In this document: positions 1 to 64,000 of the stretch, one piece after another
Layout: each line of letters opens with the position of its first letter
Numbering within the stretch: position 1 is the stretch's first letter
From: Armatimonadota bacterium
GTDB taxonomy: Bacteria > Armatimonadota > UBA5829 > DTJY01
Direction of reading: 5' to 3'
Length of the DNA: 64,000 bases
Assembly: GCA_029907255.1 (NCBI GenBank)
Contig: JARYMF010000003.1
Location: forward strand, 1 to 64,000
The notes under the pieces: generated by a model
The model's input: the letters and a program-made list of their open reading frames with translations, nothing else
Told to the model about the DNA's origin: nothing
Databases searched by the model: none
Translations under genes and position numbers: made by a program

Positions 1-705
1 ATGGAGAATTTGAGAAATTGGAATAAAATTGCGGATGTTCTTTATATTTGGCACTATAATACTGTATTTCCACATTACCTAATGCCTTTGCCTGACCTTG
101 AGGAGCTTGCGGCGGACCTGCCAATGTATAAGAAGCACGGCGTAAAGGGCATCTTCTGCCAGGGGACTTATAATGCAGGTTGGGGTCCGTATGGCGGTGC
201 TGGATTTATGGATGATTTGAAGGCATATCTTATCGCTAAGCTTCTTTGGAATACAAAAGCGGATGCTAAGGCAATAATAGCTGATTTTCTCAATGGGTTC
301 TTTGGGAAAGCCGGGAAGCCCATTGGCCAGTTTCTAGATTTAATCCATGACAAAGTGAGAAAAGAAAACATTCATGGCGATATTTGGCAAGATCCAAATA
401 AACCTTGGCTAACACCAGAGATTCTAGCGGAGAGTGAAAGGCTCTTTGATGAAGCAGAGAAGGTGGCTGACAATGAGGATGTTCTAAGACGGGTGAAGCA
501 TGCCAGGCTTTCGTTGGAGTATGTGAAAATATACCGGGAATGCAAACAAATAGGGGAAAAGGGAACGCCTGAGCAGAAGGCAGAAACGCTAAAGCGGCTT
601 GAGGATTTCATCGCTCGGTGTAAAGCCGATGGAATAACCCAACTTTGCGAATGGACGGGAATTGACAACACGTTTAACTCGCTTGCTGAACCATTAAGGA
701 AGTAG
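1..705 (+). CDS. C-terminal part of a DUF4838-type protein (5' end outside window)
   Basis: The 234 visible residues resemble the C-terminal part of DUF4838 proteins, large enzymes or binding proteins linked to polysaccharide degradation. A segment reading 'KKHGVKGIFCQGTYNAGWG' is followed by a helical region with 'DDLKAYLIAKLLWN', which is typical of that family. The window happens to begin at an ATG, but the family is normally several hundred residues longer, so this methionine is probably internal. The product probably belongs with the other carbohydrate-active proteins here. The gene ends convergently with polX, with a shared terminator hairpin just after its stop. The family assignment is from recognition of the pattern; its biochemical activity is not known. 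Confidence 0.65.
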   Translation: MENLRNWNKIADVLYIWHYNTVFPHYLMPLPDLEELAADLPMYKKHGVKGIFCQGTYNAGWGPYGGAGFMDDLKAYLIAKLLWNTKADAKAIIADFLNGFFGKAGKPIGQFLDLIHDKVRKENIHGDIWQDPNKPWLTPEILAESERLFDEAEKVADNEDVLRRVKHARLSLEYVKIYRECKQIGEKGTPEQKAETLKRLEDFIARCKADGITQLCEWTGIDNTFNSLAEPLRK

Positions 706-718
706 ATATTTATTCGTA

Positions 719-2521
719 TTAAAAACCTTCTGGCTGGCAGAAGTTTTCATTTTTCAAGGGAAGCACAGAAGTTTGTATTACTTTTTGCGGGCGTTTTTTT
801 CGCTTTGTTTTAAGCCACTCGAGTAGTTTGTTGAGGGGAAGAGCATTAAGAACATTTTGGGGTTCAGCCCATCCGCGTCGTGCGGTGGCTACTCCATACT
901 TAAGAACCGCGTGAAGCTGGTCTGTGCTGTGGGCGTCTGAATTTATTGCCAACATTACGCCCATTTCTTTCGCCATTCGAGCATCTGTGTCCTTTAAATC
1001 CAAACGGTCAGGCATTGAATTAATCTCCATTGCTGTGCCATTTTCAGCTGCCACACGGAAGACCGCCTCCAGGTCTAGATCGTAAGGGTCACGCTTGCCC
1101 AGAATTCGTCCAGTCGGGTGGCCAAGAATATCCACATTTGGGTTGCTAATTGCTTTGATAACTCGCTCGGTAATAACCCGTCTACTTTGCCCCATCCCGC
1201 TATGGACGGATGCGGTTACCACGTCGAACTGGGCAAGCACATCATCGTCATAGTCTAGCGAACCATCGGCACGAATGTTAACTTCAATTCCCTGAAGTAT
1301 ATGTATGTCGGGATATTTGCGATTGAGTTCGTCAATCAAAGTTCTTTGTTCAGAAATGCGGTCCAAACTGAGGCCATGGATAAAGCCCATAGATACAGAA
1401 TGGTCTGAAATCACAAGATATTCAAACCCACGTTCGCGAGCTGATTTGACCATTTCCTCTAAAGTATTATGACCATCACTCCAGTCGGTATGCACGTGCA
1501 AATCACCCTTAAGATCGGACTCCTCAATTAAATGGGGTAGTCTGTGTTCTAGTGCTGCCTCAATTTCGCCCATGTCTTCACGAATTTCGGGAGGCATCCA
1601 GTCCATGCCGAGTGTTTCATACATACTCTCTTCTGTTTCTCCCGCAATTCTCTTGCCGTCGGATATGCGGAAGATACCATATTCATTCATTTTTAAGCCT
1701 TGGCTTTCAGCAATTGTTCGCAAGTGAATGTTATGTGCCTTTGAGCCAGTGAAATATTGCAACGCCGCTCCGTACTCATGTGGTTTTATTACACGCAAAT
1801 CAATTTGGAGATTATCTGTAGTAACAACACTGCTTTTAGTTGGCCCCTTTGCAAGTACTTCTTTTACCATAGGCAAATTGACAAAGCGGTCCATTACTTT
1901 TTCAAGTTCGTCGGAGGAAGCGAGAAGATCAAGATCTCCAATAGTTTCTCGCATTCGGCGCAGACTGCCGGCAAGATCAGCACGCTTTACTTCTGGAAAG
2001 CTGCGTAGCATCTCAAGGAATTCTAATGCAGTTGGTAGAGCTATTCCAAGCGGCGTTCGGCCTGTTCTCGCTTTCAAGCGTTCAATAGCGTTTAGGATGT
2101 TTTGTTCGGTCTTTTGGCTAATTCGCGGAAGCTTTGAAAGGCGGTGCTCACGTGCTGCTTGTTCAAGTTTTTCAACAGAATCTATGCCTAGCGCTTCATA
2201 AAATAATTTGGCTTTTTTAGGGCCAACGCCGGGTACTTCTAGTAATCTGGCAATTCCTGGGTTAATTTCTGATTTTAGTTGCTCATAATATTCACAACGG
2301 CCGGTCTCAAGGTATTCGGATATTTTTGCAGCTATGCTTTCGCCGATGTTAGGAACTTCGTCGAGCTCACCTCTAAGAGCGATATCCTCGATATCTTCTG
2401 TAAGGGATTCGATTACACGGGCTGCGTTGCGGTAAGCTCGAACTCTATACGGGTTTTCGCCCTTTATTTCGAGCATGTCGGCAATATTGTTTAGAAATTC
2501 TGCAATTTCGGCGTTGCGCAT
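719..2521 (-). CDS. polX: DNA polymerase X family protein with C-terminal PHP domain
   Basis: A 600-residue bacterial PolX, a gap-filling repair polymerase with a metal-dependent PHP exonuclease domain. The N-terminal part has the 8-kDa-like and helix-hairpin-helix region ('VPNIGESIAAKISEYL', 'VPGVGPKKAKLFYEALG'). The palm motif 'GSLRRMRETIGDLDLL' carries the two catalytic aspartates, and 'LQIDLRV' carries the third. The PHP part begins near residue 340 with 'DLHVHTDWSDGHNT' and ends with 'INSDAHSTDQL', so the metal ligands look intact. Length is normal for the family (about 570-600). It lies downstream of the GH39-like gene on the same strand with an 83-base gap, but functional coupling is unlikely. 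Confidence 0.95.
   Translation of the reverse strand: MRNAEIAEFLNNIADMLEIKGENPYRVRAYRNAARVIESLTEDIEDIALRGELDEVPNIGESIAAKISEYLETGRCEYYEQLKSEINPGIARLLEVPGVGPKKAKLFYEALGIDSVEKLEQAAREHRLSKLPRISQKTEQNILNAIERLKARTGRTPLGIALPTALEFLEMLRSFPEVKRADLAGSLRRMRETIGDLDLLASSDELEKVMDRFVNLPMVKEVLAKGPTKSSVVTTDNLQIDLRVIKPHEYGAALQYFTGSKAHNIHLRTIAESQGLKMNEYGIFRISDGKRIAGETEESMYETLGMDWMPPEIREDMGEIEAALEHRLPHLIEESDLKGDLHVHTDWSDGHNTLEEMVKSARERGFEYLVISDHSVSMGFIHGLSLDRISEQRTLIDELNRKYPDIHILQGIEVNIRADGSLDYDDDVLAQFDVVTASVHSGMGQSRRVITERVIKAISNPNVDILGHPTGRILGKRDPYDLDLEAVFRVAAENGTAMEINSMPDRLDLKDTDARMAKEMGVMLAINSDAHSTDQLHAVLKYGVATARRGWAEPQNVLNALPLNKLLEWLKTKRKKRPQKVIQTSVLPLKNENFCQPEGF
721..754. terminator. bidirectional terminator hairpin
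   Basis: CTTCTG (727-732), loop GCTGG, CAGAAG (738-743), with further A-T pairs after one mismatch. On the plus strand it is followed by TTTTCATTTTT; on the minus strand by GGTTTTTAATA. It can therefore end both the DUF4838 gene and the convergent polX, whose last six codons lie inside the hairpin. Confidence 0.6.
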
Positions 2522-2604
2522 AGGGCTCTCTTTTGAAGAAAATCATTCTTCATTTGAGTTTTTCCCATTGCGTTCAGCGGTTAACCAGTCTAGACAGGAG
2601 TCCG

Positions 2605-4179
2605 TCAGTTTGCAGATTGGGTAATGGGTGCTGTTTTTACAAGGAGCTCGAGTTTTGCTGTTAAGCTTCCATTGATTGTTACCTCTGCAGGTATACGAAG
2701 GGCATTTGGGAAGGAAGTTGGGATGTTTATTCGGGATGTTAGGAACTCACGTTTGCCAGGTTGTACTTTGAACTTTAGTATATTTGGGGTTACCAATTCC
2801 GATAATATTTTGACCTCGCCTTCAATTGAATCGCTGCCTGGGTTGGCAATTTGAATACCTATAGACTGAGTTTCACCGGGCTTTATTGTCATCTGTGGCG
2901 GCAAAAATTGACATGCGCCTATCGGGAGTATGCTAGCTGGATTTATCTTACCTCCAACAGTTACATAACATGGGATTTCTGTCAAAGTGAGCGAAGCGAG
3001 ATTATTAACAGGTTTCAAAGTTAGTTTGTCTTTTTCGTTATTTAAGCTGCTAGTTATTTCTATGGGATTATTAATTACGAAGCTAATTGTTTTGTTTCCG
3101 TCTACGCTCCACATTGCCAGAATATCTGAGTCATTTTTTCTAAATAGATATGCTTTCGTTCCTTCGCTCATCCAAAAAGGATTGACAAATTTGGCTTCGG
3201 CAAGAACACTTGTCATTGTTTTGTAGGCGAGGAATGCTGGCTTTGGTGAGCCATCTGCAAATCTAAGTCCAAAATGATGCTCATTGTAGGCTGGGTCAGG
3301 ACCATCGTTTCCAAGCCAATACCAAAAGATTGTCTCAACACCTGAAGAAAATGCCTCGATATAGGAGCGAGGGAGCATTGCCGCCTGAACCTCAGGTGTT
3401 ACTCCATTTGTGCTTTGATGCGTTGGCCAGCCAATTTCGGTAATCCAAATTGGCTTGCCTTTCATACCATATTTATCAATCAATTCTCGTAACTGTAATA
3501 AATTAGCGGCAAGGTTTGCATGTTCCGGCGTGTCTGGATAGCAGTAAGGGTGGACAGAAATTGCGTCCATAAATTTCGCCCCACCTTCTTTTAGAATTGC
3601 CTCGATGAAAGTTAAATCTATGCCGGATGTGCAGGCACCAATGACTTTGCAGTCAGGGTTGCCTTTCTTGCAAGCTTTATAAGCAGCCTTCAAAAGATTG
3701 GTATAGTCTTTTGCATTTGGGGCAGGTTTCCAAAAGAAGATATTTGGTTCGTTCCAAACTTCCCAGTATTTGACCTTGCCTTTTAGCGATCTAGTCATGA
3801 ACTCACAGTACCTCGCAAATGCTTCAACAGCTTCTTTTGACACCGGAGCGTTTCCATTGTCATATAGAGGATTGCCGTAGTCGAGAATTAGGAGTATTTC
3901 AAGACCAGCTTTCAGTGTATTTTCGATGTTTTGCATGACTTTGTCTTCAATTTTGAGAACGCCTTTTTCCTTTTCAACATTCTGCCAAAGCACCTCATCG
4001 CGCACCAGCTTAATGCCGGCATCCTTGCACTGTTCGATGGCTATTTGGTGTTCTTTGACATCACCTTGTATAGAATGCAATCCGATACCAAAAGGAGAAA
4101 TCAATTCTTTACTTTTTGCTGCGGTAGCAGGGATAGTAATTACACAAGCAATTGAGAAAGCTATCAAATATTTGCACAT
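2605..4179 (-). CDS. secreted GH39-like glycoside hydrolase (clan GH-A)
   Basis: About 524 residues from the ATG at 4179. That start gives a clear signal peptide (MCKYLIAFSIACVITIPATA) and has AAAGGTGAT just upstream; a longer reading to 4287 has neither. The TIM-barrel domain has the acid/base motif 'WEVWNEPN' (Glu about 144) and the nucleophile motif 'WITEIGWPTH' (Glu about 248), the GH39/GH5-like clan A layout. After about residue 330 comes a beta-rich region ending in a domain with 'IKPGETQSIGIQIANPG', which looks like an NEW3/CARDB-type accessory module. Substrate is not identifiable; beta-xylosides or related hemicellulose glycosides are plausible. It is a paralogue of the gene at 53044-54966. 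Confidence 0.8.
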   Translation of the reverse strand: MCKYLIAFSIACVITIPATAAKSKELISPFGIGLHSIQGDVKEHQIAIEQCKDAGIKLVRDEVLWQNVEKEKGVLKIEDKVMQNIENTLKAGLEILLILDYGNPLYDNGNAPVSKEAVEAFARYCEFMTRSLKGKVKYWEVWNEPNIFFWKPAPNAKDYTNLLKAAYKACKKGNPDCKVIGACTSGIDLTFIEAILKEGGAKFMDAISVHPYCYPDTPEHANLAANLLQLRELIDKYGMKGKPIWITEIGWPTHQSTNGVTPEVQAAMLPRSYIEAFSSGVETIFWYWLGNDGPDPAYNEHHFGLRFADGSPKPAFLAYKTMTSVLAEAKFVNPFWMSEGTKAYLFRKNDSDILAMWSVDGNKTISFVINNPIEITSSLNNEKDKLTLKPVNNLASLTLTEIPCYVTVGGKINPASILPIGACQFLPPQMTIKPGETQSIGIQIANPGSDSIEGEVKILSELVTPNILKFKVQPGKREFLTSRINIPTSFPNALRIPAEVTINGSLTAKLELLVKTAPITQSAN

Positions 4180-4320
4180 GTTAATCACCTTTGTGTTGAG
4201 TATACGAAAAAATGTTAAGCGGGTAAAGGGCGGTATTACTTCGCTTAGTAGTAATGAACTATCTGGATATAATAGCCCTTCAAGCATGGTATCTTGGAAA
4301 AGTATGAAATTAATAGTTGT

Positions 4321-4350
4321 TTGACAGCCTTAATGGTGGCTGCATATAAT
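4321..4350 (+). promoter_or_regulatory. sigma-70 promoter of the M48 protease gene
   Basis: TTGACA (4321-4326), an 18-base spacer and TATAAT (4345-4350). Both boxes match consensus. Transcription would start near 4357, 45 bases before the ATG at 4402, which supports that start over the longer reading from 4294. Confidence 0.75.
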
Positions 4351-4401
4351 GGCCTCAGTGGTGTATATAAGATAGCGTTTTGGCAGGGAAGGTTTCTAAA
4401 A

Positions 4402-5913
4402 ATGTCGAGAAAGCTATGCATGTTCTTTGCACTTTTATTTTTTGCCCACCTTGGTGAATTTGTATATGCTCAGGAGTCCGCATCTCAATTTAGAGCCGTC
4501 ATAGCAATTTTGGGGAAATCAGAGGAGGTAGATGACGGCAAGATTGAAAAGGAGCTTCGAGACGCCTTTGCCAAGACGGTTGCTGAGCAGGGTGGGGCAA
4601 GGGCTTTGGAATTACAAGAGGCTTTTTCGCCGGAAGCTAAAGCAGTGCTGAAGAACGATAGTTACAAGAAACTGTTAGAGTTTCCAGAGTTAATAGCTAG
4701 AAGCGATCGCATTCGACGCAATCTTCAGGCTGAAGGCATCCTTGTTGGAAATATAGAAGTATTCGTGAAATATGGTAAAAGTTATTTTATAAGCTTAGAC
4801 ATGGTGGTTTATGACATAAGAGGCGATAAGGTTGTGGAGCTTGACCTTGGGCCCCTTAATCTCAAAAGTGAGCTTGAGCGACCAGCATTTGTTCAATCAG
4901 TTGCTGATTCTATTGTTGAACGCATGCAGCGAGAAATCCCCGGAATGAAAGTAAGAGAGCCGAAGAATTCGCATGAGAGCAAAGTTTTATGCAACCCAAA
5001 GAGCAAGCTTTATCATCTGTTGAGGTCACACCATTTGCCGCCCAAGACAGTTAACGCTCAGGAGCTTGACCAATCCGAAGCTGTGAAGTTGGGTTATAAG
5101 CCTTGTGCGATTTGTTTTCCGGAGTTATGTAAAAGAATTGGCGCTGAGAGCACAGAAGCAATGCTTGGAGCTGAGGTGGCAGGTTTTATTGAATACTACT
5201 ATCGCGTTTCTACAAATCCTCAGCTTCATGAAAGGGTTGATAAAGTAGGCCGCCAAATATTGGCGGCGAACGGTTTTAAAAAACGCAACTATATTTTCAC
5301 AGTCCTAAACTCGGGTGAGATAAATGCATTTGCTGCACCAGGCGGATATGTCTATGTTACTTCGGGAATGCTGGATGTTTTGGAGTCGGATGATGAGCTC
5401 GCTTGTGTTCTTGCTCATGAAATTGCTCATGTTGAACAAGAGCACGGTTTGAAACAGTATAGGCGAGCGCAAAAAACAGCTGCGATTGGAATATTGGTGA
5501 GTGTTATTTCAGGCCAGGATATGAGCATTCTTGCCGAATTCGTGCGAGAGCTCGTAATGCGAGGTTACGACCGAAAGTATGAGAAGGAAGCTGACCGATA
5601 TGGGTATATGTACGTGAGACGAACATCGTTCGACCCAGAGTCTAATTTTATTCTCCTTGGAAAGCTTTTGGATATGGAGTTGTCAAATGATATTAAAATC
5701 GCAAGCTGGCTTCGAACGCATCCAAAGGCTGAGGATCGTTTGAAATATATTGAGGAATATAAGGCAGATATGGAGAAGACAGCACAATATCTGTCGGAGC
5801 TAGGCAAAGTGGATTCTGGTCTGGCAGTGGCAACCTGCGAAAATCAAACTAAATATGTCGATTCTATTGACCGCCTCAAGTCTTTTGTAGAAATAGTAAA
5901 ATTGTTGCCTTGA
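4402..5913 (+). CDS. exported M48-family metalloprotease with an internal HHCC zinc-like module
   Basis: 503 residues from the ATG at 4402, with a signal peptide (MSRKLCMFFALLFFAHLGEF...) and GGGAAGG upstream. The C-terminal half is a peptidase M48 domain: 'HEIAHVEQEHG' holds the HExxH zinc motif (His 339 and 343), and the downstream 'KYEKEADRYG' supplies the third zinc ligand. M48 proteins outside the cytoplasm, such as BepA and LoiP, help quality control of envelope proteins. The N-terminal half is not recognised. Between the two lies 'LCNPKSKLYHLLRSHHLPPK' followed by 'LGYKPCAICFPE', which resembles the small Ada-like metal-binding motif usually seen in nucleases. It is transcribed from its own consensus promoter and ends 8 bases before the convergent hemL. 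Confidence 0.85.
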   Translation: MSRKLCMFFALLFFAHLGEFVYAQESASQFRAVIAILGKSEEVDDGKIEKELRDAFAKTVAEQGGARALELQEAFSPEAKAVLKNDSYKKLLEFPELIARSDRIRRNLQAEGILVGNIEVFVKYGKSYFISLDMVVYDIRGDKVVELDLGPLNLKSELERPAFVQSVADSIVERMQREIPGMKVREPKNSHESKVLCNPKSKLYHLLRSHHLPPKTVNAQELDQSEAVKLGYKPCAICFPELCKRIGAESTEAMLGAEVAGFIEYYYRVSTNPQLHERVDKVGRQILAANGFKKRNYIFTVLNSGEINAFAAPGGYVYVTSGMLDVLESDDELACVLAHEIAHVEQEHGLKQYRRAQKTAAIGILVSVISGQDMSILAEFVRELVMRGYDRKYEKEADRYGYMYVRRTSFDPESNFILLGKLLDMELSNDIKIASWLRTHPKAEDRLKYIEEYKADMEKTAQYLSELGKVDSGLAVATCENQTKYVDSIDRLKSFVEIVKLLP

Positions 5914-5921
5914 GTTTTATT

Positions 5922-7208
5922 CTAAGGTAGCTTGCACATCGCCCTTTTGCTTGCTTCAATTGTTTTGTCAATATCCTCGTCTGTATGTGCGGCTGAAACA
6001 AATGCTGCTTCAAATTGTGATGGCGCCAGGTAAATGCCCTCTTCTAACATTGCCTGGAAAAATGTAGCATAACGGTGGGTGTCTGAAGTTTTGGCAGTAG
6101 TATAGTCAATCACATTCTCATTTGTGAAGAAAACGGTCAGCATAGAGCCAATTTGGTTTATGGCAACATCTATGCCGCAATTCCCAGCTGCTTCAGCTAA
6201 GGAGTCGGCAAGGCGGCTTGTTCTTTTCTCAATAGTGGAATAAGGGTTTTCATCACGCAGAATTCGCAAGGTTTCAATTCCAGCAGCAACAGCAATAGGA
6301 TTCCCAGAGAGAGTTCCTGCTTGGTAGACGGGACCCAGAGGTGCGACTTTCTCCATAATCTCTTGTCTCCCGCCATATGCACCGATAGGGAGACCTCCGC
6401 CAATAATTTTGCCCAAGGTTGTCAAATCTGGAATTACGCCGTATAGCTCTTGTGCTCCGCCATATGCAAGGCGAAAACCTGTAATAACTTCATCGAAAAT
6501 TAAGACAATGCCATATTTATGCGTTAATTCGCGAAGGTCTGCTAGGTAGTTTTCCTTAGGCAGGACTACGCCCATATTTCCCGCGACAGGTTCGACAATA
6601 ATGCAAGCAATTTCTTTTCCGATTGATTCAAGAAGCATACGCACGGCATCAATATCGTTATATGGAAGTACAATAGTATCGGAAGTTATGGAAGGCGGGA
6701 CTCCCGCACTATCGGGGATACCAAAAGTTGCTAAACCTGACCCGGCTTTAGCGAGAAGGGAATCGGCGTGTCCATGGTATCCACCTTCGAACTTTACAAT
6801 CTTATCGCGGCCTGTATATCCGCGTGCAACGCGAACTGCACTCATCACAGCTTCGGTGCCCGAGCTAACCAACCTTACCATCTCAATTGATGGCACTGCC
6901 GAAACTATCAATTTCGCAAGTTCGATTTCGCCTTCAGTTGTTGCTCCAAAACTTAGTCCTCGTTCTGCGGTCTTGCAGATTGCGTTCACAACAAGAGGAT
7001 GCGCATGGCCTAAAATTAGTGGGCCCCATGAGCCAACATAATCTATAAATCGGTTGTCGTCCGCATCCCAAATATATGCGCCTTTTCCACGTGTTATGAA
7101 AAGGGGCTTGCCGCCGACTGCCCTGAATGCTCGGACTGGGCTATTTACGCCGCCTGGAATGTATTTCTGTGCTTCTTCGAATAATCTGGCGGATGTTTGT
7201 GTTTCCAT
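5922..7208 (-). CDS. hemL: glutamate-1-semialdehyde 2,1-aminomutase
   Basis: A 428-residue class III PLP-dependent aminotransferase. HemL converts glutamate-1-semialdehyde to 5-aminolevulinate, the C5-pathway entry to tetrapyrroles. Characteristic segments are '[18 protein letters not shown]' at the N-terminus, '[17 protein letters not shown]', 'FDEVITGFR' and the PLP-lysine region '[17 protein letters not shown]'. Length is normal. TTTTCCTCCTGGAG on the plus strand reads as a good Shine-Dalgarno (CAGGAGGAAAAT) before the ATG. No other haem genes are adjacent, so the gene appears to stand alone. Confidence 0.97.
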
Positions 7209-7392
7209 ATTTTCCTCCTGGAGTTGAAGAACAATAGTTGTTTTTCAAATCTAACCAAGCTGATAATTGTTAGTCTTTTAGCTAAAGTTCCCGAAGAATA
7301 TTTTTCGTGAAACTTAGAAGCGCTTTGGATATTAGTCTAGCAAAGATATTCTATCTGCGGAAGTAGGTAGAGTTAGATAAAAGGCTATTAAA

Positions 7393-7432
7393 TTTAAAGT
7401 TGCCTTGCAATTAAGGGCAAGGCAACTTTAAA
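7393..7432 (-). terminator. 16-bp hairpin, probable terminator of the PEP-CTERM gene
   Basis: TTTAAAGTTGCCTTGC (7393-7408) pairs perfectly with GCAAGGCAACTTTAAA (7417-7432) around an 8-base loop. It lies 70 bases past the stop at 7501 on the minus strand and continues into TTTAATAG. It is long and perfect enough to be a Rho-independent terminator, although the U run is interrupted. Confidence 0.6.
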
Positions 7433-7500
7433 AGGAGGTAAGTAAGGGACACGCGCATTCTAATTGTTCCGCAACCTGTTAAAAATGCTTACTGGAAAAA

Positions 7501-8190
7501 TTACCAGGTTTTTGCTATTTTTCGTCTTCTAAGCCAATTCCCTGCTATTCCAAGCATGCCAACTATTATGGTTGCAAAGCTCCCTGGTTCTGGAATAAGT
7601 GAAGCTTTGAATTGGAAGACATATCCATCAATATTTGGGTTGGAGGTTCTCAGCACCGGTAGGTGTATTGAGCCGGATATTTGAGGCGAAAGAATCCAAA
7701 ATGTACCGTTTGCTGGGGCTCCTGGAATTCCCTTGTTATCCAATAAAGTTAGTATATAGCTCACAGAATCAACGGGCAGGTAGTTTCCGCTCATGCCGGG
7801 ACTCCAAGAGAGTTTAATCACATTGCCTTGATAGTTAGGTCCTGCCCAGACATAGAGCGGATGCCAACTTTTTTCCTTATTGCTTTCGTTTAAAGGAGCA
7901 CGCATATCCTGTCTGTAATAGCCAGTAGGTCCGCTCCAATCCGAGCCATTGACATGGTAGACACCATAGGATGCGGATGCGCTTAGGAGGCTTAAATCGA
8001 GATATTTATCCCTTGTGCTTTGGTAGCCGTCAATGTCATTATTGGTGGTGCCAATGTACCCACCTGGTGCACCACTGGCGCCATCAGGGTCGGATGCCTT
8101 AAAAAACCAAAGCCACTCTTCTTGGCTGGCTGCTAGAGGAGCGGTTATAATGGAGATTAAGAGCAAGATGAGCAGTAATTTTCTAATCAT
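7501..8190 (-). CDS. PEP-CTERM sorting domain protein, secreted
   Basis: 229 residues from the ATG at 8190, directly preceded by GAGGAGGTGG. A longer reading to 8274 begins inside the promoter and is rejected. The protein has a signal peptide (MIRKLLLILLLISIITAPLA) and ends with a PEP-CTERM signal: 'IPEPGSFATIIVG', a hydrophobic stretch, then 'WLRRRK'. PEP-CTERM proteins are processed by exosortase and usually end up on the surface or in an exopolysaccharide matrix. The central part contains aromatic and glycine-rich segments and is not recognised. No exosortase gene is in this window. It has its own consensus promoter and a downstream hairpin, so it is probably monocistronic. Confidence 0.85.
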   Translation of the reverse strand: MIRKLLLILLLISIITAPLAASQEEWLWFFKASDPDGASGAPGGYIGTTNNDIDGYQSTRDKYLDLSLLSASASYGVYHVNGSDWSGPTGYYRQDMRAPLNESNKEKSWHPLYVWAGPNYQGNVIKLSWSPGMSGNYLPVDSVSYILTLLDNKGIPGAPANGTFWILSPQISGSIHLPVLRTSNPNIDGYVFQFKASLIPEPGSFATIIVGMLGIAGNWLRRRKIAKTW

Positions 8191-8245
8191 CCAGACCACC
8201 TCCTCGGTGGCAGTATTATCGGATATAAACGGAACAACTAACAAC

Positions 8246-8274
8246 ATTTTATTTTCGCAGGTGGCAACTGTCAA
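8246..8274 (-). promoter_or_regulatory. sigma-70 promoter of the PEP-CTERM gene
   Basis: On the minus strand TTGACA (8274-8269), a 17-base spacer and TAAAAT (8251-8246). The predicted start is near 8239, giving a leader of about 49 bases that contains the GAGGAGGTGG ribosome site. Confidence 0.7.
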
Positions 8275-8284
8275 CAGACTTGAT

Positions 8285-8312
8285 AATAATCTGGTATTTA
8301 TACCAGATTATT
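8285..8312. repeat. 12-bp perfect inverted repeat upstream of the PEP-CTERM promoter
   Basis: AATAATCTGGTA (8285-8296), loop TTTA, TACCAGATTATT (8301-8312). It lies about 10 bases upstream of the -35 box of the minus-strand promoter at 8246-8274 and 125 bases beyond the stop of the radical SAM gene. It could be a regulator site at roughly -45 to -73, or a terminator of the upstream gene without a U run. Confidence 0.6.
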
Positions 8313-8436
8313 GCACAGTACGTTTTGAGCTTGGAATCGATTTAACTAGAAAGTAGGGGTCTTTGGAGGTTGTCAAAACCCTCGATAAACAACCTGCGTT
8401 TGCGAAAAAATTAGGAAGGCTGAATTCAAGAAGTTG

Positions 8437-9873
8437 CTATATTTCGTTTTCCTGCAATCGCCGTAGGATGTCCCAATATGCGCCACGTGCACCTCTACGG
8501 ATAGCTTGGACTAGAACGCTATTATCATTGTAGTTGTAGTTGCTGTCTATTTGAGCCCTAGAAGCATGGAAGAATCTGGGGTCACCGTCAATAAGCTCGC
8601 TTACGTATTCTTCGATGTCCGTTCCGAGGTCTGCTGATAGGTAGTAAATCGGTTCTAGGAAGCTATCGTTACCCTCAATTACTCCGTGGAGATTGGGGTT
8701 TTTAGGTGATAAGCCTTGGCTTCTCACCAATTCGCCGATTTTTGTGCCGTCATATATCCTCACCCCGAGCGAAACACCAACGCGGGAGGGAGAAATTTCT
8801 TTCATCATGGCAATAGTGCGCCGAATTGATTCTCTACTGTCGCCCGGACCGCCTAGCAAAAGGTCATACATAAACGTTATTCTGTGTTTATGGCATATCT
8901 CTGCGGTTCTTCGCAAGTCCTCCGAGTTGAAATTGCGGCCTAATGCTTTAAGTACCAAATCATCTGCGCTATCTGCACCAAAATCTATACCAACACAGCC
9001 GGCTGACTTCATAAGCTCTGCTAGTTCGTCTGTGAACGGTACTGGGCTTGCATAAGTATACCAAGTAATCTGGTCTTTTAGGTCAGTGTTGATGATTTCT
9101 TTGCAAATTGCTTCTGCGTGGGAAATAGGAATATTGAATTCGCTATCACACAGATGCAGACAATCGACTCCCTGTTCTACTAGAGATTTAATTTCGGCAA
9201 TTATGTGTTTTGGAGGTCGAAGTCGGCATGTGCGTCCCTTCCCAACCGGGTCGGCGCAATAGATGCATTTTTGGTTGCACCCTCGCTTTGTTTCGACTCC
9301 AGCCTGGCCGCCCTCTTTAAAGTAGCGGCGATTGTCTAACCATCGTCTAGTCCTAACCGGTAATTTCGCTAATTCTTGCCATTCGGGGGAATTAGCATGT
9401 ATACCATTTTGCGTCCGATAGACTAGGCCTGGTATATCAAAGGGGTTTTCTTTATTAGCTATTCGTTCGACTAACAGCGGGAAGGCAAATTCTCCGTCAC
9501 CGCAGATTGCATAGTTTGCGTTGGTTAAATCAATTATTGCCTTTGGTGCAACCGAAAGCCCAGCGCCTCCCAGAACAATCGGTGCATTTGTCAGGAATTT
9601 AATTCTGGCAACAATTTCAGCATAAAAGGGAACGAAAAAGTCGCGGCTGGCAAAGTAGCAATCGTCGGTGTTTCGAATCGTCATGCCAATAACATCAGGG
9701 TGATATGAGCTAAAATGGCGGTCAACATCTGATTGCCAATTTTCTGAGAAGCAAAGGTCTAGGATTGTGACCGAATGACCTGATGAAGCAAGCGATTCCG
9801 CGATATACTCTAGTGCCAGTGGAGCAACTGCAGGCTTCATTCGATTTGGGTTTATTAGGGTAACTTGTGCCAA
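8437..9873 (-). CDS. B12-binding-type radical SAM protein
   Basis: 478 residues with a TTG start at 9873, chosen because GCGGAGGT sits 5 bases before it. The N-terminal 150 residues have the Rossmann-like fold of cobalamin-binding radical SAM enzymes ('PLALEYIAESLASSGHSVTILDL', 'IVLGGAGLSV'), but I do not see the DxHxxG cobalamin-ligand motif. The radical SAM cluster motif CxxxCxxC is present as 'CNQKCIYC' near residue 200, followed by 'LHLCDSEFN'. Such enzymes often methylate unactivated carbons or rearrange substrates. It sits 18 bases downstream of aroF on the same strand, so the two are probably cotranscribed. This raises the possibility of an aromatic substrate; tryptophan-methylating TsrM also has a cobalamin domain lacking the histidine ligand. 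Exact function unknown. Confidence 0.8.
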   Translation of the reverse strand: MAQVTLINPNRMKPAVAPLALEYIAESLASSGHSVTILDLCFSENWQSDVDRHFSSYHPDVIGMTIRNTDDCYFASRDFFVPFYAEIVARIKFLTNAPIVLGGAGLSVAPKAIIDLTNANYAICGDGEFAFPLLVERIANKENPFDIPGLVYRTQNGIHANSPEWQELAKLPVRTRRWLDNRRYFKEGGQAGVETKRGCNQKCIYCADPVGKGRTCRLRPPKHIIAEIKSLVEQGVDCLHLCDSEFNIPISHAEAICKEIINTDLKDQITWYTYASPVPFTDELAELMKSAGCVGIDFGADSADDLVLKALGRNFNSEDLRRTAEICHKHRITFMYDLLLGGPGDSRESIRRTIAMMKEISPSRVGVSLGVRIYDGTKIGELVRSQGLSPKNPNLHGVIEGNDSFLEPIYYLSADLGTDIEEYVSELIDGDPRFFHASRAQIDSNYNYNDNSVLVQAIRRGARGAYWDILRRLQENEI

Positions 9874-9891
9874 GGTTACCTCCGCTTTTAT

Positions 9892-10914
9892 CTATAATTC
9901 TCTATCCACTGCTTCAGCGATTCTTTTAAGTTGCTTCATCAGGTCTTCGAATTTTTGGGGTAGCAATGACTGCGGGCCGTCGCTGAGCGCAGATGATGGG
10001 TTATTATGCACTTCTATTAAAAGCCCATCTGCTCCGGCGGCAATTGCCGCTTTTGAGACAGAGGGCACATAGCGCCACTCACCTGTTGAGTGGCTGGGGT
10101 CTATAAAAACCGGCAAGTGTGTCCAATGTTTAAGAACTGGAATTGCATTGATGTCTGTCGTGTGGCGAGTCGAGTCTTCAAAGGTGGTGATGCCACGCTC
10201 GCATAGGATTACATTTTGATTGCCCTCCGAGATAATATACTCGGCCGACATAAGCAGATCTCTGATTTTGCACCCAAGTCCTCGCTTAAGTAGAACGGCG
10301 TGTTTTGTTGCGCCAACTTGTTTTAGCAAAGGATAGTTTTGCATGTTGCGTGTTCCAATTTGGAGGACATCAGCATATTTAGCAACTAGGTCAACGTGAT
10401 GCGGATCCATTACTTCGGTTACAACTGGCAAGCCAGTTTTTTCGCGAGCTTTGGCAAGTATTTTTAGTGCTTCTTCACCGAGCCCCTGGAAGGAATAAGG
10501 TGATGTTCGTGGTTTAAAGGCTCCACCTCTGAGCATGTGGGCGCCAGCTTCTTTTACTCGATAAGCAATCTCAATAGTTTGATTTTCGGATTCTACGCTA
10601 CATGGGCCTGCTGCTATTATTATTTGCTTTCCGCCAATTTTAATTCCATTGACTTCAACTACTGTATCGGCTGGGTGATACTCGCGGGATGCAAGTTTCC
10701 AGAGGTGGGAAATCAATTCAACGCGCTCAACACCCGGAAATGAGCTGAAATGTTCCACAAGATCTGCCTTCTTTGCATCAAGGGCTCCTAATACAGCAAT
10801 AACTTTGCGTTCAACACCGGGGTTGATAAACGGTCTTAGTCCAATATTACATATTTCGCTTTCCACAGCCTTGATTTGCTCGGGCGTAGCCGATGTTTTC
10901 ATAATGATTATCAT
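9892..10914 (-). CDS. aroF: 3-deoxy-7-phosphoheptulonate (DAHP) synthase
   Basis: 340 residues. The enzyme condenses phosphoenolpyruvate and erythrose-4-phosphate, the first step of the shikimate pathway. The catalytic barrel has 'AAGPCSVES', '[17 protein letters not shown]', '[10 protein letters not shown]' and '[11 protein letters not shown]', all hallmarks of the AroF/TM-type (type I beta) enzyme. A short ferredoxin-like N-terminal domain (about residues 1-75, '[19 protein letters not shown]') is the usual regulatory extension. The first ATG at 10914 follows GGAGAAAGCTT. A TATAAT-like box lies at 10938-10933 without a clear -35. Other aromatic pathway genes are not nearby; the downstream partner is the radical SAM gene. 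Confidence 0.96.
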
Positions 10915-11130
10915 AAGCTTTCTCCGTCAGTAATTATAACAAGAATTGGATTTTCATGATAATTCAAAGCTCGATAGTATTGATGCATGTATCAATGCGC
11001 TTGCTGTTCGGTGGCAAAGATGCTAGAATACTGATGAGCTTGGGAATGGTGTGCAAGGGATACTTGGTAAATTCGTAAACTTGCATTTATTTCACACAAG
11101 TTTACCAGGGCGGGCATCTAAAGTAAAAAT

Positions 11131-11206
11131 TGGTGGAGCAGAGGGGATTCGAACCCCCGACCTCGTCCGTGCGAAGGACGCGCTCTCCCAACTGAGCCAC
11201 TGCCCC
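11131..11206 (-). tRNA. tRNA-Ala (anticodon CGC)
   Basis: 76 bases including an encoded CCA end. The acceptor stem GGGGCAG/CTGCTCC contains the G3-U70 pair that identifies alanine tRNA. The D arm is GCTCAGTTGGGAGAGC, the anticodon stem CGTCC/GGACG holds the loop TTCGCAC (anticodon CGC, reads GCG), and the T arm contains GGTTCGAATCC. A run ATTTTTACTTT follows the CCA end and could act in termination. Confidence 0.97.
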
Positions 11207-11217
11207 ACTCGAATTGT

Positions 11218-11247
11218 ATTATAACAGACTTTTCTCGGCGGCGTCAA
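11218..11247 (-). promoter_or_regulatory. promoter of tRNA-Ala
   Basis: On the minus strand TTGACG (11247-11242), an 18-base spacer and TATAAT (11223-11218). The -10 box ends 11 bases before the mature tRNA 5' end, leaving a very short leader. Confidence 0.7.
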
Positions 11248-11330
11248 CTGAAACAAGCTTCGCAAACAAAGCAGAATAGCGGAAGGCAAATGCCCCATTA
11301 TTATTTTGAATGCAACATTGAGGTGATACG

Positions 11331-12491
11331 ATGTTGAAAGTTAAACCTGGTCTTGATGTTTTGGTGGAAAGAGAACTCGGCTTAGTCCGTGGAAAGCGAG
11401 TAGGGGTTATAACAAACCATAGTGCGGTCGCCAGCAACTTGGCGCATATTGTGGATGTTCTTATTGATGTTGGTGTAAATATCACAGCTTTATTTGGACC
11501 AGAACATGGTGTGCGAGGCGACGTTGCGGATGGAAAAGAAATACCGTCGGGAAAGGATCCGCGCACGGGCATCCCCGTCTATAGTCTATATGGCCCCACT
11601 AGAAAACCAACGCCTGAAATGCTTGAGAATGTGGACGTGCTTGTCTATGACCTGCAGGATGTTGGTGCAAGATTTTATACATATACCTATACAATGTCTC
11701 TGGCTATGCAAGCATGCGCCGAGAATGGGAAGCAGTTCATCGTTTTAGATAGGCCTAATCCAATTACAGGTATCGCGGTCGAAGGAAATATCTTAGAAAA
11801 GGAATTTTCTTCGTTTGTTGGTTTGCATCCAATTCCTATTAGACATGGCATGACAATTGGGGAGCTAGCAATATTTTTCAATAATCAGTATGCTTTTGGT
11901 GCTAATCTAGAGGTTGTACCCGTCCAGGGTTGGAAAAGAGCAATGTGGTTTGATGAGACTGGGTTGCCTTGGGTGATGCCGTCACCGAACCTGCCAACAT
12001 TAGAATCCGCTTTGCTTTTCCCTGGAACGTGTTTTATTGAAGGAACAAATGTATCAGAGGGCCGAGGTACAAGCAAGCCTTTTGAAATGGTGGGTGCACC
12101 TTGGGCTGATGGATATAAACTTGCTGAATATCTAAATTCTGTTGAGCTTGATGGGGTAGGTTTTCGGCCAGCAAGCTTTATCCCGACGGCTTCAAAGCAT
12201 CAAAACGAACCTTGTAACGGCGTTCAAATTCACATTTTTCAAAGAGAAAAAGTAAATGCTGTGCGAATTGGACTCCATCTGATTAAGGCATTTCATGATT
12301 TGTTCCCCAACGATTTTCAATTCCGTCCGCCGGGACCTTCTGGTAAGACGCATTTTGACCTTCTGCTCGGAACTGATAAGGTAAGACTCGCAATTATGAA
12401 TGGAAAGACGGTTGATGAAATAATCGAATCTTGGGAGAATGAATTTTACCAGTTCAAACAAGTAAGACAGGAATACTTACTTTATTCATAA
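11331..12491 (+). CDS. DUF1343 / NamZ-type exo-beta-N-acetylmuramidase
   Basis: 386 residues. The DUF1343 family includes NamZ (GH171), which releases N-acetylmuramic acid from the non-reducing end of peptidoglycan fragments. Family signatures are 'KRVGVITNHSAV', 'LFGPEHGVRGD', 'VYSLYGPTRKPTPEML', 'LVYDLQDVGARFYTYTYTM' and 'LDRPNPITG', followed by 'FVGLHPIPIRHGMTIGELA' and 'EGTNVSEGRGTSKPFE'. Length is close to the family norm. The ATG follows GAGGTGATACG. No signal peptide is visible, so unlike many homologues the enzyme may act in the cytoplasm in cell-wall recycling. The secreted M28 peptidase follows 30 bases later on the same strand. Confidence 0.9.
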   Translation: MLKVKPGLDVLVERELGLVRGKRVGVITNHSAVASNLAHIVDVLIDVGVNITALFGPEHGVRGDVADGKEIPSGKDPRTGIPVYSLYGPTRKPTPEMLENVDVLVYDLQDVGARFYTYTYTMSLAMQACAENGKQFIVLDRPNPITGIAVEGNILEKEFSSFVGLHPIPIRHGMTIGELAIFFNNQYAFGANLEVVPVQGWKRAMWFDETGLPWVMPSPNLPTLESALLFPGTCFIEGTNVSEGRGTSKPFEMVGAPWADGYKLAEYLNSVELDGVGFRPASFIPTASKHQNEPCNGVQIHIFQREKVNAVRIGLHLIKAFHDLFPNDFQFRPPGPSGKTHFDLLLGTDKVRLAIMNGKTVDEIIESWENEFYQFKQVRQEYLLYS

Positions 12492-12521
12492 ATCTAGAAA
12501 ATAGGCGCTTAGAATTTTTAA

Positions 12522-13994
12522 ATGCGCAGTAACTGCGGGGCACTTCGAAGGTCTATAATTTTTGTTGTTCTCCTTTCAAGTTTAGTTGCTCCTGCCAACG
12601 CTTCTCTGAGTAACGATGAGGAGAAGCTCCTCGGTGCAATTAGCCTTCATCGTATGGTTACAACTATCAACCGCTTATGTAGTCGCGATTTTGGGGGTAG
12701 ACGTGCAGGAAGTCCAGAGAACAAGGCGGTTGCCGATTACTTGGTTTCGAGATTTAGGAGCGCCGGACTTTACCCTTTGCCTGGAATTAATGGCTATCTT
12801 CAGTCGCTTACAATGCGCTATTCTCTTGTCAAAAAGAAGGATGAAATAGAAGCTGTCCTTACATATGCTGTGCAGTCGAACAAAGGCATGCTCCAAAGAA
12901 TGCGAAGGTTTTCGTATAGAGACTTTAATGGCAATGGAGGCATAAAATTAAAATCTAAGGTAGTTTTTGTTGGTTACGGCATAAATGATTCGCAATCAGG
13001 ATACAACGATTACTCAGGTATCAACGTAAATGGAAAGATTGTATTGTGGATTTCGGGAAGGCCACCAATGGTGGCAAATGTATCAGGGGCAACTCTAGCA
13101 CACAAAATAGCTACTGCATATCAGCAAGGGGCTGTGGCATGTTTAATCTATAATCCTCACGCCTTTCAGGAAGGATTTGGCGCAAACATCGGGCTTTCTG
13201 GACCAATTGCTGATTTTCCGTGTATTACAATTGATAGGAAGGTCGCAAATGAATTGCTTGCACCAGCAGGCTTGAATATCGAGCAGTTGGCATCAATGAA
13301 GCCATTGAATCTGCCCCGAGGCGCACAAGGGGCAGAGGTGGAACTTCGGATACCGCAGGTTTGTGACCCTGCTCGCCGCACATTTAACGTCATAGGTGTT
13401 CTTCCGGGGTCTGACCCTTTAATTTCAAATGAAATCATCATTGTAGGTGCGCACTATGACCACATTGGCGTTGGTGCTGGAGGCCAATTTTTCCCAGGTG
13501 CTGACGATAACGCTTCAGGAACCTCGGTTCTCATTGAAATAGCAGATGTTCTAAAAGATACAATGCTTAAACCAAGGCGGACAATTGTCTTTATCGCTTG
13601 GACTGCAGAGGAAGCAGGTCTTGTGGGAAGCAATTATTTTGTTGCAAATCCTCCGTTTCCGCTGAAAACGGTTCGTTTGAACATCAATCTCGACATGGTA
13701 GGAATTGGTACCCCAAAAGCATTTGTTGCTGTTGGTACTTCTCACGATTCACTTTCGATTTTAAAAGAGAGTGCTTCGGACTTAGGTATCACTCTTTCCT
13801 TCAATACACGAGTAGGCCCTAGTGATCATCTTGCTTTGGCGCGTAAAAAAATACCCAGCTTTCTAATTTATGCTTCTGGCGAACACCCAAACTATCATAC
13901 GCCCAGGGACGTGCCTACTTCTCTTAATATGAATGTGCTCGAGCATGCTGCAAGGCTAGCTGTTGTTGCTACCTGGCGCGCGGCAAATGAGTAG
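12522..13994 (+). CDS. secreted M28-family aminopeptidase with PA domain
   Basis: 490 residues with a signal peptide after the basic start (RRSIIFVVLLSSLVAPANA). An insert around residues 140-250 ('VVFVGYGI', 'GKIVLWISGRPP', 'AVACLIYNP') is a protease-associated (PA) domain. The catalytic M28 domain has the co-catalytic zinc ligands in order: 'VGAHYDHIG', 'PGADDNASGTSV', 'AEEAGLVGS', 'LNINLDMVG' and the late 'HPNYHTPRD'. The family removes N-terminal amino acids from peptides, here probably outside the cytoplasm. No clear Shine-Dalgarno lies before the ATG at 12522. It may form an operon with the NamZ-type gene, consistent with turnover of cell-wall peptides or scavenged protein. Confidence 0.9.
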   Translation: MRSNCGALRRSIIFVVLLSSLVAPANASLSNDEEKLLGAISLHRMVTTINRLCSRDFGGRRAGSPENKAVADYLVSRFRSAGLYPLPGINGYLQSLTMRYSLVKKKDEIEAVLTYAVQSNKGMLQRMRRFSYRDFNGNGGIKLKSKVVFVGYGINDSQSGYNDYSGINVNGKIVLWISGRPPMVANVSGATLAHKIATAYQQGAVACLIYNPHAFQEGFGANIGLSGPIADFPCITIDRKVANELLAPAGLNIEQLASMKPLNLPRGAQGAEVELRIPQVCDPARRTFNVIGVLPGSDPLISNEIIIVGAHYDHIGVGAGGQFFPGADDNASGTSVLIEIADVLKDTMLKPRRTIVFIAWTAEEAGLVGSNYFVANPPFPLKTVRLNINLDMVGIGTPKAFVAVGTSHDSLSILKESASDLGITLSFNTRVGPSDHLALARKKIPSFLIYASGEHPNYHTPRDVPTSLNMNVLEHAARLAVVATWRAANE

Positions 13995-14032
13995 GGCTGG
14001 GGAGTTTGTGGGTAATGTGGAAGGGGTATAAA

Positions 14033-14070
14033 ACCTCCGAAGATGATGTCACTTTTGTGACCAAGGAGGT
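14033..14070 (+). promoter_or_regulatory. possible leader hairpin masking the ribosome binding site
   Basis: ACCTCC (14033-14038) can pair with GGAGGT (14065-14070), which is the ribosome site of the next gene. A nested hairpin GTCAC-TTTT-GTGAC (14048-14061) would stabilise it. If both arms are transcribed, translation would depend on opening the stem. A possible -10 box TATAAA overlaps at 14027-14032; if used, it would leave the first arm out of the RNA. Confidence 0.3.
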
Positions 14071-14074
14071 GTGA

Positions 14075-14485
14075 GTGAGGATGAAGAGGCTTTTATTAAT
14101 TTTCATTGTTGCTTTGTTTGCAATAACGTCATTTGCGGCAATTGCATCTGCTTTTACAATGAATGAGCAAGTCGTTGTTGCAGGCGAGCTTATTGCTATC
14201 GCCAGAGTACCCGCTGGTGGGTTAACGCCGACTCAAAGGATTGAGCGTATAAATGAAAGACTTGCATATATTTTGGGATATGAGAGGCTGAGCCCTAGTG
14301 CAATTTATCTCGTGCCCAAAGGAGATTGTATAGCAATCATGGTAGGTAGAAGTCTTCTTATGACTGTTACGCCCAGAGATGCAAAAGCTAACAATACTAC
14401 AGTCTCAAAGCTTGCCCAAGAGTGGTTAAGGAATGCTAGAATGGCACTCCCAAAGGCAAGGCCAACAATGGGCGTTTTAGCTTAG
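14075..14485 (+). CDS. small exported protein of unknown function
   Basis: 136 residues with a clear signal peptide (MKRLLLIFIVALFAITSFAAIASA). The mature part has 'TPTQRIERINERLAYILG', a short beta region ending 'SLLMTVTPRDAKANNTT' and a helix 'SKLAQEWLRNARMAL'. This pattern recalls the periplasmic N-terminal segment of some cyanobacterial MscS-like channels, here standing alone; that link is from memory and only tentative. GTG at 14075 is 4 bases after AAGGAGGT; the in-frame ATG at 14081 is an equally reasonable start. A perfect terminator follows, so the gene is probably a single transcript. Confidence 0.75.
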   Translation: MRMKRLLLIFIVALFAITSFAAIASAFTMNEQVVVAGELIAIARVPAGGLTPTQRIERINERLAYILGYERLSPSAIYLVPKGDCIAIMVGRSLLMTVTPRDAKANNTTVSKLAQEWLRNARMALPKARPTMGVLA

Positions 14486-14524
14486 CTCTATGGCCAGAGC
14501 AAGCGATGCCAGGGAAGGCAAGGA

Positions 14525-14555
14525 GCGGATAAGACCTTTGTCTTATCCGCTTTTT
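14525..14555 (+). terminator. intrinsic terminator
   Basis: GCGGATAAGAC (14525-14535), loop CTTT, GTCTTATCCGC (14540-14550), then TTTTT. An 11-bp perfect stem with a U run, 40 bases after the stop of the small exported protein. Confidence 0.92.
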
Positions 14556-14578
14556 AATTTTCTTTCCAATCCTGAAGC

Positions 14579-14607
14579 TTGTTTGTAAACAAAGTTTATG
14601 CTATAAG
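14579..14607 (+). promoter_or_regulatory. promoter with overlapping palindromic operator for the nucleoside hydrolase-xylB-ROK operon
   Basis: TTGTTT (14579-14584), a 17-base spacer and TATAAG (14602-14607) with an extended TG at 14599-14600. The -35 box is the left arm of the palindrome TTGTTT-GT-AAACAA (14579-14592), a typical position for a repressor site. The first usable TTG of the reading frame is the -35 box itself and is therefore not the start codon. Confidence 0.55.
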
Positions 14608-14614
14608 TAAAATC

Positions 14615-15565
14615 GTGGAATCTATAATCAATAAAAACGAGTGCTGTGGTGCTAAACTTCCGATAGACGTCATAATAGACACCGATATCGGAACTGATGT
14701 AGATGATGCATATGCTTTACTCTTTGCGCTTTCTTCCCCCGAGATAAATGTCAAAGGGATTACACTGGTTCACGCAGACCTCGAAACGCGCGAAAGAATA
14801 ACACTTAAGCTGCTCAAGCTTTTTGGACGAACCGATATTCCCGTGGCTAAAGGTCTAAGCCATCCGTTAAAGGCTGATAGGCCCATTTATTGGGGTGGCC
14901 ATGAGGGTAGAGGACTCGACTTTTCTGATGTAGAGAATTTGCATGCAATATCTGAACATGCTCCTGAGTTCATAGCGCGCATAGCCGCTGAGAATCCGGG
15001 GAAAATTACATTGATTACTATTGGCCCGATGACGAATGCGGCGGCAGCAATTGGGATGTTCCCCAACGAGATGCGGTGCCTAAAAGGCATAGTTTCAATG
15101 GCATCAACATTTAATGGTTTTGGACAAGAAAACGCAGGCATCGAACACAATGTTCGTTTGGATCCAGAGGCTTGTGCTGTGGTCTTGGGGTTTGGCTTGC
15201 CGGTTACAATTGTCGGACTAAATGTTACATTAAAAACCTCGCTTACGCGTGAACACCTGGCTGCTATCGAAGCAGCAGATACTGATTTATCGCAATTTTT
15301 CTTTCATATGACTAGTGAATGGCTTAATATTACTGGCAGGGATTATGCCATCATGCACGATGCGCTTGGCGTGGCGGCGGCTTTTGAACCAAAAGTCGTG
15401 GAATTAATCCCAGTAAGCGCGGCAGTCAGCACTGACATAGCAGGATTAATCACTTATGAAAAAGCAAATGAAACTTCGTTGATAAGAGTTGCAAAATCGG
15501 TTGATATAGAACTTTTCAACAGTTTATTTCACCCGCGGATATTGTCTGCAATGAAAAGTATTTAA
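14615..15565 (+). CDS. inosine-uridine preferring nucleoside hydrolase family protein
   Basis: About 316 residues. The family hydrolyses ribonucleosides to free base and ribose. The signature 'VIIDTDIGTDVDDAYALLFAL' (DTDxGxDDD type, calcium ligands) lies near the N-terminus. 'ITLITIGPMTNAAAAIGMFP' matches the conserved TxGPxTN segment and 'MHDALGVAAAFEP' supplies the active-site HD. The start is uncertain: the frame opens at the TTG at 14579, which is the promoter -35 box. The GTG at 14615 is the next common start codon, but no ribosome site is visible before it. It is the first gene of an apparent operon with HEPN, xylulokinase and ROK genes, suggesting that released ribose or other pentose feeds sugar kinases. 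Confidence 0.85.
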   Translation: MESIINKNECCGAKLPIDVIIDTDIGTDVDDAYALLFALSSPEINVKGITLVHADLETRERITLKLLKLFGRTDIPVAKGLSHPLKADRPIYWGGHEGRGLDFSDVENLHAISEHAPEFIARIAAENPGKITLITIGPMTNAAAAIGMFPNEMRCLKGIVSMASTFNGFGQENAGIEHNVRLDPEACAVVLGFGLPVTIVGLNVTLKTSLTREHLAAIEAADTDLSQFFFHMTSEWLNITGRDYAIMHDALGVAAAFEPKVVELIPVSAAVSTDIAGLITYEKANETSLIRVAKSVDIELFNSLFHPRILSAMKSI

Positions 15566-15581
15566 GTGAAAGGTTTAATAG

Positions 15582-15980
15582 TTGGAAAAGAACAGCTGGG
15601 TATCATCAAGGAAATTAGCACAAGCTTTCTGGGTTCAAGCAAGGGCGGATTTTGCAACCGCTGTAAGTCTATTAGATGCGGGCAAATATTACGCTAGTGT
15701 GTTTTTTAGTCAGCAAGCTGCGGAAAAGGCGCTGAAGGCAGCGGCGTTGGAAAGGCTCAATAAAAACCTCAAAGGACACCATTTAACCCAAATGGCAAAC
15801 ATGTTGAATGCGCCCGTAGATGTAATGAATGAGGCCGCAAAGTTAAATGCCGAATTTCTTGCTTCTAGAGACCCTGAAGCTTGTGGAGGGATTCCAGCAC
15901 AAATGTATGACCGCGAATCAGCTGAGACTCGTTTAAGGGCTGCAGAAAAAATCATTGAATGGGTGAAAACTTTGCTTTAA
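15582..15980 (+). CDS. HEPN domain protein
   Basis: 132 residues with a TTG start at 15582 preceded by AAAGG. The all-helical HEPN fold is indicated by 'QARADFATAVSLLDAGKYYASVFFSQQAAEKALKA' (quoted here only as a pattern at about residues 20-54), 'GHHLTQMANML' and a final helix 'YDRESAETRLRAAEKIIEWV'. HEPN proteins often bind nucleotides or RNA and commonly pair with MNT nucleotidyltransferases as toxin-antitoxin systems. No MNT gene is adjacent; instead the gene sits 16 bases after the nucleoside hydrolase and 12 bases before xylB. The tight packing suggests cotranscription. Its role here is unknown. Confidence 0.8.
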   Translation: MEKNSWVSSRKLAQAFWVQARADFATAVSLLDAGKYYASVFFSQQAAEKALKAAALERLNKNLKGHHLTQMANMLNAPVDVMNEAAKLNAEFLASRDPEACGGIPAQMYDRESAETRLRAAEKIIEWVKTLL

Positions 15981-15992
15981 GGGGGTACTTAA

Positions 15993-17528
15993 ATGGCTTA
16001 TTTACTGGGTATTGATATCGGAACAAGCGGGACTAAAACTCTCTTAATTGATGAGTCAGGACGTATAGTTTCATCAGCAACCGATTCTTATCCACTGAGT
16101 ACACCCAAACCCCTCTGGGCCGAACAAAACCCTGGGGACTGGTGGCATGCTACGATTTCAACCATCCGCAATGTTCTTATTGAATCAAAAGTTGATCCGG
16201 CTGAAATAAAAGCGATTGGGCTAACAGGACAAATGCATGGCGCAGTTTTTCTTGATGAGCGTAACCAAGTCATTCGACCTAGTATTCTCTGGTGCGATCA
16301 GCGAACTGAAGCCGAATGCAATTGGATAACCGAGGCAATCGGAAAGGAAAAGGTCGTCGAGCTTACAAGCAATCCGGTGCTTACTGGGTTTACTGCCGGA
16401 AAAATTATTTGGTTGAGAAATAATGAGCCGGAAAATTATGCAAAAGTTCGGAAAGTTTTGTTGCCGAAAGACTATATAAGGTTTAAGCTAACAGGGGAAT
16501 TCGCCAGCGATGTTTCGGATGCGTCCGGTACTTCGCTTTTCAATGTTAGGGAGCGAAAATGGGCGGATGAGATGCTTGATGGGATAGGGATTCCTCGTGA
16601 ATGGATGCCTAAGGTTTACGAATCGCCAGAGATTACTGGAGAAGTTACCGAGGAAGCCGCAGAGATGACTGGTCTTAATGCTGGAACACCTGTCGTAGGC
16701 GGTGGAGGTGACCAAGCTGCTGGCGCAGTCGGAAATGGTGTTGTGGAGACAGGCATAATATCTTCGACTGTTGGTACTTCAGGTGTTGTTTTCGCATTTG
16801 TCGACAAGCCTGTTGTAGACCCTGGACTAAGGGTGCACACATTTTGCCATGCTGTGCCAGGAAAATGGCATGTAATGGGTGTTATGTTATCCGCAGGGGG
16901 ATCATTACGGTGGTATAGAGACACTTTAGCGGATGTCGAGGTTGCCGAAGCAAGAAAAAGAGGCGTTGACCCTTATGATATCCTTTCAGAGGAAGTTGCA
17001 AGTGTGGAACCGGGATGTGAGGGATTAATTTTTCTGCCTTATCTGACCGGAGAGCGAACACCTTATGCAGACCCTAATGCGAGAGGAGCTTTCTTTGGAA
17101 TTACGCTTAGGCATACAAAACGCCATTTTGTAAGAGCTGTTTATGAAGGCGTGGCTTACGGACTTCGCGATTCTTTCGAAATTCTTCACGAAATGCAAGT
17201 ACCCATAAAACAAGTGCGCGCTTCTGGTGGCGGTGCTCGGAGTGCTGTATGGCGACAAATTCAAGCTGACATAACCGGCATGGAGCATGTAACGATCAAC
17301 GTAGATGAAGGTCCGGCATTTGGAGCAGCGCTTTTGGCGTCTGTTGGGATAGGAATCTATCCAAGTGTCGAAGAAGCTTGCCGAAGCACCATCAAGGTTG
17401 TCTCCTCAACACATCCAAATTTCAAAAACAAAGCACTTTATGACCGGTTCTATGCAGTTTACAGGGCGCTATATCCCGCATTGAAAGAGCAGTTTCGAAT
17501 TGTGTCTGAAATAGTTAAAACAGCGTGA
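15993..17528 (+). CDS. xylB: xylulokinase
   Basis: 511 residues of the FGGY carbohydrate kinase family. The enzyme phosphorylates D-xylulose to xylulose-5-phosphate, which enters the pentose phosphate pathway. Motifs are 'LLGIDIGTSGTKTLLID' (phosphate 1), 'LTGQMHGAVFLDE' (typical of XylB), 'WCDQRTEAECNWI', 'VVGGGGDQAAGAVGNG' and the second FGGY signature region 'FLPYLTGERTPYADPNARGAF', with 'VRASGGGARSAVW' for adenosine. Length is normal (about 500). AGGGGGT precedes the ATG. Neither xylose isomerase nor a xylose transporter is next to it. Confidence 0.93.
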   Translation: MAYLLGIDIGTSGTKTLLIDESGRIVSSATDSYPLSTPKPLWAEQNPGDWWHATISTIRNVLIESKVDPAEIKAIGLTGQMHGAVFLDERNQVIRPSILWCDQRTEAECNWITEAIGKEKVVELTSNPVLTGFTAGKIIWLRNNEPENYAKVRKVLLPKDYIRFKLTGEFASDVSDASGTSLFNVRERKWADEMLDGIGIPREWMPKVYESPEITGEVTEEAAEMTGLNAGTPVVGGGGDQAAGAVGNGVVETGIISSTVGTSGVVFAFVDKPVVDPGLRVHTFCHAVPGKWHVMGVMLSAGGSLRWYRDTLADVEVAEARKRGVDPYDILSEEVASVEPGCEGLIFLPYLTGERTPYADPNARGAFFGITLRHTKRHFVRAVYEGVAYGLRDSFEILHEMQVPIKQVRASGGGARSAVWRQIQADITGMEHVTINVDEGPAFGAALLASVGIGIYPSVEEACRSTIKVVSSTHPNFKNKALYDRFYAVYRALYPALKEQFRIVSEIVKTA

Positions 17529-17571
17529 GCTGTTGCATGCTCTTAATGTGAAGGCTCGGATATAGAAGCAA

Positions 17572-18522
17572 ATGGCTATTCTTGGCGTTGATATTGGTGG
17601 TACAAAAACAATAGTTGCAATTGCCGATGATACGTGTGAAATAATTGCCTTTTCGCGTATTTCAACACCTCGCGAACAGGGTCCACAAAAAGTTCTTTCT
17701 GACATTGAACATGCCCTGAAGAACCTTATTGCGCAGACAGGCAATACCCCAAGCAACATTCGAGCAATTGGTATTGGATGCGGCGGTCCACTTGATAGAG
17801 AAAAAGGCGTAATCTTGACTGCACCAAATCTTCCCGGGTGGGACAATCTTCCACTTGCAGAATACTTCCAGAGTGCCTTTTGTGTGCCTGTTTTTATTGA
17901 TAATGATGTCAACCTTATGGCGCTAGGAGAAGCGCGCCGAGGAGCAGGCGTTGGGGTAGATAACTTGGCTTATTTCAACATTGGCACTGGAATAGGCGGT
18001 GGAATCATTATTAATGGAAAGCTATATCGAGGTTGTGGCAATGCTGCGGAGTTCGGGCATCAAATAATTCTCCCAAATGGACCCAAATGCCTTTGCGGAA
18101 GATGGGGTTGCTTGGAAGCCTTAGCCTCTGGTACTTCAATTGCACGTCGAACACGAGAGTATCTAATGGAAAATTCGGATTCAAAGATTTTAAATTATGC
18201 TAAAGATATTGCTTCAGTAACGGCGGAAGATGTGGCGAAAGCTTCAAATGATGGTGATAAGCTTGCACTTCAAATTTGGCAGGAAACCGGTGAGTACATA
18301 GGTTTAGGTGTTTCGAATGTAATCAACATTCTCAACCCTAGGATGGTAATTATTGGCGGCGGGGTTATGAAGGTAGGCAATTTGCTTCTCCACCAAATCA
18401 AAGAAACAGTCCAAGCAAGGGCGATGAAGCAGCTAGTGGACGATGTTGTCATTGTAAAAGGAGCTCTTGAGGACCAGGCGGGGGTAATTGGCGCTCTTTA
18501 CCTTGCAAAAGAAGAAGAATAG
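17572..18522 (+). CDS. ROK family sugar kinase (glucokinase-like)
   Basis: 316 residues. The N-terminal 'LGVDIGGTKTIVAIAD' is the ATP phosphate-binding motif, 'FIDNDVNLMALGEAR' holds the catalytic Asp, and 'NIGTGIGGGIIING' is conserved in ROK kinases. 'GHQIILPNGPKCLCGRWGC' followed by 'LEA' carries the zinc-binding CxCGxxGCxE motif. There is no helix-turn-helix, so this is a kinase rather than a ROK repressor. Glucose, or another hexose such as N-acetylmannosamine, is the likely substrate. It is the last gene of the presumed nucleoside hydrolase-xylB operon, 43 bases after xylB, and is convergent with the methyltransferase gene. Confidence 0.9.
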   Translation: MAILGVDIGGTKTIVAIADDTCEIIAFSRISTPREQGPQKVLSDIEHALKNLIAQTGNTPSNIRAIGIGCGGPLDREKGVILTAPNLPGWDNLPLAEYFQSAFCVPVFIDNDVNLMALGEARRGAGVGVDNLAYFNIGTGIGGGIIINGKLYRGCGNAAEFGHQIILPNGPKCLCGRWGCLEALASGTSIARRTREYLMENSDSKILNYAKDIASVTAEDVAKASNDGDKLALQIWQETGEYIGLGVSNVINILNPRMVIIGGGVMKVGNLLLHQIKETVQARAMKQLVDDVVIVKGALEDQAGVIGALYLAKEEE

Positions 18523-18602
18523 GAAAGGTTTTTGCTGAAACAAGCCGGTTAAAAATCAATTTACCAAGAGGTTGCCTTCGCTTTTGCGTTTTGCCGCTTA
18601 AT

Positions 18603-19334
18603 TCATTGTTGATTAATCAACATCTTTTTGTCGACCACCATGGCAATTCTGCATGGCCCATGAAAATGAAGGCTTACATGCGGAAGCCCAGCCTCATGTG
18701 CAATATCCAATAGCTCTGTCGGAGAAAAGGCGCTACGGAATGATAGTTGCAGGTCGTATTTGCTAAGTTTATTTTTAATAAATAGCGCTCCTATATCGGC
18801 GGCAAGTATGCATAAAGTCCTTTTGCGAAGATCTGAGACGACGATACCTTGAAGCGCGATTTGGTTTGCAGAGTGGAGTAACAGGATAACGTCATCTTTG
18901 GATAGATGATGAATAATTTGTGAACATGTGATAAAGTCAAAAGAGCCTTCCTTGAAAGGCAACTGAAGTATATCTTGTTGGTAAATTGCAATTTCTGGGT
19001 ATGAGCGGACATACTGGCGAGCAAGTTCGACAACAATGGGGTTTTTGTCCACAGCCGTGATGCATACTGCGATTCCTTGGCGCCTAGCCCACCGCACAAT
19101 TGACATTGGTATATCGGCAAGACCGGTGGCAAGATCTAGTATTCTAATTGGCTGTCTGGTGGGATAGGAGCTAATTAAGTGAGTTAGATGCCTCATAATA
19201 ACAGAAGTTCCACCAAGCCATTTGTTCCCAATTTTGACATCTCTTAGATAGCCCTCAATTTCTAAGCGCGTAGGTTTGAAGATATCGAAAGGGTCTCGTT
19301 CATTCAACGTTTGGTTTAAAAGTTTTGGTTTCAT
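18603..19334 (-). CDS. class I SAM-dependent methyltransferase
   Basis: About 243 residues from the ATG at 19334; a further 20 codons are open up to an ATG at 19394, but neither start has a convincing ribosome site. The Rossmann core shows 'IRILDLATGLADIPMSIV' (motif I), 'ITAVDKNPIVVELARQYV' and 'FDFITCSQIIHHLS'. The N-terminal 'LLNQTLNERDPFDIFKPTRL' followed by 'KWLGG' resembles a subgroup often found next to type III polyketide synthases, although none is here. Substrate unknown. It is flanked convergently by the ROK kinase gene and stands alone on the minus strand. Confidence 0.8.
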   Translation of the reverse strand: MKPKLLNQTLNERDPFDIFKPTRLEIEGYLRDVKIGNKWLGGTSVIMRHLTHLISSYPTRQPIRILDLATGLADIPMSIVRWARRQGIAVCITAVDKNPIVVELARQYVRSYPEIAIYQQDILQLPFKEGSFDFITCSQIIHHLSKDDVILLLHSANQIALQGIVVSDLRKRTLCILAADIGALFIKNKLSKYDLQLSFRSAFSPTELLDIAHEAGLPHVSLHFHGPCRIAMVVDKKMLINQQ

Positions 19335-19553
19335 ATGAATTTTCGACGTTTTCCGCAAGCAACAGCTTAAACTCTCAAAAATGCACAGCCTCATAGCAAG
19401 TTGAAAGACGTCTGCCTATGAGGAATCATCATCTAGATTCCCCTTAGTAAAAGCCGAGAAAACATTATTTGAGTATTGATTAAGGTTCCATTCTTGATAT
19501 CTTGCCTTCTATAAATTAAAATTGCATGAGCATGATTAGATAAGGAGATTGCG

Positions 19554-20684
19554 ATGATAATTGGAACGCCAAAAGAGATAAAAGACAACGAGTATCGCGT
19601 GGCTCTTGTGCCGGCTGGGGTGGAGCAGTTAGTTGAAATGGGCCACAAAGTGCTTATTGAACGTGATGCTGGCCAAGGGACGGGCATTACCGATGATGAA
19701 TATCGAAAAGCTGGAGCTGAAATAGTTGACTCAGCTACTGAAGTGTGGAGCCGAGCGGATTTTATTGTCAAAGTAAAAGAGCCACTTCCTCAGGAATTTC
19801 CGATGATTAAACAAGGGCAGATAATTTTTACGTATTTTCACTTCGCTGCAGATAAGAATTTAACGCTTGCAATGGTAAGGAGTGGCGCAATCTGCATGGC
19901 GTATGAGACAATCCAACTGCCTGACGGTTCGCTACCACTCCTTACGCCGATGAGCGAAATTGCCGGCCGCATGGCGGTTCTGGAGGGCGCGAAGTATTTG
20001 GAGCGACCAATGCTTGGTCGTGGTATCCTTCTCTCCGGCGTTCCTGGCGTTGAACCTGCACATGTGGTTATCCTTGGCGGTGGCATAGTTGGAGCAAACG
20101 CAGCCAAGATTGCCGCTGGAATTGGTGCGAATGTTACTATTTTGGACGTAGATCTCGAGCGCCTGCGATATCTTGATGACGTCATGCCTAGAAACGTAAC
20201 AACGCTTCATTCTAACCGCTATACAATTCGGGAGAAACTAAAGCAGGCAGATCTTTTAATCGGGGCTGTTTTATTAAGAGGCGCGCGAGCGCCGATATTG
20301 GTAACGCGGTCAATGCTCAAGCTAATGAAACCTGGTGCAGTAATCGTAGATGTTGCAGTTGATCAAGGTGGATGCGTTGAAACTATTCGCCCAACCACTC
20401 ACAGCAATCCAACTTACGTTGTTGACGGAATTGTTCACTATGGGGTCACAAACATGCCTGGTGCGGTGGCTGGGACTTCAACTTATGCTCTTACAAATGA
20501 GACACTGCCTTATGTAGTCAAGCTTGCGAATTTGGGTTATCCAAAGGCACTGCTGGAAGATTCAGCGCTTAGAGCTGGCCTAAATATCGCTTTTGGTAAA
20601 GTTGTTCTAAAGCCAATTGCTGAACAGTATAACTTGCCTTACATGCCTGCTGAGGAGGTGCTAGGCGAAATTAAAAGCGCTTAA
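19554..20684 (+). CDS. ald: alanine dehydrogenase
   Basis: 376 residues. The enzyme interconverts L-alanine and pyruvate plus ammonia with NAD. The N-terminus 'MIIGTPKEIKDNEYRVALVP' is highly characteristic. 'VLIERDAGQGTGITDDEY', 'FTYFHFAAD' with the catalytic His, the NAD-binding 'VVILGGGIVGANAAKIAAG' and the late 'VDQGGCVETIRPTTHSNPTY' all match the family. Length is normal (about 370). AAGGAGATTGCG precedes the ATG. It is probably monocistronic and supports nitrogen release from alanine, or NADH recycling. Confidence 0.97.
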   Translation: MIIGTPKEIKDNEYRVALVPAGVEQLVEMGHKVLIERDAGQGTGITDDEYRKAGAEIVDSATEVWSRADFIVKVKEPLPQEFPMIKQGQIIFTYFHFAADKNLTLAMVRSGAICMAYETIQLPDGSLPLLTPMSEIAGRMAVLEGAKYLERPMLGRGILLSGVPGVEPAHVVILGGGIVGANAAKIAAGIGANVTILDVDLERLRYLDDVMPRNVTTLHSNRYTIREKLKQADLLIGAVLLRGARAPILVTRSMLKLMKPGAVIVDVAVDQGGCVETIRPTTHSNPTYVVDGIVHYGVTNMPGAVAGTSTYALTNETLPYVVKLANLGYPKALLEDSALRAGLNIAFGKVVLKPIAEQYNLPYMPAEEVLGEIKSA

Positions 20685-20722
20685 TTTTTTAAGGTAATTT
20701 AAAATAGTCAAGCGGGGAAATG

Positions 20723-21682
20723 TTATTCTGCGTCTTGAATTTCAATTAAATCATCTAAATCGCCGGAAGCATACTTTCCTAATTCGCAAATTCCTTTGAA
20801 AGAACATTTGAGACAGCAGTGTAGATTGCAAGTTGGTGGAAAGTCGTCCATTACTGCGATATTACGCGCAGAATCTTGAAGAGAGCTCACCATAGCTTCG
20901 AAGCTTTGTTTGAGATATGCTTTTGTATCTTCTATCTCCTCAAAGCTAACTGTGTTTTCTAAACAATGGAAATCTGGGTGGAGACGGGTAGGGCATACAG
21001 CTATATTCTCAATTGGTGCATTCCACGTTGAAGACGTATACATCGCATAACATGCAAGTTGCCTGCTTTCATATGGGGAAGCACTGCCAGTCTTCCAATC
21101 GTAAACAAGAATGCGTTTGCCATCTTTGAGCGCAAAGTCGAACTTAACATACATGAGAATTCCGTCCATGTAAAAACTTGCATTCTTATCTATCGGAAGC
21201 CATCTATCAGCGGGAGTCTGGTTGATTTTCTCTAGGATTTCTGATTCAGCGAAGTTTGTAATGCTGGTGAGTGCTTTGTTTTTAAGCCTTTCTTTTGTTG
21301 CGTTGTTGACTTCAAGATTATAATAATGCTCGAAAAGATTGGGATATACATCTGGTGGATTTTTGCGCCAAAGTTGATTACGTGAACCCTGCCAGCCTTG
21401 CCTTAGCCTACGCATAATTTCTGCGCGGGCATCTTCTACATTGACGATTTTGCCTTCCCGTGATTGTTCCAACATCCATTGAATAGTTTGATGCACGACA
21501 TCACCAATCCACATATCAAGGCTTTTAATGAACTTCATTTCATATGCAAGTTTTGCTTCTTCGGGTGCATCTTCATAGATGCCTAAGGGTGCGAGGTAGA
21601 AAGTATAGTAGTAACGCCTTGGGCATTCCTCAAACATTCTAGCGCGTGACAGCGACCAACTTAGAACTTTTGTTCCACCCAT
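20723..21682 (-). CDS. RecB/Cas4-like PD-(D/E)XK nuclease with Fe-S cluster cysteines
   Basis: 319 residues. The N-terminal 'LSWSLSRARMFEECPRRYYY' has the typical AddB/Cas4 entry motif including Cys20. The nuclease core is 'VKFDFALKDGKRILVYDWKTG', with the D...D-x-K triad. Three or four C-terminal cysteines ('CNLHCCLKCSFKGIC', about residues 285-299) complete a probable 4Fe-4S site with Cys20. Such proteins are 5'-3' exonucleases in repair or CRISPR adaptation. No CRISPR array, other cas gene or RecB-type helicase is in the window, so it is a stand-alone PDDEXK_1 family protein. No clear ribosome site is seen before the ATG. Confidence 0.85.
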   Translation of the reverse strand: MGGTKVLSWSLSRARMFEECPRRYYYTFYLAPLGIYEDAPEEAKLAYEMKFIKSLDMWIGDVVHQTIQWMLEQSREGKIVNVEDARAEIMRRLRQGWQGSRNQLWRKNPPDVYPNLFEHYYNLEVNNATKERLKNKALTSITNFAESEILEKINQTPADRWLPIDKNASFYMDGILMYVKFDFALKDGKRILVYDWKTGSASPYESRQLACYAMYTSSTWNAPIENIAVCPTRLHPDFHCLENTVSFEEIEDTKAYLKQSFEAMVSSLQDSARNIAVMDDFPPTCNLHCCLKCSFKGICELGKYASGDLDDLIEIQDAE

Positions 21683-21770
21683 AATGGTTTCTATTTAAGC
21701 GTTTTTACCCTATTTATACAAGCAGGAAGGCGTTTCCTACAGATGAAACTATGTTTTCTAATTTGTTTGG

Positions 21771-21814
21771 CACAATAAAGCCTGGGTTGTTACCCCCAGG
21801 CTATTGTGTTGAAG
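21771..21814 (-). terminator. hairpin terminator downstream of the superoxide dismutase gene
   Basis: AGCCTGGG pairs with CCCAGGCT, and the outer arms CACAAT/ATTGTG also pair after a 2-base bulge. On the minus strand the inner stem is followed by TTTATTG. It lies 37 bases past the sod stop and fits an intrinsic terminator. Confidence 0.7.
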
Positions 21815-21850
21815 CAATGTTTTTATGATATCGGCTTGTTGCTAAGGCGA

Positions 21851-22585
21851 TTACCGAACTTCTGCCATTGCAGAGGCTTTTGCCATGCGCAGGCGTTCTG
21901 CGACGTTGTCCCAATTGACAAGGTGTTCGATAAATGCTTTTGTCCATTCAGGACGCTTGTTTTGATATTGAAGATAATAAGCATGTTCCCAAGCATCGCA
22001 GACAAGAAGCGGAACCACACCCCATTGTGTTCGATTCTCGTGCTTTTCTGCGCCAAGTATCACAAGTTTGTCGAACATGGGATTATATGCAAGTATAGTC
22101 CAGCCAGAGCCTTGGATAGCATTGTTGGTGGCAGAAAACAGGTTCTTGAACGCTTCGAAGTTGCCAAAATTAGCGTTAATGGCATCAGCTAGGATGCCAT
22201 CTGGCATTCCTCCACCGTTGGGCTTCATGTTTGTCCAAAATATCGAATGAAGGATGTGGCCTGACCCGTGGAACGCAAGGTCATTAACTAGGCAATTAAT
22301 ATTGGAGAAATCACCTGATTTAAGCATTGACTGGATTTTTTCTTCGGCTGCGTTTAGCCCTGCAACGTATGCTGCATGATGCTTATCATGATGAAGGCGG
22401 AGCAATTCCTCGCTATAGTATGGTTCGAGGGCATTGTAATCATAGGGCAGTGGTGGCAGTTCATGTGCCATTGGTTTTATTCCTCCTTTAAGTTTAATAG
22501 ACTTGGATGCAAACAGTTCTGGGATAATCAAAATCAGGGAAGATAAACTACAACTCGCTAGTAAGAGGAAATTGCGCCTGTTCAT
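21851..22585 (-). CDS. sodA: Fe/Mn superoxide dismutase, possibly exported
   Basis: The enzyme core is a complete Fe/Mn superoxide dismutase. Metal ligands lie in 'LRLHHDKHHAAYV', 'GSGHILHSIFW' and 'CDAWEHAYYLQY', with the conserved 'GGGMPDG' and 'GSGWTILAYNP'. There are two credible starts. The ATG at 22471 follows a strong AAAGGAGG and gives the usual 206-residue cytoplasmic enzyme. The ATG at 22585 adds a leader 'MNRRNFLLLASCSLSSLILI' with a twin-arginine-like RR and a hydrophobic core, and also has GGGAAG upstream. The longer form would be exported or membrane-attached. Reported here with the longer start. Confidence 0.92.
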   Translation of the reverse strand: MNRRNFLLLASCSLSSLILIIPELFASKSIKLKGGIKPMAHELPPLPYDYNALEPYYSEELLRLHHDKHHAAYVAGLNAAEEKIQSMLKSGDFSNINCLVNDLAFHGSGHILHSIFWTNMKPNGGGMPDGILADAINANFGNFEAFKNLFSATNNAIQGSGWTILAYNPMFDKLVILGAEKHENRTQWGVVPLLVCDAWEHAYYLQYQNKRPEWTKAFIEHLVNWDNVAERLRMAKASAMAEVR

Positions 22586-22796
22586 TCTCCCAACTTCCCG
22601 CAACTGTTCGCCCAATTTATAGTTTGCATATACCCATGGGTAATGAAATCGAAACCGCGTAAGCCCGATTGTTTTTTAGGAGTTGTGTTTTCAATAGCTT
22701 TGTAGCGATTGCTTCAAAGTTGAGCGTTTCAAAAATAGGGGGAAATGCCTTGCCAGCTAATTAAGGGCTTGAATTGCAAGTTTCCTTTGCATAAGT

Positions 22797-24521
22797 TTAA
22801 TCAATATAGAAAGCGTATAATCTCACTTTTTCTGCGCCCCAAGTTGAATCAAACGTTGCGCGTATACCTGTTGCAGGGATTCCTATATCAAGGCGAACCA
22901 TACGCTGGTAGTTACCTTTCACGTTGCGCCATAGTTTCCAGCCATTTTGCGTTTTTACTTCAATACGAAAGTCTTTCACCATTTCTTCTGGTATACATCG
23001 CAGCTGGTTGTCTCGTTGGTGATAGCTCATCTGAATAATCTTCGAAAGTGCACTGTCAAATATTAAGGTCGCGCTTGAAACCATCTGTTGCATTTGCCAA
23101 GTATATTCAACGCTGTCTCCAATGCGCCCATCCCATGCGTGCTGGATATCACCTACCGGACGATTGATTCCATCTCTTAGAGGTTCTGGGTCACCATATG
23201 ATGCCTTAAGTGTAGATTTCTTTGTCAGCTCGGAAAACTTTTGCTTTACCCATGGGAGATAGCAGTCCTGGCGTAGTAGAGACTGCTGAAGCTCTTCTAT
23301 ATGCGCATTGACTTCTCGTGGAGTTAACCCTTTTTTAACCGCAATCGCGGCTGCTGTGCCGACAGCTTGCCCCATCACTGAGGCTGTCCCCATTACCCGT
23401 GTTGAACTCATGGCTGCATGTGTCATTCCAGCGCATCGCCCTGCAAACATAAGGTTTTCGATGTTTTTCGAATATAGGGAACGGTAAGGTATTCCATATG
23501 GTGAAGGAGCAGGGTGGAATATTGTCGGCTTGCCTTTCCACCAAAAGCCACCTGGGTGGTGGTCGTCCATTGTCCAACCGCCATATGCTACTATATCCGG
23601 GAAGCGTCCTTCTGCTTCGATGTCATTTTGGGTAAGCATATGGTCGGCAATATAGCGGCGACTTTCGCGTTTGCCAGGAAGGAATTGGACCCATTCAAGC
23701 ACCCAATTTTCTGCACCATGGTCGCCATGATTCTTAAGATGATCCCACATTCCATAAACAATCTTTAGGAGTTCATCTCGTATTTTCTCAGTGTCATATA
23801 TGCTATCGTTCTCGCCGCCAAGCTCTAGCCACCAATAACCCATCTCAAGCCACCCATGATGGCGGTAAGGCAAGTCATCGTCAGATGGGAAGTCATAGGC
23901 CCAACTGGGTGGTTCGAAATGCTGGGGCGAGCCCGTGTCCCTTGCTTGAAAGAGGAGTGTCATGCCCATAGTCTTGCGGTCAGCAACTTCAGGCTCGATG
24001 GATTCGTTGTATTCGCTCTTTGCTTCACGCCCTACGCGATATTCAGCCCCTGTTAACGGGGCAAGAATTGCATCTCCTGAGCAATCAGCGAAAATTTTGG
24101 CTTCTATTGTATGATAAGTTTGCGTTGTTGTTTGCCATCCGGTAATAGACTTAATTCTTGTGCCATCCATTTTTGCGTCAAGGCAAGAACAGTTTAGATA
24201 GTACTGCAAGTTTGGCTCAAGCATTACCTTTTCATAGAGGATTGTGTCCCAAATGGAAAAACTTCTTTGCGGATTACGGCGAAGGTTTTCGAGCCTCAGC
24301 TCTTCGAGGATGCCTGTTTCTCGCATGTTTGGTATTTTGCCATGGCGGTCTGCTCCGCAAATATGAACTCTTATTTCGCTTGAAGAGTTACCACCGAAGA
24401 CTGGGCGGTCTTGCATGATAGCCACCTTAATACCTTGTCGGGCAGCAGCAATGGCAGCGCAAATACCCGCCATTCCACCGCCTACAACACAAAAATCAAC
24501 CTTGTGGGTCAGCTTTTTCAT
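22797..24521 (-). CDS. FAD-dependent oxidoreductase
   Basis: 574 residues from the ATG at 24521, which follows GTGGAGGCGAGCT. The dinucleotide motif 'VDFCVVGGGMAGICAAIAAA' and 'PVFGGNSSSEIR' place it in the FAD_oxidored (PF12831) group, common in carbohydrate loci of Planctomycetes, Verrucomicrobia and relatives. 'MFAGRCAGMTHAAMSSTRV' and 'MGQAVGTAAAIAVKKG' are the conserved C-terminal FAD contacts. A C-terminal beta-sandwich-like tail of about 130 residues follows ('GDSVEYTWQMQQMVSS'). No signal peptide. It is the last gene of the isomerase-acetyltransferase-sulfatase unit. Oxidation of a sugar or sugar acid is likely, but the substrate is not known. Confidence 0.85.
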   Translation of the reverse strand: MKKLTHKVDFCVVGGGMAGICAAIAAARQGIKVAIMQDRPVFGGNSSSEIRVHICGADRHGKIPNMRETGILEELRLENLRRNPQRSFSIWDTILYEKVMLEPNLQYYLNCSCLDAKMDGTRIKSITGWQTTTQTYHTIEAKIFADCSGDAILAPLTGAEYRVGREAKSEYNESIEPEVADRKTMGMTLLFQARDTGSPQHFEPPSWAYDFPSDDDLPYRHHGWLEMGYWWLELGGENDSIYDTEKIRDELLKIVYGMWDHLKNHGDHGAENWVLEWVQFLPGKRESRRYIADHMLTQNDIEAEGRFPDIVAYGGWTMDDHHPGGFWWKGKPTIFHPAPSPYGIPYRSLYSKNIENLMFAGRCAGMTHAAMSSTRVMGTASVMGQAVGTAAAIAVKKGLTPREVNAHIEELQQSLLRQDCYLPWVKQKFSELTKKSTLKASYGDPEPLRDGINRPVGDIQHAWDGRIGDSVEYTWQMQQMVSSATLIFDSALSKIIQMSYHQRDNQLRCIPEEMVKDFRIEVKTQNGWKLWRNVKGNYQRMVRLDIGIPATGIRATFDSTWGAEKVRLYAFYID

Positions 24522-24570
24522 AGCTCGCCTCCACATAAATTAACGTATTGTTTCAGTTAAGAATGATTGA

Positions 24571-25923
24571 TTACTTTCCGCGCTCTTCTAGTATTTTTTG
24601 TAGTGGATCAATGATGGCATGAGGCTTCGCCATCTGCTCATCGAACCAATTGTTTTGGATGGCAATGCATTCTTGAACTATTTCCGGTTTCTCATCGGAA
24701 ATATTTGTAGTTTGGTAGGGGTCATTTTCTATGTCGTAAAGCTCGATTGGCTCAAACTTGTAGCAAAGGGGATCGTATGTCCGCACCATTAAGTGCCTTT
24801 TTGTACGAACTGCCCGCTGGATTGTGTAAAGTCCATGGTCCCAAACAAGATAATTCCTATCTAAACCAGGTTTTCCTTGCAAATTTTCGAAAAATGACTT
24901 ACCGTCCCAGTCTTCGGGGATTTCGATATCTAAAAGTTCACATAAGGTTGGAGCGAAGTCTATGCTGTAGAGGAAGGCATCTGATTTACAGCCTTCCTTT
25001 GTTACGCCAGGCCAGCGTATAATTAGTGGTATTCGGTGGATGCATTCGTCAGCGCATACGTGGTCGGAGTATATCCCATGCTCACCAAAAGCATCTCCAT
25101 GGTCAGCCGAGATAATGACTGCAGCATCATCTAAGACTTTTTGACGGTCCAGTTCGTTAAGCACAATTCCAACATGATGGTCGACGTAGGCGATCGCGGC
25201 GTCGTAGCCTGTTATAATGTGCTCGAAGTCTTGGCGTGAGGAGATGGACCCAGGCATTAATGGGAATGGGCTGATTCCATCTTTAAATTGTCCTTGTGCC
25301 GTAAATGGTCCTTGGACTTCCTGGTGTTTGCGAATAGCTTCTTCATCAGGCCACGTTTGTTGAACTGGAAAGTCTTTGAATTTGTCAGCCCATGATGCGT
25401 CCATTTTATAGCATCGGTGAGCGTCCCAATAATTGATGTGCAAGAAATAGTTTTCTCGGGTTGCGTTTGTCTTAAGCCAACGGAGAAGGGGAGCATTTAC
25501 TTCCTCAGCAGTCTCGCTTCCGCATTTCAGGTTTGGCGTATGGAATTCTGTCCAGCCGCACATGAACCAATATGCGCTATGGCGGTCTGCGAAGTTGGAG
25601 AAGCTAAACGTATCATAGCCGCAAGCCCTCAATTTGCGCGTAAATAGCTCGTTGTCAGGTTCTGGACCGCCGTAATTTGTGTGTCGCAAATGAAATTTTG
25701 CACCAACACCAACGTTAGATGCCACCCCATTTCTAATGCCAAAGCGTCCAGAAATCCAATTTGCTCTTGATGGAAGGCATGGGGAGTTTGCACAATAATA
25801 ATGTTGAAAAATGACTCCCTGTTTGGCAATGGCGTCTATATTTGGTGAGGTTGGCCTATGGTATCCATAGCATCCTAGGTGGTCAGGCCTCAAGCAGTCT
25901 ATGTCGAAATATATGATTCTCAT
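24571..25923 (-). CDS. sulfatase (formylglycine-dependent arylsulfatase family)
   Basis: 450 residues from the ATG at 25923, which has AGGGAGATGAA upstream. Metal and catalytic motifs are 'IIYFDIDCLRPDHLGCYGY' (the N-terminal Asp pair), the formylglycine site 'CLPSR' in 'ANSPCLPSRANWISGR', 'ISADHGDAFGEHG' and 'DHGLYTIQRAVRTKRH'. The cysteine form needs an FGE or anSME maturase, which is not in the window. There is no signal peptide, so a desulfation step inside the cell, after uptake, is implied. The start lies one base after the stop of the acetyltransferase gene, showing tight translational coupling. Likely substrate is a sulfated mono- or oligosaccharide. Confidence 0.9.
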   Translation of the reverse strand: MRIIYFDIDCLRPDHLGCYGYHRPTSPNIDAIAKQGVIFQHYYCANSPCLPSRANWISGRFGIRNGVASNVGVGAKFHLRHTNYGGPEPDNELFTRKLRACGYDTFSFSNFADRHSAYWFMCGWTEFHTPNLKCGSETAEEVNAPLLRWLKTNATRENYFLHINYWDAHRCYKMDASWADKFKDFPVQQTWPDEEAIRKHQEVQGPFTAQGQFKDGISPFPLMPGSISSRQDFEHIITGYDAAIAYVDHHVGIVLNELDRQKVLDDAAVIISADHGDAFGEHGIYSDHVCADECIHRIPLIIRWPGVTKEGCKSDAFLYSIDFAPTLCELLDIEIPEDWDGKSFFENLQGKPGLDRNYLVWDHGLYTIQRAVRTKRHLMVRTYDPLCYKFEPIELYDIENDPYQTTNISDEKPEIVQECIAIQNNWFDEQMAKPHAIIDPLQKILEERGK

Positions 25924-25924
25924 T

Positions 25925-26707
25925 TCATCTCCCTGCGTCTTTAGTAACAAGGAAAAATGGGTCTTTGCGGAGATAAGCAAGGACCATTTCAGCCATTTTG
26001 TTGGCTTTTACTAATTTGATTATGCTTTCTCCAATTCTACCCTCTGTTTGAATGCCGTTTGCTAAAAATTCGGGCTCTAGCCGTGCAAAGTTTCTAGGGA
26101 TGCCATACTTGTGTAATCTCACTGGAACATCGGCTGTTCTACCATCAGGATACCTTACCATTGCATAAGCTTCTTTTTCCTGGAGGTGATATGGAACACC
26201 GGCCATTTCTTCACAATAATGCATAGTTGTGTTGCATTCATGGCCGACGCCAATAAGCAAAATATAGCCACCTGCTTCTACAAGCTTATCGTATGGAGAG
26301 CCTTCGCCGCATGGCGTAGGCGAGAACTCATGGCTTTCTATAAAACGTTCTGCTTCCTTTCCCGACGCGCAAACTGAGTGTGTTGGATGCGCGCTTCGAA
26401 TAAAGTCTTGACGTTTGCGGGCAGTTTCAGGAATTAATCCAGTCCAGCATGGAGTATTGGCTACGTCAAAAACCGGCGGATTATCTGGCGAGAGGTTCTC
26501 ATTGCCAGTTAGTGTTGGGAAGAGAACGGTGCCGCCTTGACTAACAGATTCAATAATAGCGTCGATGACAGCATCCGCTCCGCCGTCGACATAACCAAAC
26601 GAAGAAAGCGACGAGTGAGTGAGCACTGCATCCCCCGGCTTTAAACCCAGATTGCGTAGACCTGTTATAATGTCATTCTTTGTAATTGAGGGCATTTCTT
26701 GCGCCAA
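25925..26707 (-). CDS. AAC(3)-family N-acetyltransferase
   Basis: About 260 residues of the antibiotic-acetyltransferase (AAC(3)/YokD) fold. 'GDAVLTHSSLSSFG', 'GTVLFPTLTGNE', 'TGLIPETARKRQDFIRSAHP' and 'LLIGVGHECNTTMHYCEE' are family motifs, including the conserved His in SAHPTHS. The frame opens at a TTG at 26707 and an ATG follows at 26695; neither has a strong ribosome site, so coupling to the upstream isomerase gene is likely. The context, between an isomerase and a sulfatase, argues for acetylation of an amino sugar in catabolism rather than drug resistance. That role is inference. Confidence 0.85.
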   Translation of the reverse strand: MAQEMPSITKNDIITGLRNLGLKPGDAVLTHSSLSSFGYVDGGADAVIDAIIESVSQGGTVLFPTLTGNENLSPDNPPVFDVANTPCWTGLIPETARKRQDFIRSAHPTHSVCASGKEAERFIESHEFSPTPCGEGSPYDKLVEAGGYILLIGVGHECNTTMHYCEEMAGVPYHLQEKEAYAMVRYPDGRTADVPVRLHKYGIPRNFARLEPEFLANGIQTEGRIGESIIKLVKANKMAEMVLAYLRKDPFFLVTKDAGR

Positions 26708-26715
26708 TCTAAAAT

Positions 26716-27756
26716 CTAAAATTGCTTGGGCATTCCTAAAAGGACATGATTTATTATTTTCAGCACTTGGATTGTGTCCATCCTCTTTCTTGCCGCAAGG
26801 TATTCTTCGCGAAGTGGGCCTTGGGTTATCTGTGCAGCTTTGTCCCAGAGGTGGTTCCAGACATTTATGCTCATTCTTGCTGCTTCAATTTGGTCTTCGG
26901 TATATGGGAATAGGTCATATCCTATGCGTTCACCATTCTTTCCATATCCGAGAAGCTGTAACTCAATTGCCATGCCAAATGTTTGCTCGATAAAGGATGC
27001 GCCAACGATATTATCATCATCAAATTGGCCCCAACCTGAGTTTGCGTGCTGATGTCCGAGCAAGCCTTCACTTGCAAGGAGTGCCGCATATTGTGGAAGG
27101 TTTTCACCGCGCATAATGAGGTGTTGCCAATCCATGTTTACCTTAACGTTGCTAGTATCAATTCCCATTTCTGCGAGCTTTTTGATGACTAAGATGCAAG
27201 TTGCCTGATTTGCAAGGAGAATTCGCATTTTAGGCTCGCTATTCTTATCTTCTAAAAGCACAGGTACTTTTTTGCTATTTGCATATTCGACTGCTTCTGC
27301 AATGCCATCTATAAAAAGCTTCCACATTTCGGTATAATCAGCTTGATTGGGGTAATTATACCCATCATTTCCTGGCCAGATTATTAACTTTGCGCCCAGT
27401 CTTGCGGCTTGGTCAATTGCTCGTTTTGTGATTTCCATTGATTTTCGACGCAAACCGGGGTCAGGATTCATGAAGCAGCCCATCTTGAGCTCCGGCATAC
27501 AGAAGGTTCCGAGCGCTACTGCATAGAAATCTTTGTTTCCAATTGCTTGAAGGACATCCTTCTCGATGTCTTCGTTAATTTCCTGCGGATAGTGGCCTTC
27601 AAAACCATCGAGCAGGTCGCCTAGCCCTTCTGCCATGCGCGCATATTTCTCAGGCATAGGCTCGTCTGCAACCTCGGCATGATAACCATCAGGCATAAAT
27701 CTTGTCGGTGTCTTGCCTGCCATCCATATGCCAATGCTATTTTTTAATCTTTCCAT
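26716..27756 (-). CDS. xylose-isomerase-like TIM barrel protein (probable sugar isomerase)
   Basis: 346 residues. Probable metal ligands in barrel order are 'VLLEDKNSEPK' (Glu), 'VNMDWQHLIM' (Asp and His), 'LLGHQHANSGWGQ' (His) and a following 'FDDDN'. This resembles the L-rhamnose isomerase / sugar-phosphate isomerase-epimerase group of the AP_endonuc_2 superfamily. CAAGGAGGCACAGCAACC precedes the ATG. It is the first gene of a four-gene minus-strand unit and has a consensus promoter with a palindromic operator. The substrate is unknown; interconversion of the ketose and aldose forms of an imported sugar fits the context. Confidence 0.8.
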   Translation of the reverse strand: MERLKNSIGIWMAGKTPTRFMPDGYHAEVADEPMPEKYARMAEGLGDLLDGFEGHYPQEINEDIEKDVLQAIGNKDFYAVALGTFCMPELKMGCFMNPDPGLRRKSMEITKRAIDQAARLGAKLIIWPGNDGYNYPNQADYTEMWKLFIDGIAEAVEYANSKKVPVLLEDKNSEPKMRILLANQATCILVIKKLAEMGIDTSNVKVNMDWQHLIMRGENLPQYAALLASEGLLGHQHANSGWGQFDDDNIVGASFIEQTFGMAIELQLLGYGKNGERIGYDLFPYTEDQIEAARMSINVWNHLWDKAAQITQGPLREEYLAARKRMDTIQVLKIINHVLLGMPKQF

Positions 27757-27788
27757 TGGTTGCTGTGCCTCCTTGTAGGAAATTTAGT

Positions 27789-27802
27789 TGCAAGTACTTG
27801 CA
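27789..27802. promoter_or_regulatory. 14-bp palindromic operator
   Basis: TGCAAGTACTTGCA is a perfect palindrome. It begins 8 bases downstream of the -10 box of the minus-strand promoter, at about +2 to +15, a classic position for a sugar-responsive repressor of the LacI or GntR type. It also lies about 170 bases upstream of the divergent permease start. Confidence 0.6.
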
Positions 27803-27810
27803 CTGGATGG

Positions 27811-27839
27811 ATTCTAACACTGGGTAGAAGCTCTGTCAA
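27811..27839 (-). promoter_or_regulatory. sigma-70 promoter of the isomerase-acetyltransferase-sulfatase-oxidoreductase unit
   Basis: On the minus strand TTGACA (27839-27834), a 17-base spacer and TAGAAT (27816-27811). The predicted start is near 27804, with a leader of about 48 bases to the isomerase ATG. Confidence 0.7.
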
Positions 27840-27970
27840 TCTGCGGCTTTTTGGATAATAGGATTTTGTTTTGGCAATTTAAAAACAGGAATTATACGCA
27901 GGCAGGGATAATTTTCAAACCAAAAGAACATAAACACAGACTTAATTTAAAAGGCTATCAGGAACACCTT

Positions 27971-29005
27971 ATGAAGCGAAAGCAAAAAGCTGAATCCACT
28001 CATGATTTTAATGCCATACGAGGCGTGCTGGACTTTCTTGGAAATTTCCGTGGTATTGCTGCATTAGTTGCAGTCTTTCTTCTCGGCGTCTTTTTTACTC
28101 CGAAGTCGTATTCAACCGGAATGCCCGTCTTTCTAACGCTGAGTACACAGAGTGACATACTTTTTGAATATGCTGAATATGGCATTTTAGCTACCGGAAT
28201 GACGCTTGTAATTCTGACGGGCGGAATAGACCTTTCGGTTGGTTCAGTTCTTGGCTTTGCCGCAACATTCTTTTCAATTCTAATGATTGCCAAGGGCTGG
28301 GCACCTTTACCTGCGGTATTAGCAACTATACTCACAGGTGCAATTGCGGGGTTAATTAATGGCTTCTTCATAGCAAAGTTTAGGATGCAGCCATTTATTG
28401 CAACTTTGGCGATGATGGTTGCAGCAAGAGGGGCGGCAAAGTGGATTTCTGGAGGAGTCAAGGTACAACCAGGTTTGGAGGGATACAAGCTCCAAAGCGG
28501 TTCTCCAGAGTTTTTTGGGTGGATGACTCAAAAGCTCCCAGGGTTTGGACTTCAGCCAATCACGTTGCTTTTTCTAATTAATATTATTATCATGCTGATA
28601 GTTGTAAGATATACAAGGTTCGGCCGCCATCTTTATGCAATCGGCGGTAACGAAGAAGCAGCTAGATTATCAGGCGTAAGAGTTGGATGGGCAAAGGTTA
28701 TAGCTTATGTACTTTGTGGAGGAATGGCTGCCCTTGCTGGAATTTCGAACGCAACGCGCTTGGATTTGGGTGACCCGGAAGCTGGATTTACATACGAACT
28801 TGATGCGATTGCAGCAGTTGTTATAGGTGGAACGAGCCTAATGGGCGGTAGAGGCGGCATGTTCTTTACTCTTATTGGCACGCTGATAATCGGGTACATC
28901 AACAAAATTCTAAGCATTAACGGTGTAGAGGAGGCATTTCGCTTGTTGGCAAAGGGCGCAATAATAGTGGCAGCGGTACTAATTCAACAAAGGAGGAAAG
29001 AGTAA
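27971..29005 (+). CDS. sugar ABC transporter permease (RbsC-like)
   Basis: 344 residues from the ATG at 27971, preceded by AGGAACACCTT; an upstream extension from a TTG at 27851 lacks family character. Multiple hydrophobic helices with 'GMTLVILTGGIDLSVGSVLG' and 'ATLAMMVAARGAAKWISGG' are typical of the BPD_transp_2 family that imports ribose, xylose, galactose and similar sugars. The EAA-like region 'AIGGNEEAARLSGVRVGWAK' contacts the ATPase. The binding protein follows 33 bases later. An RbsA/MglA-type ATPase gene, normally in the same operon, is absent from this window. The gene diverges from the sulfatase unit. Confidence 0.9.
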   Translation: MKRKQKAESTHDFNAIRGVLDFLGNFRGIAALVAVFLLGVFFTPKSYSTGMPVFLTLSTQSDILFEYAEYGILATGMTLVILTGGIDLSVGSVLGFAATFFSILMIAKGWAPLPAVLATILTGAIAGLINGFFIAKFRMQPFIATLAMMVAARGAAKWISGGVKVQPGLEGYKLQSGSPEFFGWMTQKLPGFGLQPITLLFLINIIIMLIVVRYTRFGRHLYAIGGNEEAARLSGVRVGWAKVIAYVLCGGMAALAGISNATRLDLGDPEAGFTYELDAIAAVVIGGTSLMGGRGGMFFTLIGTLIIGYINKILSINGVEEAFRLLAKGAIIVAAVLIQQRRKE

Positions 29006-29038
29006 GGGAATATCAACTAGTTCCCAAAGGAGATGCCT

Positions 29039-30013
29039 ATGATGATTGATAGACGCAAATATACTATTTTAGCTATTTTTCTGGTAACGGGGTTGTTTGC
29101 TGCTAGCTGCGGCAAAAAGCAGGTTTCCGAACAAGCAAAGGATTCGGCTAGAGAAGGAAAGACCTGGATAATCGGAATGTCCCAGTGCAATTTAGGCGAA
29201 CCTTGGCGTGTGCAGATGAACGCTGATATTGAGGCTGCAGCCAAGAAGCACCCTGAAATTAAGGTAATCTTCAAGGATGCTCAAAATAACACGGCTGTTC
29301 AGCAAGCGCAAGTAAAGGAGTTCATTTCACAAGGTGTTGACTTGATAATTATTAGTCCCAAGGAAGCACGTCCGCTTACCAAACCGGTTGCAGAAGCCAT
29401 TGAAGCTGGCATTCCAGTGATAGTTCTCGATAGGAAGGTAGAAGGTGACAAATACACCTGTTTTATAGGTGCAGATAATGTAAAAATTGGGCGTGAGGCA
29501 GGAAAGTATTTGGTAAAAATTCTTGGCGGCAAGGGAAAAATTGTCGAGCTGAAAGGCCTAATGACTTCAACGCCAGGTCAGGAACGACACAACGGATTTA
29601 TGGAAGGAATCAAGGGTTCGAAGTTAGAGATTATTTTTAGTGCTGACTGCCGTTGGCTAGAACCAAATGCCCAGCGTGAGATGGCATCGGCACTAGCTCG
29701 TTTCCCTCAGATTGATGCAGTCTATGGGCATAACGATCCAAGCGCTCACGGCGCGTATATGGCAGCGAAACAAGAGGGAAAAGGACGAGAAAAGAAAATC
29801 AAATTCATCGGAATTGATGCATTGCCTCACGAAGGAATTCGATATGTAAAAGAAGGTATCCTAACAGCAACATTTCAATATCCAACAGGTGGAGCAGAAG
29901 CAATTGACGTAGCTATCAAAATACTTAAAGGTGAAAAGGTTCCGAAGAACATAACGCTTGGTACTCGCATATACACAAAAGAGAATGTTGAAAAGGGTGG
30001 CGAGGCACTTTAG
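29039..30013 (+). CDS. sugar-binding lipoprotein of an ABC transporter (RbsB-like)
   Basis: About 324 residues. The N-terminus has a hydrophobic signal ending 'LFAASC', a lipobox-like site, so the protein is probably lipid-anchored. Type I periplasmic-binding-protein features are 'WIIGMSQCNLGEPWRVQMN', 'VDLIIISPKEARPL', 'IPVIVLDRKVEGDKYTCFIG' and 'DAVYGHNDPSAHGAYMA'. AAAGGAG at 29026-29032 best serves the ATG at 29039; in-frame ATGs at 29033 and 29042 are alternatives. It works with the upstream permease in sugar uptake. Followed by a hairpin and then the GH116 gene. Confidence 0.9.
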   Translation: MMIDRRKYTILAIFLVTGLFAASCGKKQVSEQAKDSAREGKTWIIGMSQCNLGEPWRVQMNADIEAAAKKHPEIKVIFKDAQNNTAVQQAQVKEFISQGVDLIIISPKEARPLTKPVAEAIEAGIPVIVLDRKVEGDKYTCFIGADNVKIGREAGKYLVKILGGKGKIVELKGLMTSTPGQERHNGFMEGIKGSKLEIIFSADCRWLEPNAQREMASALARFPQIDAVYGHNDPSAHGAYMAAKQEGKGREKKIKFIGIDALPHEGIRYVKEGILTATFQYPTGGAEAIDVAIKILKGEKVPKNITLGTRIYTKENVEKGGEAL

Positions 30014-30066
30014 TAGTATTAGAGCAAAATATTAATTTAGCTCAGAATTTTTTAGTATAAGGTAAC

Positions 30067-30097
30067 ATGGCCGGGGATATCCTAATGCCCTGGCCAT
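30067..30097 (+). terminator. hairpin between the binding protein and GH116 genes
   Basis: ATGGCCGGGG (30067-30076) pairs with CCCTGGCCAT (30088-30097) through 10 bp with one G-U. It is followed by TCTATAATTTT, a weak U run. It may be a partial terminator or RNA stabiliser, lowering expression of the downstream gene. Confidence 0.45.
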
Positions 30098-30119
30098 TCT
30101 ATAATTTTAGGAGGCATTT

Positions 30120-33100
30120 ATGCGTAATAAGCTCTCTTTCACTCCTGTATTTCCATTAATTCTATTATCTTTTCTGATTATGGCGTCTCCAGTATTGGCA
30201 CTGGTCAATTGGGACTTCGAGGATGGGACGCTTCAGGGATGGTCAATAGTATGGGGAGATGCTGGAAAACAGCCGGTAGACAAGGATGATGACCGTTATG
30301 GCGGCAACTTTGGCAAACAAGGCAGATATTTTATTGGAACATATGAAAATATGAAAGACGAAGCCCAAGTTGAGCTGAAGTCGCCAGTCTTTATTATCTC
30401 GTCGAAAATGATAACAATGTTGGTTGGCGGCGGATGCCATTGGGATAAAACGTACATAGCCCTATATGACTTTTCTAATGACAAGGAGCTATTTCGTGAA
30501 ACCGGTTGTAACGCTGAAAACATGACCCGTCGTTACTGGGATGTGTCTTCTTTTATTGGGCGGCAGGCATATTTAAAGATTGTTGATAGACATTCTGGTG
30601 GTTGGGGACATATCAACGTCGATGACATAAGGGAGCTCACCGATGATGAGATTGGAAAGATGGAGGCAAGCCGCAAGCAAAAAGAGCTCGCAAGGGAAAA
30701 GTGGCTTGCAGAACTTATGCTACCAACCAAACGCAAAGTATATAGAGGAAGAGAGCTTTTGGATATAGCAATGCCTCTTGGAGGTATAGGGGCAGGAAAC
30801 ATAGCTATATGTGGTGATGGTTCTCTACGTGAATGGCAGATTTTTAATAAGGTGAACGCCGAATGCGTGGTACCAGGACAGTTCTTTGCAATATGGGCAA
30901 AAACTGAAGGAAAAGATCCTGTAGCACGTGTTCTTCAAACAACATCAATCGAAGGACTACCAACAATAAAAGAAACCGAGTTTATTGGTGAGTTTCCAAT
31001 CGCCGAAGTGAGGTACAAAGACCCAAATCTGCCGATTACGCTTAGTATGGAAGCGTTTTCGCCGTTTATACCAATGAATGCAAAGGATTCCGGAATCCCT
31101 GGTATTTACTTTGTTTTTAGGATAAAGAACCCACAAACAGTTAATGTTTTCGCTTCTATCGGTGCTTCGCTGCAAAACGCGGTGAATTACGATGGCAGGT
31201 CTGAAATAAAGGGCGTAAGATTTGCTGGTTACGGTGGCAATGAGAATAAGTTAGTTGAGGGCAAAAACTTTGCCGCAATTCATATGTACAATTCTTCTAT
31301 CTCTCCCACCGAGCGTCAATTTGGGACCATGACGCTCGGCACTTTGGGACAGGCTTCTGCTATGGTTCAGTGGGATATCCCCGAAACAATGTGGTCTGAC
31401 TTTGCAGCAAATGGAAAATTCGATAACGTTGGGCCAGCTGGCAAAAGTCGGAAAGGTCGAACATGGAACGGAGCACTTGCGGTTCCCATAACACTTAGAC
31501 CAGGTGAAGAAAAGTCAGTTGTGTTCTTCATTACGTGGCATTTTCCGAACTATTATGCAGAGTATGACAAAGCTCACGAAAATGATTGGCTTGGAAGGAT
31601 GTTTAGCAATTGGTTCAAAGATTCACTTGCGGTTGCCGAATACCTTGCCGCTAATTATGAACGGCTGGCAAGAGAAACACAACTCTTCCGGAAAACATTC
31701 TACAACAGCAATCTTCCATATTGGTTCCTTGATCGTATATCTTCTCAAGCCAGTACTCTAACGAGCCAAGTTTGCATGTGGATAGCTGATGGTTCATTTC
31801 ATGGCTATGAGGGTGCCGGCTGTTGTCCCATGAACTGCACTCACGTTTGGAACTATGAGCAAACCCTTGCGCATCTTTTCCCAGAACTCGAGCGGAACAT
31901 GCGAAAGACAGATTTGACTGTGCAGCAAGAGCCTTCTGGAGCGGTTAGACATCGAACAGTTCTTCCGCTTACTGCGCCTAGAAGCACGGGGCCATTTGTT
32001 GATGGCCAGCTTGGAACAATCCTGAAGAGCTATCGTGAATACAGGTTGTCTGCAAATCGTGAATGGCTAGATGAAATGTGGCCCAAAATTAAGCTTGCTA
32101 TGGATTTTGTTATAAATAATTGGGACCCTAATGCTGACGGCGTTTTAGTCAATGAGCAGTGGAACACTTACGATGCAGCAATGTATGGTCCAAACACTTT
32201 TATTGGCACTCTTTATTTGGCAGCTCTGCGTGCGGCTGAGGAGATGGCAAAGGTTGAAGGAGATGCAGATTCAACGCGATATCATTTGCTTTTTGAAACA
32301 GGGAGGAAGCGTCTGGATCAAGCCTTATGGAATGGTGAATACTATATTCACATTGATAGCAAAGACAAGGCGGCAGCTAGTAAAGACAAAGCCTGGATAG
32401 TTGAAGATTGGCCAAACGAGAATCCAGATGCAAATCGTCCTTATGGTACTGGTTGTCATGCTGACCAGCTTTTAGGTCAATGGTGGGCTAACATACTCGA
32501 CCTCGGCTATCTTTTGCCCCAGGAAAAGATACGAACAGCGCTTGATTCAATCCTAAAGTATGACTGGCGTTGGGATTTTGGGGAGGTTTGTCAACAGCGT
32601 GCTTTTGCCGGACCTGGCGATATGGGCCTGCTTAACTGCACGTGGCCATATGGTGGACGACCAGAACAAGCAATTCTTTATGCCGACGAGGTTTGGACGG
32701 GGATTGAATATGAGGTTGCTGGTCTACTTATACATGAAGGTAAAATCAAGGATGCATATCGGATTGTAAAGGCTGTAAGTGAGCGATACAACGGTGTCCC
32801 ACGCAAACCAATAAAACGCAATCCTTGGAGTGAGATTGAGTGTGGAGAACACTACGCAAGAGCAATGAGCAGTTGGGGGATGCTCCTTATGGCCCAGGGG
32901 ATTTCATATTGCGGGCCTAAAGGGTCAATCGCATTCAACCCCAAAATTAAGCCTGAAGATCATTGTTCCTTCTTCTCCGCTGCTGAAGGGTGGGGAACAT
33001 TTACACAACGCATAACATCAACAAGCCAAGTTGATACAATTGACCTTGCATATGGCAGCCTAGCGCTTAAATCTATAACAATTCATCTCCCGCTTAATGT

Positions 33101-33245
33101 GGAGCCAAAGTCTTTGGTAGTTAGATTATCAAGAAAAAGCCTTCCTATAGAAAGCTCGCAGGAAGGCAAAGCGCTAACGGTAGTTTTCAAAGAGTCAGTG
33201 GCTTTAAAGGCAGGAGATAGACTAACAATAGAGGTCGAATGGTGA
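30120..33245 (+). CDS. secreted GH116-family glycoside hydrolase (GBA2-like)
   Basis: 1041 residues with a signal peptide (SFTPVFPLILLSFLIMASPVLA). An N-terminal beta-sandwich (about residues 28-180, 'WDFEDGTLQGWSIVWGD') looks like a carbohydrate-binding module. Next come the GBA2_N domain ('LDIAMPLGGIGAGNIAICGD') and the DUF608 (alpha/alpha)6 catalytic domain. 'NEQWNTYDAAMYGPNTF' contains the candidate nucleophile Glu, and 'GTGCHADQLLGQWW' the candidate acid/base Asp, by analogy with the Thermoanaerobacterium GH116 enzyme. Known activities are beta-glucosidase, beta-xylosidase and glucosylceramidase. AGGAGGCATTT precedes the ATG. It probably releases the sugar imported by the upstream transporter. 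Confidence 0.9.
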   Translation: MRNKLSFTPVFPLILLSFLIMASPVLALVNWDFEDGTLQGWSIVWGDAGKQPVDKDDDRYGGNFGKQGRYFIGTYENMKDEAQVELKSPVFIISSKMITMLVGGGCHWDKTYIALYDFSNDKELFRETGCNAENMTRRYWDVSSFIGRQAYLKIVDRHSGGWGHINVDDIRELTDDEIGKMEASRKQKELAREKWLAELMLPTKRKVYRGRELLDIAMPLGGIGAGNIAICGDGSLREWQIFNKVNAECVVPGQFFAIWAKTEGKDPVARVLQTTSIEGLPTIKETEFIGEFPIAEVRYKDPNLPITLSMEAFSPFIPMNAKDSGIPGIYFVFRIKNPQTVNVFASIGASLQNAVNYDGRSEIKGVRFAGYGGNENKLVEGKNFAAIHMYNSSISPTERQFGTMTLGTLGQASAMVQWDIPETMWSDFAANGKFDNVGPAGKSRKGRTWNGALAVPITLRPGEEKSVVFFITWHFPNYYAEYDKAHENDWLGRMFSNWFKDSLAVAEYLAANYERLARETQLFRKTFYNSNLPYWFLDRISSQASTLTSQVCMWIADGSFHGYEGAGCCPMNCTHVWNYEQTLAHLFPELERNMRKTDLTVQQEPSGAVRHRTVLPLTAPRSTGPFVDGQLGTILKSYREYRLSANREWLDEMWPKIKLAMDFVINNWDPNADGVLVNEQWNTYDAAMYGPNTFIGTLYLAALRAAEEMAKVEGDADSTRYHLLFETGRKRLDQALWNGEYYIHIDSKDKAAASKDKAWIVEDWPNENPDANRPYGTGCHADQLLGQWWANILDLGYLLPQEKIRTALDSILKYDWRWDFGEVCQQRAFAGPGDMGLLNCTWPYGGRPEQAILYADEVWTGIEYEVAGLLIHEGKIKDAYRIVKAVSERYNGVPRKPIKRNPWSEIECGEHYARAMSSWGMLLMAQGISYCGPKGSIAFNPKIKPEDHCSFFSAAEGWGTFTQRITSTSQVDTIDLAYGSLALKSITIHLPLNVEPKSLVVRLSRKSLPIESSQEGKALTVVFKESVALKAGDRLTIEVEW

Positions 33246-33274
33246 AGTGGATGGATGATGCGGAATGCGATGAA

Positions 33275-34504
33275 TTAGGTCGGTGTTAACCGTTGGACTA
33301 TATTTTTGTGTTCGAACCCATGGGTTTTCGGTTGGAGTTCCAAGTCTACCAGCGACGCACGCTTCACAGTGAATTCGCCGTATTTGTCGTTAATGCTGTC
33401 TAAGACTTTCAGCAAATTTCTATACCGGCGATTGGTAAAGAGTTCCAATTGGTATATTCCTTTGATTAAGTTCGATACAGATACCCCTACCAAGCGTATA
33501 TGGCGTTTATCTTCTTGCTGCTGGGATAGTATGGAAGCAGCTACTTTGTATATAGCATAGCCGTCATCAAGGTATTCTGAAGTGCTTTTCTGCCGGCAGA
33601 AAGTGTCCATATCCTCATATCGGAGAATGAGCGTTACAGTTCTACCGGCGTAGTTTTGCTTTCTTAATCTTCTGCCTACCATTTCCGACAAACGTAACAA
33701 GTGGCGATGGACCAAATCCCAATCACGTGTGTTGTGGTTTAGTGTATAGGAGTGGCCTATAGATTTGAGGTCAGGCACGCTGTAGTACGGAATTACTGGC
33801 GAGCGGTCTATGCCGTTTCCCATTTCATGTAAGATATTCCCTAGGATGCCAAATCTTCGCTTGAGCGATTCGACTGGAACGCGTCCGAGTGCACCCGCAG
33901 TGGTAATTCCCATTCTTTCCAGTCGAATTCGCGTTTTCTCTCCAATTCCGTGAAGCTTTTCTACAGGCAGGTCCTCAAGCAGGTCTTTTACCTCTTCGGG
34001 TTTTATCTCCGTCAAGCCATCGGGTTTTTTCATGCCGGCGGCTAGTTTAGAAAGCAACTTGTTCGGTCCAATACCGATTGAACAGGTCAATCCCAACTCT
34101 GTACGTATGCGTTGTTTGATTGACCGAGCGATTTCCCATGCGCCGCCAAATCTATCTTGTATGTCGGTGACGTCCAGGAAGCACTCGTCAATAGAATAAA
34201 TCTCCATTCGGTCGGTATACTCTGCGCAGATTTGGAATACACGGCTTGCGGTGTCCATGTACTTCCATGGGTTTCCTTCGACCCATATGGCGTTTGGGCA
34301 GAGTACCAGGGCTTTTGCGAGCGGCATTCCGGACTGAATTCCATAGGGTCGGGCTTCATAACTAGCTGCTGCTACCACCGAGCGCCGGCTTGGGGAACCA
34401 CCTACCAAAACTGGCTTTCCTCGCAGGCGGTCGTTGGACATTTGCTCGATATTCGCAAAAAACGCATTCATGTCGACTAATAGAATAATGCGCCTTTTCT
34501 CCAT
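33275..34504 (-). CDS. dinB: DNA polymerase IV (Y-family, DinB)
   Basis: 409 residues. Y-family signatures are 'LLVDMNAFFANIEQ' and 'YSIDECFLDVT', holding the catalytic acidic residues, with 'VAAASYEARPYGIQSGMPLA' between them. Helix-hairpin-helix motifs 'LHGIGEKTRIRLERMGI' and a little-finger domain follow. The sequence 'YQLELF' near residue 365 is a canonical beta-clamp-binding motif. It performs translesion synthesis. The start lies 3 bases after the stop of the small upstream gene, so both are read from the LexA-controlled promoter at 34837-34865. Confidence 0.96.
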   Translation of the reverse strand: MEKRRIILLVDMNAFFANIEQMSNDRLRGKPVLVGGSPSRRSVVAAASYEARPYGIQSGMPLAKALVLCPNAIWVEGNPWKYMDTASRVFQICAEYTDRMEIYSIDECFLDVTDIQDRFGGAWEIARSIKQRIRTELGLTCSIGIGPNKLLSKLAAGMKKPDGLTEIKPEEVKDLLEDLPVEKLHGIGEKTRIRLERMGITTAGALGRVPVESLKRRFGILGNILHEMGNGIDRSPVIPYYSVPDLKSIGHSYTLNHNTRDWDLVHRHLLRLSEMVGRRLRKQNYAGRTVTLILRYEDMDTFCRQKSTSEYLDDGYAIYKVAASILSQQQEDKRHIRLVGVSVSNLIKGIYQLELFTNRRYRNLLKVLDSINDKYGEFTVKRASLVDLELQPKTHGFEHKNIVQRLTPT

Positions 34505-34507
34505 GGT

Positions 34508-34756
34508 CTACTCCGTGTAAACTCGGTCCAATATCCATTCAAGCGTGCGGGAATTGAAGCATAGCTCGTAAGTGTTAATACCATCGGTTACGGCGTAATA
34601 ATGGAGTTTTGCGGAACCTTGGTTGCTCTTCCAAGTAAAATTGATTTTCTTCACTTTGTAGTATCTATCTCGCCATCGAAACCAGATGGGGAAGACTCGC
34701 CGACCTTCAAAAGCTGCACAGACGCGAATGTTTTCATCTATCCGTGTGGCTTCCAT
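34508..34756 (-). CDS. small protein cotranscribed with dinB (DUF6504-like)
   Basis: 82 residues. It has 'EGRRVFPIWFRWRDRYYKVKKI' (positions about 17-38) and ends 'YELCFNSRTLEWILDRVYTE'. The layout, a short beta-rich protein with several conserved aromatic residues, resembles DUF6504 proteins, which I recall from SOS-mutasome neighbourhoods of Actinobacteria and Deinococci. That family link is tentative. It precedes dinB by 3 bases and is the first gene after the LexA box, so a role with the translesion polymerase is likely. Its ribosome site AGAAGG lies in the loop of a small hairpin GTTAC/GTAAC (34760-34774). Confidence 0.7.
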   Translation of the reverse strand: MEATRIDENIRVCAAFEGRRVFPIWFRWRDRYYKVKKINFTWKSNQGSAKLHYYAVTDGINTYELCFNSRTLEWILDRVYTE

Positions 34757-34821
34757 AGTGTTACCTTCTGTAACCTAGAGTTGCTTTTGTTTTTGCCCAC
34801 GATTGCACGCTGGAGTGTTAT

Positions 34822-34835
34822 CGAACATACGTTCG
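34822..34835. promoter_or_regulatory. LexA (SOS) box
   Basis: CGAACATACGTTCG matches the Gram-positive-type SOS box CGAAC-N4-GTTCG exactly. It begins one base after the -10 box of the minus-strand promoter and covers the predicted start site, so bound LexA would block transcription of the small gene and dinB. Confidence 0.88.
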
Positions 34836-34836
34836 T

Positions 34837-34865
34837 ATTATAGGTTGCCTAGCTATTTTTGTCAA
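34837..34865 (-). promoter_or_regulatory. consensus promoter of the small gene-dinB operon
   Basis: On the minus strand TTGACA (34865-34860), exactly 17 bases, then TATAAT (34842-34837). Both hexamers are full consensus. Such a strong promoter is normally kept silent by a tight repressor, consistent with the adjacent LexA box. Confidence 0.88.
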
Positions 34866-34930
34866 GACTAAATTTGAGGTTAGACCCCAGGCAAACTATT
34901 TGGTATAATCCCGATGTCTGGAGGAATACG

Positions 34931-35392
34931 ATGAGACAGCAGGGACGTAAAGTCATAGCTATTAACAGGCGGGCGCGACATGAGTACTTTATTGAGGAGA
35001 CTTATGAGGCGGGAATTTGCCTTGCTGGCACTGAAGTAAAAAGCGTTCGCGCAGGAAAAGTGAGCCTTCAAGAAAGCTTTGCGCGCGTTGAGAATGGCGA
35101 GGTTTGGCTCTATAACATGTATATCGCACCGTATGAGTTCGGCACGCGATTTAATCTTGACCCTCGGAGACCTAGGAAACTCCTTCTGCACCGTAATGAA
35201 ATTCGGCGACTTATGGCATGGACTCAACAGAAAGGGCTTACGCTAATCCCCTTGCAACTTTATTTTGAGCGCGGATATGCGAAAATAGAGCTTGGCGTAT
35301 GTCGCGGCAAGAAGCTTTATGATAAAAGACAAGCCATAGCAGAGCGTGATGCTCGTCGCGAAGCACTTCGCTCGATGACTGGTCGTGAGTGA
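34931..35392 (+). CDS. smpB: SsrA-binding protein
   Basis: 153 residues from the ATG at 34931, preceded by GGAGGAATACG; the longer open frame from 34859 runs into the dinB promoter region and is rejected. SmpB delivers tmRNA to stalled ribosomes for trans-translation. Motifs are '[20 protein letters not shown]', '[20 protein letters not shown]', 'YIAPYEFG' and the basic C-terminal tail '[19 protein letters not shown]'. A TATAAT lies at 34904-34909, 21 bases before the start, but its -35 is weak. No tmRNA gene was recognised in the window. Divergent from dinB. Confidence 0.96.
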
Positions 35393-35640
35393 GTGCTTTA
35401 CGAATAGCGGCTTTCATTAAAGCTTGGCGCTGATTATCCTTAGTGCGTGTGTAATTACCTATTAAGGATACTTTTGCATGGTGTGGGACTGATTCTTCGC
35501 TTTTAGTTGGGTGGTTCCCCTTTTTAAATTTGGGAAAAGACCGCATTTCAGTGGTGATTTATTCAGCATAGTAAGCCGATATATAAGAATGAACGCCTAT
35601 TGGTAGTATTAGCCATCAATTTCTTTTTAGGAAGGGCAAT

Positions 35641-38600
35641 ATGAAAGGGCGCGTGCTAATTTTTCATGAGCAAGGTTTCCCATTCATAGACACTGTCGAG
35701 ATTGATTCTAAAAAGCTGATAGAGGCGCTGCCTCCTGTGGATTCTGTGCGAACAGTTGGGATAGAGGATTTAAAAAAGGAATTAAGCGAAGGACGCTGCA
35801 ATTTATTGGTTAATCCCTATGGTTCGGCTTTCCCAAAAGCAGCTTGGCCTGAAATATTAGCTTATCTCAAATCTGGCGGCTGCATCTTGAACTTGGGGGG
35901 TGCACCCTTTAGCGTTCCTGTGAGAAGAGATGGTGATAGCTGGCGACAGGAGATGCGCCAGACAGCGTATCATCGAGAGCTTGGCATCAACCAAGTCTAC
36001 CCTGTTTCAACGAATTCTGTTACGTCATATGAGACTTTGGAAACCGAACCGCTTCTATCCGGTCTAATTGATGAATTCTCATGCAGATTAGTATATGAAC
36101 TCCAGGTTAGATTAACGTCCAAACCCGACCACCCTGGCCAGATAGGAAGTTCAGGAGCAAGGGAAGCAATCATACGTCCCCTAATACATGGGCTGGATTC
36201 AAATGGTAGACGAATAGTAGCACCAATTATCGCTTTGGACCGCATATTCGGACGTTTTGCTGGGGGGCGATGGGTCTTTGCCAATTTTACTGCGGATTCC
36301 ATGCCTAGGAAGGAAATTATTACTCGTCTGGCTGGGTTTGCATTGATTGGGGCGCATGAATTTGAAATTAGGCCATCCTTTGCGTGCTATTACCCAGAGG
36401 AAAGAGCGGCATTAGTTGTTCATGCAAACAGATTCAAGGATTCTAAGGATGAGACTTCCAAACTAAGCCTTTTTTTAACGGTGCGGAAGGAAAATATAAC
36501 CATTCTTCAGGAGAATTTGGATATCAGTGATTTCCGCTCACCATACTATCTCGTGGTCCCTCTTAAAGTACCTCTTAGTCCAGGTGTTTACACCGTTCAG
36601 GCAAGGCTTTCAACGGGCAATGCTGAGCTGACAGATAAATATGCAGATTATTATACAACTGGGTTTTGGTGTTATGACAGCGCATTGGTTAAAATGACCC
36701 AACCACTAACTGCAGGAAAGGATTATTTCATGCGTGGCGACAAACCATCACCACTTGTTGGGACCACGTATATGGCTTCCGATGTTCATCGAAAGTTCCT
36801 TCTAGAGCCAAACGTTGCTGTTTGGGAACGTGATTTTGCCGAGATGAAAGCAGCAGGTATCAATATTGTTCGCACGGGCCTGTGGACAACATTTAGGCAT
36901 GTGATGCTGGACCCAGGCGCACCCAATGAAGGTGCAATGCGAGCGGTAACTGCTTTCATGCTTACAGCGGCAAAATATGAAATGCCTGTCATTTTTACCT
37001 TATTCACTTTTGCGCCGGAAGCGTTCGAAGGAGAGAACCCATATTTGGATCCTCGGAGCCTTCAAGGACAACAAGAGTTTGTCTCGGCTTTCGCTAAGCG
37101 ACTAGCGCCGTTTAACAATGTTATGTGGGACCTAATAAATGAGCCTTCAATACCCGGTCATGGTAGATTTTGGCGCAGTCGGCCTAACCATGACAAGTGG
37201 GAGGAACAGGCATGGAAAAAGTGGATAGAAGAGCGGCATCCTGACAAAGAGGAGCTGACGGAAAAGTGGCGGCTAACATGTGGTAGCTCGATTAGTTTGC
37301 CTTCGCTGGAAGATTTTGAGGACAAGTTCGTTTATCGGGGCGAAGGTCACCTGCGAGTGTTAGATTACCGTCTTTTTGCACAGGACATTTTCAACAATTG
37401 GGTAAGAATTATGACTAATTGCATTCGTGCTAATGGCAATCCAAAACAGCTCATAACAGTTGGACAGGACGAAGGTGGAGCAAGCGAGCGCCCCAACCCC
37501 CAGTTCCACTGGAAAGAGGTTGATTTCACTAGCACACATACGTGGTGGCTAAACGACGACCTCCTTTGGTCAGGGCTGACGAGCAAAGTTCCTGAAAAGC
37601 CAAGTGTCGTAGAAGAAACTGGCATAATGCACATAGAGGAACCTGGTCGTACGGCGAGACGAACCGAGGAAGACTGCAGAAACTTGCTCGAGCGAAAATT
37701 GGTAATGGCTTTTGCTTCCGGATGTGCCGGGTTTATCGAATGGATATGGAACACAAACATTTACATGCCGGACGATAATGAGGCTGCTATAGGATTCCAT
37801 AGGGCTGATTTAACGGCTAAACCAGAACTTGAGATAATTCCCAGGATTAAAGATTTCGTTGTAAAAGCCAGGCAATATATGATTGGTCGCGAAATTGAAC
37901 CCGTAGTAATGGTTATACCTTACTCGAGCATGTACAGCGTTCGCGACCTTGCTTCTTCGGCTGTTCGAATGGCAGTCCGGGTAATGCACTATCATTGTGG
38001 CGTGCCTATGCGAGTCGTAGGTGAGTACTCGCTTGAAAATCTAGGGAAACCAAGGTTGATAATTCTTCCATCCCCAAGAGTCCTAAGCAATCAGGCATGG
38101 GAAAAGTTAATAAGGGCAGTAGAAGAGGGCGCAGTAATGCTTGTTACTGGACCGATTGAATGGGATGAGTACAGGCGTCCGACAGAACGGTTGTCGAGAA
38201 TAGGCATACACACCGAAACCCAACCCGTCAGCCGCGAGGAGAGAATAATTATATTGGGCGATGAATTTCGCCTTAGCTTTGGTGGTGAGAAGATACATCG
38301 GGTAGATAAAGCAGTGGTTAGTGGGCAAGCGAACATTATCAAAAATGAGACAATTGGCGCAGGCAAACTGATATTTGCTTCGTTGCCATTTGAATTAGCA
38401 GACAATTCGGAGCCACTAGCAGCCCTTTACTCATTTGCCCTAAAGCAAGCAGCGGTAATATCACCGTTCAAAATTGAAACAGAAGCGCTCGATCCAGGGG
38501 TTTTAATTAGGCCGCTTTTATTCAAAGAAGCGATACTTTACACAATTGTCTCAGAAACTAATATGGATAGGCAGTTCGATTTGACAGATATGCAAAGCGG

Positions 38601-38706
38601 CAAAACACTAAAAGTAAGAGTACCTTCACAGCGTGCGGTTATGTTCCTCATTGATCGCATTAGAGGACAAATCCTGGCTGAGTATGGTTGCTCGGTAGAG
38701 GGATAG
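35641..38706 (+). CDS. large clan GH-A glycoside hydrolase with GATase1-like ends
   Basis: 1021 residues with no signal peptide; AGGAAGGGCAAT precedes the ATG. Residues 1-240 look like a class I glutamine-amidotransferase-like fold ('GRCNLLVNPYGSAFPKAAW', 'YLKSGGCILNLGG'). A beta-sandwich region follows, then a TIM barrel at about 350-760. The acid/base motif is 'WDLINEPSIPG' (Glu 501) and the nucleophile motif is 'VVEETGIMH' (Glu 659). Residues 775-960 again look GATase-like ('PRLIILPSPRVLSNQAWEKL', 'GAVMLVTGPIEWDEY'), as in the trimerisation domain of GH42 enzymes. Family is uncertain within clan A (GH5/GH42-like). Probably acts on an oligosaccharide inside the cell. Confidence 0.75.
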   Translation: MKGRVLIFHEQGFPFIDTVEIDSKKLIEALPPVDSVRTVGIEDLKKELSEGRCNLLVNPYGSAFPKAAWPEILAYLKSGGCILNLGGAPFSVPVRRDGDSWRQEMRQTAYHRELGINQVYPVSTNSVTSYETLETEPLLSGLIDEFSCRLVYELQVRLTSKPDHPGQIGSSGAREAIIRPLIHGLDSNGRRIVAPIIALDRIFGRFAGGRWVFANFTADSMPRKEIITRLAGFALIGAHEFEIRPSFACYYPEERAALVVHANRFKDSKDETSKLSLFLTVRKENITILQENLDISDFRSPYYLVVPLKVPLSPGVYTVQARLSTGNAELTDKYADYYTTGFWCYDSALVKMTQPLTAGKDYFMRGDKPSPLVGTTYMASDVHRKFLLEPNVAVWERDFAEMKAAGINIVRTGLWTTFRHVMLDPGAPNEGAMRAVTAFMLTAAKYEMPVIFTLFTFAPEAFEGENPYLDPRSLQGQQEFVSAFAKRLAPFNNVMWDLINEPSIPGHGRFWRSRPNHDKWEEQAWKKWIEERHPDKEELTEKWRLTCGSSISLPSLEDFEDKFVYRGEGHLRVLDYRLFAQDIFNNWVRIMTNCIRANGNPKQLITVGQDEGGASERPNPQFHWKEVDFTSTHTWWLNDDLLWSGLTSKVPEKPSVVEETGIMHIEEPGRTARRTEEDCRNLLERKLVMAFASGCAGFIEWIWNTNIYMPDDNEAAIGFHRADLTAKPELEIIPRIKDFVVKARQYMIGREIEPVVMVIPYSSMYSVRDLASSAVRMAVRVMHYHCGVPMRVVGEYSLENLGKPRLIILPSPRVLSNQAWEKLIRAVEEGAVMLVTGPIEWDEYRRPTERLSRIGIHTETQPVSREERIIILGDEFRLSFGGEKIHRVDKAVVSGQANIIKNETIGAGKLIFASLPFELADNSEPLAALYSFALKQAAVISPFKIETEALDPGVLIRPLLFKEAILYTIVSETNMDRQFDLTDMQSGKTLKVRVPSQRAVMFLIDRIRGQILAEYGCSVEG

Positions 38707-38808
38707 ATTTAAAGCCCCGAATTGTTCAATTTAACGAGAAATTACTGGCTTAAGATTCTAGAGCTGGAAGAATTATCACAATTATAATTAGCATTAAATA
38801 AAAATTGT

Positions 38809-38824
38809 ATGAAAACGATTGCAT
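38809..38824. promoter_or_regulatory. LacI-family-type operator
   Basis: ATGAAAACGATTGCAT fits the pattern ATG-N-AA-N-CG-N-TT-N-CAT at every fixed position, the general form of LacI/CcpA-family sites. It lies 64 bases upstream of the methyltransferase start and 103 bases after the large glycosidase. No LacI regulator gene is in the window. Confidence 0.45.
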
Positions 38825-38887
38825 AAGTTGCCGATAAGAAGAATGTGAGCGTCAAGGAAGATTTTTTATATGGAGGAAAAACACTGA

Positions 38888-39685
38888 ATGTGTGCAGTAG
38901 CTCGGTATTCCGACTACGATGATTTTGCGTTTTTCTATAACAAATATTGGGGCAAGGGGTGTTGCGATTTAATAATACCTGTTCTTGACAAGTTATTATT
39001 GCCAAAATTGCCAAAAGGAGCCCATATTCTTGACCTATGCTGTGGGACAGGCCAAATTGCACACGCGCTTACCGAGCTAGGATATAAAGTAACGGGAATC
39101 GATGGGTCGGCTGAGATGATTCGGTATGCTGAGCAAAATGCGCCGAAAGCTAAGTTTTTTGTCGCTGATGCTCGATATTTTAAATTGCCCCAAGAATTTG
39201 ATGCTACCATTTCTACTTCCGATAGCCTAAACCATGTTATGAATATTAATGAGCTAACAGGTGTTTTCATTAACGTCTATGCTGTTTTAAAGCCAGGAGG
39301 ATGGTTCCTTTTTGATTTAAATTGCGAGAAAACATATGAGTTGCGTAACCAAAAAGTAACTAGCATTGTAAAACCCGACCATGTATGCGTTGTTCGTGGT
39401 ATTTATAAGCCGAGGAAAAAAGTCGGCGAGTTTCAAGTTACAACTTTTAGGCTGATTGGGGAATGGGAACGCAAGGATTTAAAACTGCTACAAAAATGCC
39501 ATTCAATAAGCACAGTAAAGCAAGCCTTAAAACGTGTTGGATTTACAGAAATTCAAACCTTTGATATGAGGAATAAGTTGTTTGCAAATCTCGAGGCGCC
39601 ATTTACTGTTTTCTTATGCAGAAAGCCTTTCGCCTTGTCTAACCACCAAGAAGTTGCTAGCGATCTGCAGCCCAAGGGTACTTAA
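38888..39685 (+). CDS. class I SAM-dependent methyltransferase
   Basis: 265 residues. 'HILDLCCGTGQIAHALTELG' is motif I, 'VTGIDGSAEMIRYAEQN' motif II, 'FDATISTSDSLNHVM' motif IV and 'LKPGGWFLFDLN' motif VI. The N-terminal 'DYDDFAFFYNKYWG' resembles the YjiC/Cypemycin-type small-molecule methyltransferase group, whose substrates are mostly unknown. TGGAGG lies 12 bases before the ATG. The last 29 bases overlap the end of the convergent aldo/keto reductase gene. Confidence 0.85.
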   Translation: MCAVARYSDYDDFAFFYNKYWGKGCCDLIIPVLDKLLLPKLPKGAHILDLCCGTGQIAHALTELGYKVTGIDGSAEMIRYAEQNAPKAKFFVADARYFKLPQEFDATISTSDSLNHVMNINELTGVFINVYAVLKPGGWFLFDLNCEKTYELRNQKVTSIVKPDHVCVVRGIYKPRKKVGEFQVTTFRLIGEWERKDLKLLQKCHSISTVKQALKRVGFTEIQTFDMRNKLFANLEAPFTVFLCRKPFALSNHQEVASDLQPKGT

Positions 39686-40637
39686 AGTTATGTACCCAAG
39701 CATGCGTTTTGAGGCGCTCCACTTCGCTGGGAGTGAGGGTTACACTGTCGGAAACCGCGACATTTTCTTCCACATGCTTAATGCTTCTCATTCCTGGTAT
39801 AACGGTTGAGACTGCCGGGTGAGCAAGAATAAACTTAAGTGCTGCTTGTGCCATCGTGCGGTTTTCGTTTTCAACCCATCTGAGCGCCTGCACGTGTTCC
39901 CAGGCTTCTTCCAACCGGCCGCCTGAAAGCCAGCGAGCACGCCAATCGCCTTCTGGGAACTTATAGCCAGGTCCAATCTTGCCTGTTAGAAGTCCTTCTT
40001 CAAAAGGCACCCTTGCTATGATTCCGATGTTATACTCAATGGCAACAGGAAAGAGTTCCTCAGCGGGTTTTTGCTCGAATATGTTGTAAATTACCTGAAT
40101 ACTGTCAACACGACCTGACTTCGCAAGGTTAACCCCGCTTGCGGCATCCCAGTCATTGAGACTAACGCCTATGAATCTTATCTTGCCTTGCTCTTGAAGC
40201 TTTACCATTGCCTCATACCATTCGAGTTCATGATTGAAGCGTTCAGTCCATACGTGGAGTTGCATTAGGTCTATGCAGTCTGTTTCAAGATTTTTGAGGC
40301 TGCGCTCGGTGATTGAGATAATCCAATCTTTTGGGAAGACTTCAGAAACAGGGATGTGAGGAAGAGCAGGCCATTTGTAGTTTTTAGGCATTACTTTGGA
40401 TGCGACGTAGCATCTTTCACCACGTTCGCGAAATGCACGAGCAATCAACCTTTCGCTATGTCCATCGCCGTATCCAGCTGCGGTATCTATGAAATTAATG
40501 CCTAAGTCCATTGCGCGATGGATTGCGGATACGGCAGCATCGTCGTCTCTTGATCCCCATTCACCTCCAATTGCCCATGCGCCGAAACCTATCTCGGAAA
40601 CCTTCAATCCTGTTCTTCCCAAGCTTCTGTATTTCAT
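39657..40637 (-). CDS. aldo/keto reductase
   Basis: 326 residues from the ATG at 40637, which follows CGGAGGTTGAG; 10 more codons are open upstream to 40667 but lack a ribosome site. The NADPH-dependent reductase barrel shows 'LGRTGLKVSEIGFGAWAIGG', catalytic Asp and Tyr in 'FIDTAAGYGDGHSE', Lys in 'CYVASKVMPK' and His in 'LMQLHVW'. The C-terminal 'STVIPGMRSIKHVEENV' binds the cofactor phosphate. It belongs to the AKR group related to YajO/IolS, and reduces sugar-derived or other aldehydes. It probably stands alone. Confidence 0.93.
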   Translation of the reverse strand: MKYRSLGRTGLKVSEIGFGAWAIGGEWGSRDDDAAVSAIHRAMDLGINFIDTAAGYGDGHSERLIARAFRERGERCYVASKVMPKNYKWPALPHIPVSEVFPKDWIISITERSLKNLETDCIDLMQLHVWTERFNHELEWYEAMVKLQEQGKIRFIGVSLNDWDAASGVNLAKSGRVDSIQVIYNIFEQKPAEELFPVAIEYNIGIIARVPFEEGLLTGKIGPGYKFPEGDWRARWLSGGRLEEAWEHVQALRWVENENRTMAQAALKFILAHPAVSTVIPGMRSIKHVEENVAVSDSVTLTPSEVERLKTHAWVHNFKYPWAADR

Positions 40638-40809
40638 CTCAACCTCCGATTTTGCGTTTTCTTGCATAATATATCAAATTCTGGCAAAGCACGCCAATAG
40701 ATTGCATCATAGGCTTGAAGTTTAAGTTTATTTTAGTGTATCCTTAGATTGAACAAATTCAACATGGCGGTAGGAATAACTAGCTCAAGCAAGCATTAGG
40801 AGAAAAGCG

Positions 40810-42159
40810 ATGGCGACAAAGGTTGTGTTGCCCATGCTCGGGCAAACAATGGAAGAAGGAACAATTATTAGATGGATTAAGCAGGAGGGTGAAACTGTCG
40901 AAAAGGGCGAACCCTTGCTTGAAGTGATGACGGATAAAGTAAACATGGAGGTTGAAGCCCCGGCATCTGGGGTTCTTCGAAAGATAATCGCCCAGCCTGA
41001 AGAAGTTGTTCCGGTGATGGGTTTGATAGGAATCATTGGAACGCCAGATGAGCCAATTGACGATATTCTTGCTGAAGTTGGAAAGCCTCCTGATTTTGGA
41101 ATCCAATCTACGCCAGGTGCATCGACTCCGCAAGAAAAGCCAACCGATAAGGATGTTCAAATTGCTAACGAGCGCGTTTTTATTTCTCCTAGGGCAAAAC
41201 GTATAGCAGAAGAGCAAGGTGTTCCTATTGAGGCACTGGCAGGACGAGGAACAGGTCCCAACGGGCGAGTCGTTGAGAAAGATGTTTTAGCATATATTGC
41301 TGAACAAGGAGAACCAGTAAAGGTCAAGGTTACACCGCTCGCGGCGAAAATAGCTGCTGAGCAGGGCATTAGCCTTAAAGAAGTGGTTGGCACAGGCCCA
41401 CAAGGGAAAATCACGCGAGAAGATGTTATTCGAGCAACAACTCAGGCGCAACCTTCTTATCCATCCATTAAGGAGAAGGTTATCCCATTTTCTGGCATAC
41501 GGAAGATTGTTGCTGATAACGTGACAAAAAGCGCCCAGAGTGCACCTCATGTTACCTTGACTGCTGAGGTCGACATGACTGAGGCAGTGAGAGTAAGGGA
41601 GCAAATTCTCGCAGAATTTGAACGCAAATATGGCGTACGCCTTTCTTTCACCGACATAATTGTTAAAGCAGCTGCCAGGGCTATTCTTGACCATCCTATG
41701 GTTAACGCAAGCTTACAGGGCAATGAAATTAGAATCCCAGCTGATGTAAACATAGGAATAGCGGTTGCTATCGAGGGAGGCCTTGTTGTTCCTGTTGTAC
41801 GTAATGCTGAAAAAAAGAGCCTTGCAGAAATTTCAACTGAGATAAAACGATTGGTAGATAAAGCACGGAGTGGCGGCTTGTCAGGCGAAGATATGGCTGG
41901 CGGCACATTTACAATAACGAATCTTGGCGCGTATGGTGTGGATATTTTCAATCCAATTATTACCCCTGGCCAAAGCGCAATCCTTGGCGTTTGTAGAATC
42001 GCTAAAAAGCCAGTTGCTGTGGGTGATAGCGTGGCTGTGCGCTCTATGATGAATTTATGCTTGTCGTTTGACCACCGAGTTCTCGATGGCGCTCCAGCTG
42101 CCGAATTTTTGCGAAAGGTTAAGGAACTTCTCGAGTCGCCATATCAGTTGTTGATATGA
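40810..42159 (+). CDS. 2-oxoacid dehydrogenase E2 component (dihydrolipoamide acyltransferase)
   Basis: 449 residues. A single lipoyl domain carries the lipoyl lysine at position 43 in 'EVMTDKVNMEVEAPASG'. Two peripheral subunit-binding-like domains follow in tandem: 'FISPRAKRIAEEQGVPIEAL' (about 125-160) and 'VTPLAAKIAAEQGISLKEVV' (about 173-210), each ending in a GxGPxGxxxxxD motif. The catalytic domain from about 225 contains 'SFDHRVLDGAPAAEFL' with the HxxxD active site. TTAGGAGAAAAGCG precedes the ATG. The E1 and E3 genes usually found next to an E2 are absent, so its partners must be encoded elsewhere. The acyl specificity cannot be told. Confidence 0.93.
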   Translation: MATKVVLPMLGQTMEEGTIIRWIKQEGETVEKGEPLLEVMTDKVNMEVEAPASGVLRKIIAQPEEVVPVMGLIGIIGTPDEPIDDILAEVGKPPDFGIQSTPGASTPQEKPTDKDVQIANERVFISPRAKRIAEEQGVPIEALAGRGTGPNGRVVEKDVLAYIAEQGEPVKVKVTPLAAKIAAEQGISLKEVVGTGPQGKITREDVIRATTQAQPSYPSIKEKVIPFSGIRKIVADNVTKSAQSAPHVTLTAEVDMTEAVRVREQILAEFERKYGVRLSFTDIIVKAAARAILDHPMVNASLQGNEIRIPADVNIGIAVAIEGGLVVPVVRNAEKKSLAEISTEIKRLVDKARSGGLSGEDMAGGTFTITNLGAYGVDIFNPIITPGQSAILGVCRIAKKPVAVGDSVAVRSMMNLCLSFDHRVLDGAPAAEFLRKVKELLESPYQLLI

Positions 42160-42220
42160 CAATGCTTTAGGTGTTGGGCTCTCGCTTTTTTCTGGCACTA
42201 TATTTTAAGTCGAGGTTAAT

Positions 42221-42784
42221 ATGCTAAGCCAAGAACGCGTTTTAGAAATATTTAAGAAGTCTGGCGCTTTGCTGCATGGACATTTTAAACTTACATCAGG
42301 CTTGCACAGTAATTTATATTTTGAAAAATTCCAGGTTCTTCAATACCCTGAATACGTGGAGGAGCTGTGTGCCGAACTTGCTCGTCGGTTCAAGGACGAT
42401 AAGGTTGAACTAGTTATCGGGCCGACAACAGGCGGTGTCCTTTTGGCGTATGAGGTTGGTAAACAGCTTGGAACAAGGGGGATTTTCGCCGAGAAATCAG
42501 ATGAAGGCGGACGGGTTCTAAAGCGGAATTTCAGGATTGAGCCAGGAACGCGTGTACTTGTAGTTGATGATGTTTTGACCACCGGGGGCTCGGTAAGGGA
42601 TACAATTGACGTGGTCAAAAATAATGGCGGCGTTCTTGTGGGGGTAGGGTTGCTTGTAGACCGAACAGGCGGTAACACCAACTTTGGCGTAAAGACAGAG
42701 GCATTATTGAGTCTTGTGGTTGATAAATGGGAGCCTGCCGATTGTCCGCAATGCAAGGCGGGTGTTCCATTGACAGAGACATAA
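42221..42784 (+). CDS. pyrE: orotate phosphoribosyltransferase
   Basis: 187 residues. The enzyme makes orotidine monophosphate from orotate and PRPP in pyrimidine synthesis. 'GHFKLTSGLHSNLYFEKF' is the orotate-binding region, and 'VLVVDDVLTTGGSVRDTID' is the canonical PRPP motif. 'GGRVLKRNFRIEPG' corresponds to the flexible catalytic loop. A C-terminal 'CPQCKAG' pair of cysteines is common in the archaeal/thermophile-like PyrE group. GAGGTTAAT precedes the ATG. No other pyr genes are adjacent; the PHP gene follows after 52 bases. Confidence 0.93.
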   Translation: MLSQERVLEIFKKSGALLHGHFKLTSGLHSNLYFEKFQVLQYPEYVEELCAELARRFKDDKVELVIGPTTGGVLLAYEVGKQLGTRGIFAEKSDEGGRVLKRNFRIEPGTRVLVVDDVLTTGGSVRDTIDVVKNNGGVLVGVGLLVDRTGGNTNFGVKTEALLSLVVDKWEPADCPQCKAGVPLTET

Positions 42785-42836
42785 GAAACAGGCGGGATGT
42801 ATAAAAAATTGTCTAAAGGGGGATTAGAGAGAAATT

Positions 42837-43604
42837 TTGAAGCTGGACCTAGACTTGCACATACATACTTATCATTCACCATGCGGCCGGGCGGAGATGA
42901 CCCCGGCCGATATTGTGCGGAAGGCAACTGAAAGGGGAATTACACGTTTAGCAATTACTGATCACTTCTATACATTTACCGACCGCAGCATTTTCGATAG
43001 AATCCGTGCCGATGTTGCTAGAGCAAAAGCAGAGTCAAACGGTTCACCGACGGTCTATTTTGGTTGTGAGGCTGAAATTATGGCTCCTGGAAGAACTGCA
43101 GCTGGCCCAGAAATTGCTGAAATTCTCGATTTTGTAATGGCGGGCGCTACGCACTTCCAAAATACAGGAATAACTGATTTGCCAAAAGCAAAAGACGACC
43201 GCTCATTAGGTGAATATTACCTCCGAATGTTCGAATACGCAGTGAGCATTCCTTGGGTAAATGTCATAGCCCATCCATTTTACGTAGTGCCAGGCGTGTG
43301 TTCTGTAAGGATTTTGGACTACATCCAAAAAGATGACCTTGTAGAAGCACTGAAAACTGCAAAGAAAAATAACGTCGCAATGGAGATTAGTAGACGAGCA
43401 TTAGGTCAAGGTCAGCTTGAGTTTTCACTTTGGTTTTATGAAATTTGCAAGGAAATGGGTCTAAAGTTCACAATTGGTAGCGATGCTCATTCGCTTGACT
43501 ATGTGGGAAATGTTCAAGAGGTTCAACCAATTATCGAACATCTAGGAATCACTGAGGAGGATATTTGGTTGCCCCAGTCTAAGGCAGAAAAAGAAAAAAA
43601 GTAG
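42837..43604 (+). CDS. PHP-domain metal-dependent phosphoesterase
   Basis: 255 residues with a TTG start at 42837. The PHP motifs are 'LDLHIHTYHSPCGRAEMTP', 'LAITDHFYTF', 'YFGCEAEI', 'VIAHPFYV' and 'FTIGSDAHSLDYVG', holding the usual set of metal-binding His, Asp and Glu residues. It resembles histidinol-phosphatase-like PHP proteins, but substrate specificity is not clear. An AGGGGGA lies about 12 bases before the start. It may be cotranscribed with pyrE. Confidence 0.85.
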   Translation: MKLDLDLHIHTYHSPCGRAEMTPADIVRKATERGITRLAITDHFYTFTDRSIFDRIRADVARAKAESNGSPTVYFGCEAEIMAPGRTAAGPEIAEILDFVMAGATHFQNTGITDLPKAKDDRSLGEYYLRMFEYAVSIPWVNVIAHPFYVVPGVCSVRILDYIQKDDLVEALKTAKKNNVAMEISRRALGQGQLEFSLWFYEICKEMGLKFTIGSDAHSLDYVGNVQEVQPIIEHLGITEEDIWLPQSKAEKEKK

Positions 43605-43665
43605 TTGTGAATAAGAAATAATTTTAGGGCGCAAATAGCAAAAACTCCATCGAGGGAGGTTTATT

Positions 43666-44658
43666 ATGCAAAGAGTTGTCCTTGTTGGTGCTGGGCACAT
43701 GGGAAAGGTGCACAGCGCGGCTTACGCAGGAATGAACAATGCTGAATTAGTTGGCATTATGGACATCCGTGAAGAAGCAGCGAATGAGCTTGCAACAGCG
43801 CATGACACAGAAGCGTTCACCGATTTTGATGAAATGCTGGCAAGCGTAGATGCTGATGTTGTAGATGTATGCGTTCCCACCCCATGGCATAAAGAATATG
43901 TCTTAAAAGCCGTAGAAGCGGGAAAGCATGTTGTAACAGAAAAGCCGATGGGTCGCTCGCTTAAAGACTGCCATGAAATGATAGAAGCGGCCGAAAAAGC
44001 GGGTGTTACTTTTATGCCGGCGCATGTGCTTCGCTTTTTTCCTGAGTTTGCAGCTGCTAAGATGCAGGTGGATGCAGGAGCAGTTGGAAACCCAGCGGTT
44101 GTTCGAACCACGCGCGGCGGTGGCTTCCCCCATGGATGGAATGAATGGTATGCAAATTTCGAATGGAGCGGTGGTCTAGTACTTGATTTGATAATACATG
44201 ACTTCGACTGGCTCCGGTGGACGTTTGGTGAAGCCGAGAGGGTGTTTGCTAAAGGTTTGGTAAATCGTGGTCTGGAATTTATAGACTATGCGTTGGTAAC
44301 TATTCGTTTCAAAAGTGGCGTAATTGCTCATGTTGAGGGGACATGGGCAAATCCATCAGGATTTGGCGTAAAGGTTGAGATTGCAGGGGATTCCGGCTTG
44401 CTTGAATTCAACAATAAAACGACAGCACCTATAACAATTGCTCGCAAGCATGAAGCAAAACATGGCGGTGGGGTCGCAATACCGGAAAGTCCGACAACAC
44501 AAAATCCATATTTCCTTGAACTTCAGCACTTTATTGATTGCATCGAAAACGGCACAAAGCCTAGCATCACTCCAGTAGATGGCATGAAGGCAGTCGAAAT
44601 TTCGCTTGCGGCTTTGGAGTCCATCAAGACTGGTATGCCGGTTACCATAGGAGGTTAA
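43666..44658 (+). CDS. Gfo/Idh/MocA family oxidoreductase (first of a tandem pair)
   Basis: 330 residues. The N-terminal Rossmann motif 'VVLVGAGHMGKVHSAAYAG' binds NAD(P). 'VCVPTPWHKEYVLKAVEAGK' and 'HVVTEKPMGRSLKDCHEMI' are the conserved dinucleotide and EKP segments, with the catalytic Lys in EKP. 'LVLDLIIHDFDWLRW' contains the conserved H-D. Members oxidise sugars, inositols or sugar derivatives. CGAGGGAGG precedes the ATG. Only 4 bases separate it from the second member, so the two are one transcript and may form sequential steps. Confidence 0.93.
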   Translation: MQRVVLVGAGHMGKVHSAAYAGMNNAELVGIMDIREEAANELATAHDTEAFTDFDEMLASVDADVVDVCVPTPWHKEYVLKAVEAGKHVVTEKPMGRSLKDCHEMIEAAEKAGVTFMPAHVLRFFPEFAAAKMQVDAGAVGNPAVVRTTRGGGFPHGWNEWYANFEWSGGLVLDLIIHDFDWLRWTFGEAERVFAKGLVNRGLEFIDYALVTIRFKSGVIAHVEGTWANPSGFGVKVEIAGDSGLLEFNNKTTAPITIARKHEAKHGGGVAIPESPTTQNPYFLELQHFIDCIENGTKPSITPVDGMKAVEISLAALESIKTGMPVTIGG

Positions 44659-44662
44659 GACA

Positions 44663-45652
44663 ATGGCAGTCAAAATTGGAATTATGAGTTTTGCTCATAT
44701 GCACTCTTTGAGCTATGCGAGTGCAATTAACCGCAACCCAAACGCCATTCTTGTTGGCGTCGCTGACCATGATTCAGCACGAGGCAAAGAAATGGCGGAA
44801 AAGTTTGAAACTAATTACTTTTCATCGTATGAAGCACTTTTAGAGCAAGATATTCAGGCTGTCGTTGTAACGCCAGAAAATTCGTTACATAAGGATCTTA
44901 CTTTGATGGCTGCTGAGGCAGGCAAGCATGTATTATGCGAGAAACCACTTGCGCCCAATCTAGCAGATTGTCGCGCAATGATTGAGGGCTGCCGAGCTAA
45001 AGATGTCAAGCTAATGACTGCTTTTCCATGTCGATTCAGTCCTGCCATGGTTCGTGTGAAGGAAGCAGTTGATGGCGGGCAGATTGGCGAGATTCTTGCC
45101 ATAAAGGGCACAAATCAAGGAAAGATGCCAGGTGGGTGGTTCATCGAACTGGAGAAATCCGGCGGCGGAGCTGTGATTGACCACACAGTTCACGTAATGG
45201 ACCTAATGCGTTGGATTATGAGAAGCGATCCGGTTGAGGTATACGCAGAAATCAGCAATCTAATGCATCACGAAAGCTACGATGATGTTGGTATATTAAC
45301 GGTAACATTTGACAATGGTGTTTTCACGACACTTGATTCCAGTTGGTCGCGTCCAAAGAGCTTCCCATTCTGGGGGAACGTGACATTAGAGATAACTGGT
45401 ACTCAGGGAGTTATCTCAATGGATATGTTTGCACAAGTTTTGACGCATTATTTTGACAAAGATATGCGAACATATTGGCATTTCTGGGGCAGCGATATAG
45501 ACTACAACCTCATAAATGACTTTGTTACTTCTGTTGAAAACGATCTTCCAGTAAGTGTTACTGGCGAAGACGGGATGAAGGCAGTTGAAGTTGCATTAGG
45601 TGCGTATGAATCGGCAAGAAGCGGAACACCCGTTGCTCTTCCATTAGAATAA
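44663..45652 (+). CDS. Gfo/Idh/MocA family oxidoreductase (second of a tandem pair)
   Basis: 329 residues. 'KIGIMSFAHMHSLSYASAI' is an atypical Rossmann start in which the usual GxGxxG glycines are replaced, as seen in a subgroup of the family. 'VVTPENSLHKDLTLMAAEAG' and 'HVLCEKPLAPNLADCRAMI' retain the EKP lysine. 'GGGAVIDHTVHVMDLMRWIM' carries the conserved His. Its ribosome site GGAGG is embedded in the last codons of the preceding gene. It is divergent enough from its neighbour to suggest a different substrate or a heteromeric partner. A large inverted repeat follows the stop. Confidence 0.92.
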   Translation: MAVKIGIMSFAHMHSLSYASAINRNPNAILVGVADHDSARGKEMAEKFETNYFSSYEALLEQDIQAVVVTPENSLHKDLTLMAAEAGKHVLCEKPLAPNLADCRAMIEGCRAKDVKLMTAFPCRFSPAMVRVKEAVDGGQIGEILAIKGTNQGKMPGGWFIELEKSGGGAVIDHTVHVMDLMRWIMRSDPVEVYAEISNLMHHESYDDVGILTVTFDNGVFTTLDSSWSRPKSFPFWGNVTLEITGTQGVISMDMFAQVLTHYFDKDMRTYWHFWGSDIDYNLINDFVTSVENDLPVSVTGEDGMKAVEVALGAYESARSGTPVALPLE

Positions 45653-45691
45653 GATTGGAAAAAAGCACCCAAATATTTGTCCGGAGAAGTG

Positions 45692-45730
45692 GGGGGTTTC
45701 AGAAATAATTATTTGCACTCTGAAACCCCC
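45692..45730. terminator. 12-bp inverted repeat, probable bidirectional transcription stop
   Basis: GGGGGTTTCAGA (45692-45703), a 15-base loop, TCTGAAACCCCC (45719-45730). It lies between the convergent stops of the second Gfo/Idh/MocA gene and the histidine phosphatase gene. The stem is perfect and GC-rich at the base, but no U run follows on either strand. Confidence 0.55.
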
Positions 45731-45763
45731 GCAATGCATTAATTTGGGATTTTGAGAAAGATG

Positions 45764-46441
45764 TTAGCTATTTAAAGTTGGTTCTAAACTTTCTTTTGGA
45801 GGAAAGTTGGATTTCACGTGGCAAGTGTCGTTTACTTTTTCAATAATGATTCTTCCATCTTGCCGCACTTCGATTACGTTTACAGCGGCATTACCCTGGC
45901 CAATTAGGCGATAATTGTTCGGGTCAATTCCGAGAATAAGGCAAATTAGTACCCTGTTGATGCATTTGTGGGCGACAATAAGGGCATTCGAATGAATACA
46001 TTTCTCGGCTACTTGCAAAAAGGCGGGCCATGCGCGGTCAATCAGATCTTGAACCTTTTCGCCACCTGGAATTCTTACCTTCAAAGGATTTTCCAGATAC
46101 ATGTGGTATAGATTGCTAAAACGGCTTTCGACCTCTGACTCGGGAACGCCTTCCCATTCGCCATAATTTAGCTCTCTTAGTTCAGGGATGAGGTTGATGG
46201 GTACTCCTAGTCGTTTCGCAAGAACCTGTGCGGTTTCAACAGCCCGCGATAGATTGCTAGAATATACAGAAGATATATTCTTATTTGCAAGATAATCAGC
46301 TAATAAATGCGCTTGCTGTCTTCCTATTTCATTTAAAGGCAAGTCAGTTGAGCCAATATATGCGTTTGCGCGATTAAACTCTACTTCTCCATGCCTGACA
46401 AGATAAATTCGCCCCACGCCAAAAAAGTAACACGTTGCCAA
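45764..46441 (-). CDS. histidine phosphatase family protein
   Basis: About 225 residues. 'IYLVRHGEVEFNRANAYIG' contains the phospho-accepting His in RHG, and 'LREXXYGEWEG'-type sequence appears as 'ELNYGEWEGVPESE'. 'ALIVAHKCINRVLI' contains the second catalytic His. The pattern is that of cobalamin/alpha-ribazole phosphatase or phosphoglycerate-mutase-like enzymes; the exact substrate is unclear. The start is uncertain: the open frame begins at a TTG (46441), and a GTG at 46417 just before the catalytic region is equally possible. No ribosome site is evident at either. Confidence 0.88.
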   Translation of the reverse strand: MATCYFFGVGRIYLVRHGEVEFNRANAYIGSTDLPLNEIGRQQAHLLADYLANKNISSVYSSNLSRAVETAQVLAKRLGVPINLIPELRELNYGEWEGVPESEVESRFSNLYHMYLENPLKVRIPGGEKVQDLIDRAWPAFLQVAEKCIHSNALIVAHKCINRVLICLILGIDPNNYRLIGQGNAAVNVIEVRQDGRIIIEKVNDTCHVKSNFPPKESLEPTLNS

Positions 46442-46504
46442 TTTTTATGTCAAGATAGAGGAAGAAGGAATAGGTGTCGCATTAAGTTGAAATGAGATAT
46501 TGCT

Positions 46505-48088
46505 ATGAATGAGAAGAAAAGAACAGTTTGGCAAACTTCAGATAAAGGATTAGATGATCTTTGGCGGTGGGTCGCCGCATGTGCAATGAGCGATTATCAC
46601 TATCGAAACTTGGATGGTCGGCTTGTAGCTATTGGCCCTGAGTGGCTAAGAGACCATATCCATGAGATGAAAGCCTACAAGTATTTTTTCGGGGACTTAA
46701 AGAGTGGACTTGAGTTTTTCTTCAATCACCAGCTTCCAGATGGACAATTTCCTGACTTCTTTGTACCAATTGGCGACCAACACAAAAAATTCGTTCACCC
46801 TGACTTTGTTCTCGAAGACCCAACGGAAAATCGTGTCTTTATAAGAGTTCCTGTAGAAGCAGATTTAGAGTATCTCGCCGTAGAGGGCGTATATCAAACT
46901 TGGAAAGCAACCGGCGACCTGCAGTGGGTCGAAAAGCAATTACCTTTGCTTCTTCGAGGTCTTAACCATTTAACCTCAAATAGGTGGCGCTGGTCAGTTG
47001 AACATGGGTTGGTTAAGCGGCCATTTACACCGGACACATGGGATTTCATTCATTTTTATGATCCCGATGACCATTTCAAGACTAATTGCGAAATTCGGCG
47101 GATGGATGAGACAGTGCCGTTTTGCCTTTTTCATGGGGACAATAGCGGCTTATACAGTGCTTGTGTAATGCTTGCCGAAATGCTCCAGTCAATGAATAAA
47201 AGCAAAGAAGCCCAAAAATGGATGGAATTTGGCGAAGGCGTTCGAGAACGAGCAAACCAGCTCTTGTGGGGTGATAGGTTTTACATTCATCAAGTGCATC
47301 TGGACAAGGACCTGGAAAGATTGCACAACGAACGTTTTCGCCTAAGCTTAAGCAATCCTTATGACATAAACCGAGGAATGCCTACGCATGAAATGGCTGT
47401 TTCAATCATAGATGCCTATCCGGAGCGCTGGGAGCTACGAAAAGACACTCACATTGCGGAATGGTTTACAATTGACCCACCATATGAGCCAAGGTTCGGT
47501 TGGTATGTACCTGGCGAGTATGTGAACGGCGGGCTTTTTGGCGCTGTAGGTGGCGAGCTTGCGAAGGCTGCTTTCAACCATGGGCGCGAGAAATATGCTG
47601 TGGATATCCTCCGCCGTTACCATGCAATAGTTAAGAAAGATGGAGAAGTGCGCTTCATGTTCTGGCCAGATGGAAGGCCATATGGCGGTGGTCCTCCTGG
47701 TTGGTGTGCAGCGGCTTTTGTATCTGCAATGCTAGAAGGATTGGCGGGTATTGAGGATTGTTCAACATGCTTTAAGATTGTACGTCTCTCGCCAAGATGG
47801 ACCGCGGCAGACGTTCAGTCTGCAAATATAACCGCTGCTTATCCAGCCTCAGAAAGCTGGTTTTCCTATAACTACAAAGCAAATAGCAGATATATCGAAG
47901 TGGAGTGCTCAGGAAGGGGAGAGGAATTAATTATTAGGCTCCTTTTGCCTAGAAACACACGCGCTCAACAAGCAAATTGGAATGGCAAACACCTAAGTTT
48001 CAAAATCGAAGCTGTGGAAGAAAGCAAGTATCTCTGCACAAAAGTGCCTTCTCAAAATGGAAAGCTCGCGGTGATTCTTGACAGTTGA
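46505..48088 (+). CDS. six-hairpin glycosidase-like protein
   Basis: 527 residues without a signal peptide. The central part is an (alpha/alpha)6-barrel of the six-hairpin glycosidase superfamily: 'WLRDHIHEMKAYKYFFGD', 'VEADLEYLAVEGVYQTWKAT', 'DETVPFCLFHGDNSGLYSAC', 'GWYVPGEYVNGG' and 'EVRFMFWPDGRPYGGGPPG'. A short C-terminal beta domain (about 440-527) follows. It resembles GH78/GH95/MGH1-like enzymes, and the WLRDH motif recalls bacterial rhamnosidase-like or amylo-alpha-1,6-glucosidase folds. A specific activity is not assignable. No strong ribosome site precedes the ATG. It may be read with the downstream araD-araB genes. Confidence 0.75.
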   Translation: MNEKKRTVWQTSDKGLDDLWRWVAACAMSDYHYRNLDGRLVAIGPEWLRDHIHEMKAYKYFFGDLKSGLEFFFNHQLPDGQFPDFFVPIGDQHKKFVHPDFVLEDPTENRVFIRVPVEADLEYLAVEGVYQTWKATGDLQWVEKQLPLLLRGLNHLTSNRWRWSVEHGLVKRPFTPDTWDFIHFYDPDDHFKTNCEIRRMDETVPFCLFHGDNSGLYSACVMLAEMLQSMNKSKEAQKWMEFGEGVRERANQLLWGDRFYIHQVHLDKDLERLHNERFRLSLSNPYDINRGMPTHEMAVSIIDAYPERWELRKDTHIAEWFTIDPPYEPRFGWYVPGEYVNGGLFGAVGGELAKAAFNHGREKYAVDILRRYHAIVKKDGEVRFMFWPDGRPYGGGPPGWCAAAFVSAMLEGLAGIEDCSTCFKIVRLSPRWTAADVQSANITAAYPASESWFSYNYKANSRYIEVECSGRGEELIIRLLLPRNTRAQQANWNGKHLSFKIEAVEESKYLCTKVPSQNGKLAVILDS

Positions 48089-48178
48089 TGAATTGTTTTT
48101 CTATCATGGTTTGCTAGATAAGAAGCCAAAGCATGACAGTAAAAGCTTTCTCTTAAAAATCTATGTTTGAAGCCCAAA

Positions 48179-48823
48179 ATGCTTGAAGAGTTAAAGTTTC
48201 TTGTATGCAAGTATAACAAACTTTTACCTGCTTATGGACTGGTAACAATGACCAGCGGCAACGTAAGCGGAAGAGACTTTGAATCTGGGTTGGTTGTAAT
48301 CAAGCCTAGTGGTGTAGCTTTTGAGGATCTTGCACCGGAAGATATGATTGTAGTTGACCAGGAAGGTAATGTTGTCGAAGGCAAACTCAAACCTTCGGTT
48401 GATACAATCACCCATCTTTATGTATACCGCCACATGCCTAAGGTGGGCAGCATAATTCATACCCATTCGAATTACGCTACTGCATTCGCAGCTCTTGGAA
48501 GGCAAATTCCTTGCTGTCTGACCGCCATAGCCGACGAGTTCGGTGGACCTATACCGTGTTCGGATTATGCCCCAGTTGGCGGTGATGAAATCGGTCGAGA
48601 GATTGTAGCTAAAGTCGGAGCATCGCCGGCAATTCTTATGAAAAACCATGGGGTATTCACACTTGGCCGCACTGTTCAAGAGGCATTCAAGGCAGCGGTT
48701 ATGGTTGAAGACGTTGCTAAAACTGTTCACCTTGCGCTTCTCATTGGAGAACCAGAAGAGCTTCCAGCCATTGAAATAGAACGAGCGCATAGGCAGTATA
48801 TTGAAAAATATGGTCAGTGTTAA
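48179..48823 (+). CDS. araD: L-ribulose-5-phosphate 4-epimerase (class II aldolase family)
   Basis: 214 residues from the ATG at 48179; an upstream in-frame TTG (48167) is possible, but the family begins 'MLEELK'. It converts L-ribulose-5-phosphate to D-xylulose-5-phosphate. Zinc ligands lie in 'SIIHTHSNYATAFAALG' and in 'MKNHGVFTLG'. 'VTMTSGNVSGRD', 'VIKPSGVAFEDL' and the C-terminal 'YIEKYGQC' with the terminal YGQ are characteristic of AraD rather than fuculose-phosphate aldolase. It is followed 66 bases later by araB. L-arabinose isomerase (araA) is missing from the neighbourhood. Confidence 0.9.
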   Translation: MLEELKFLVCKYNKLLPAYGLVTMTSGNVSGRDFESGLVVIKPSGVAFEDLAPEDMIVVDQEGNVVEGKLKPSVDTITHLYVYRHMPKVGSIIHTHSNYATAFAALGRQIPCCLTAIADEFGGPIPCSDYAPVGGDEIGREIVAKVGASPAILMKNHGVFTLGRTVQEAFKAAVMVEDVAKTVHLALLIGEPEELPAIEIERAHRQYIEKYGQC

Positions 48824-48889
48824 TTTAAGCGACGGAGGAATACACGGCTAGCATAGGCATTCTCCGTTTATAAAAGGTAGGAGGTATCC

Positions 48890-50605
48890 ATGTACGCCCT
48901 GGGAATTGATTTCGGCACAAATTCGGTTCGAGCATTAATAGCAGATGTGGAAACTGGCAAAGAAGTAGGGACATATGTTCACAATTACACGCGAGGTGTA
49001 GATGGCATTATCCTCGACGAGCGTGATTCGAACTTCGCTCGGCAGGATCCCCAGGAATATGTTGAAGGGTTAGAAGCATCGGTCCGCGGGGCGATAAGGG
49101 AAGCTGAACGTGTTAGTGGTTTTAGTGCCAAGAAAATTATTGGTATTGGCATTGATACAACTGGAAGCACGCCAATACCGGTAGATTCAAATGGAATGCC
49201 TCTTTCTTTTAATAAGAAGTTTGCGGATAATCCAAATGCCTATGCATGGCTATGGAAAGATCATACGAGTCATGAAGAAGCCTCGATAATCACAGCAAGG
49301 GCGAGAGAATCATCAATAGACTACACAAAATATTCCGGCGGCGTTTATTCATCCGAATGGTTTTTTTCAAAAATACTTCATTTAGCTAATACTGACCCAG
49401 AAGTTTATGAAGCGGCTTCCAGCTTTGTTGAACACTGTGATTGGATGCCGGCTCTTATTGTTGGAGATACAAACCCAAAATGCATTCTCCGCAGTCGTTG
49501 TGCTGCTGGGCATAAAGCGATGTGGAATGCCGAATGGGGTGGTTTGCCTCCACAAGAGTTTTGGTCGGCCGTCAGTCCGAAGCTTGATGGGATAGTCGAC
49601 AAGCTTTACAGAGATACCTATACGTCTAATACGAAAGTTGGCGGGTTGTGCAAAGAATGGGCTGATAAGCTTGGTTTACAAAAGGGAATTGCCGTAGCCG
49701 TTGGAGCGTTCGATGCACACATGGGCGCAGTTGGCGCGGGAATCAAACCCGGCACACTTGTAAAAATCATGGGGACATCCACGTGCGACATGATGGTTGT
49801 CCCATCTAGTGAGCTTAATACTCAAATAAAAGGCATATGTGGCCAGGTAGATGGCAGCATAGTTCCAGGGATGATTGGGCTAGAGGCAGGCCAGTCGGCT
49901 GTCGGAGACATTTTTGCTTGGTACCGAGATCAAATTCGCTGGGGAGTAGAGAATCTTCTGCCGTCTAATTTGCCTGACCTTGCAAATATGGTGGATACTG
50001 CTAAGAAAACGGCTTTAGATATTCTAACAAAGCAAGCTTCAAAGCTACGTCCTGGCCAGTCTGGGCTTCTGGCGCTTGATTGGTTTAATGGAAATCGCAC
50101 TGTGCTTGTAGATCCGAATCTGACAGGCATGATAGTTGGGCTAACCTTGGGCACTAAGCCCGAGGAAATATTTATGGCGCTAATCGAAGCAACAGCATTC
50201 GGTGGGAAAGTAATTATGGAGCGCTTCCAAGAATATGGAATTGAAGTAGCTGACGTTATCACATGCGGTGGATTGGCGGAGCGTAATCCGTTCCTTATGC
50301 AGATATACGCAGACGTGACTGGCAGGCCAATGAAGGTTTCGCGTTCGTCTCAGACATGTGCATTAGGCTCAGCGATGTTTGGAGCGGTTGCTGCAGGTTA
50401 TTTTTCAAATGTAGAAGAAGCTCAGGCAAAAATGAGCCATCTCAAAGATATTGTTTATAAACCTAATCCTGAGCACCGGAAGACTTACGATGCGCTTTTC
50501 TCGCTCTATCGCAAGCTCCATGATTCATTTGGAACGCCTCAACATTCAGAAAACTTATTCAGCGTAATGAAGGAATTGTTGGAAATAAAACGGTCAGTTG
50601 TCTAA
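48890..50605 (+). CDS. araB: ribulokinase
   Basis: 571 residues of the FGGY kinase family, the length expected for AraB. 'ALGIDFGTNSVRALIADVET' is phosphate motif 1. 'YVHNYTRGVDGI', 'GIGIDTTGSTPIPVDSNGMP', 'AYAWLWKDHTSHEEA' and 'SSEWFFSKILHL' are typical of ribulokinase. 'MGTSTCDMMV' and 'GQSAVGDIFAWY' and the FGGY-type 'ALDWFNGNRTVLVDPNLTGM' follow. It phosphorylates L-ribulose for AraD. GGTAGGAGGTATCC precedes the ATG. Confidence 0.95.
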   Translation: MYALGIDFGTNSVRALIADVETGKEVGTYVHNYTRGVDGIILDERDSNFARQDPQEYVEGLEASVRGAIREAERVSGFSAKKIIGIGIDTTGSTPIPVDSNGMPLSFNKKFADNPNAYAWLWKDHTSHEEASIITARARESSIDYTKYSGGVYSSEWFFSKILHLANTDPEVYEAASSFVEHCDWMPALIVGDTNPKCILRSRCAAGHKAMWNAEWGGLPPQEFWSAVSPKLDGIVDKLYRDTYTSNTKVGGLCKEWADKLGLQKGIAVAVGAFDAHMGAVGAGIKPGTLVKIMGTSTCDMMVVPSSELNTQIKGICGQVDGSIVPGMIGLEAGQSAVGDIFAWYRDQIRWGVENLLPSNLPDLANMVDTAKKTALDILTKQASKLRPGQSGLLALDWFNGNRTVLVDPNLTGMIVGLTLGTKPEEIFMALIEATAFGGKVIMERFQEYGIEVADVITCGGLAERNPFLMQIYADVTGRPMKVSRSSQTCALGSAMFGAVAAGYFSNVEEAQAKMSHLKDIVYKPNPEHRKTYDALFSLYRKLHDSFGTPQHSENLFSVMKELLEIKRSVV

Positions 50606-50676
50606 AAATACTATTTTTATTGAATAGAAATTTGGCAACCGGTTCAGAAACTTTTGCTAATAATTTGAATATAATT

Positions 50677-51825
50677 TTACGCATCATACCGTTTGCTAAG
50701 CATTCTATAGTAAACGTCTAACGTTTGTTCTACCATACGGTCTACCGAGAACTTTTCCTTTACGGTTTGCTTACCATTGGCTGCAAGCTTCTGGGCTAGC
50801 TCTTTGTCGGTTAAAAGACGCACGACCGCATCAGCAAGCGCATCTGGGTCTTTCACTGGGATGAGAAGACCGTTGACGCCATCTTCGATTATTTCAGGAG
50901 TGCCACCGCAGTTAGTGCCGACAACTGGTTTCCCGGCTGCCATTCCTTCGATAAGCGCGTTACAGCACCCTTCTAGATATGACGGTGAGACGAGAACATC
51001 TGTTGCTGCTAGAATATCCGCTATATCTGTGCGAAAACCAGCTAATATGATTTTGTCTACAAGTTTCATTTCCTGTATTCGTTTTTCTATCGTTGGACGA
51101 TATATGCCGTCGCCAACTACCAGAACCTTAGCCGCTGGAACTTTCGCAAGTATTAGCGGAAAGGCATCAAGGAGGGTGTCATAGCCCTTTCTGGGTTCAA
51201 TATGGGCTATGATGGTAATGATTCTATCTTCAGGTTTTAACTTGAATTCCTTTCGAATTTTATCGGCATCTCCTGTATGCTGCCACAACGAATCGTGGAC
51301 TGAGCTGTGAATCGTGGTGATTCTTTCCGGTGGAATTCCGATGCCAGTGAGAACATTTTTTACACCATCCGAAACTGATATTATGTGATCATAGAAGTGG
51401 TGATACTTAAATCTGGCAAGCGCTCCATTTATGGGATTGTCCATGCGCCTGGAGAGGATAATCAATGGCACCCTAGCGATTCGCCCTGCAATTCCGCCAA
51501 GAACATGGGCATGCGAACCTTGAAGATGGACTACGTCGGGTTTGAACTGCTTGAAAAGAAAAGCCAAGCTGGTTAAGGCAAGTAAGTCCCATTCGCCACG
51601 CATTTTAACTTCGGTGACTGGAATACCTTCATTTTTCGCATGTTTAGCCAAGGGTACATCAGGTGGACAAACTATTCGTGAATCATGGCCACGCTTGATT
51701 TGACCGGTTGCGGTATATATGATTTGATGCTGGCTACCACGCCAATACTTGCCTGTGTCAACGTGAATAATCCGCAATTTACGAGGTTTTATCTCTGCCG
51801 CTAGAGATGGTTCTGCATGATTCAT
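50677..51825 (-). CDS. glycosyltransferase family 4 protein
   Basis: 382 residues with the GT-B fold. The N-terminal domain has 'VVHLQGSHAHVLGGIAGRIA', and the C-terminal domain has 'IITIIAHIEPRKGYDTLLDA', 'VLVVGDGIYRPTIEKRI' and the nucleotide-sugar motif 'VSPSYLEGCCNALIEGMAAG' with the E-x7-E pattern. AGGAGAACACAGCG precedes the ATG. Its first 47 bases overlap the end of the upstream GT9 gene, showing a common operon. Together they probably add sugars to the lipopolysaccharide core or a related envelope glycan. Confidence 0.93.
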   Translation of the reverse strand: MNHAEPSLAAEIKPRKLRIIHVDTGKYWRGSQHQIIYTATGQIKRGHDSRIVCPPDVPLAKHAKNEGIPVTEVKMRGEWDLLALTSLAFLFKQFKPDVVHLQGSHAHVLGGIAGRIARVPLIILSRRMDNPINGALARFKYHHFYDHIISVSDGVKNVLTGIGIPPERITTIHSSVHDSLWQHTGDADKIRKEFKLKPEDRIITIIAHIEPRKGYDTLLDAFPLILAKVPAAKVLVVGDGIYRPTIEKRIQEMKLVDKIILAGFRTDIADILAATDVLVSPSYLEGCCNALIEGMAAGKPVVGTNCGGTPEIIEDGVNGLLIPVKDPDALADAVVRLLTDKELAQKLAANGKQTVKEKFSVDRMVEQTLDVYYRMLSKRYDA

Positions 51826-52874
51826 CGCTGTGTTCTCCTAAAAGGATTGCTTTCACGATTGTTGCAACTTCATTTGGCTGTACCGCGCTCATACATTTGA
51901 AATCATAGCATTTTGGCTTTTTCTTACAGCAGGGAATGCAGGGCAGGTCTGCTACTATAGGCGTAAAGTTCTGGAAAGTTGTCAAATAGCGCCAGCGAGT
52001 GGGTCCAAATATCCCAATAGATTGTTTGCCAAGTGCAAGTGCTATGTGGAGAAGACCCGAATCGAGGCCCACTACGATATCTGCCATATCAATGACTGCT
52101 GCTGCCTGCTGTAATGTTGTTTGACCCGCGAGGTTTAATATTGGCACACCTGCATCATTGGATATTCTTTCTATTTGCGGGGAATCCGTTGGAGCACCGA
52201 GTGCTAGTATATGGCCTTTGTCTGCGATAAGTCTTGCAAGTTCTGCCCAATGCGGTATTGGCCATGTTTTATGCGGCCATGTCGACACTGGACATATTGC
52301 AATAATGGTTTTTTTTGCTGTCACTAACAAGTTTTTCAAGCAAGCGATTTGCATATTCCCGACTATCTGGCGACACGGGAACATAGGTTTGCGTGTTATT
52401 TGACTTTATGCCAAGTGGCTGAAGGGCATCAAGATATCGCTGTGGGCCTCTATTATTGGAGGAACAAATGACATTATAAGCAAAGCGGCTTCCCTCACGT
52501 GCATCCGCAAATCCAATTCTAATTTTTGCACCTGACGACAATACGCACAAGGCGCTTCGAAATAGGCCCTGCAAATCTATAACTATGTCAAACCTATGTG
52601 ACCGGATATCCCGAAAAAGCCGAATTTTTTTGCGAAGTAACCGCGCCTCTCCTAAGATATCGTTATTGTTCCCAGATGGTTTTTCCCAAACAAGTAATTC
52701 GTCTATCCATGGATTGCCATCTAGCACACCTAAGCATTTATTGGCTATAACCCACGCAATATGAGCGTCAGGCATTGCCTCTTTAATGGCGCGCGCCACT
52801 GGTGTTGCCATAACTACATCGCCGATTGAGCTCATTTTGCATATAAGAATTTTTGGACTTTTTAGCGTTTGCAT
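51779..52874 (-). pseudogene. GT9 heptosyltransferase-type gene split by a frameshift at an A8 run
   Basis: Two overlapping frames together give one complete GT9 (heptosyltransferase-like) protein of about 364 residues. The N-terminal half (52874 to about 52312) starts 'ILICKMSSIGDVVMATPVAR' and includes 'RFDIVIDLQGLFRSAL'. The C-terminal half (about 52312 to 51779) continues with 'TIIAICPVSTWPHKTWP', 'DIVVGLDSGLLHIALALG' and 'IGIFGPTRWRYL'. The join is a run of eight A on the minus strand (52309-52316); with seven A the frame is continuous through 'SDSKKTIIAICPV'. This may be a sequencing error, a real mutation, slippage or phase variation. If intact, it would work in outer-membrane glycan assembly with the downstream GT4. 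Confidence 0.85.
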
Positions 52875-52976
52875 TGCAAGAATATTACTTCCTTAATAAA
52901 AAGCTTTCAAGCCTAAATCTAATGCTTCATCTTAATTTTGACACTGCTTTGCGCAATTAAAACAAGGTTTTTACCT

Positions 52977-53005
52977 TTGTTTATTAAATATCTGTTTGCT
53001 ATAAT
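52977..53005 (+). promoter_or_regulatory. promoter of the second GH39-like gene
   Basis: TTGTTT (52977-52982), a 17-base spacer and TATAAT (53000-53005) with an extended TG two bases before. The start site would be near 53012, 32 bases before the ATG and upstream of GAGGAGGC. Confidence 0.6.
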
Positions 53006-53043
53006 TCCACCGAATTGCGGGCAACCTTGAGGAGGCTGATGTC

Positions 53044-54966
53044 ATGAGCCGATTGGTAGTTTTGCTTCCCCTTTTTATAATGCTGTCGCAGAAACACTGT
53101 GCTATTGCAGATGCGCCTCAAAATTCGAATTCTCCATTTGGCGTAATTTGCTCTTGGAATGGTATTGAAGATGCTGGAATTAAATGGGTGCGATGTGGGG
53201 CGGGATGTTCAGCGCTTGATTGGGGTGCTATCAATAAAGCACCAGGAGTTTTTGAATGGAGCAATGCTGATAGTGAGATCAGGGACATTTGCGATAGATT
53301 AAAAGCTGATATTTTGGTAATTCTTGGCTATACGCCGGAGTGGGCGTCTTCTGGTCCAAACAAGGAACCGTCTTATCCTCCAAGAAACCTCTCCGATTGG
53401 TCAAACTTCGTTGGACGCATAGTCAGCCGATATAAGAATCGAATCAAATATTGGGAAGTATGGAATGAACCTGATATCGGGTTTTGGCAAGGAACAGTCG
53501 AGCAGTATGCTGACTTGGTGAAAAGTGCCTATGTTGCAGCAAAGAGGGCCGACCCTGATTGCAAGATTGTTTTAGGCGGTACTGCTGGTGTCAATCTTCC
53601 CTTTATTGAACAGATTTATGAACAAGGAGTTGGGCAATATTTTGATATATTGGCGGTTCACCCTTACCAATGGGGCGATATTTTTGATGATAGATGGTTT
53701 AATAGTCAGCTTCGGGATCTCCGCCAGCTGATGCAAAAATGGGGCGATGGTCATAAGGAAATTTGGTTGACAGAGCTTGGATGGTCTACAGGCGACAAAA
53801 GCATCACTGAGGAGGTGCAGGCTAGGTTATTAGCACAAGCAATGATTACCGCTTACACGCTCACCGATGTCAATGTCACAAAGTATTTCTGGTTCTGCGT
53901 TAAGGATTGGGGAGGCCCAGGTTATGGATTAATAAGGCCTGATGGAAGCCGTAAGCCAGCGTTTAATGCATATAGAACAGTTATTAGCGCTTTGAAAGAT
54001 GCTGAATATCTTTATTCTATTCCGAACGACAATTTGCGATGCCATATGTTTTGCAAACAAGGAAGGGAAATGCTTGCTGTTTGGTCACCAGATAGGGAAA
54101 CCCATGAGTTTAAATTGCCTTCTGCCCACCAATGGGAGAAGCTAATGCATATAGGTGGCAAGCTTGAATATCTCGATTTGACAAGGACTTCAATTAAAAT
54201 AAGCTCAGAGCCAGTGTTTATCTTTGGCAAAAACAAAGTTGAAGCTCGGAAGCGGATTTATGAAGAGAAAGCCTTGGAAGATGTAAGGAAAGATGTGTGG
54301 TACAGCATTCAGGTCCCGCAAGGCACATCTAGGTTGTGGATTGATAAAAGTGAGAAAAGGTTGCCTGCAATAAAAATCATTGTGCACAATGATTCGCCAA
54401 AACCTGTTAAAGTGGCGTTTAAGGTGCAAATTGGTAGGTTCACCAGAATTGTCCGACATAAAGAGCCCATAAGGCCAGGTGAAGCTGTGTTGATTCCTTT
54501 AGTTTTCCTTTTGCCCTCTACTTGCAAGACTGGCTTGGAAACGCTTGAGATAAGTGGCACTGCTGATGGAAAGCGAATTCCCACAACGAGAATGAATGTT
54601 CGCATATCAAATGGGCCTGTAATTGAATTTCTGGCAAATAGTACGGTTGAGCGTGGGTATATTATAGAAGACCAGGGAAGCGGGTGTGCTCCAAGCGTTA
54701 GGTTTGGTGGGACGTGGACATACAAATTTAACCTAGAGAATTGTAGATCTGCTTCTGTCGACCTTTGCGTCGGAGCCCACAATGCTAATGAGTGGAAAGT
54801 GCTCATATCGCGTGACCAAAGAACCTGGGATATTGCACTTTCTGGAAAGAGCAATCGAAGCTGGCACTCTGTCGATTTGTCTCCATACGTAGGTGGTCCA
54901 ATATTCTTAAAATTTGAAGGAAAAGACCAGCAGCTAAGCGAGCTTGTGCTTGCTATGAACCGCTAG
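53044..54966 (+). CDS. secreted GH39-like glycoside hydrolase (clan GH-A)
   Basis: 640 residues with a signal peptide (LVVLLPLFIMLSQKHCAIA). The TIM barrel has the acid/base motif 'YWEVWNEPDIGFW' (Glu 142) and nucleophile motif 'WLTELGWSTG' (Glu 244), and matches the layout of the protein at 2605-4179, including 'ADPDCKIVLGGTAG' and 'ILAVHPYQW'. From about residue 420 there are extra beta domains, ending in a C-terminal module with 'SVDLCVGAHNANEWKVLISR' that may bind carbohydrate. GAGGAGGC lies about 7 bases before the ATG. The substrate is unknown; secreted action on plant or microbial polysaccharide is likely. Confidence 0.8.
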   Translation: MSRLVVLLPLFIMLSQKHCAIADAPQNSNSPFGVICSWNGIEDAGIKWVRCGAGCSALDWGAINKAPGVFEWSNADSEIRDICDRLKADILVILGYTPEWASSGPNKEPSYPPRNLSDWSNFVGRIVSRYKNRIKYWEVWNEPDIGFWQGTVEQYADLVKSAYVAAKRADPDCKIVLGGTAGVNLPFIEQIYEQGVGQYFDILAVHPYQWGDIFDDRWFNSQLRDLRQLMQKWGDGHKEIWLTELGWSTGDKSITEEVQARLLAQAMITAYTLTDVNVTKYFWFCVKDWGGPGYGLIRPDGSRKPAFNAYRTVISALKDAEYLYSIPNDNLRCHMFCKQGREMLAVWSPDRETHEFKLPSAHQWEKLMHIGGKLEYLDLTRTSIKISSEPVFIFGKNKVEARKRIYEEKALEDVRKDVWYSIQVPQGTSRLWIDKSEKRLPAIKIIVHNDSPKPVKVAFKVQIGRFTRIVRHKEPIRPGEAVLIPLVFLLPSTCKTGLETLEISGTADGKRIPTTRMNVRISNGPVIEFLANSTVERGYIIEDQGSGCAPSVRFGGTWTYKFNLENCRSASVDLCVGAHNANEWKVLISRDQRTWDIALSGKSNRSWHSVDLSPYVGGPIFLKFEGKDQQLSELVLAMNR

Positions 54967-55006
54967 TAATCCGGCAACTGGCGCCTAACGGCTTGTTTTG
55001 GTTGCA

Positions 55007-55035
55007 TTGTTATTATATAGGTGGTTTGGTATAAT
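55007..55035 (+). promoter_or_regulatory. promoter of the TPR-nadK-recN gene run
   Basis: TTGTTA (55007-55012), a 17-base spacer and TATAAT (55030-55035). The start would be near 55042, 34 bases before the TTG start codon of the TPR gene. Confidence 0.6.
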
Positions 55036-55075
55036 ACCTTAATACTTTAAGTTTGGAATTACAGGAGGTGGGCAG

Positions 55076-56524
55076 TTGAAACGACCTATTCCCATCCTTG
55101 CAATTTTGTTTTTATGTCTGCAGGTTGTTGTTTTTGCACAAGAGACAACTGAGCCTGCAAGGGCAGACCGTTTCCAGGCGGCTTTGGATTATTACCAAAA
55201 AGGTGATATTCAATCGGCGATTACCGAATTGCAAACAGTTCTTAAGGACTCGCCTGATGATGCGCTCGCTTTGAGTTGGCTTGGGTTTCTATACTTGAAG
55301 CAGGGTCGTGCTGAAGATGCAATTCGGGAGCTAGAGAAGTCTGTAGAAAAAGCACACACGGCTGAGGCTTATAATAACCTTGGTAATGCTTATCTGGCAA
55401 AAGGTGATGTTGACAAGGCGATTAAGGCTTACGAAACCGTACTTTCGCTGGATTCGACAAGAACGGAGACGCTCCATAATCTCGCCAATCTTTTAATGAA
55501 ACAAAAACGCTTCGACGATGCTGAGAAGAGATACTTGCAGGTTGTTCAGGCTATCCCTAATGATGCTCGGATTTACACTAATTTAGGATATATTTATTTT
55601 CAAAGGTCAGAATGGGATAAGGCAGTTGATGCGTATCAAAAAGCCGCTTCTCTTGTTCCAGAAGATGCCCAGGCGCAGTTTAATCTTGGGCTGGCGTTGT
55701 ATAGGAAAGGTAATCAGGATGAGGCGGCTTTAGCTTTGGAAAAGTCGTTGGAACTTGACCCAACCAACTATTCAGCATACGTCACGCTTGGAGAAATATA
55801 TTTGAATAAAGGCTTGATTGATAAGGCGACTGCAAAATTCGCAAAAGCCTCAGAGCTTAGGCCTACGGAGTTTGTTCCACATCATAACCTCGCTGTTCTA
55901 TATGCGAAACAAGGTAACTACGATTTGGCAATACGTGAAGGGCAAGAAGCGTTGAAAATTCAGCCAAATGATCTAGGAGCTATAAATAATTTAGGCTGGA
56001 TTTACTATAAGAAAGGCGACTTTGAAAATGCAATTACGCAGTTTAAAAAAGCCATTTCAATAAACCGAAATTATGCAGTTGCGCACAGCAACCTTGCTGT
56101 AATTTATCAAGAAACAGGGAAAAAGTCAGAAGCTATTGCCAGCTGGTCTGAGGTTCTTCGAATAGAACCAAAGAACGTTACAGCCGCAGTCTCATTGGGT
56201 AACCTCCGCTTTGCTGCTGGCCAGTTGCGGCTTGCGGGTATTGCGTACAGGCAGGCATATAACAGCGATCCAACGAATCCTCATGCATTAAATGGCCTTG
56301 GGCTTGTAGCTGAGCGAACAGGTAAGCTTGATGAGGCAATTGAGTGGTATACAAAAGCTATTGCTGCCAACCCTAATTTTGCGATAGCTTACAATAACAT
56401 GGGCGTAGCATACGAAAAGAAAAAACTACGTGACCAGGCTCTCTCTTGTTATAAAAAAGCAGTAGAAATTGATCCGAACTATACCGACGCAAAAGCTAAT
56501 TTAAGCCGCTTAAGTGGTAAATAA
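55076..56524 (+). CDS. exported tetratricopeptide repeat protein
   Basis: 482 residues with a TTG start at 55076, supported by AGGAGGTG 6 bases upstream. A signal peptide (KRPIPILAILFLCLQVVVFAQ) is followed by about 13 consecutive 34-residue TPR units, of the form 'AEAYNNLGNAYLAKGDVDKA'. The repeats fill nearly the whole mature protein, leaving no catalytic domain. It is therefore a scaffold for protein-protein contact in the periplasm or on the outer membrane. It heads a co-directional run with nadK and recN, but a functional link to them is not obvious. Confidence 0.92.
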   Translation: MKRPIPILAILFLCLQVVVFAQETTEPARADRFQAALDYYQKGDIQSAITELQTVLKDSPDDALALSWLGFLYLKQGRAEDAIRELEKSVEKAHTAEAYNNLGNAYLAKGDVDKAIKAYETVLSLDSTRTETLHNLANLLMKQKRFDDAEKRYLQVVQAIPNDARIYTNLGYIYFQRSEWDKAVDAYQKAASLVPEDAQAQFNLGLALYRKGNQDEAALALEKSLELDPTNYSAYVTLGEIYLNKGLIDKATAKFAKASELRPTEFVPHHNLAVLYAKQGNYDLAIREGQEALKIQPNDLGAINNLGWIYYKKGDFENAITQFKKAISINRNYAVAHSNLAVIYQETGKKSEAIASWSEVLRIEPKNVTAAVSLGNLRFAAGQLRLAGIAYRQAYNSDPTNPHALNGLGLVAERTGKLDEAIEWYTKAIAANPNFAIAYNNMGVAYEKKKLRDQALSCYKKAVEIDPNYTDAKANLSRLSGK

Positions 56525-56558
56525 TTGCAAATCCGGTATTTATATCAAGAAGTGTATC

Positions 56559-57425
56559 ATGATATCTGTAGCGATTATTTTAAACCCAGAGATTGACACC
56601 GCACGCCGGCTTGGGCTCGAAATCGTAAATCTCCTCGAGAAACAGCGAGTGTTTGTAATTGCGGAGCATGATGCGGCATTGGCGATGGGACGACCGGACC
56701 TTTCACGTGCTGAAGAGGAGCTTGCAAAAACAGATTTTGCCGTGGTTTTGGGTGGAGATGGAACATTGCTTCGCGCAAGTCGAATAATGACTCCGCATGG
56801 CGTACCTATGCTTGGCATACGATTGGGCAAGTTTGGTTTTTTGACCGATGTCGAACCGTGCGATGCTCGTGCGGCCGTGTTGCGCATGCTGAACGGAGAA
56901 TACACAATTGACGAGCGGATGGTTTTGCGGACGGATGTGCGCCGTGATGGAAAGCGTATAGAACACTGGTTTGCCTTAAATGATGTTGTAGTAGCAAAGG
57001 GTCCACTTGCCCGAATGCTTAGGCTCGGTACATGCGTCTCAGAGAAGTATATATCCACTTATGCTGCAGATGGCATAATTATTGCATCACCAACTGGCTC
57101 AACGGCATATTCTCTTTCAGCTGGCGGCCCAATAGTAGCACCAGACTTGAACGTTTTAATCGTAACCCCAATATGTCCACACACGCTGAGTGCAAGGTCT
57201 TTGGTTGTTTCCAATAAAGAGACAGTCCATGTGAAAGTTGAAAGCGACCCAGGGGATGTGGTTATGGTTACAGTAGATGGACAAGTAGGTATGCCACTGG
57301 AACCCGGCGACGAGGTAGTTGTTGGGGAAGCGCATGTGCGAGCAAAGCTGATTTCAGTGACACCTACTACCTTCTACGATAAACTACAAACTAGGTTGAA
57401 GTGGGGCGACCGTTTCGACCTGTGA
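56559..57425 (+). CDS. nadK: NAD kinase
   Basis: 288 residues from the ATG at 56559; an extension to 56514 overlaps the TPR gene and lacks family character. It phosphorylates NAD to NADP. 'FAVVLGGDGTLLRASRIM' is the diphosphate-binding GGDG motif, 'GIRLGKFGFLTDVEP' follows, 'ALNDVVVAKGPLARML' is the conserved NE/D region, and 'SPTGSTAYSLSAGGPIV' is the second glycine-rich signature. 'PICPHTLSARSLVVS' is typical. In Firmicutes nadK often lies next to recN as it does here, 7 bases upstream. Confidence 0.97.
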   Translation: MISVAIILNPEIDTARRLGLEIVNLLEKQRVFVIAEHDAALAMGRPDLSRAEEELAKTDFAVVLGGDGTLLRASRIMTPHGVPMLGIRLGKFGFLTDVEPCDARAAVLRMLNGEYTIDERMVLRTDVRRDGKRIEHWFALNDVVVAKGPLARMLRLGTCVSEKYISTYAADGIIIASPTGSTAYSLSAGGPIVAPDLNVLIVTPICPHTLSARSLVVSNKETVHVKVESDPGDVVMVTVDGQVGMPLEPGDEVVVGEAHVRAKLISVTPTTFYDKLQTRLKWGDRFDL

Positions 57426-57432
57426 TCTAATC

Positions 57433-59115
57433 ATGATTGAGCATCTTCATATTGAAGACTATGCGGTAATAGACAAGCTGGATTTAGAGCTTGGTGATGG
57501 CTTAAACATACTCACTGGCGAAACCGGCGCAGGCAAATCGGTTATCGTTGATGCTATTAATATGGTGCTCGGAGAGCGTGTAGATTCAGAGGTTATTAGG
57601 ACCGGCGCCGATAAAGCCGTCGTTGAGGCAGTCCTATTAGTTGATAGGTCTCCTTTGGCACTAAAGGCTCTTGAAGCAGCCGGTTTGGAAGCAGAAGATG
57701 GTAGAATTATAATTTGCCGTGAAATTCATAAGTCAGGCAGGAGCCAGTGCCGAATCAACGGAAGAGCGGCAACTATTGCCCTTCTAAAAGAGATAACCGA
57801 TAGTCTGGTTGACATTCACGGACAGCATGAGCATCAGAGCATTCTACGGCCAGAATCGCAAATAGAGATACTAGACAATTGGTGTGGCGACGAAGTACTG
57901 TCATTAAGGGCGGAAGTAGGCGAAAAATTTGCTATTCTTCGGCGACTTAAAGACGAACTTCGCCAATTAAAAAGCGAGGAACAGGAACGTGCGCGGAATA
58001 TAGATATCTATAGGTTTCAAATAGATGAAATAGAAAAAGCCGCTCTATCGCCTGGGGAGGAAGAGGAACTGCTAGCAGATAAAATCAGACTTGCGAATGC
58101 AGAGCGCCTTCATTCTATGACTTCCCTTGCATATGAAGCTATTGGCAATAGGTCAAGTGAATGCTGTGCGTTGGATAAACTTGGTGAGGCAGTTGCCGCT
58201 CTCGAGGGGATTTCGGAGGTTGATTCAAATCTGCAGCCGCTCGTAGAATCGCTCCAAAATGCTTTGTACCAGGTTGAAGATATAGCACGCGAGCTCAGGA
58301 GTTATCGGGACTCAATAGAATTCAACCCTGCACGTTTGGAAGCTATTCAAGAACGCATAGACCTCATTAGGGCGCTTAAACGTAAATATGGTGATACTGA
58401 GCAGGCTGTTATTGATTATGCCCAGCAACTAAAAAGCAAACTCGAATTGCTTGCAAATAGTGAGGAGCGGTCAAAAGAATTAGTTGCCGAGATTGAGCGT
58501 CTGGAATCGGAATTAACGCAAAAAGCCAAAGCACTTTCAGATTTGCATAAGAAAGGCGGAGAAAAATTTACAAAGGCAATCGTTAGCGAACTTGTCGAAC
58601 TTGGCATGCCAAATGCTGTTTTTCAGGTTTCGCAAGAACGGAAAGAAATTGATTCTTTAGGCATTGATAAAATCGAATTTCTGTTTTCCGCCAATACTGG
58701 GGAGCCGCCAAAGCCTCTTGTTAAAATTGCATCCGGAGGCGAAATATCACGAGTAATGCTGGCAATAAAATCAGTTTCTGCTACAGCAGATAGAACCCCA
58801 ACGCTAATATTTGACGAAATTGATGTTGGTATTGGGGGTCGAACAGCGGAAGTCATAGGTCAGAAGCTAGACACTTTGGCTAGTAAAAGTCAGGTTATAT
58901 GCATAACTCATCTGCCACAGATTGCCTGCCGAGCTGGAAAACATTTTGGAATAGAAAAGGAAGTTTCAGGCGGGCGAACGGTTGTACGAGTTCGTCCTCT
59001 AACTTATGAGGAACGAGTGGCGGAGCTTTCTCGGATGCTTGGAGGCGCTAGCCCTTCTCCAACTGCCATTCAGCATGCCCGGGAAATGCTTGCTATGAAA
59101 AGCACTGACACATAA
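57433..59115 (+). CDS. recN: DNA repair protein RecN
   Basis: 560 residues, an SMC-like ATPase for double-strand-break repair. Walker A is 'ILTGETGAGKSVIVDAI' near residue 28. A central coiled-coil region ('LELLANSEERSKELVAEIER') separates the two ATPase halves. The C-terminal half has the ABC signature 'ASGGEISRVMLAIKS' and Walker B 'TLIFDEIDVGIGGRTAEVIG'. 'VDIHGQHEHQSIL' is a RecN hallmark. Length is normal. No LexA box was seen directly upstream, where it is packed against nadK. Confidence 0.97.
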   Translation: MIEHLHIEDYAVIDKLDLELGDGLNILTGETGAGKSVIVDAINMVLGERVDSEVIRTGADKAVVEAVLLVDRSPLALKALEAAGLEAEDGRIIICREIHKSGRSQCRINGRAATIALLKEITDSLVDIHGQHEHQSILRPESQIEILDNWCGDEVLSLRAEVGEKFAILRRLKDELRQLKSEEQERARNIDIYRFQIDEIEKAALSPGEEEELLADKIRLANAERLHSMTSLAYEAIGNRSSECCALDKLGEAVAALEGISEVDSNLQPLVESLQNALYQVEDIARELRSYRDSIEFNPARLEAIQERIDLIRALKRKYGDTEQAVIDYAQQLKSKLELLANSEERSKELVAEIERLESELTQKAKALSDLHKKGGEKFTKAIVSELVELGMPNAVFQVSQERKEIDSLGIDKIEFLFSANTGEPPKPLVKIASGGEISRVMLAIKSVSATADRTPTLIFDEIDVGIGGRTAEVIGQKLDTLASKSQVICITHLPQIACRAGKHFGIEKEVSGGRTVVRVRPLTYEERVAELSRMLGGASPSPTAIQHAREMLAMKSTDT

Positions 59116-59235
59116 TCTAATTTTCTCTTGTCATTAGTTCTGCAGCCAAATTTCAGGATTCCTGTTGTTTCGCGTAGATAAGAATAAAATCAGCGAGCAA
59201 TTTTTAGGTCCCAATTCTAATTTCGGATTTTGCAA

Positions 59236-60360
59236 ATGGCTAAAATTACGTCAATAGCTAGGGTTGACAAAAAGACAAAGCATTTGGCTCAAAGGCTTAG
59301 GAAAGGTGAAATAGCTGTTATTGACCACCAAGACCTTGACTCGACTTGCGCGCGGATGCTTGTTGATTGCAAGGCTGCGGCAGTGATAAACGCAAGCAAA
59401 TCCATCTCTGGAAGATATCCAAATACCGGTCCAAGCATTCTCCTTTCTGCTGGCATTCCAATCATAGACAACGTTGGCAAGGAGATTATGGACGTCGTTT
59501 CGGAGGGCGACAAATTATTAATTGATGGCGAGACTATCTATAAGAATGGGGTAGTAGTTGGCATTGGAAAGTTGCTGTCTACTGAAGAAGTCAATCGTAT
59601 GATGGAAGAATCTCGTAGCAATCTTGCTGTCGAGCTTGAGAAATTCGTTCAAAATACCCTGCGGTACATTGAGGAAGAAAAATTTCTAATCCTTGACCCA
59701 GTTGAGGTACCAGAATTAAAAACCAAAATTGCCGGCCGCCATGCGCTCATCGTAGTTCGGGGCGAAGGTTACAAGGAGGATTTGGCTATCATAAAATCGT
59801 ATCTTCAAGATGTAAAGCCTGTCCTAATTGCTGTTGACGGCGGTGCAGACGCCCTGCTTGAATTCGGATTTAAGCCTGATTTAATAGTTGGTGATATGGA
59901 TTCGGTGAGCGATGAAGCATTGAAATGTGGCGCAGAAATTGTTGTGCATGCGTATGGGAATGGAAAAGCTCCAGGTCTTGCAAGGGTGAAAGAGCTTGGT
60001 TTAAAAGCCGCAGTATTTCCACTGCAAGGTACAAGCGAAGACATGGCGATGATGTTAGCTTATGAAAAGGGCGCTGATCTTATCGTTGCGGTTGGGACGC
60101 ACTCTAGTCTTATTGACTTTTTAGATAAGGGCAGAGCGGGTATGGCAAGCACATTTCTTACCCGCTTGAAAATAGGGTCAAAGCTTGTAGATGCAAAAGG
60201 AGTAAGCAAGCTTTACCGACGAGAACCAAAATTAAAAGAATTGCTTGCCCTTGTGTTGTCTGCTTTAGCTGTAGTTTTTGTAATCGCTTTTCAATCCCCA
60301 GCTTTTCGTACATGGGTTGGATTAATATTCTTCAAGCTTAGAAAACTGCTCGGCTTTTAG
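59236..60360 (+). CDS. steA: SteA-like cytokinetic ring protein
   Basis: 374 residues from the ATG at 59236. It matches the SteA family: 'GEIAVIDHQDLDSTCARMLV', 'VINASKSISGRYPNTGP', a thiamine-pyrophosphokinase-like central part ('VLIAVDGGADALLEFGFKPD', 'LIVGDMDSVSD') and one C-terminal transmembrane helix ('LLALVLSALAVVFVIAF'). In Corynebacterium SteA works with SteB at the division septum to promote peptidoglycan hydrolase activity. It is followed directly by a SteB/MctB-type gene, the conserved arrangement. No strong ribosome site is seen. True thiamine pyrophosphokinase activity is unlikely given the fusion to the membrane helix. Confidence 0.88.
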   Translation: MAKITSIARVDKKTKHLAQRLRKGEIAVIDHQDLDSTCARMLVDCKAAAVINASKSISGRYPNTGPSILLSAGIPIIDNVGKEIMDVVSEGDKLLIDGETIYKNGVVVGIGKLLSTEEVNRMMEESRSNLAVELEKFVQNTLRYIEEEKFLILDPVEVPELKTKIAGRHALIVVRGEGYKEDLAIIKSYLQDVKPVLIAVDGGADALLEFGFKPDLIVGDMDSVSDEALKCGAEIVVHAYGNGKAPGLARVKELGLKAAVFPLQGTSEDMAMMLAYEKGADLIVAVGTHSSLIDFLDKGRAGMASTFLTRLKIGSKLVDAKGVSKLYRREPKLKELLALVLSALAVVFVIAFQSPAFRTWVGLIFFKLRKLLGF

Positions 60361-60370
60361 GAGTCCCAAA

Positions 60371-61270
60371 TTGCCAATAGACTTTAGGTATCATCTCACC
60401 AGCTTGGTTGCGGTATTTCTTGCGCTAGCGCTAGGCATTCTCCTAGGAAGCAATTTTATTGCCGGTTCTTCTGTTGAGAGGCAAGTGGCAAAAAGATTAG
60501 AACAGCAGTTTTCTCAGTTACAAGCCGAGAACAGAAGCCAGCAGCGAACAATCTCTAACCTTAATGAATTAATAAGAAAAAGTGAGGAGTTTGAGCGAAG
60601 TGTATTGCCAGCGCTTGTCGCGGGTCACCTTGCAGGGCGTAGAATTGCTATTATCCAAGCTGGAGATTACATGGAAGCCGCACAAAGTGCAAAGACCGCG
60701 CTTGAGACTGCAGGTGCCGAAGTAATTTCAGTTACTACAATTTCAGACCTTTCAGTGGATTCTGCTGTTACCAGGGCGGCAAGAGCTGTGGAATTAATAG
60801 CGGGCGAGTATAATTTGCGCGATCCCATCCGAAGAGCTATCGAAATCATTGCCAAGTGTGTGGTGAATGGCTCGCATCAAGACGGAATAGATGTATTGGA
60901 GCAGAAAGGTTTAATTGCTGCTTCAGGCGACTACAATCGCAGGGTTTCAACTGTGGTGATCGTCGGTGGTAGCAAAGACAAAGAAGACAAGTCCTCCTCA
61001 AAGGTAATATTTGTCCTCATTGATGCTTTAAAGGCTTTCAATGTTGTGGCTGTAGGATGCGAACCTTACCAAGTTGGTTTTTCTTCTATACCAACCTTCC
61101 AAAAGAAACAAATTCCCACTGTAGACAATGTTGACATGCCGATGGGTCAAGTTGCCCTTGTGTTTGCAATAACTGAGGGCAAAGGAAGCTTCGGCATAAA
61201 AAAGTCAGCTGAGCAAATTCTCCCACATTATTTTGGAACAAAACAATGGCGAAAAGGATATCCGCGCTAA
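60371..61270 (+). CDS. SteB/MctB-like membrane protein (often annotated copper transporter)
   Basis: 299 residues with a TTG start at 60371; AGGAG overlaps the steA stop codon 7 bases upstream. The N-terminus 'PIDFRYHLTSLVAVFLALAL' and 'GILLGSN' form the one transmembrane helix of the family. A coiled coil follows ('RLEQQFSQLQAENRSQQRTI'), then an extracytoplasmic alpha/beta domain. Databases often name this family copper transporter after Mycobacterium MctB, but there is no obvious metal motif here. The position after steA fits the SteB role as its septal partner. Its end overlaps the next gene by 25 bases. Confidence 0.85.
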   Translation: MPIDFRYHLTSLVAVFLALALGILLGSNFIAGSSVERQVAKRLEQQFSQLQAENRSQQRTISNLNELIRKSEEFERSVLPALVAGHLAGRRIAIIQAGDYMEAAQSAKTALETAGAEVISVTTISDLSVDSAVTRAARAVELIAGEYNLRDPIRRAIEIIAKCVVNGSHQDGIDVLEQKGLIAASGDYNRRVSTVVIVGGSKDKEDKSSSKVIFVLIDALKAFNVVAVGCEPYQVGFSSIPTFQKKQIPTVDNVDMPMGQVALVFAITEGKGSFGIKKSAEQILPHYFGTKQWRKGYPR

Positions 61271-61962
61271 TTCCTGCATACAACGAAGCTGATGTAATCG
61301 CCCAAACCGTCAGGGCGGCGCTCGATATCCCAGGTGTTTCAGAAGTGTTAGTAGTTGACGATGGCTCAAAGGACGACACCGCGGAAGTTGCGCGCTCTGC
61401 TGGCGCCCACCAAGTTATTAAACTCACTCATAACATAGGCAAGGGAGGTGCGCTAAACAGAGGGTGGAAACAGTGTAAAGGTGAGATACTTCTACTTTTA
61501 GATGCTGACCTTGGATATTCTGCTTCAGAAGGGATTAAGCTTCTTGAGCCCGTGTTAAAAGACGAAGCTGATATGGCGATTGCTATGCTTTCTGGTTTGC
61601 CGCCTGAAAAAACAAATAGCGATATGCCTATTCTTTCCCCAAGGAGCAAGGGATTTGGTTTGGTGGTGAAGACTGCTAGGTTCGGGATTATGTTATTAAC
61701 AAGGCGCAAAATGCAGGCGCCCCTTGCAGGACCCAGAGCCTTGAAACGTGAGATTGTCGAAAGGATTGGAGGTTTTAATAGTAGGTTTGGCATAGAAGTT
61801 GGGCTTACTATAGATGCGCTTCGTATGGGTTATAGAGTAATTGAGGTTCCGGTTGATATGGTCCATCGAGCGTCTGGTCGAGATTTGCGAGGCTTTATCC
61901 ACCGTGGCCGCCAGTTTTTGGATGTTGTTCTAACACTTATGAGGAAAACTTTTAGACTATGA
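61246..61962 (+). CDS. glycosyltransferase family 2 protein
   Basis: 238 residues with the GT-A fold. 'SALIPAYNEADVIAQTVRAA', 'VLVVDDGSKDDTAEVA', 'NIGKGGALNRGWKQCKGE' and the metal-binding 'LLLLDADLGYS' are standard. 'LAGPRALKREIVERIGGF' is the acceptor region. It lacks a transmembrane anchor, unlike dolichol-phosphate-mannose synthase-type relatives. It starts within the end of the SteB-like gene, and its stop overlaps the next start (ATGA), so it is translationally coupled on both sides. A lipid-linked sugar acceptor is likely from the neighbouring MraY/WecA-like gene. Confidence 0.92.
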   Translation: MAKRISALIPAYNEADVIAQTVRAALDIPGVSEVLVVDDGSKDDTAEVARSAGAHQVIKLTHNIGKGGALNRGWKQCKGEILLLLDADLGYSASEGIKLLEPVLKDEADMAIAMLSGLPPEKTNSDMPILSPRSKGFGLVVKTARFGIMLLTRRKMQAPLAGPRALKREIVERIGGFNSRFGIEVGLTIDALRMGYRVIEVPVDMVHRASGRDLRGFIHRGRQFLDVVLTLMRKTFRL

Positions 61963-62780
61963 ACATATGGGTGCTTCTACTCCTAAGTTTAATAATTACA
62001 CCCGTAGCTGTGGTAGTTACGAATAGACTAGTCCAAAAGTTTGAGCTTATTCGGCCTAACTTTCGAGGCGATAAGATTCCAACTTCCTATGGCTTTATGC
62101 TAGTTTTGGCGGCTACACCGGTCTACATTGCAATGTGCATTGGAATGCCGCATGTTGAGTTTCGGACTGTAATATTTTTGATTGTAGTAATCGCATTTGG
62201 AGTGGCTGGTTTTGTTGATGACTTATATGGGTCTAGAGAAGTTGGTGGGTTTAGAGGACATTTTAGCCTGCTTTTCAAAGGCAAGGTAACAACGGGCGTT
62301 ATTAAGGCATTTGTTGGGGGCCTTACTGCGATTGCAGTGGGTGTAATTATCGCGCAAGGACAGCCCGGTATTGCAGTTATTAATGCACTGTTAATTGTTC
62401 TGGCGGCAAATTCGCTAAATCTATTGGACTTGAGGCCTGGTCGTGCAGTATCTTGTTTTTGGGTTGGGCTACTAGTGCTAGTTATTTTACGGCAAGGCAA
62501 TCTGGACATATGGCATGAGCTTACAGTGCTCCTATTGCCTGCACTTTGGCTTACAAAGCTTGACCGGTCGGCAAAAATAATGCTTGGCGATGCAGGGTCG
62601 AATACGCTAGGTGCAGTTTTGGGATTAGCGTTAGCGTTTGAGATAAATACACTTGGCAAGTTGATTATTGTAATAATGCTTGGGTTTTTGCAGGTATACG
62701 CAGAAAAGTATTCAATAACAAAACTAATAGAAAGTAACCGCATCATGCGGGAGATAGACCGCAGGATGGGAGTGAGGTAG
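61959..62780 (+). CDS. MraY/WecA-like glycosyl-1-phosphate transferase
   Basis: 273 residues with about nine hydrophobic helices. Family motifs are 'GVAGFVDDLYGSREVGG' (catalytic Asp pair), 'ANSLNLLDLRPGRAVSCFW' and 'MLGDAGSNTLGAVLG'. It is shorter than MraY (about 320-360). The enzyme class transfers a sugar-phosphate from UDP-sugar to undecaprenyl phosphate. This short version recurs with steA, steB-like and GT2 genes in Firmicutes, so it probably makes an envelope glycan connected with septation rather than lipid I. It overlaps the GT2 stop codon. Confidence 0.88.
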   Translation: MNIWVLLLLSLIITPVAVVVTNRLVQKFELIRPNFRGDKIPTSYGFMLVLAATPVYIAMCIGMPHVEFRTVIFLIVVIAFGVAGFVDDLYGSREVGGFRGHFSLLFKGKVTTGVIKAFVGGLTAIAVGVIIAQGQPGIAVINALLIVLAANSLNLLDLRPGRAVSCFWVGLLVLVILRQGNLDIWHELTVLLLPALWLTKLDRSAKIMLGDAGSNTLGAVLGLALAFEINTLGKLIIVIMLGFLQVYAEKYSITKLIESNRIMREIDRRMGVR

Positions 62781-62782
62781 CT

Positions 62783-62986
62783 TTGGGAAGAATAGTAGTC
62801 AATGCAGAGAGATGCAAGGGATGCGAACTTTGCGTTCACTTTTGCCCCAAAAAGTTGATTTATTTGGCAGAGGGTTTCAATAGCAAAGGCTTTCATCCGG
62901 CAGCTTTCATGGATAATGGAGAATGTACCGGATGCACCGCATGCGCTGTCATGTGCCCTGATGTAGCAATTGAGGTGTACAGGTAG
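62783..62986 (+). CDS. 2[4Fe-4S] ferredoxin, delta-type subunit of 2-oxoacid:ferredoxin oxidoreductase
   Basis: 67 residues with a TTG start 2 bases after the previous stop; GAGG lies just upstream. Two CxxCxxCxxxCP motifs are present: 'CKGCELCVHFCP' and 'CTGCTACAVMCP'. A ferredoxin of this size directly before the alpha subunit gene matches the delta subunit of KorDABC/VorDABC complexes, which oxidise 2-oxoglutarate or branched-chain 2-oxoacids to acyl-CoA and reduce ferredoxin. Confidence 0.9.
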   Translation: MGRIVVNAERCKGCELCVHFCPKKLIYLAEGFNSKGFHPAAFMDNGECTGCTACAVMCPDVAIEVYR

Positions 62987-63092
62987 AAAGCAGATTTCTT
63001 GCAGAAGCCAATAAAATAGCTCCATTATATTCCAATTCGTTTTTACTAAAGAAAAGAATCTCTGTTTCCGGCTCGTATTTGGAGGTAATGTC

Positions 63093-64000
63093 ATGACAAC
63101 AAAAGTTTTGATGAAGGGTAATGAAGCGGTTGTTCGTGGGGCAATTGCTGCCGGTTGCCGTGCTTTTTTTGGATATCCCATCACCCCTCAAAACGAAGTG
63201 CCCGAGTATATGTCTAAATATATGCCCGAGGCTGGCGGTGTTTTCGTACAGGCAGAAAGTGAAGTAGCGGCGATAAACATGGTTTACGGTGCTGCATGTG
63301 CAGGCGTCCGTGCAATGACATCATCATCGAGCCCTGGAATTAGTCTTAAAATGGAGGGAATCTCTTACCTTGCAGGGGCTCAACTTCCGTGCCTCATTGT
63401 AAATGTTCAGCGTGGAGGTCCCGGACTTGGCAATATAGCGCCATCGCAGTCAGACTATTTTCAAGCGGTCAAAGGCGGTGGGCATGGCGACTATAAGATG
63501 TACACCTTTGCTCCATGGTCAGTAAAGGAGATGTTTGAACATCCATCGCTTGCTTTCGAAGTAGCCGATAAATATCGCGGACCGGCTATGATTCTTACTG
63601 ATGCAATAATAGGTCAAATGCTTGAGCCAATTGAAATTCCAGAAAAAATTGAGCTAAATTTGCCACCCAAACCATGGGCAACTACTGGTGCAAAGGGTAG
63701 GGGGAGGAACTCAATCACCTCTCTTTACATAGTTCCTGAGGATTTAGAGAGAATTAATTTGGAAATACAAGCGAACTATAAGCTTGCCACTGAGCGTGAG
63801 GTTAGATTTCAGGAATTCTGGATAGACGATGCCAATTTAGTATTAGTTGCATATGGATGTGTTGCAAGAATATCTCGCACAACAATGACCATGGCTCGCG
63901 AAAAAGGTTTGAAAGTTGGGCTTTTTCGGCCCATTACTCTTTTCCCATTTCCATCAAAACAATTGCTTGAGCTTGCGAAATCAGGAAAGCATTTTCTAGT
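63093..64000 (+). CDS. 2-oxoacid:ferredoxin oxidoreductase alpha subunit (3' end outside window)
   Basis: 302 residues are visible, starting at the ATG at 63093 after GGAGGTAATGTC; the gene runs off the window end. 'KGNEAVVRGAIAAGCRAFFG' and 'YPITPQNEVPEYMSKYMPEA' are the conserved N-terminus of VorB/KorA. 'QAESEVAAINMVYGAACAGV', 'TSSSSPGISLKMEGISYLAG' and 'VNVQRGGPGLGNIAPSQSDY' are further family signatures. The order delta-alpha suggests that the beta and gamma subunits follow beyond the window. Which 2-oxoacid is used (branched-chain or 2-oxoglutarate) cannot be told from this part. Confidence 0.93.
   Translation, partial: MTTKVLMKGNEAVVRGAIAAGCRAFFGYPITPQNEVPEYMSKYMPEAGGVFVQAESEVAAINMVYGAACAGVRAMTSSSSPGISLKMEGISYLAGAQLPCLIVNVQRGGPGLGNIAPSQSDYFQAVKGGGHGDYKMYTFAPWSVKEMFEHPSLAFEVADKYRGPAMILTDAIIGQMLEPIEIPEKIELNLPPKPWATTGAKGRGRNSITSLYIVPEDLERINLEIQANYKLATEREVRFQEFWIDDANLVLVAYGCVARISRTTMTMAREKGLKVGLFRPITLFPFPSKQLLELAKSGKHFL

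Follow-up and report, generated by a model that had tools for sequence, protein, structure and literature searches.

Gene content and layout of the locus

The locus lies within a 64-kb window (the whole stretch of DNA that was analyzed, 64,000 nucleotides) and comprises seven genes in two divergent units, an arrangement that had been described in an earlier note on this DNA and is borne out by positions in the window sequence and by profile matches. The minus-strand unit starts with the gene for an isomerase (26716-27756; PF01261, 64.5 bits), followed by those for an AAC(3)-like acetyltransferase (25925-26707; PF02522, 201.7 bits), a cysteine-type sulfatase of the S1 family (24571-25923; PF00884, 123.7 bits, and SGSH_C, PF16347; CANSPCLPSRANWISGR) and an FAD_oxidored flavoenzyme with a C-terminal extension (22797-24536; PF12831, 302.5 bits). 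The plus-strand unit encodes a CUT2-type ABC sugar permease (27851-29005; PF02653, 154.7 bits), whose true start is possibly a later ATG than 27851, a BT1754-like sugar-binding lipoprotein (29033-30013; PF13407, with an LFAASC lipobox) and an ExoMA2-like GH116 enzyme (30120-33245; PF12215, 203.7 bits, and PF04685, 194.6 bits, both over cut-off). The presence of these families in two divergent units supports a role in carbohydrate use, as had been proposed, and a limited literature search returned no described pathway with the same gene set.

The minus-strand genes are separated by gaps of 8, 1 and 34 bases (in the order isomerase, AAC(3), sulfatase, FAD oxidoreductase), a spacing that fits a single operon and would be consistent with co-transcription. 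The tightest junction is exactly as the note had it: the AAC(3) gene terminates with a stop codon at 25925-25927 and, after a single intervening base, the ATG of the sulfatase gene occupies 25921-25923; the listed sulfatase open reading frame begins upstream at a TTG, and homologues align from the ATG at 25923. A gene for a secretable Fe/Mn superoxide dismutase (SOD; 21851-22615, minus strand; PF00081/PF02777) with a putative lipoprotein signal is found 181 bases downstream of the FAD oxidoreductase gene on the same strand. A xylulokinase gene, xylB (15993-17528, plus strand; TIGR01312, 607.7 bits versus a cut-off of 380), is located 9 kb from the isomerase gene and not adjacent to it.

Between the two units lies a perfect 14-bp palindrome, TGCAAGTACTTGCA (27789-27802), a candidate operator. 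Because seven such palindromes occur in the 64-kb window, this one included, its placement in a short intergenic gap is suggestive only, and no copy was seen in the other loci compared. A sigma-70-like promoter with an extended -10 element (TTGACA-17-TAGAAT; 27811-27839, minus strand) is positioned upstream of the isomerase gene and matches the consensus at 11 of 12 positions; it is a consensus match only, and such sites are no more numerous in total than in shuffled sequences. Together, the small gaps and the single palindrome suggest joint control of both units.

Elsewhere, the window contains a further perfect palindrome, of 20 bp (AATCATTGTGCACAATGATT, 54375-54394), a gene for a NamZ-type exo-beta-N-acetylmuramidase (11331-12491) followed by an M28 peptidase, a HEPN-domain protein (15582-15980) whose gene is flanked by xylB and a nucleoside hydrolase gene, and a ribulokinase over its NCBIfam cut-off (48890-50605). 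A large protein encoded near the locus (35641-38706) contains a GH5-like domain, the weak match to which falls marginally short of the Pfam cut-off.

Conservation of gene order

Recurrence of the four-gene order in other genomes had been put forward as a check on the proposed pathway, and it was not observed. With six locus proteins as queries against 100 relatives, and the best loci retrieved and annotated, the order was absent from all of them. It was likewise absent from the 16 other genomes of the phylum that carry a close AAC(3) (a match at E 1e-60 or better, 291 phylum genomes searched), none of which has a sulfatase within 1.5 kb, and from all 51 isomerase loci from other phyla described below. 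Even in G001, a genome of the same genus, none of the queried proteins has a close homologue; the best matches there are distant paralogues (for the sulfatase and AAC(3), at most 41% identical).

The individual genes, on the other hand, are found in other surroundings, each with its own history. The permease, binding protein and GH116 occur together in G019, and the latter two in G003; XylB has 80% identity to its counterparts in G003 and G004. We conclude that the locus is lineage-specific and probably a young patchwork. It shows that sugar-use operons can be assembled from parts of differing origin, and it cautions against taking neighboring genes in a single genome as evidence of one pathway.

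Sulfatase, AAC(3)-like enzyme and FAD enzyme

The CLPSR motif of the sulfatase is intact, and CxPSR together with PF00884 identifies a cysteine-type S1 sulfatase; no signal peptide is visible, in agreement with its earlier labeling as cytoplasmic. Orthologues with 65-69% identity are present in five relatives (G009, G012, G017, G019 and G024), all in other gene contexts. The SGSH_C domain was considered as evidence for N-sulfoglucosamine and dropped, because other sulfatases in relatives match it too and it is thus not N-sulfate-specific. Sulfatases are abundant in the phylum. In G000, which has at least 27 sulfatase matches, several sulfatase-like genes stand in a row near a likely fucosidase gene (contig C1, 331000-348000; locus L177), and one of them falls in the clade that is sister to that of the window sulfatase (41%).

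The AAC(3)-like protein scores 134.7 bits and does not reach the cut-off of 270 of the NCBIfam AAC_3 equivalog, although its HSS, RSxHP and NTxxHxxE motifs align with 3e4f. Related genes occur commonly across the phylum and only very rarely adjoin a sulfatase gene: the co-occurrence of the two families, a comparison that had been suggested as a check, comes down to one divergent pair of about 41% identity in G097, located beside a sulfatase maturase (anSME). In G004, the gene for an orthologue of 63% identity precedes that for the FAD enzyme (77%); SOD is encoded close by, and a sulfatase is not. A second AAC(3)-like gene, of about 40% identity, is found in the genus pair G000 (contig C1, 302903-303631; locus L085, 7841-8635) and G001 (locus L180, 8886-9680), where by eye it sits inside an apparent acetyl-CoA pathway and hydrogenase cluster.

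Orthologues of the FAD enzyme (71-79% identity) were found in seven relatives. They adjoin AAC3 in G004, lie near SOD in G003 and G004, where the association comes with an FG-GAP repeat protein, and in G012 and G019 neighbor a PIG-L de-N-acetylase. The FAD gene of G062 is oriented divergently from genes for an ATPase, a permease and a binding protein, an arrangement that chance could have produced, as a rough estimate allows for one such case. No informative solved relative of the FAD enzyme was found, and a single-sequence structure model (pLDDT 37) was set aside. The literature on PF12831 and on operons combining sulfatase and acetyltransferase genes yielded nothing relevant.

An isomerase from a clade linked to xylulokinase

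The isomerase is not a classical XylA, as it scores 57.6 bits with TIGR02631 (cut-off 447) and 27.0 bits with TIGR02630 (cut-off 533). Across the 84,980 species genomes that were scanned, 51 loci encode homologues with 43-58% identity, distributed over Bipolaricaulota, Chloroflexota, Bacillota, Actinomycetota, one Euryarchaeota bin and others. Identity is highest, at 58%, to the Bipolaricaulota orthologue and ranges from 45 to 57% for Chloroflexota, Bacillota and Actinomycetota, and most of these homologues adjoin XylB. XylB is present in 41 of the 51 loci, on the same strand and within 200 bp in 32. Homology over nearly the full length, together with the linkage to XylB seen in several phyla, places the window isomerase in this XylB-linked clade, which lends no support to the sulfated-aminosugar step to which the earlier note had assigned it. 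Homologues of AAC3, FADox and GH116 are encoded in none of the 51 loci, and a single locus has a remote (22%) sulfatase. At single loci examined, a neighboring ATPase scores high enough to pass a model for xylose transporters, and a neighboring GH3 enzyme is nearest to beta-xylosidase models, below their cut-offs.

XylA above cut-off is missing from 41 of 42 genomes with such loci. The genome of the window has none either (a single 25-bit match); these searches included no model specific to class I XylA. On the grounds of XylB linkage and missing XylA, the clade probably represents a non-canonical xylose-type aldose-ketose isomerase that replaces XylA in many bacteria. The exception is Thermoanaerobacter wiegelii, in which the clade isomerase, classical XylA and XylB are encoded in direct succession (locus L116, 10001-13895). 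This apparent redundancy implies that the clade isomerase may act on another pentose, for example lyxose. XylB is also frequent in relatives with neither XylA nor the clade isomerase, such as G003, and may therefore serve other xylulose sources.

Residues E169, K171, D209, H212, H237, D246, D248 and D281 are invariant across the clade. Of the metal and catalytic lysine positions of XylA, those of E169, K171, D209, H212, D246, D248 and D281 fit, but in alignments read by hand the positions of E217 and D245 of classical XylA are occupied by D and H, respectively. A structure model (pLDDT 88) has 3ktc as its best fold match, followed by xylose and rhamnose isomerases, with a TM of about 0.8.

Among the 100 relatives, no match to the isomerase exceeds 35% identity. 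In a tree, the protein pairs with the Bipolaricaulota sequence (support 92/83) on a long branch inside a mixed group of Chloroflexota and Bacillota. This position, together with the absence from relatives, indicates that the gene was probably acquired laterally.

Transporter components and the GH116 enzyme

The divergent unit had been described as a sugar permease, a binding lipoprotein and a secreted GH116 glycosidase. All three are present; a complete CUT2 transporter is not, as a search with the G062 ATPase as query detected no CUT2 ATPase gene in the 64-kb window. A full CUT2 set is located on contig C25. Among solved structures, 2x7x (BT1754; E 1.8e-67, versus 2.6e-37 for the next) is the best match to the binding protein; the sensor domain of BT1754 responds to fructose (PMC3404733).

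The GH116 enzyme has a signal peptide recognizable by eye and is predicted to be secreted. Its best solved relative is 8ic6 (ExoMA2; E 2.1e-110), with beta-glucosidases at about 1e-39 to 3e-39, and ExoMA2 is reported to have no activity on a beta-glucoside (PMC10509167). E564, H575, R612 and D685 correspond to ExoMA2 residues E431, H446, R483 and D557, namely two catalytic residues and two that are said to separate ExoMA2 from beta-glucosidases. The assignment as ExoMA2-like (proposed subfamily 4) is based on these four residues. Because the residues of this beta-D-arabinofuranosidase are kept, there is no sign of the release of a sulfated aminosugar that had been ascribed to GH116; the enzyme is probably of the exo-beta-D-arabinofuranosidase type. 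A comparison with 10 GH116 relatives, the most distant at 36% identity, shows the same four residues in every one, and so they mark a large subfamily rather than one substrate.

Discussion

How might these genes act together? Tentatively, and with less than even confidence, we favor a lineage-specific patchwork locus for the catabolism of a pentose or furanose sugar, which may carry sulfate or amine groups. We envision a scenario whereby the secreted enzyme, a GH116 that is probably of the exo-beta-D-arabinofuranosidase type, cleaves off a terminal furanoside extracellularly and whereby the sugar is then imported by the binding lipoprotein and the CUT2 permease, with an ATPase borrowed from elsewhere in the genome. 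Inside the cell, the sulfatase would strip sulfate from decorated substrates, the AAC(3)-fold enzyme would acetylate an amine on them and the FAD enzyme would oxidize an alcohol, whereas the acquired isomerase would convert an aldopentose into a ketopentose for the XylB encoded at 15993-17528. A decorated substrate would account for the presence of both the sulfatase and the acetyltransferase. The absence of conservation counts against this scenario, and the gene set does not establish a single pathway.

Alternatively, the locus may be a gathering of useful but unrelated neighbors, perhaps co-transcribed, that act on separate substrates and share no common pathway. We hold this to be a substantial possibility, if also a doubtful one. 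It would fit well with a four-gene order that occurs in no other genome checked, with the other contexts in which each gene is found in relatives, with a laterally acquired isomerase and with the abundance of sulfatases and AAC(3)-like genes in the phylum. It is less easily reconciled with the tight spacing of the minus-strand genes (8, 1 and 34 bases) and with the AAC3-FADox-SOD association, which is partly repeated in G004.

The pathway proposed in the earlier note, in which a sulfated aminosugar is imported and then desulfated, N-acetylated, oxidized and isomerized, is possible but unlikely. Sulfatase and N-acetyltransferase genes one base apart, the PIG-L de-N-acetylase that adjoins FADox orthologues in G012 and G019, and the AAC3-sulfatase-maturase cluster in G097 are all points in its favor; no specific evidence was found, gene order is not conserved, SGSH_C is not specific for N-sulfate, and GH116 and the isomerase favor a furanose or pentose instead. 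A bolder variant of the patchwork scenario, which we regard as a long shot, is that the clade is an unrecognized further type of xylose isomerase that has displaced XylA in several phyla and here heads an undescribed operon for a sulfated and amine-bearing pentofuranoside, with the sulfatase and AAC(3)-fold enzymes acting in sequence.

More improbable again is dedicated use of D-arabinan or a D-arabinoside, whereby GH116 would free D-arabinose for import, isomerization and phosphorylation. The GH116 residues match ExoMA2, the fructose sensor BT1754 is the closest relative of the binding protein, and fructofuranose and D-arabinofuranose share the same ring stereochemistry, but this reading leaves the sulfatase and AAC(3) unexplained, and the isomerase clade is one linked to xylulokinase. 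Finally, despite its family name and fold, it is most improbable that the AAC(3)-like gene serves aminoglycoside resistance or detoxification unconnected with sugar use: the candidate was rejected as a resistance gene on the NCBIfam AAC_3 cut-off, well below which it scores, and on context, as it belongs to a chromosomal family widespread in the phylum and sits inside an operon.

The locus itself is ordinary; the isomerase clade is the part most worth following. If the clade is a true xylose isomerase, it is a new enzyme type to test, and the step from xylose to xylulose becomes assignable in about 40 genomes, mostly of uncultured Actinomycetota and Chloroflexota, that seemingly lack an enzyme for it.

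The components of the locus resemble several known systems but differ from each of them. The permease and binding protein belong to the same families as those of CUT2 sugar ABC transporters of the Rbs/Xyl type, but the locus has no ATPase gene in the window. BT1754 (2x7x) is the nearest solved structure to the binding protein; the window protein, however, is a lipoprotein beside an ABC permease and not a two-component sensor. The nucleophile, acid/base, His446 and Arg483 of ExoMA2 (8IC6/8IC7; PMC10509167) are conserved in the window GH116, whereas ExoMA2 acts inside the cell, its gene belonging to a D-arabinan locus, and the window enzyme is secreted and has an N-terminal extension. The AAC(3)/Antibiotic_NAT acetyltransferases BA2930, YokD and FrbF share the fold and conserved motifs of the window protein, which nevertheless falls below the resistance equivalog cut-off and occurs in a sugar-operon context. 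The closest parallel to the isomerase clade, and a precedent for a displaced xylose isomerase, is XylA-II of Clostridium acetobutylicum (CAC2610; PMC2873477), in which a non-XylA isomerase likewise adjoins xylulokinase and classical XylA is missing; XylA-II is a member of the fucose isomerase family (PF02952), whereas the window clade consists of PF01261 TIM barrels related to 3ktc.
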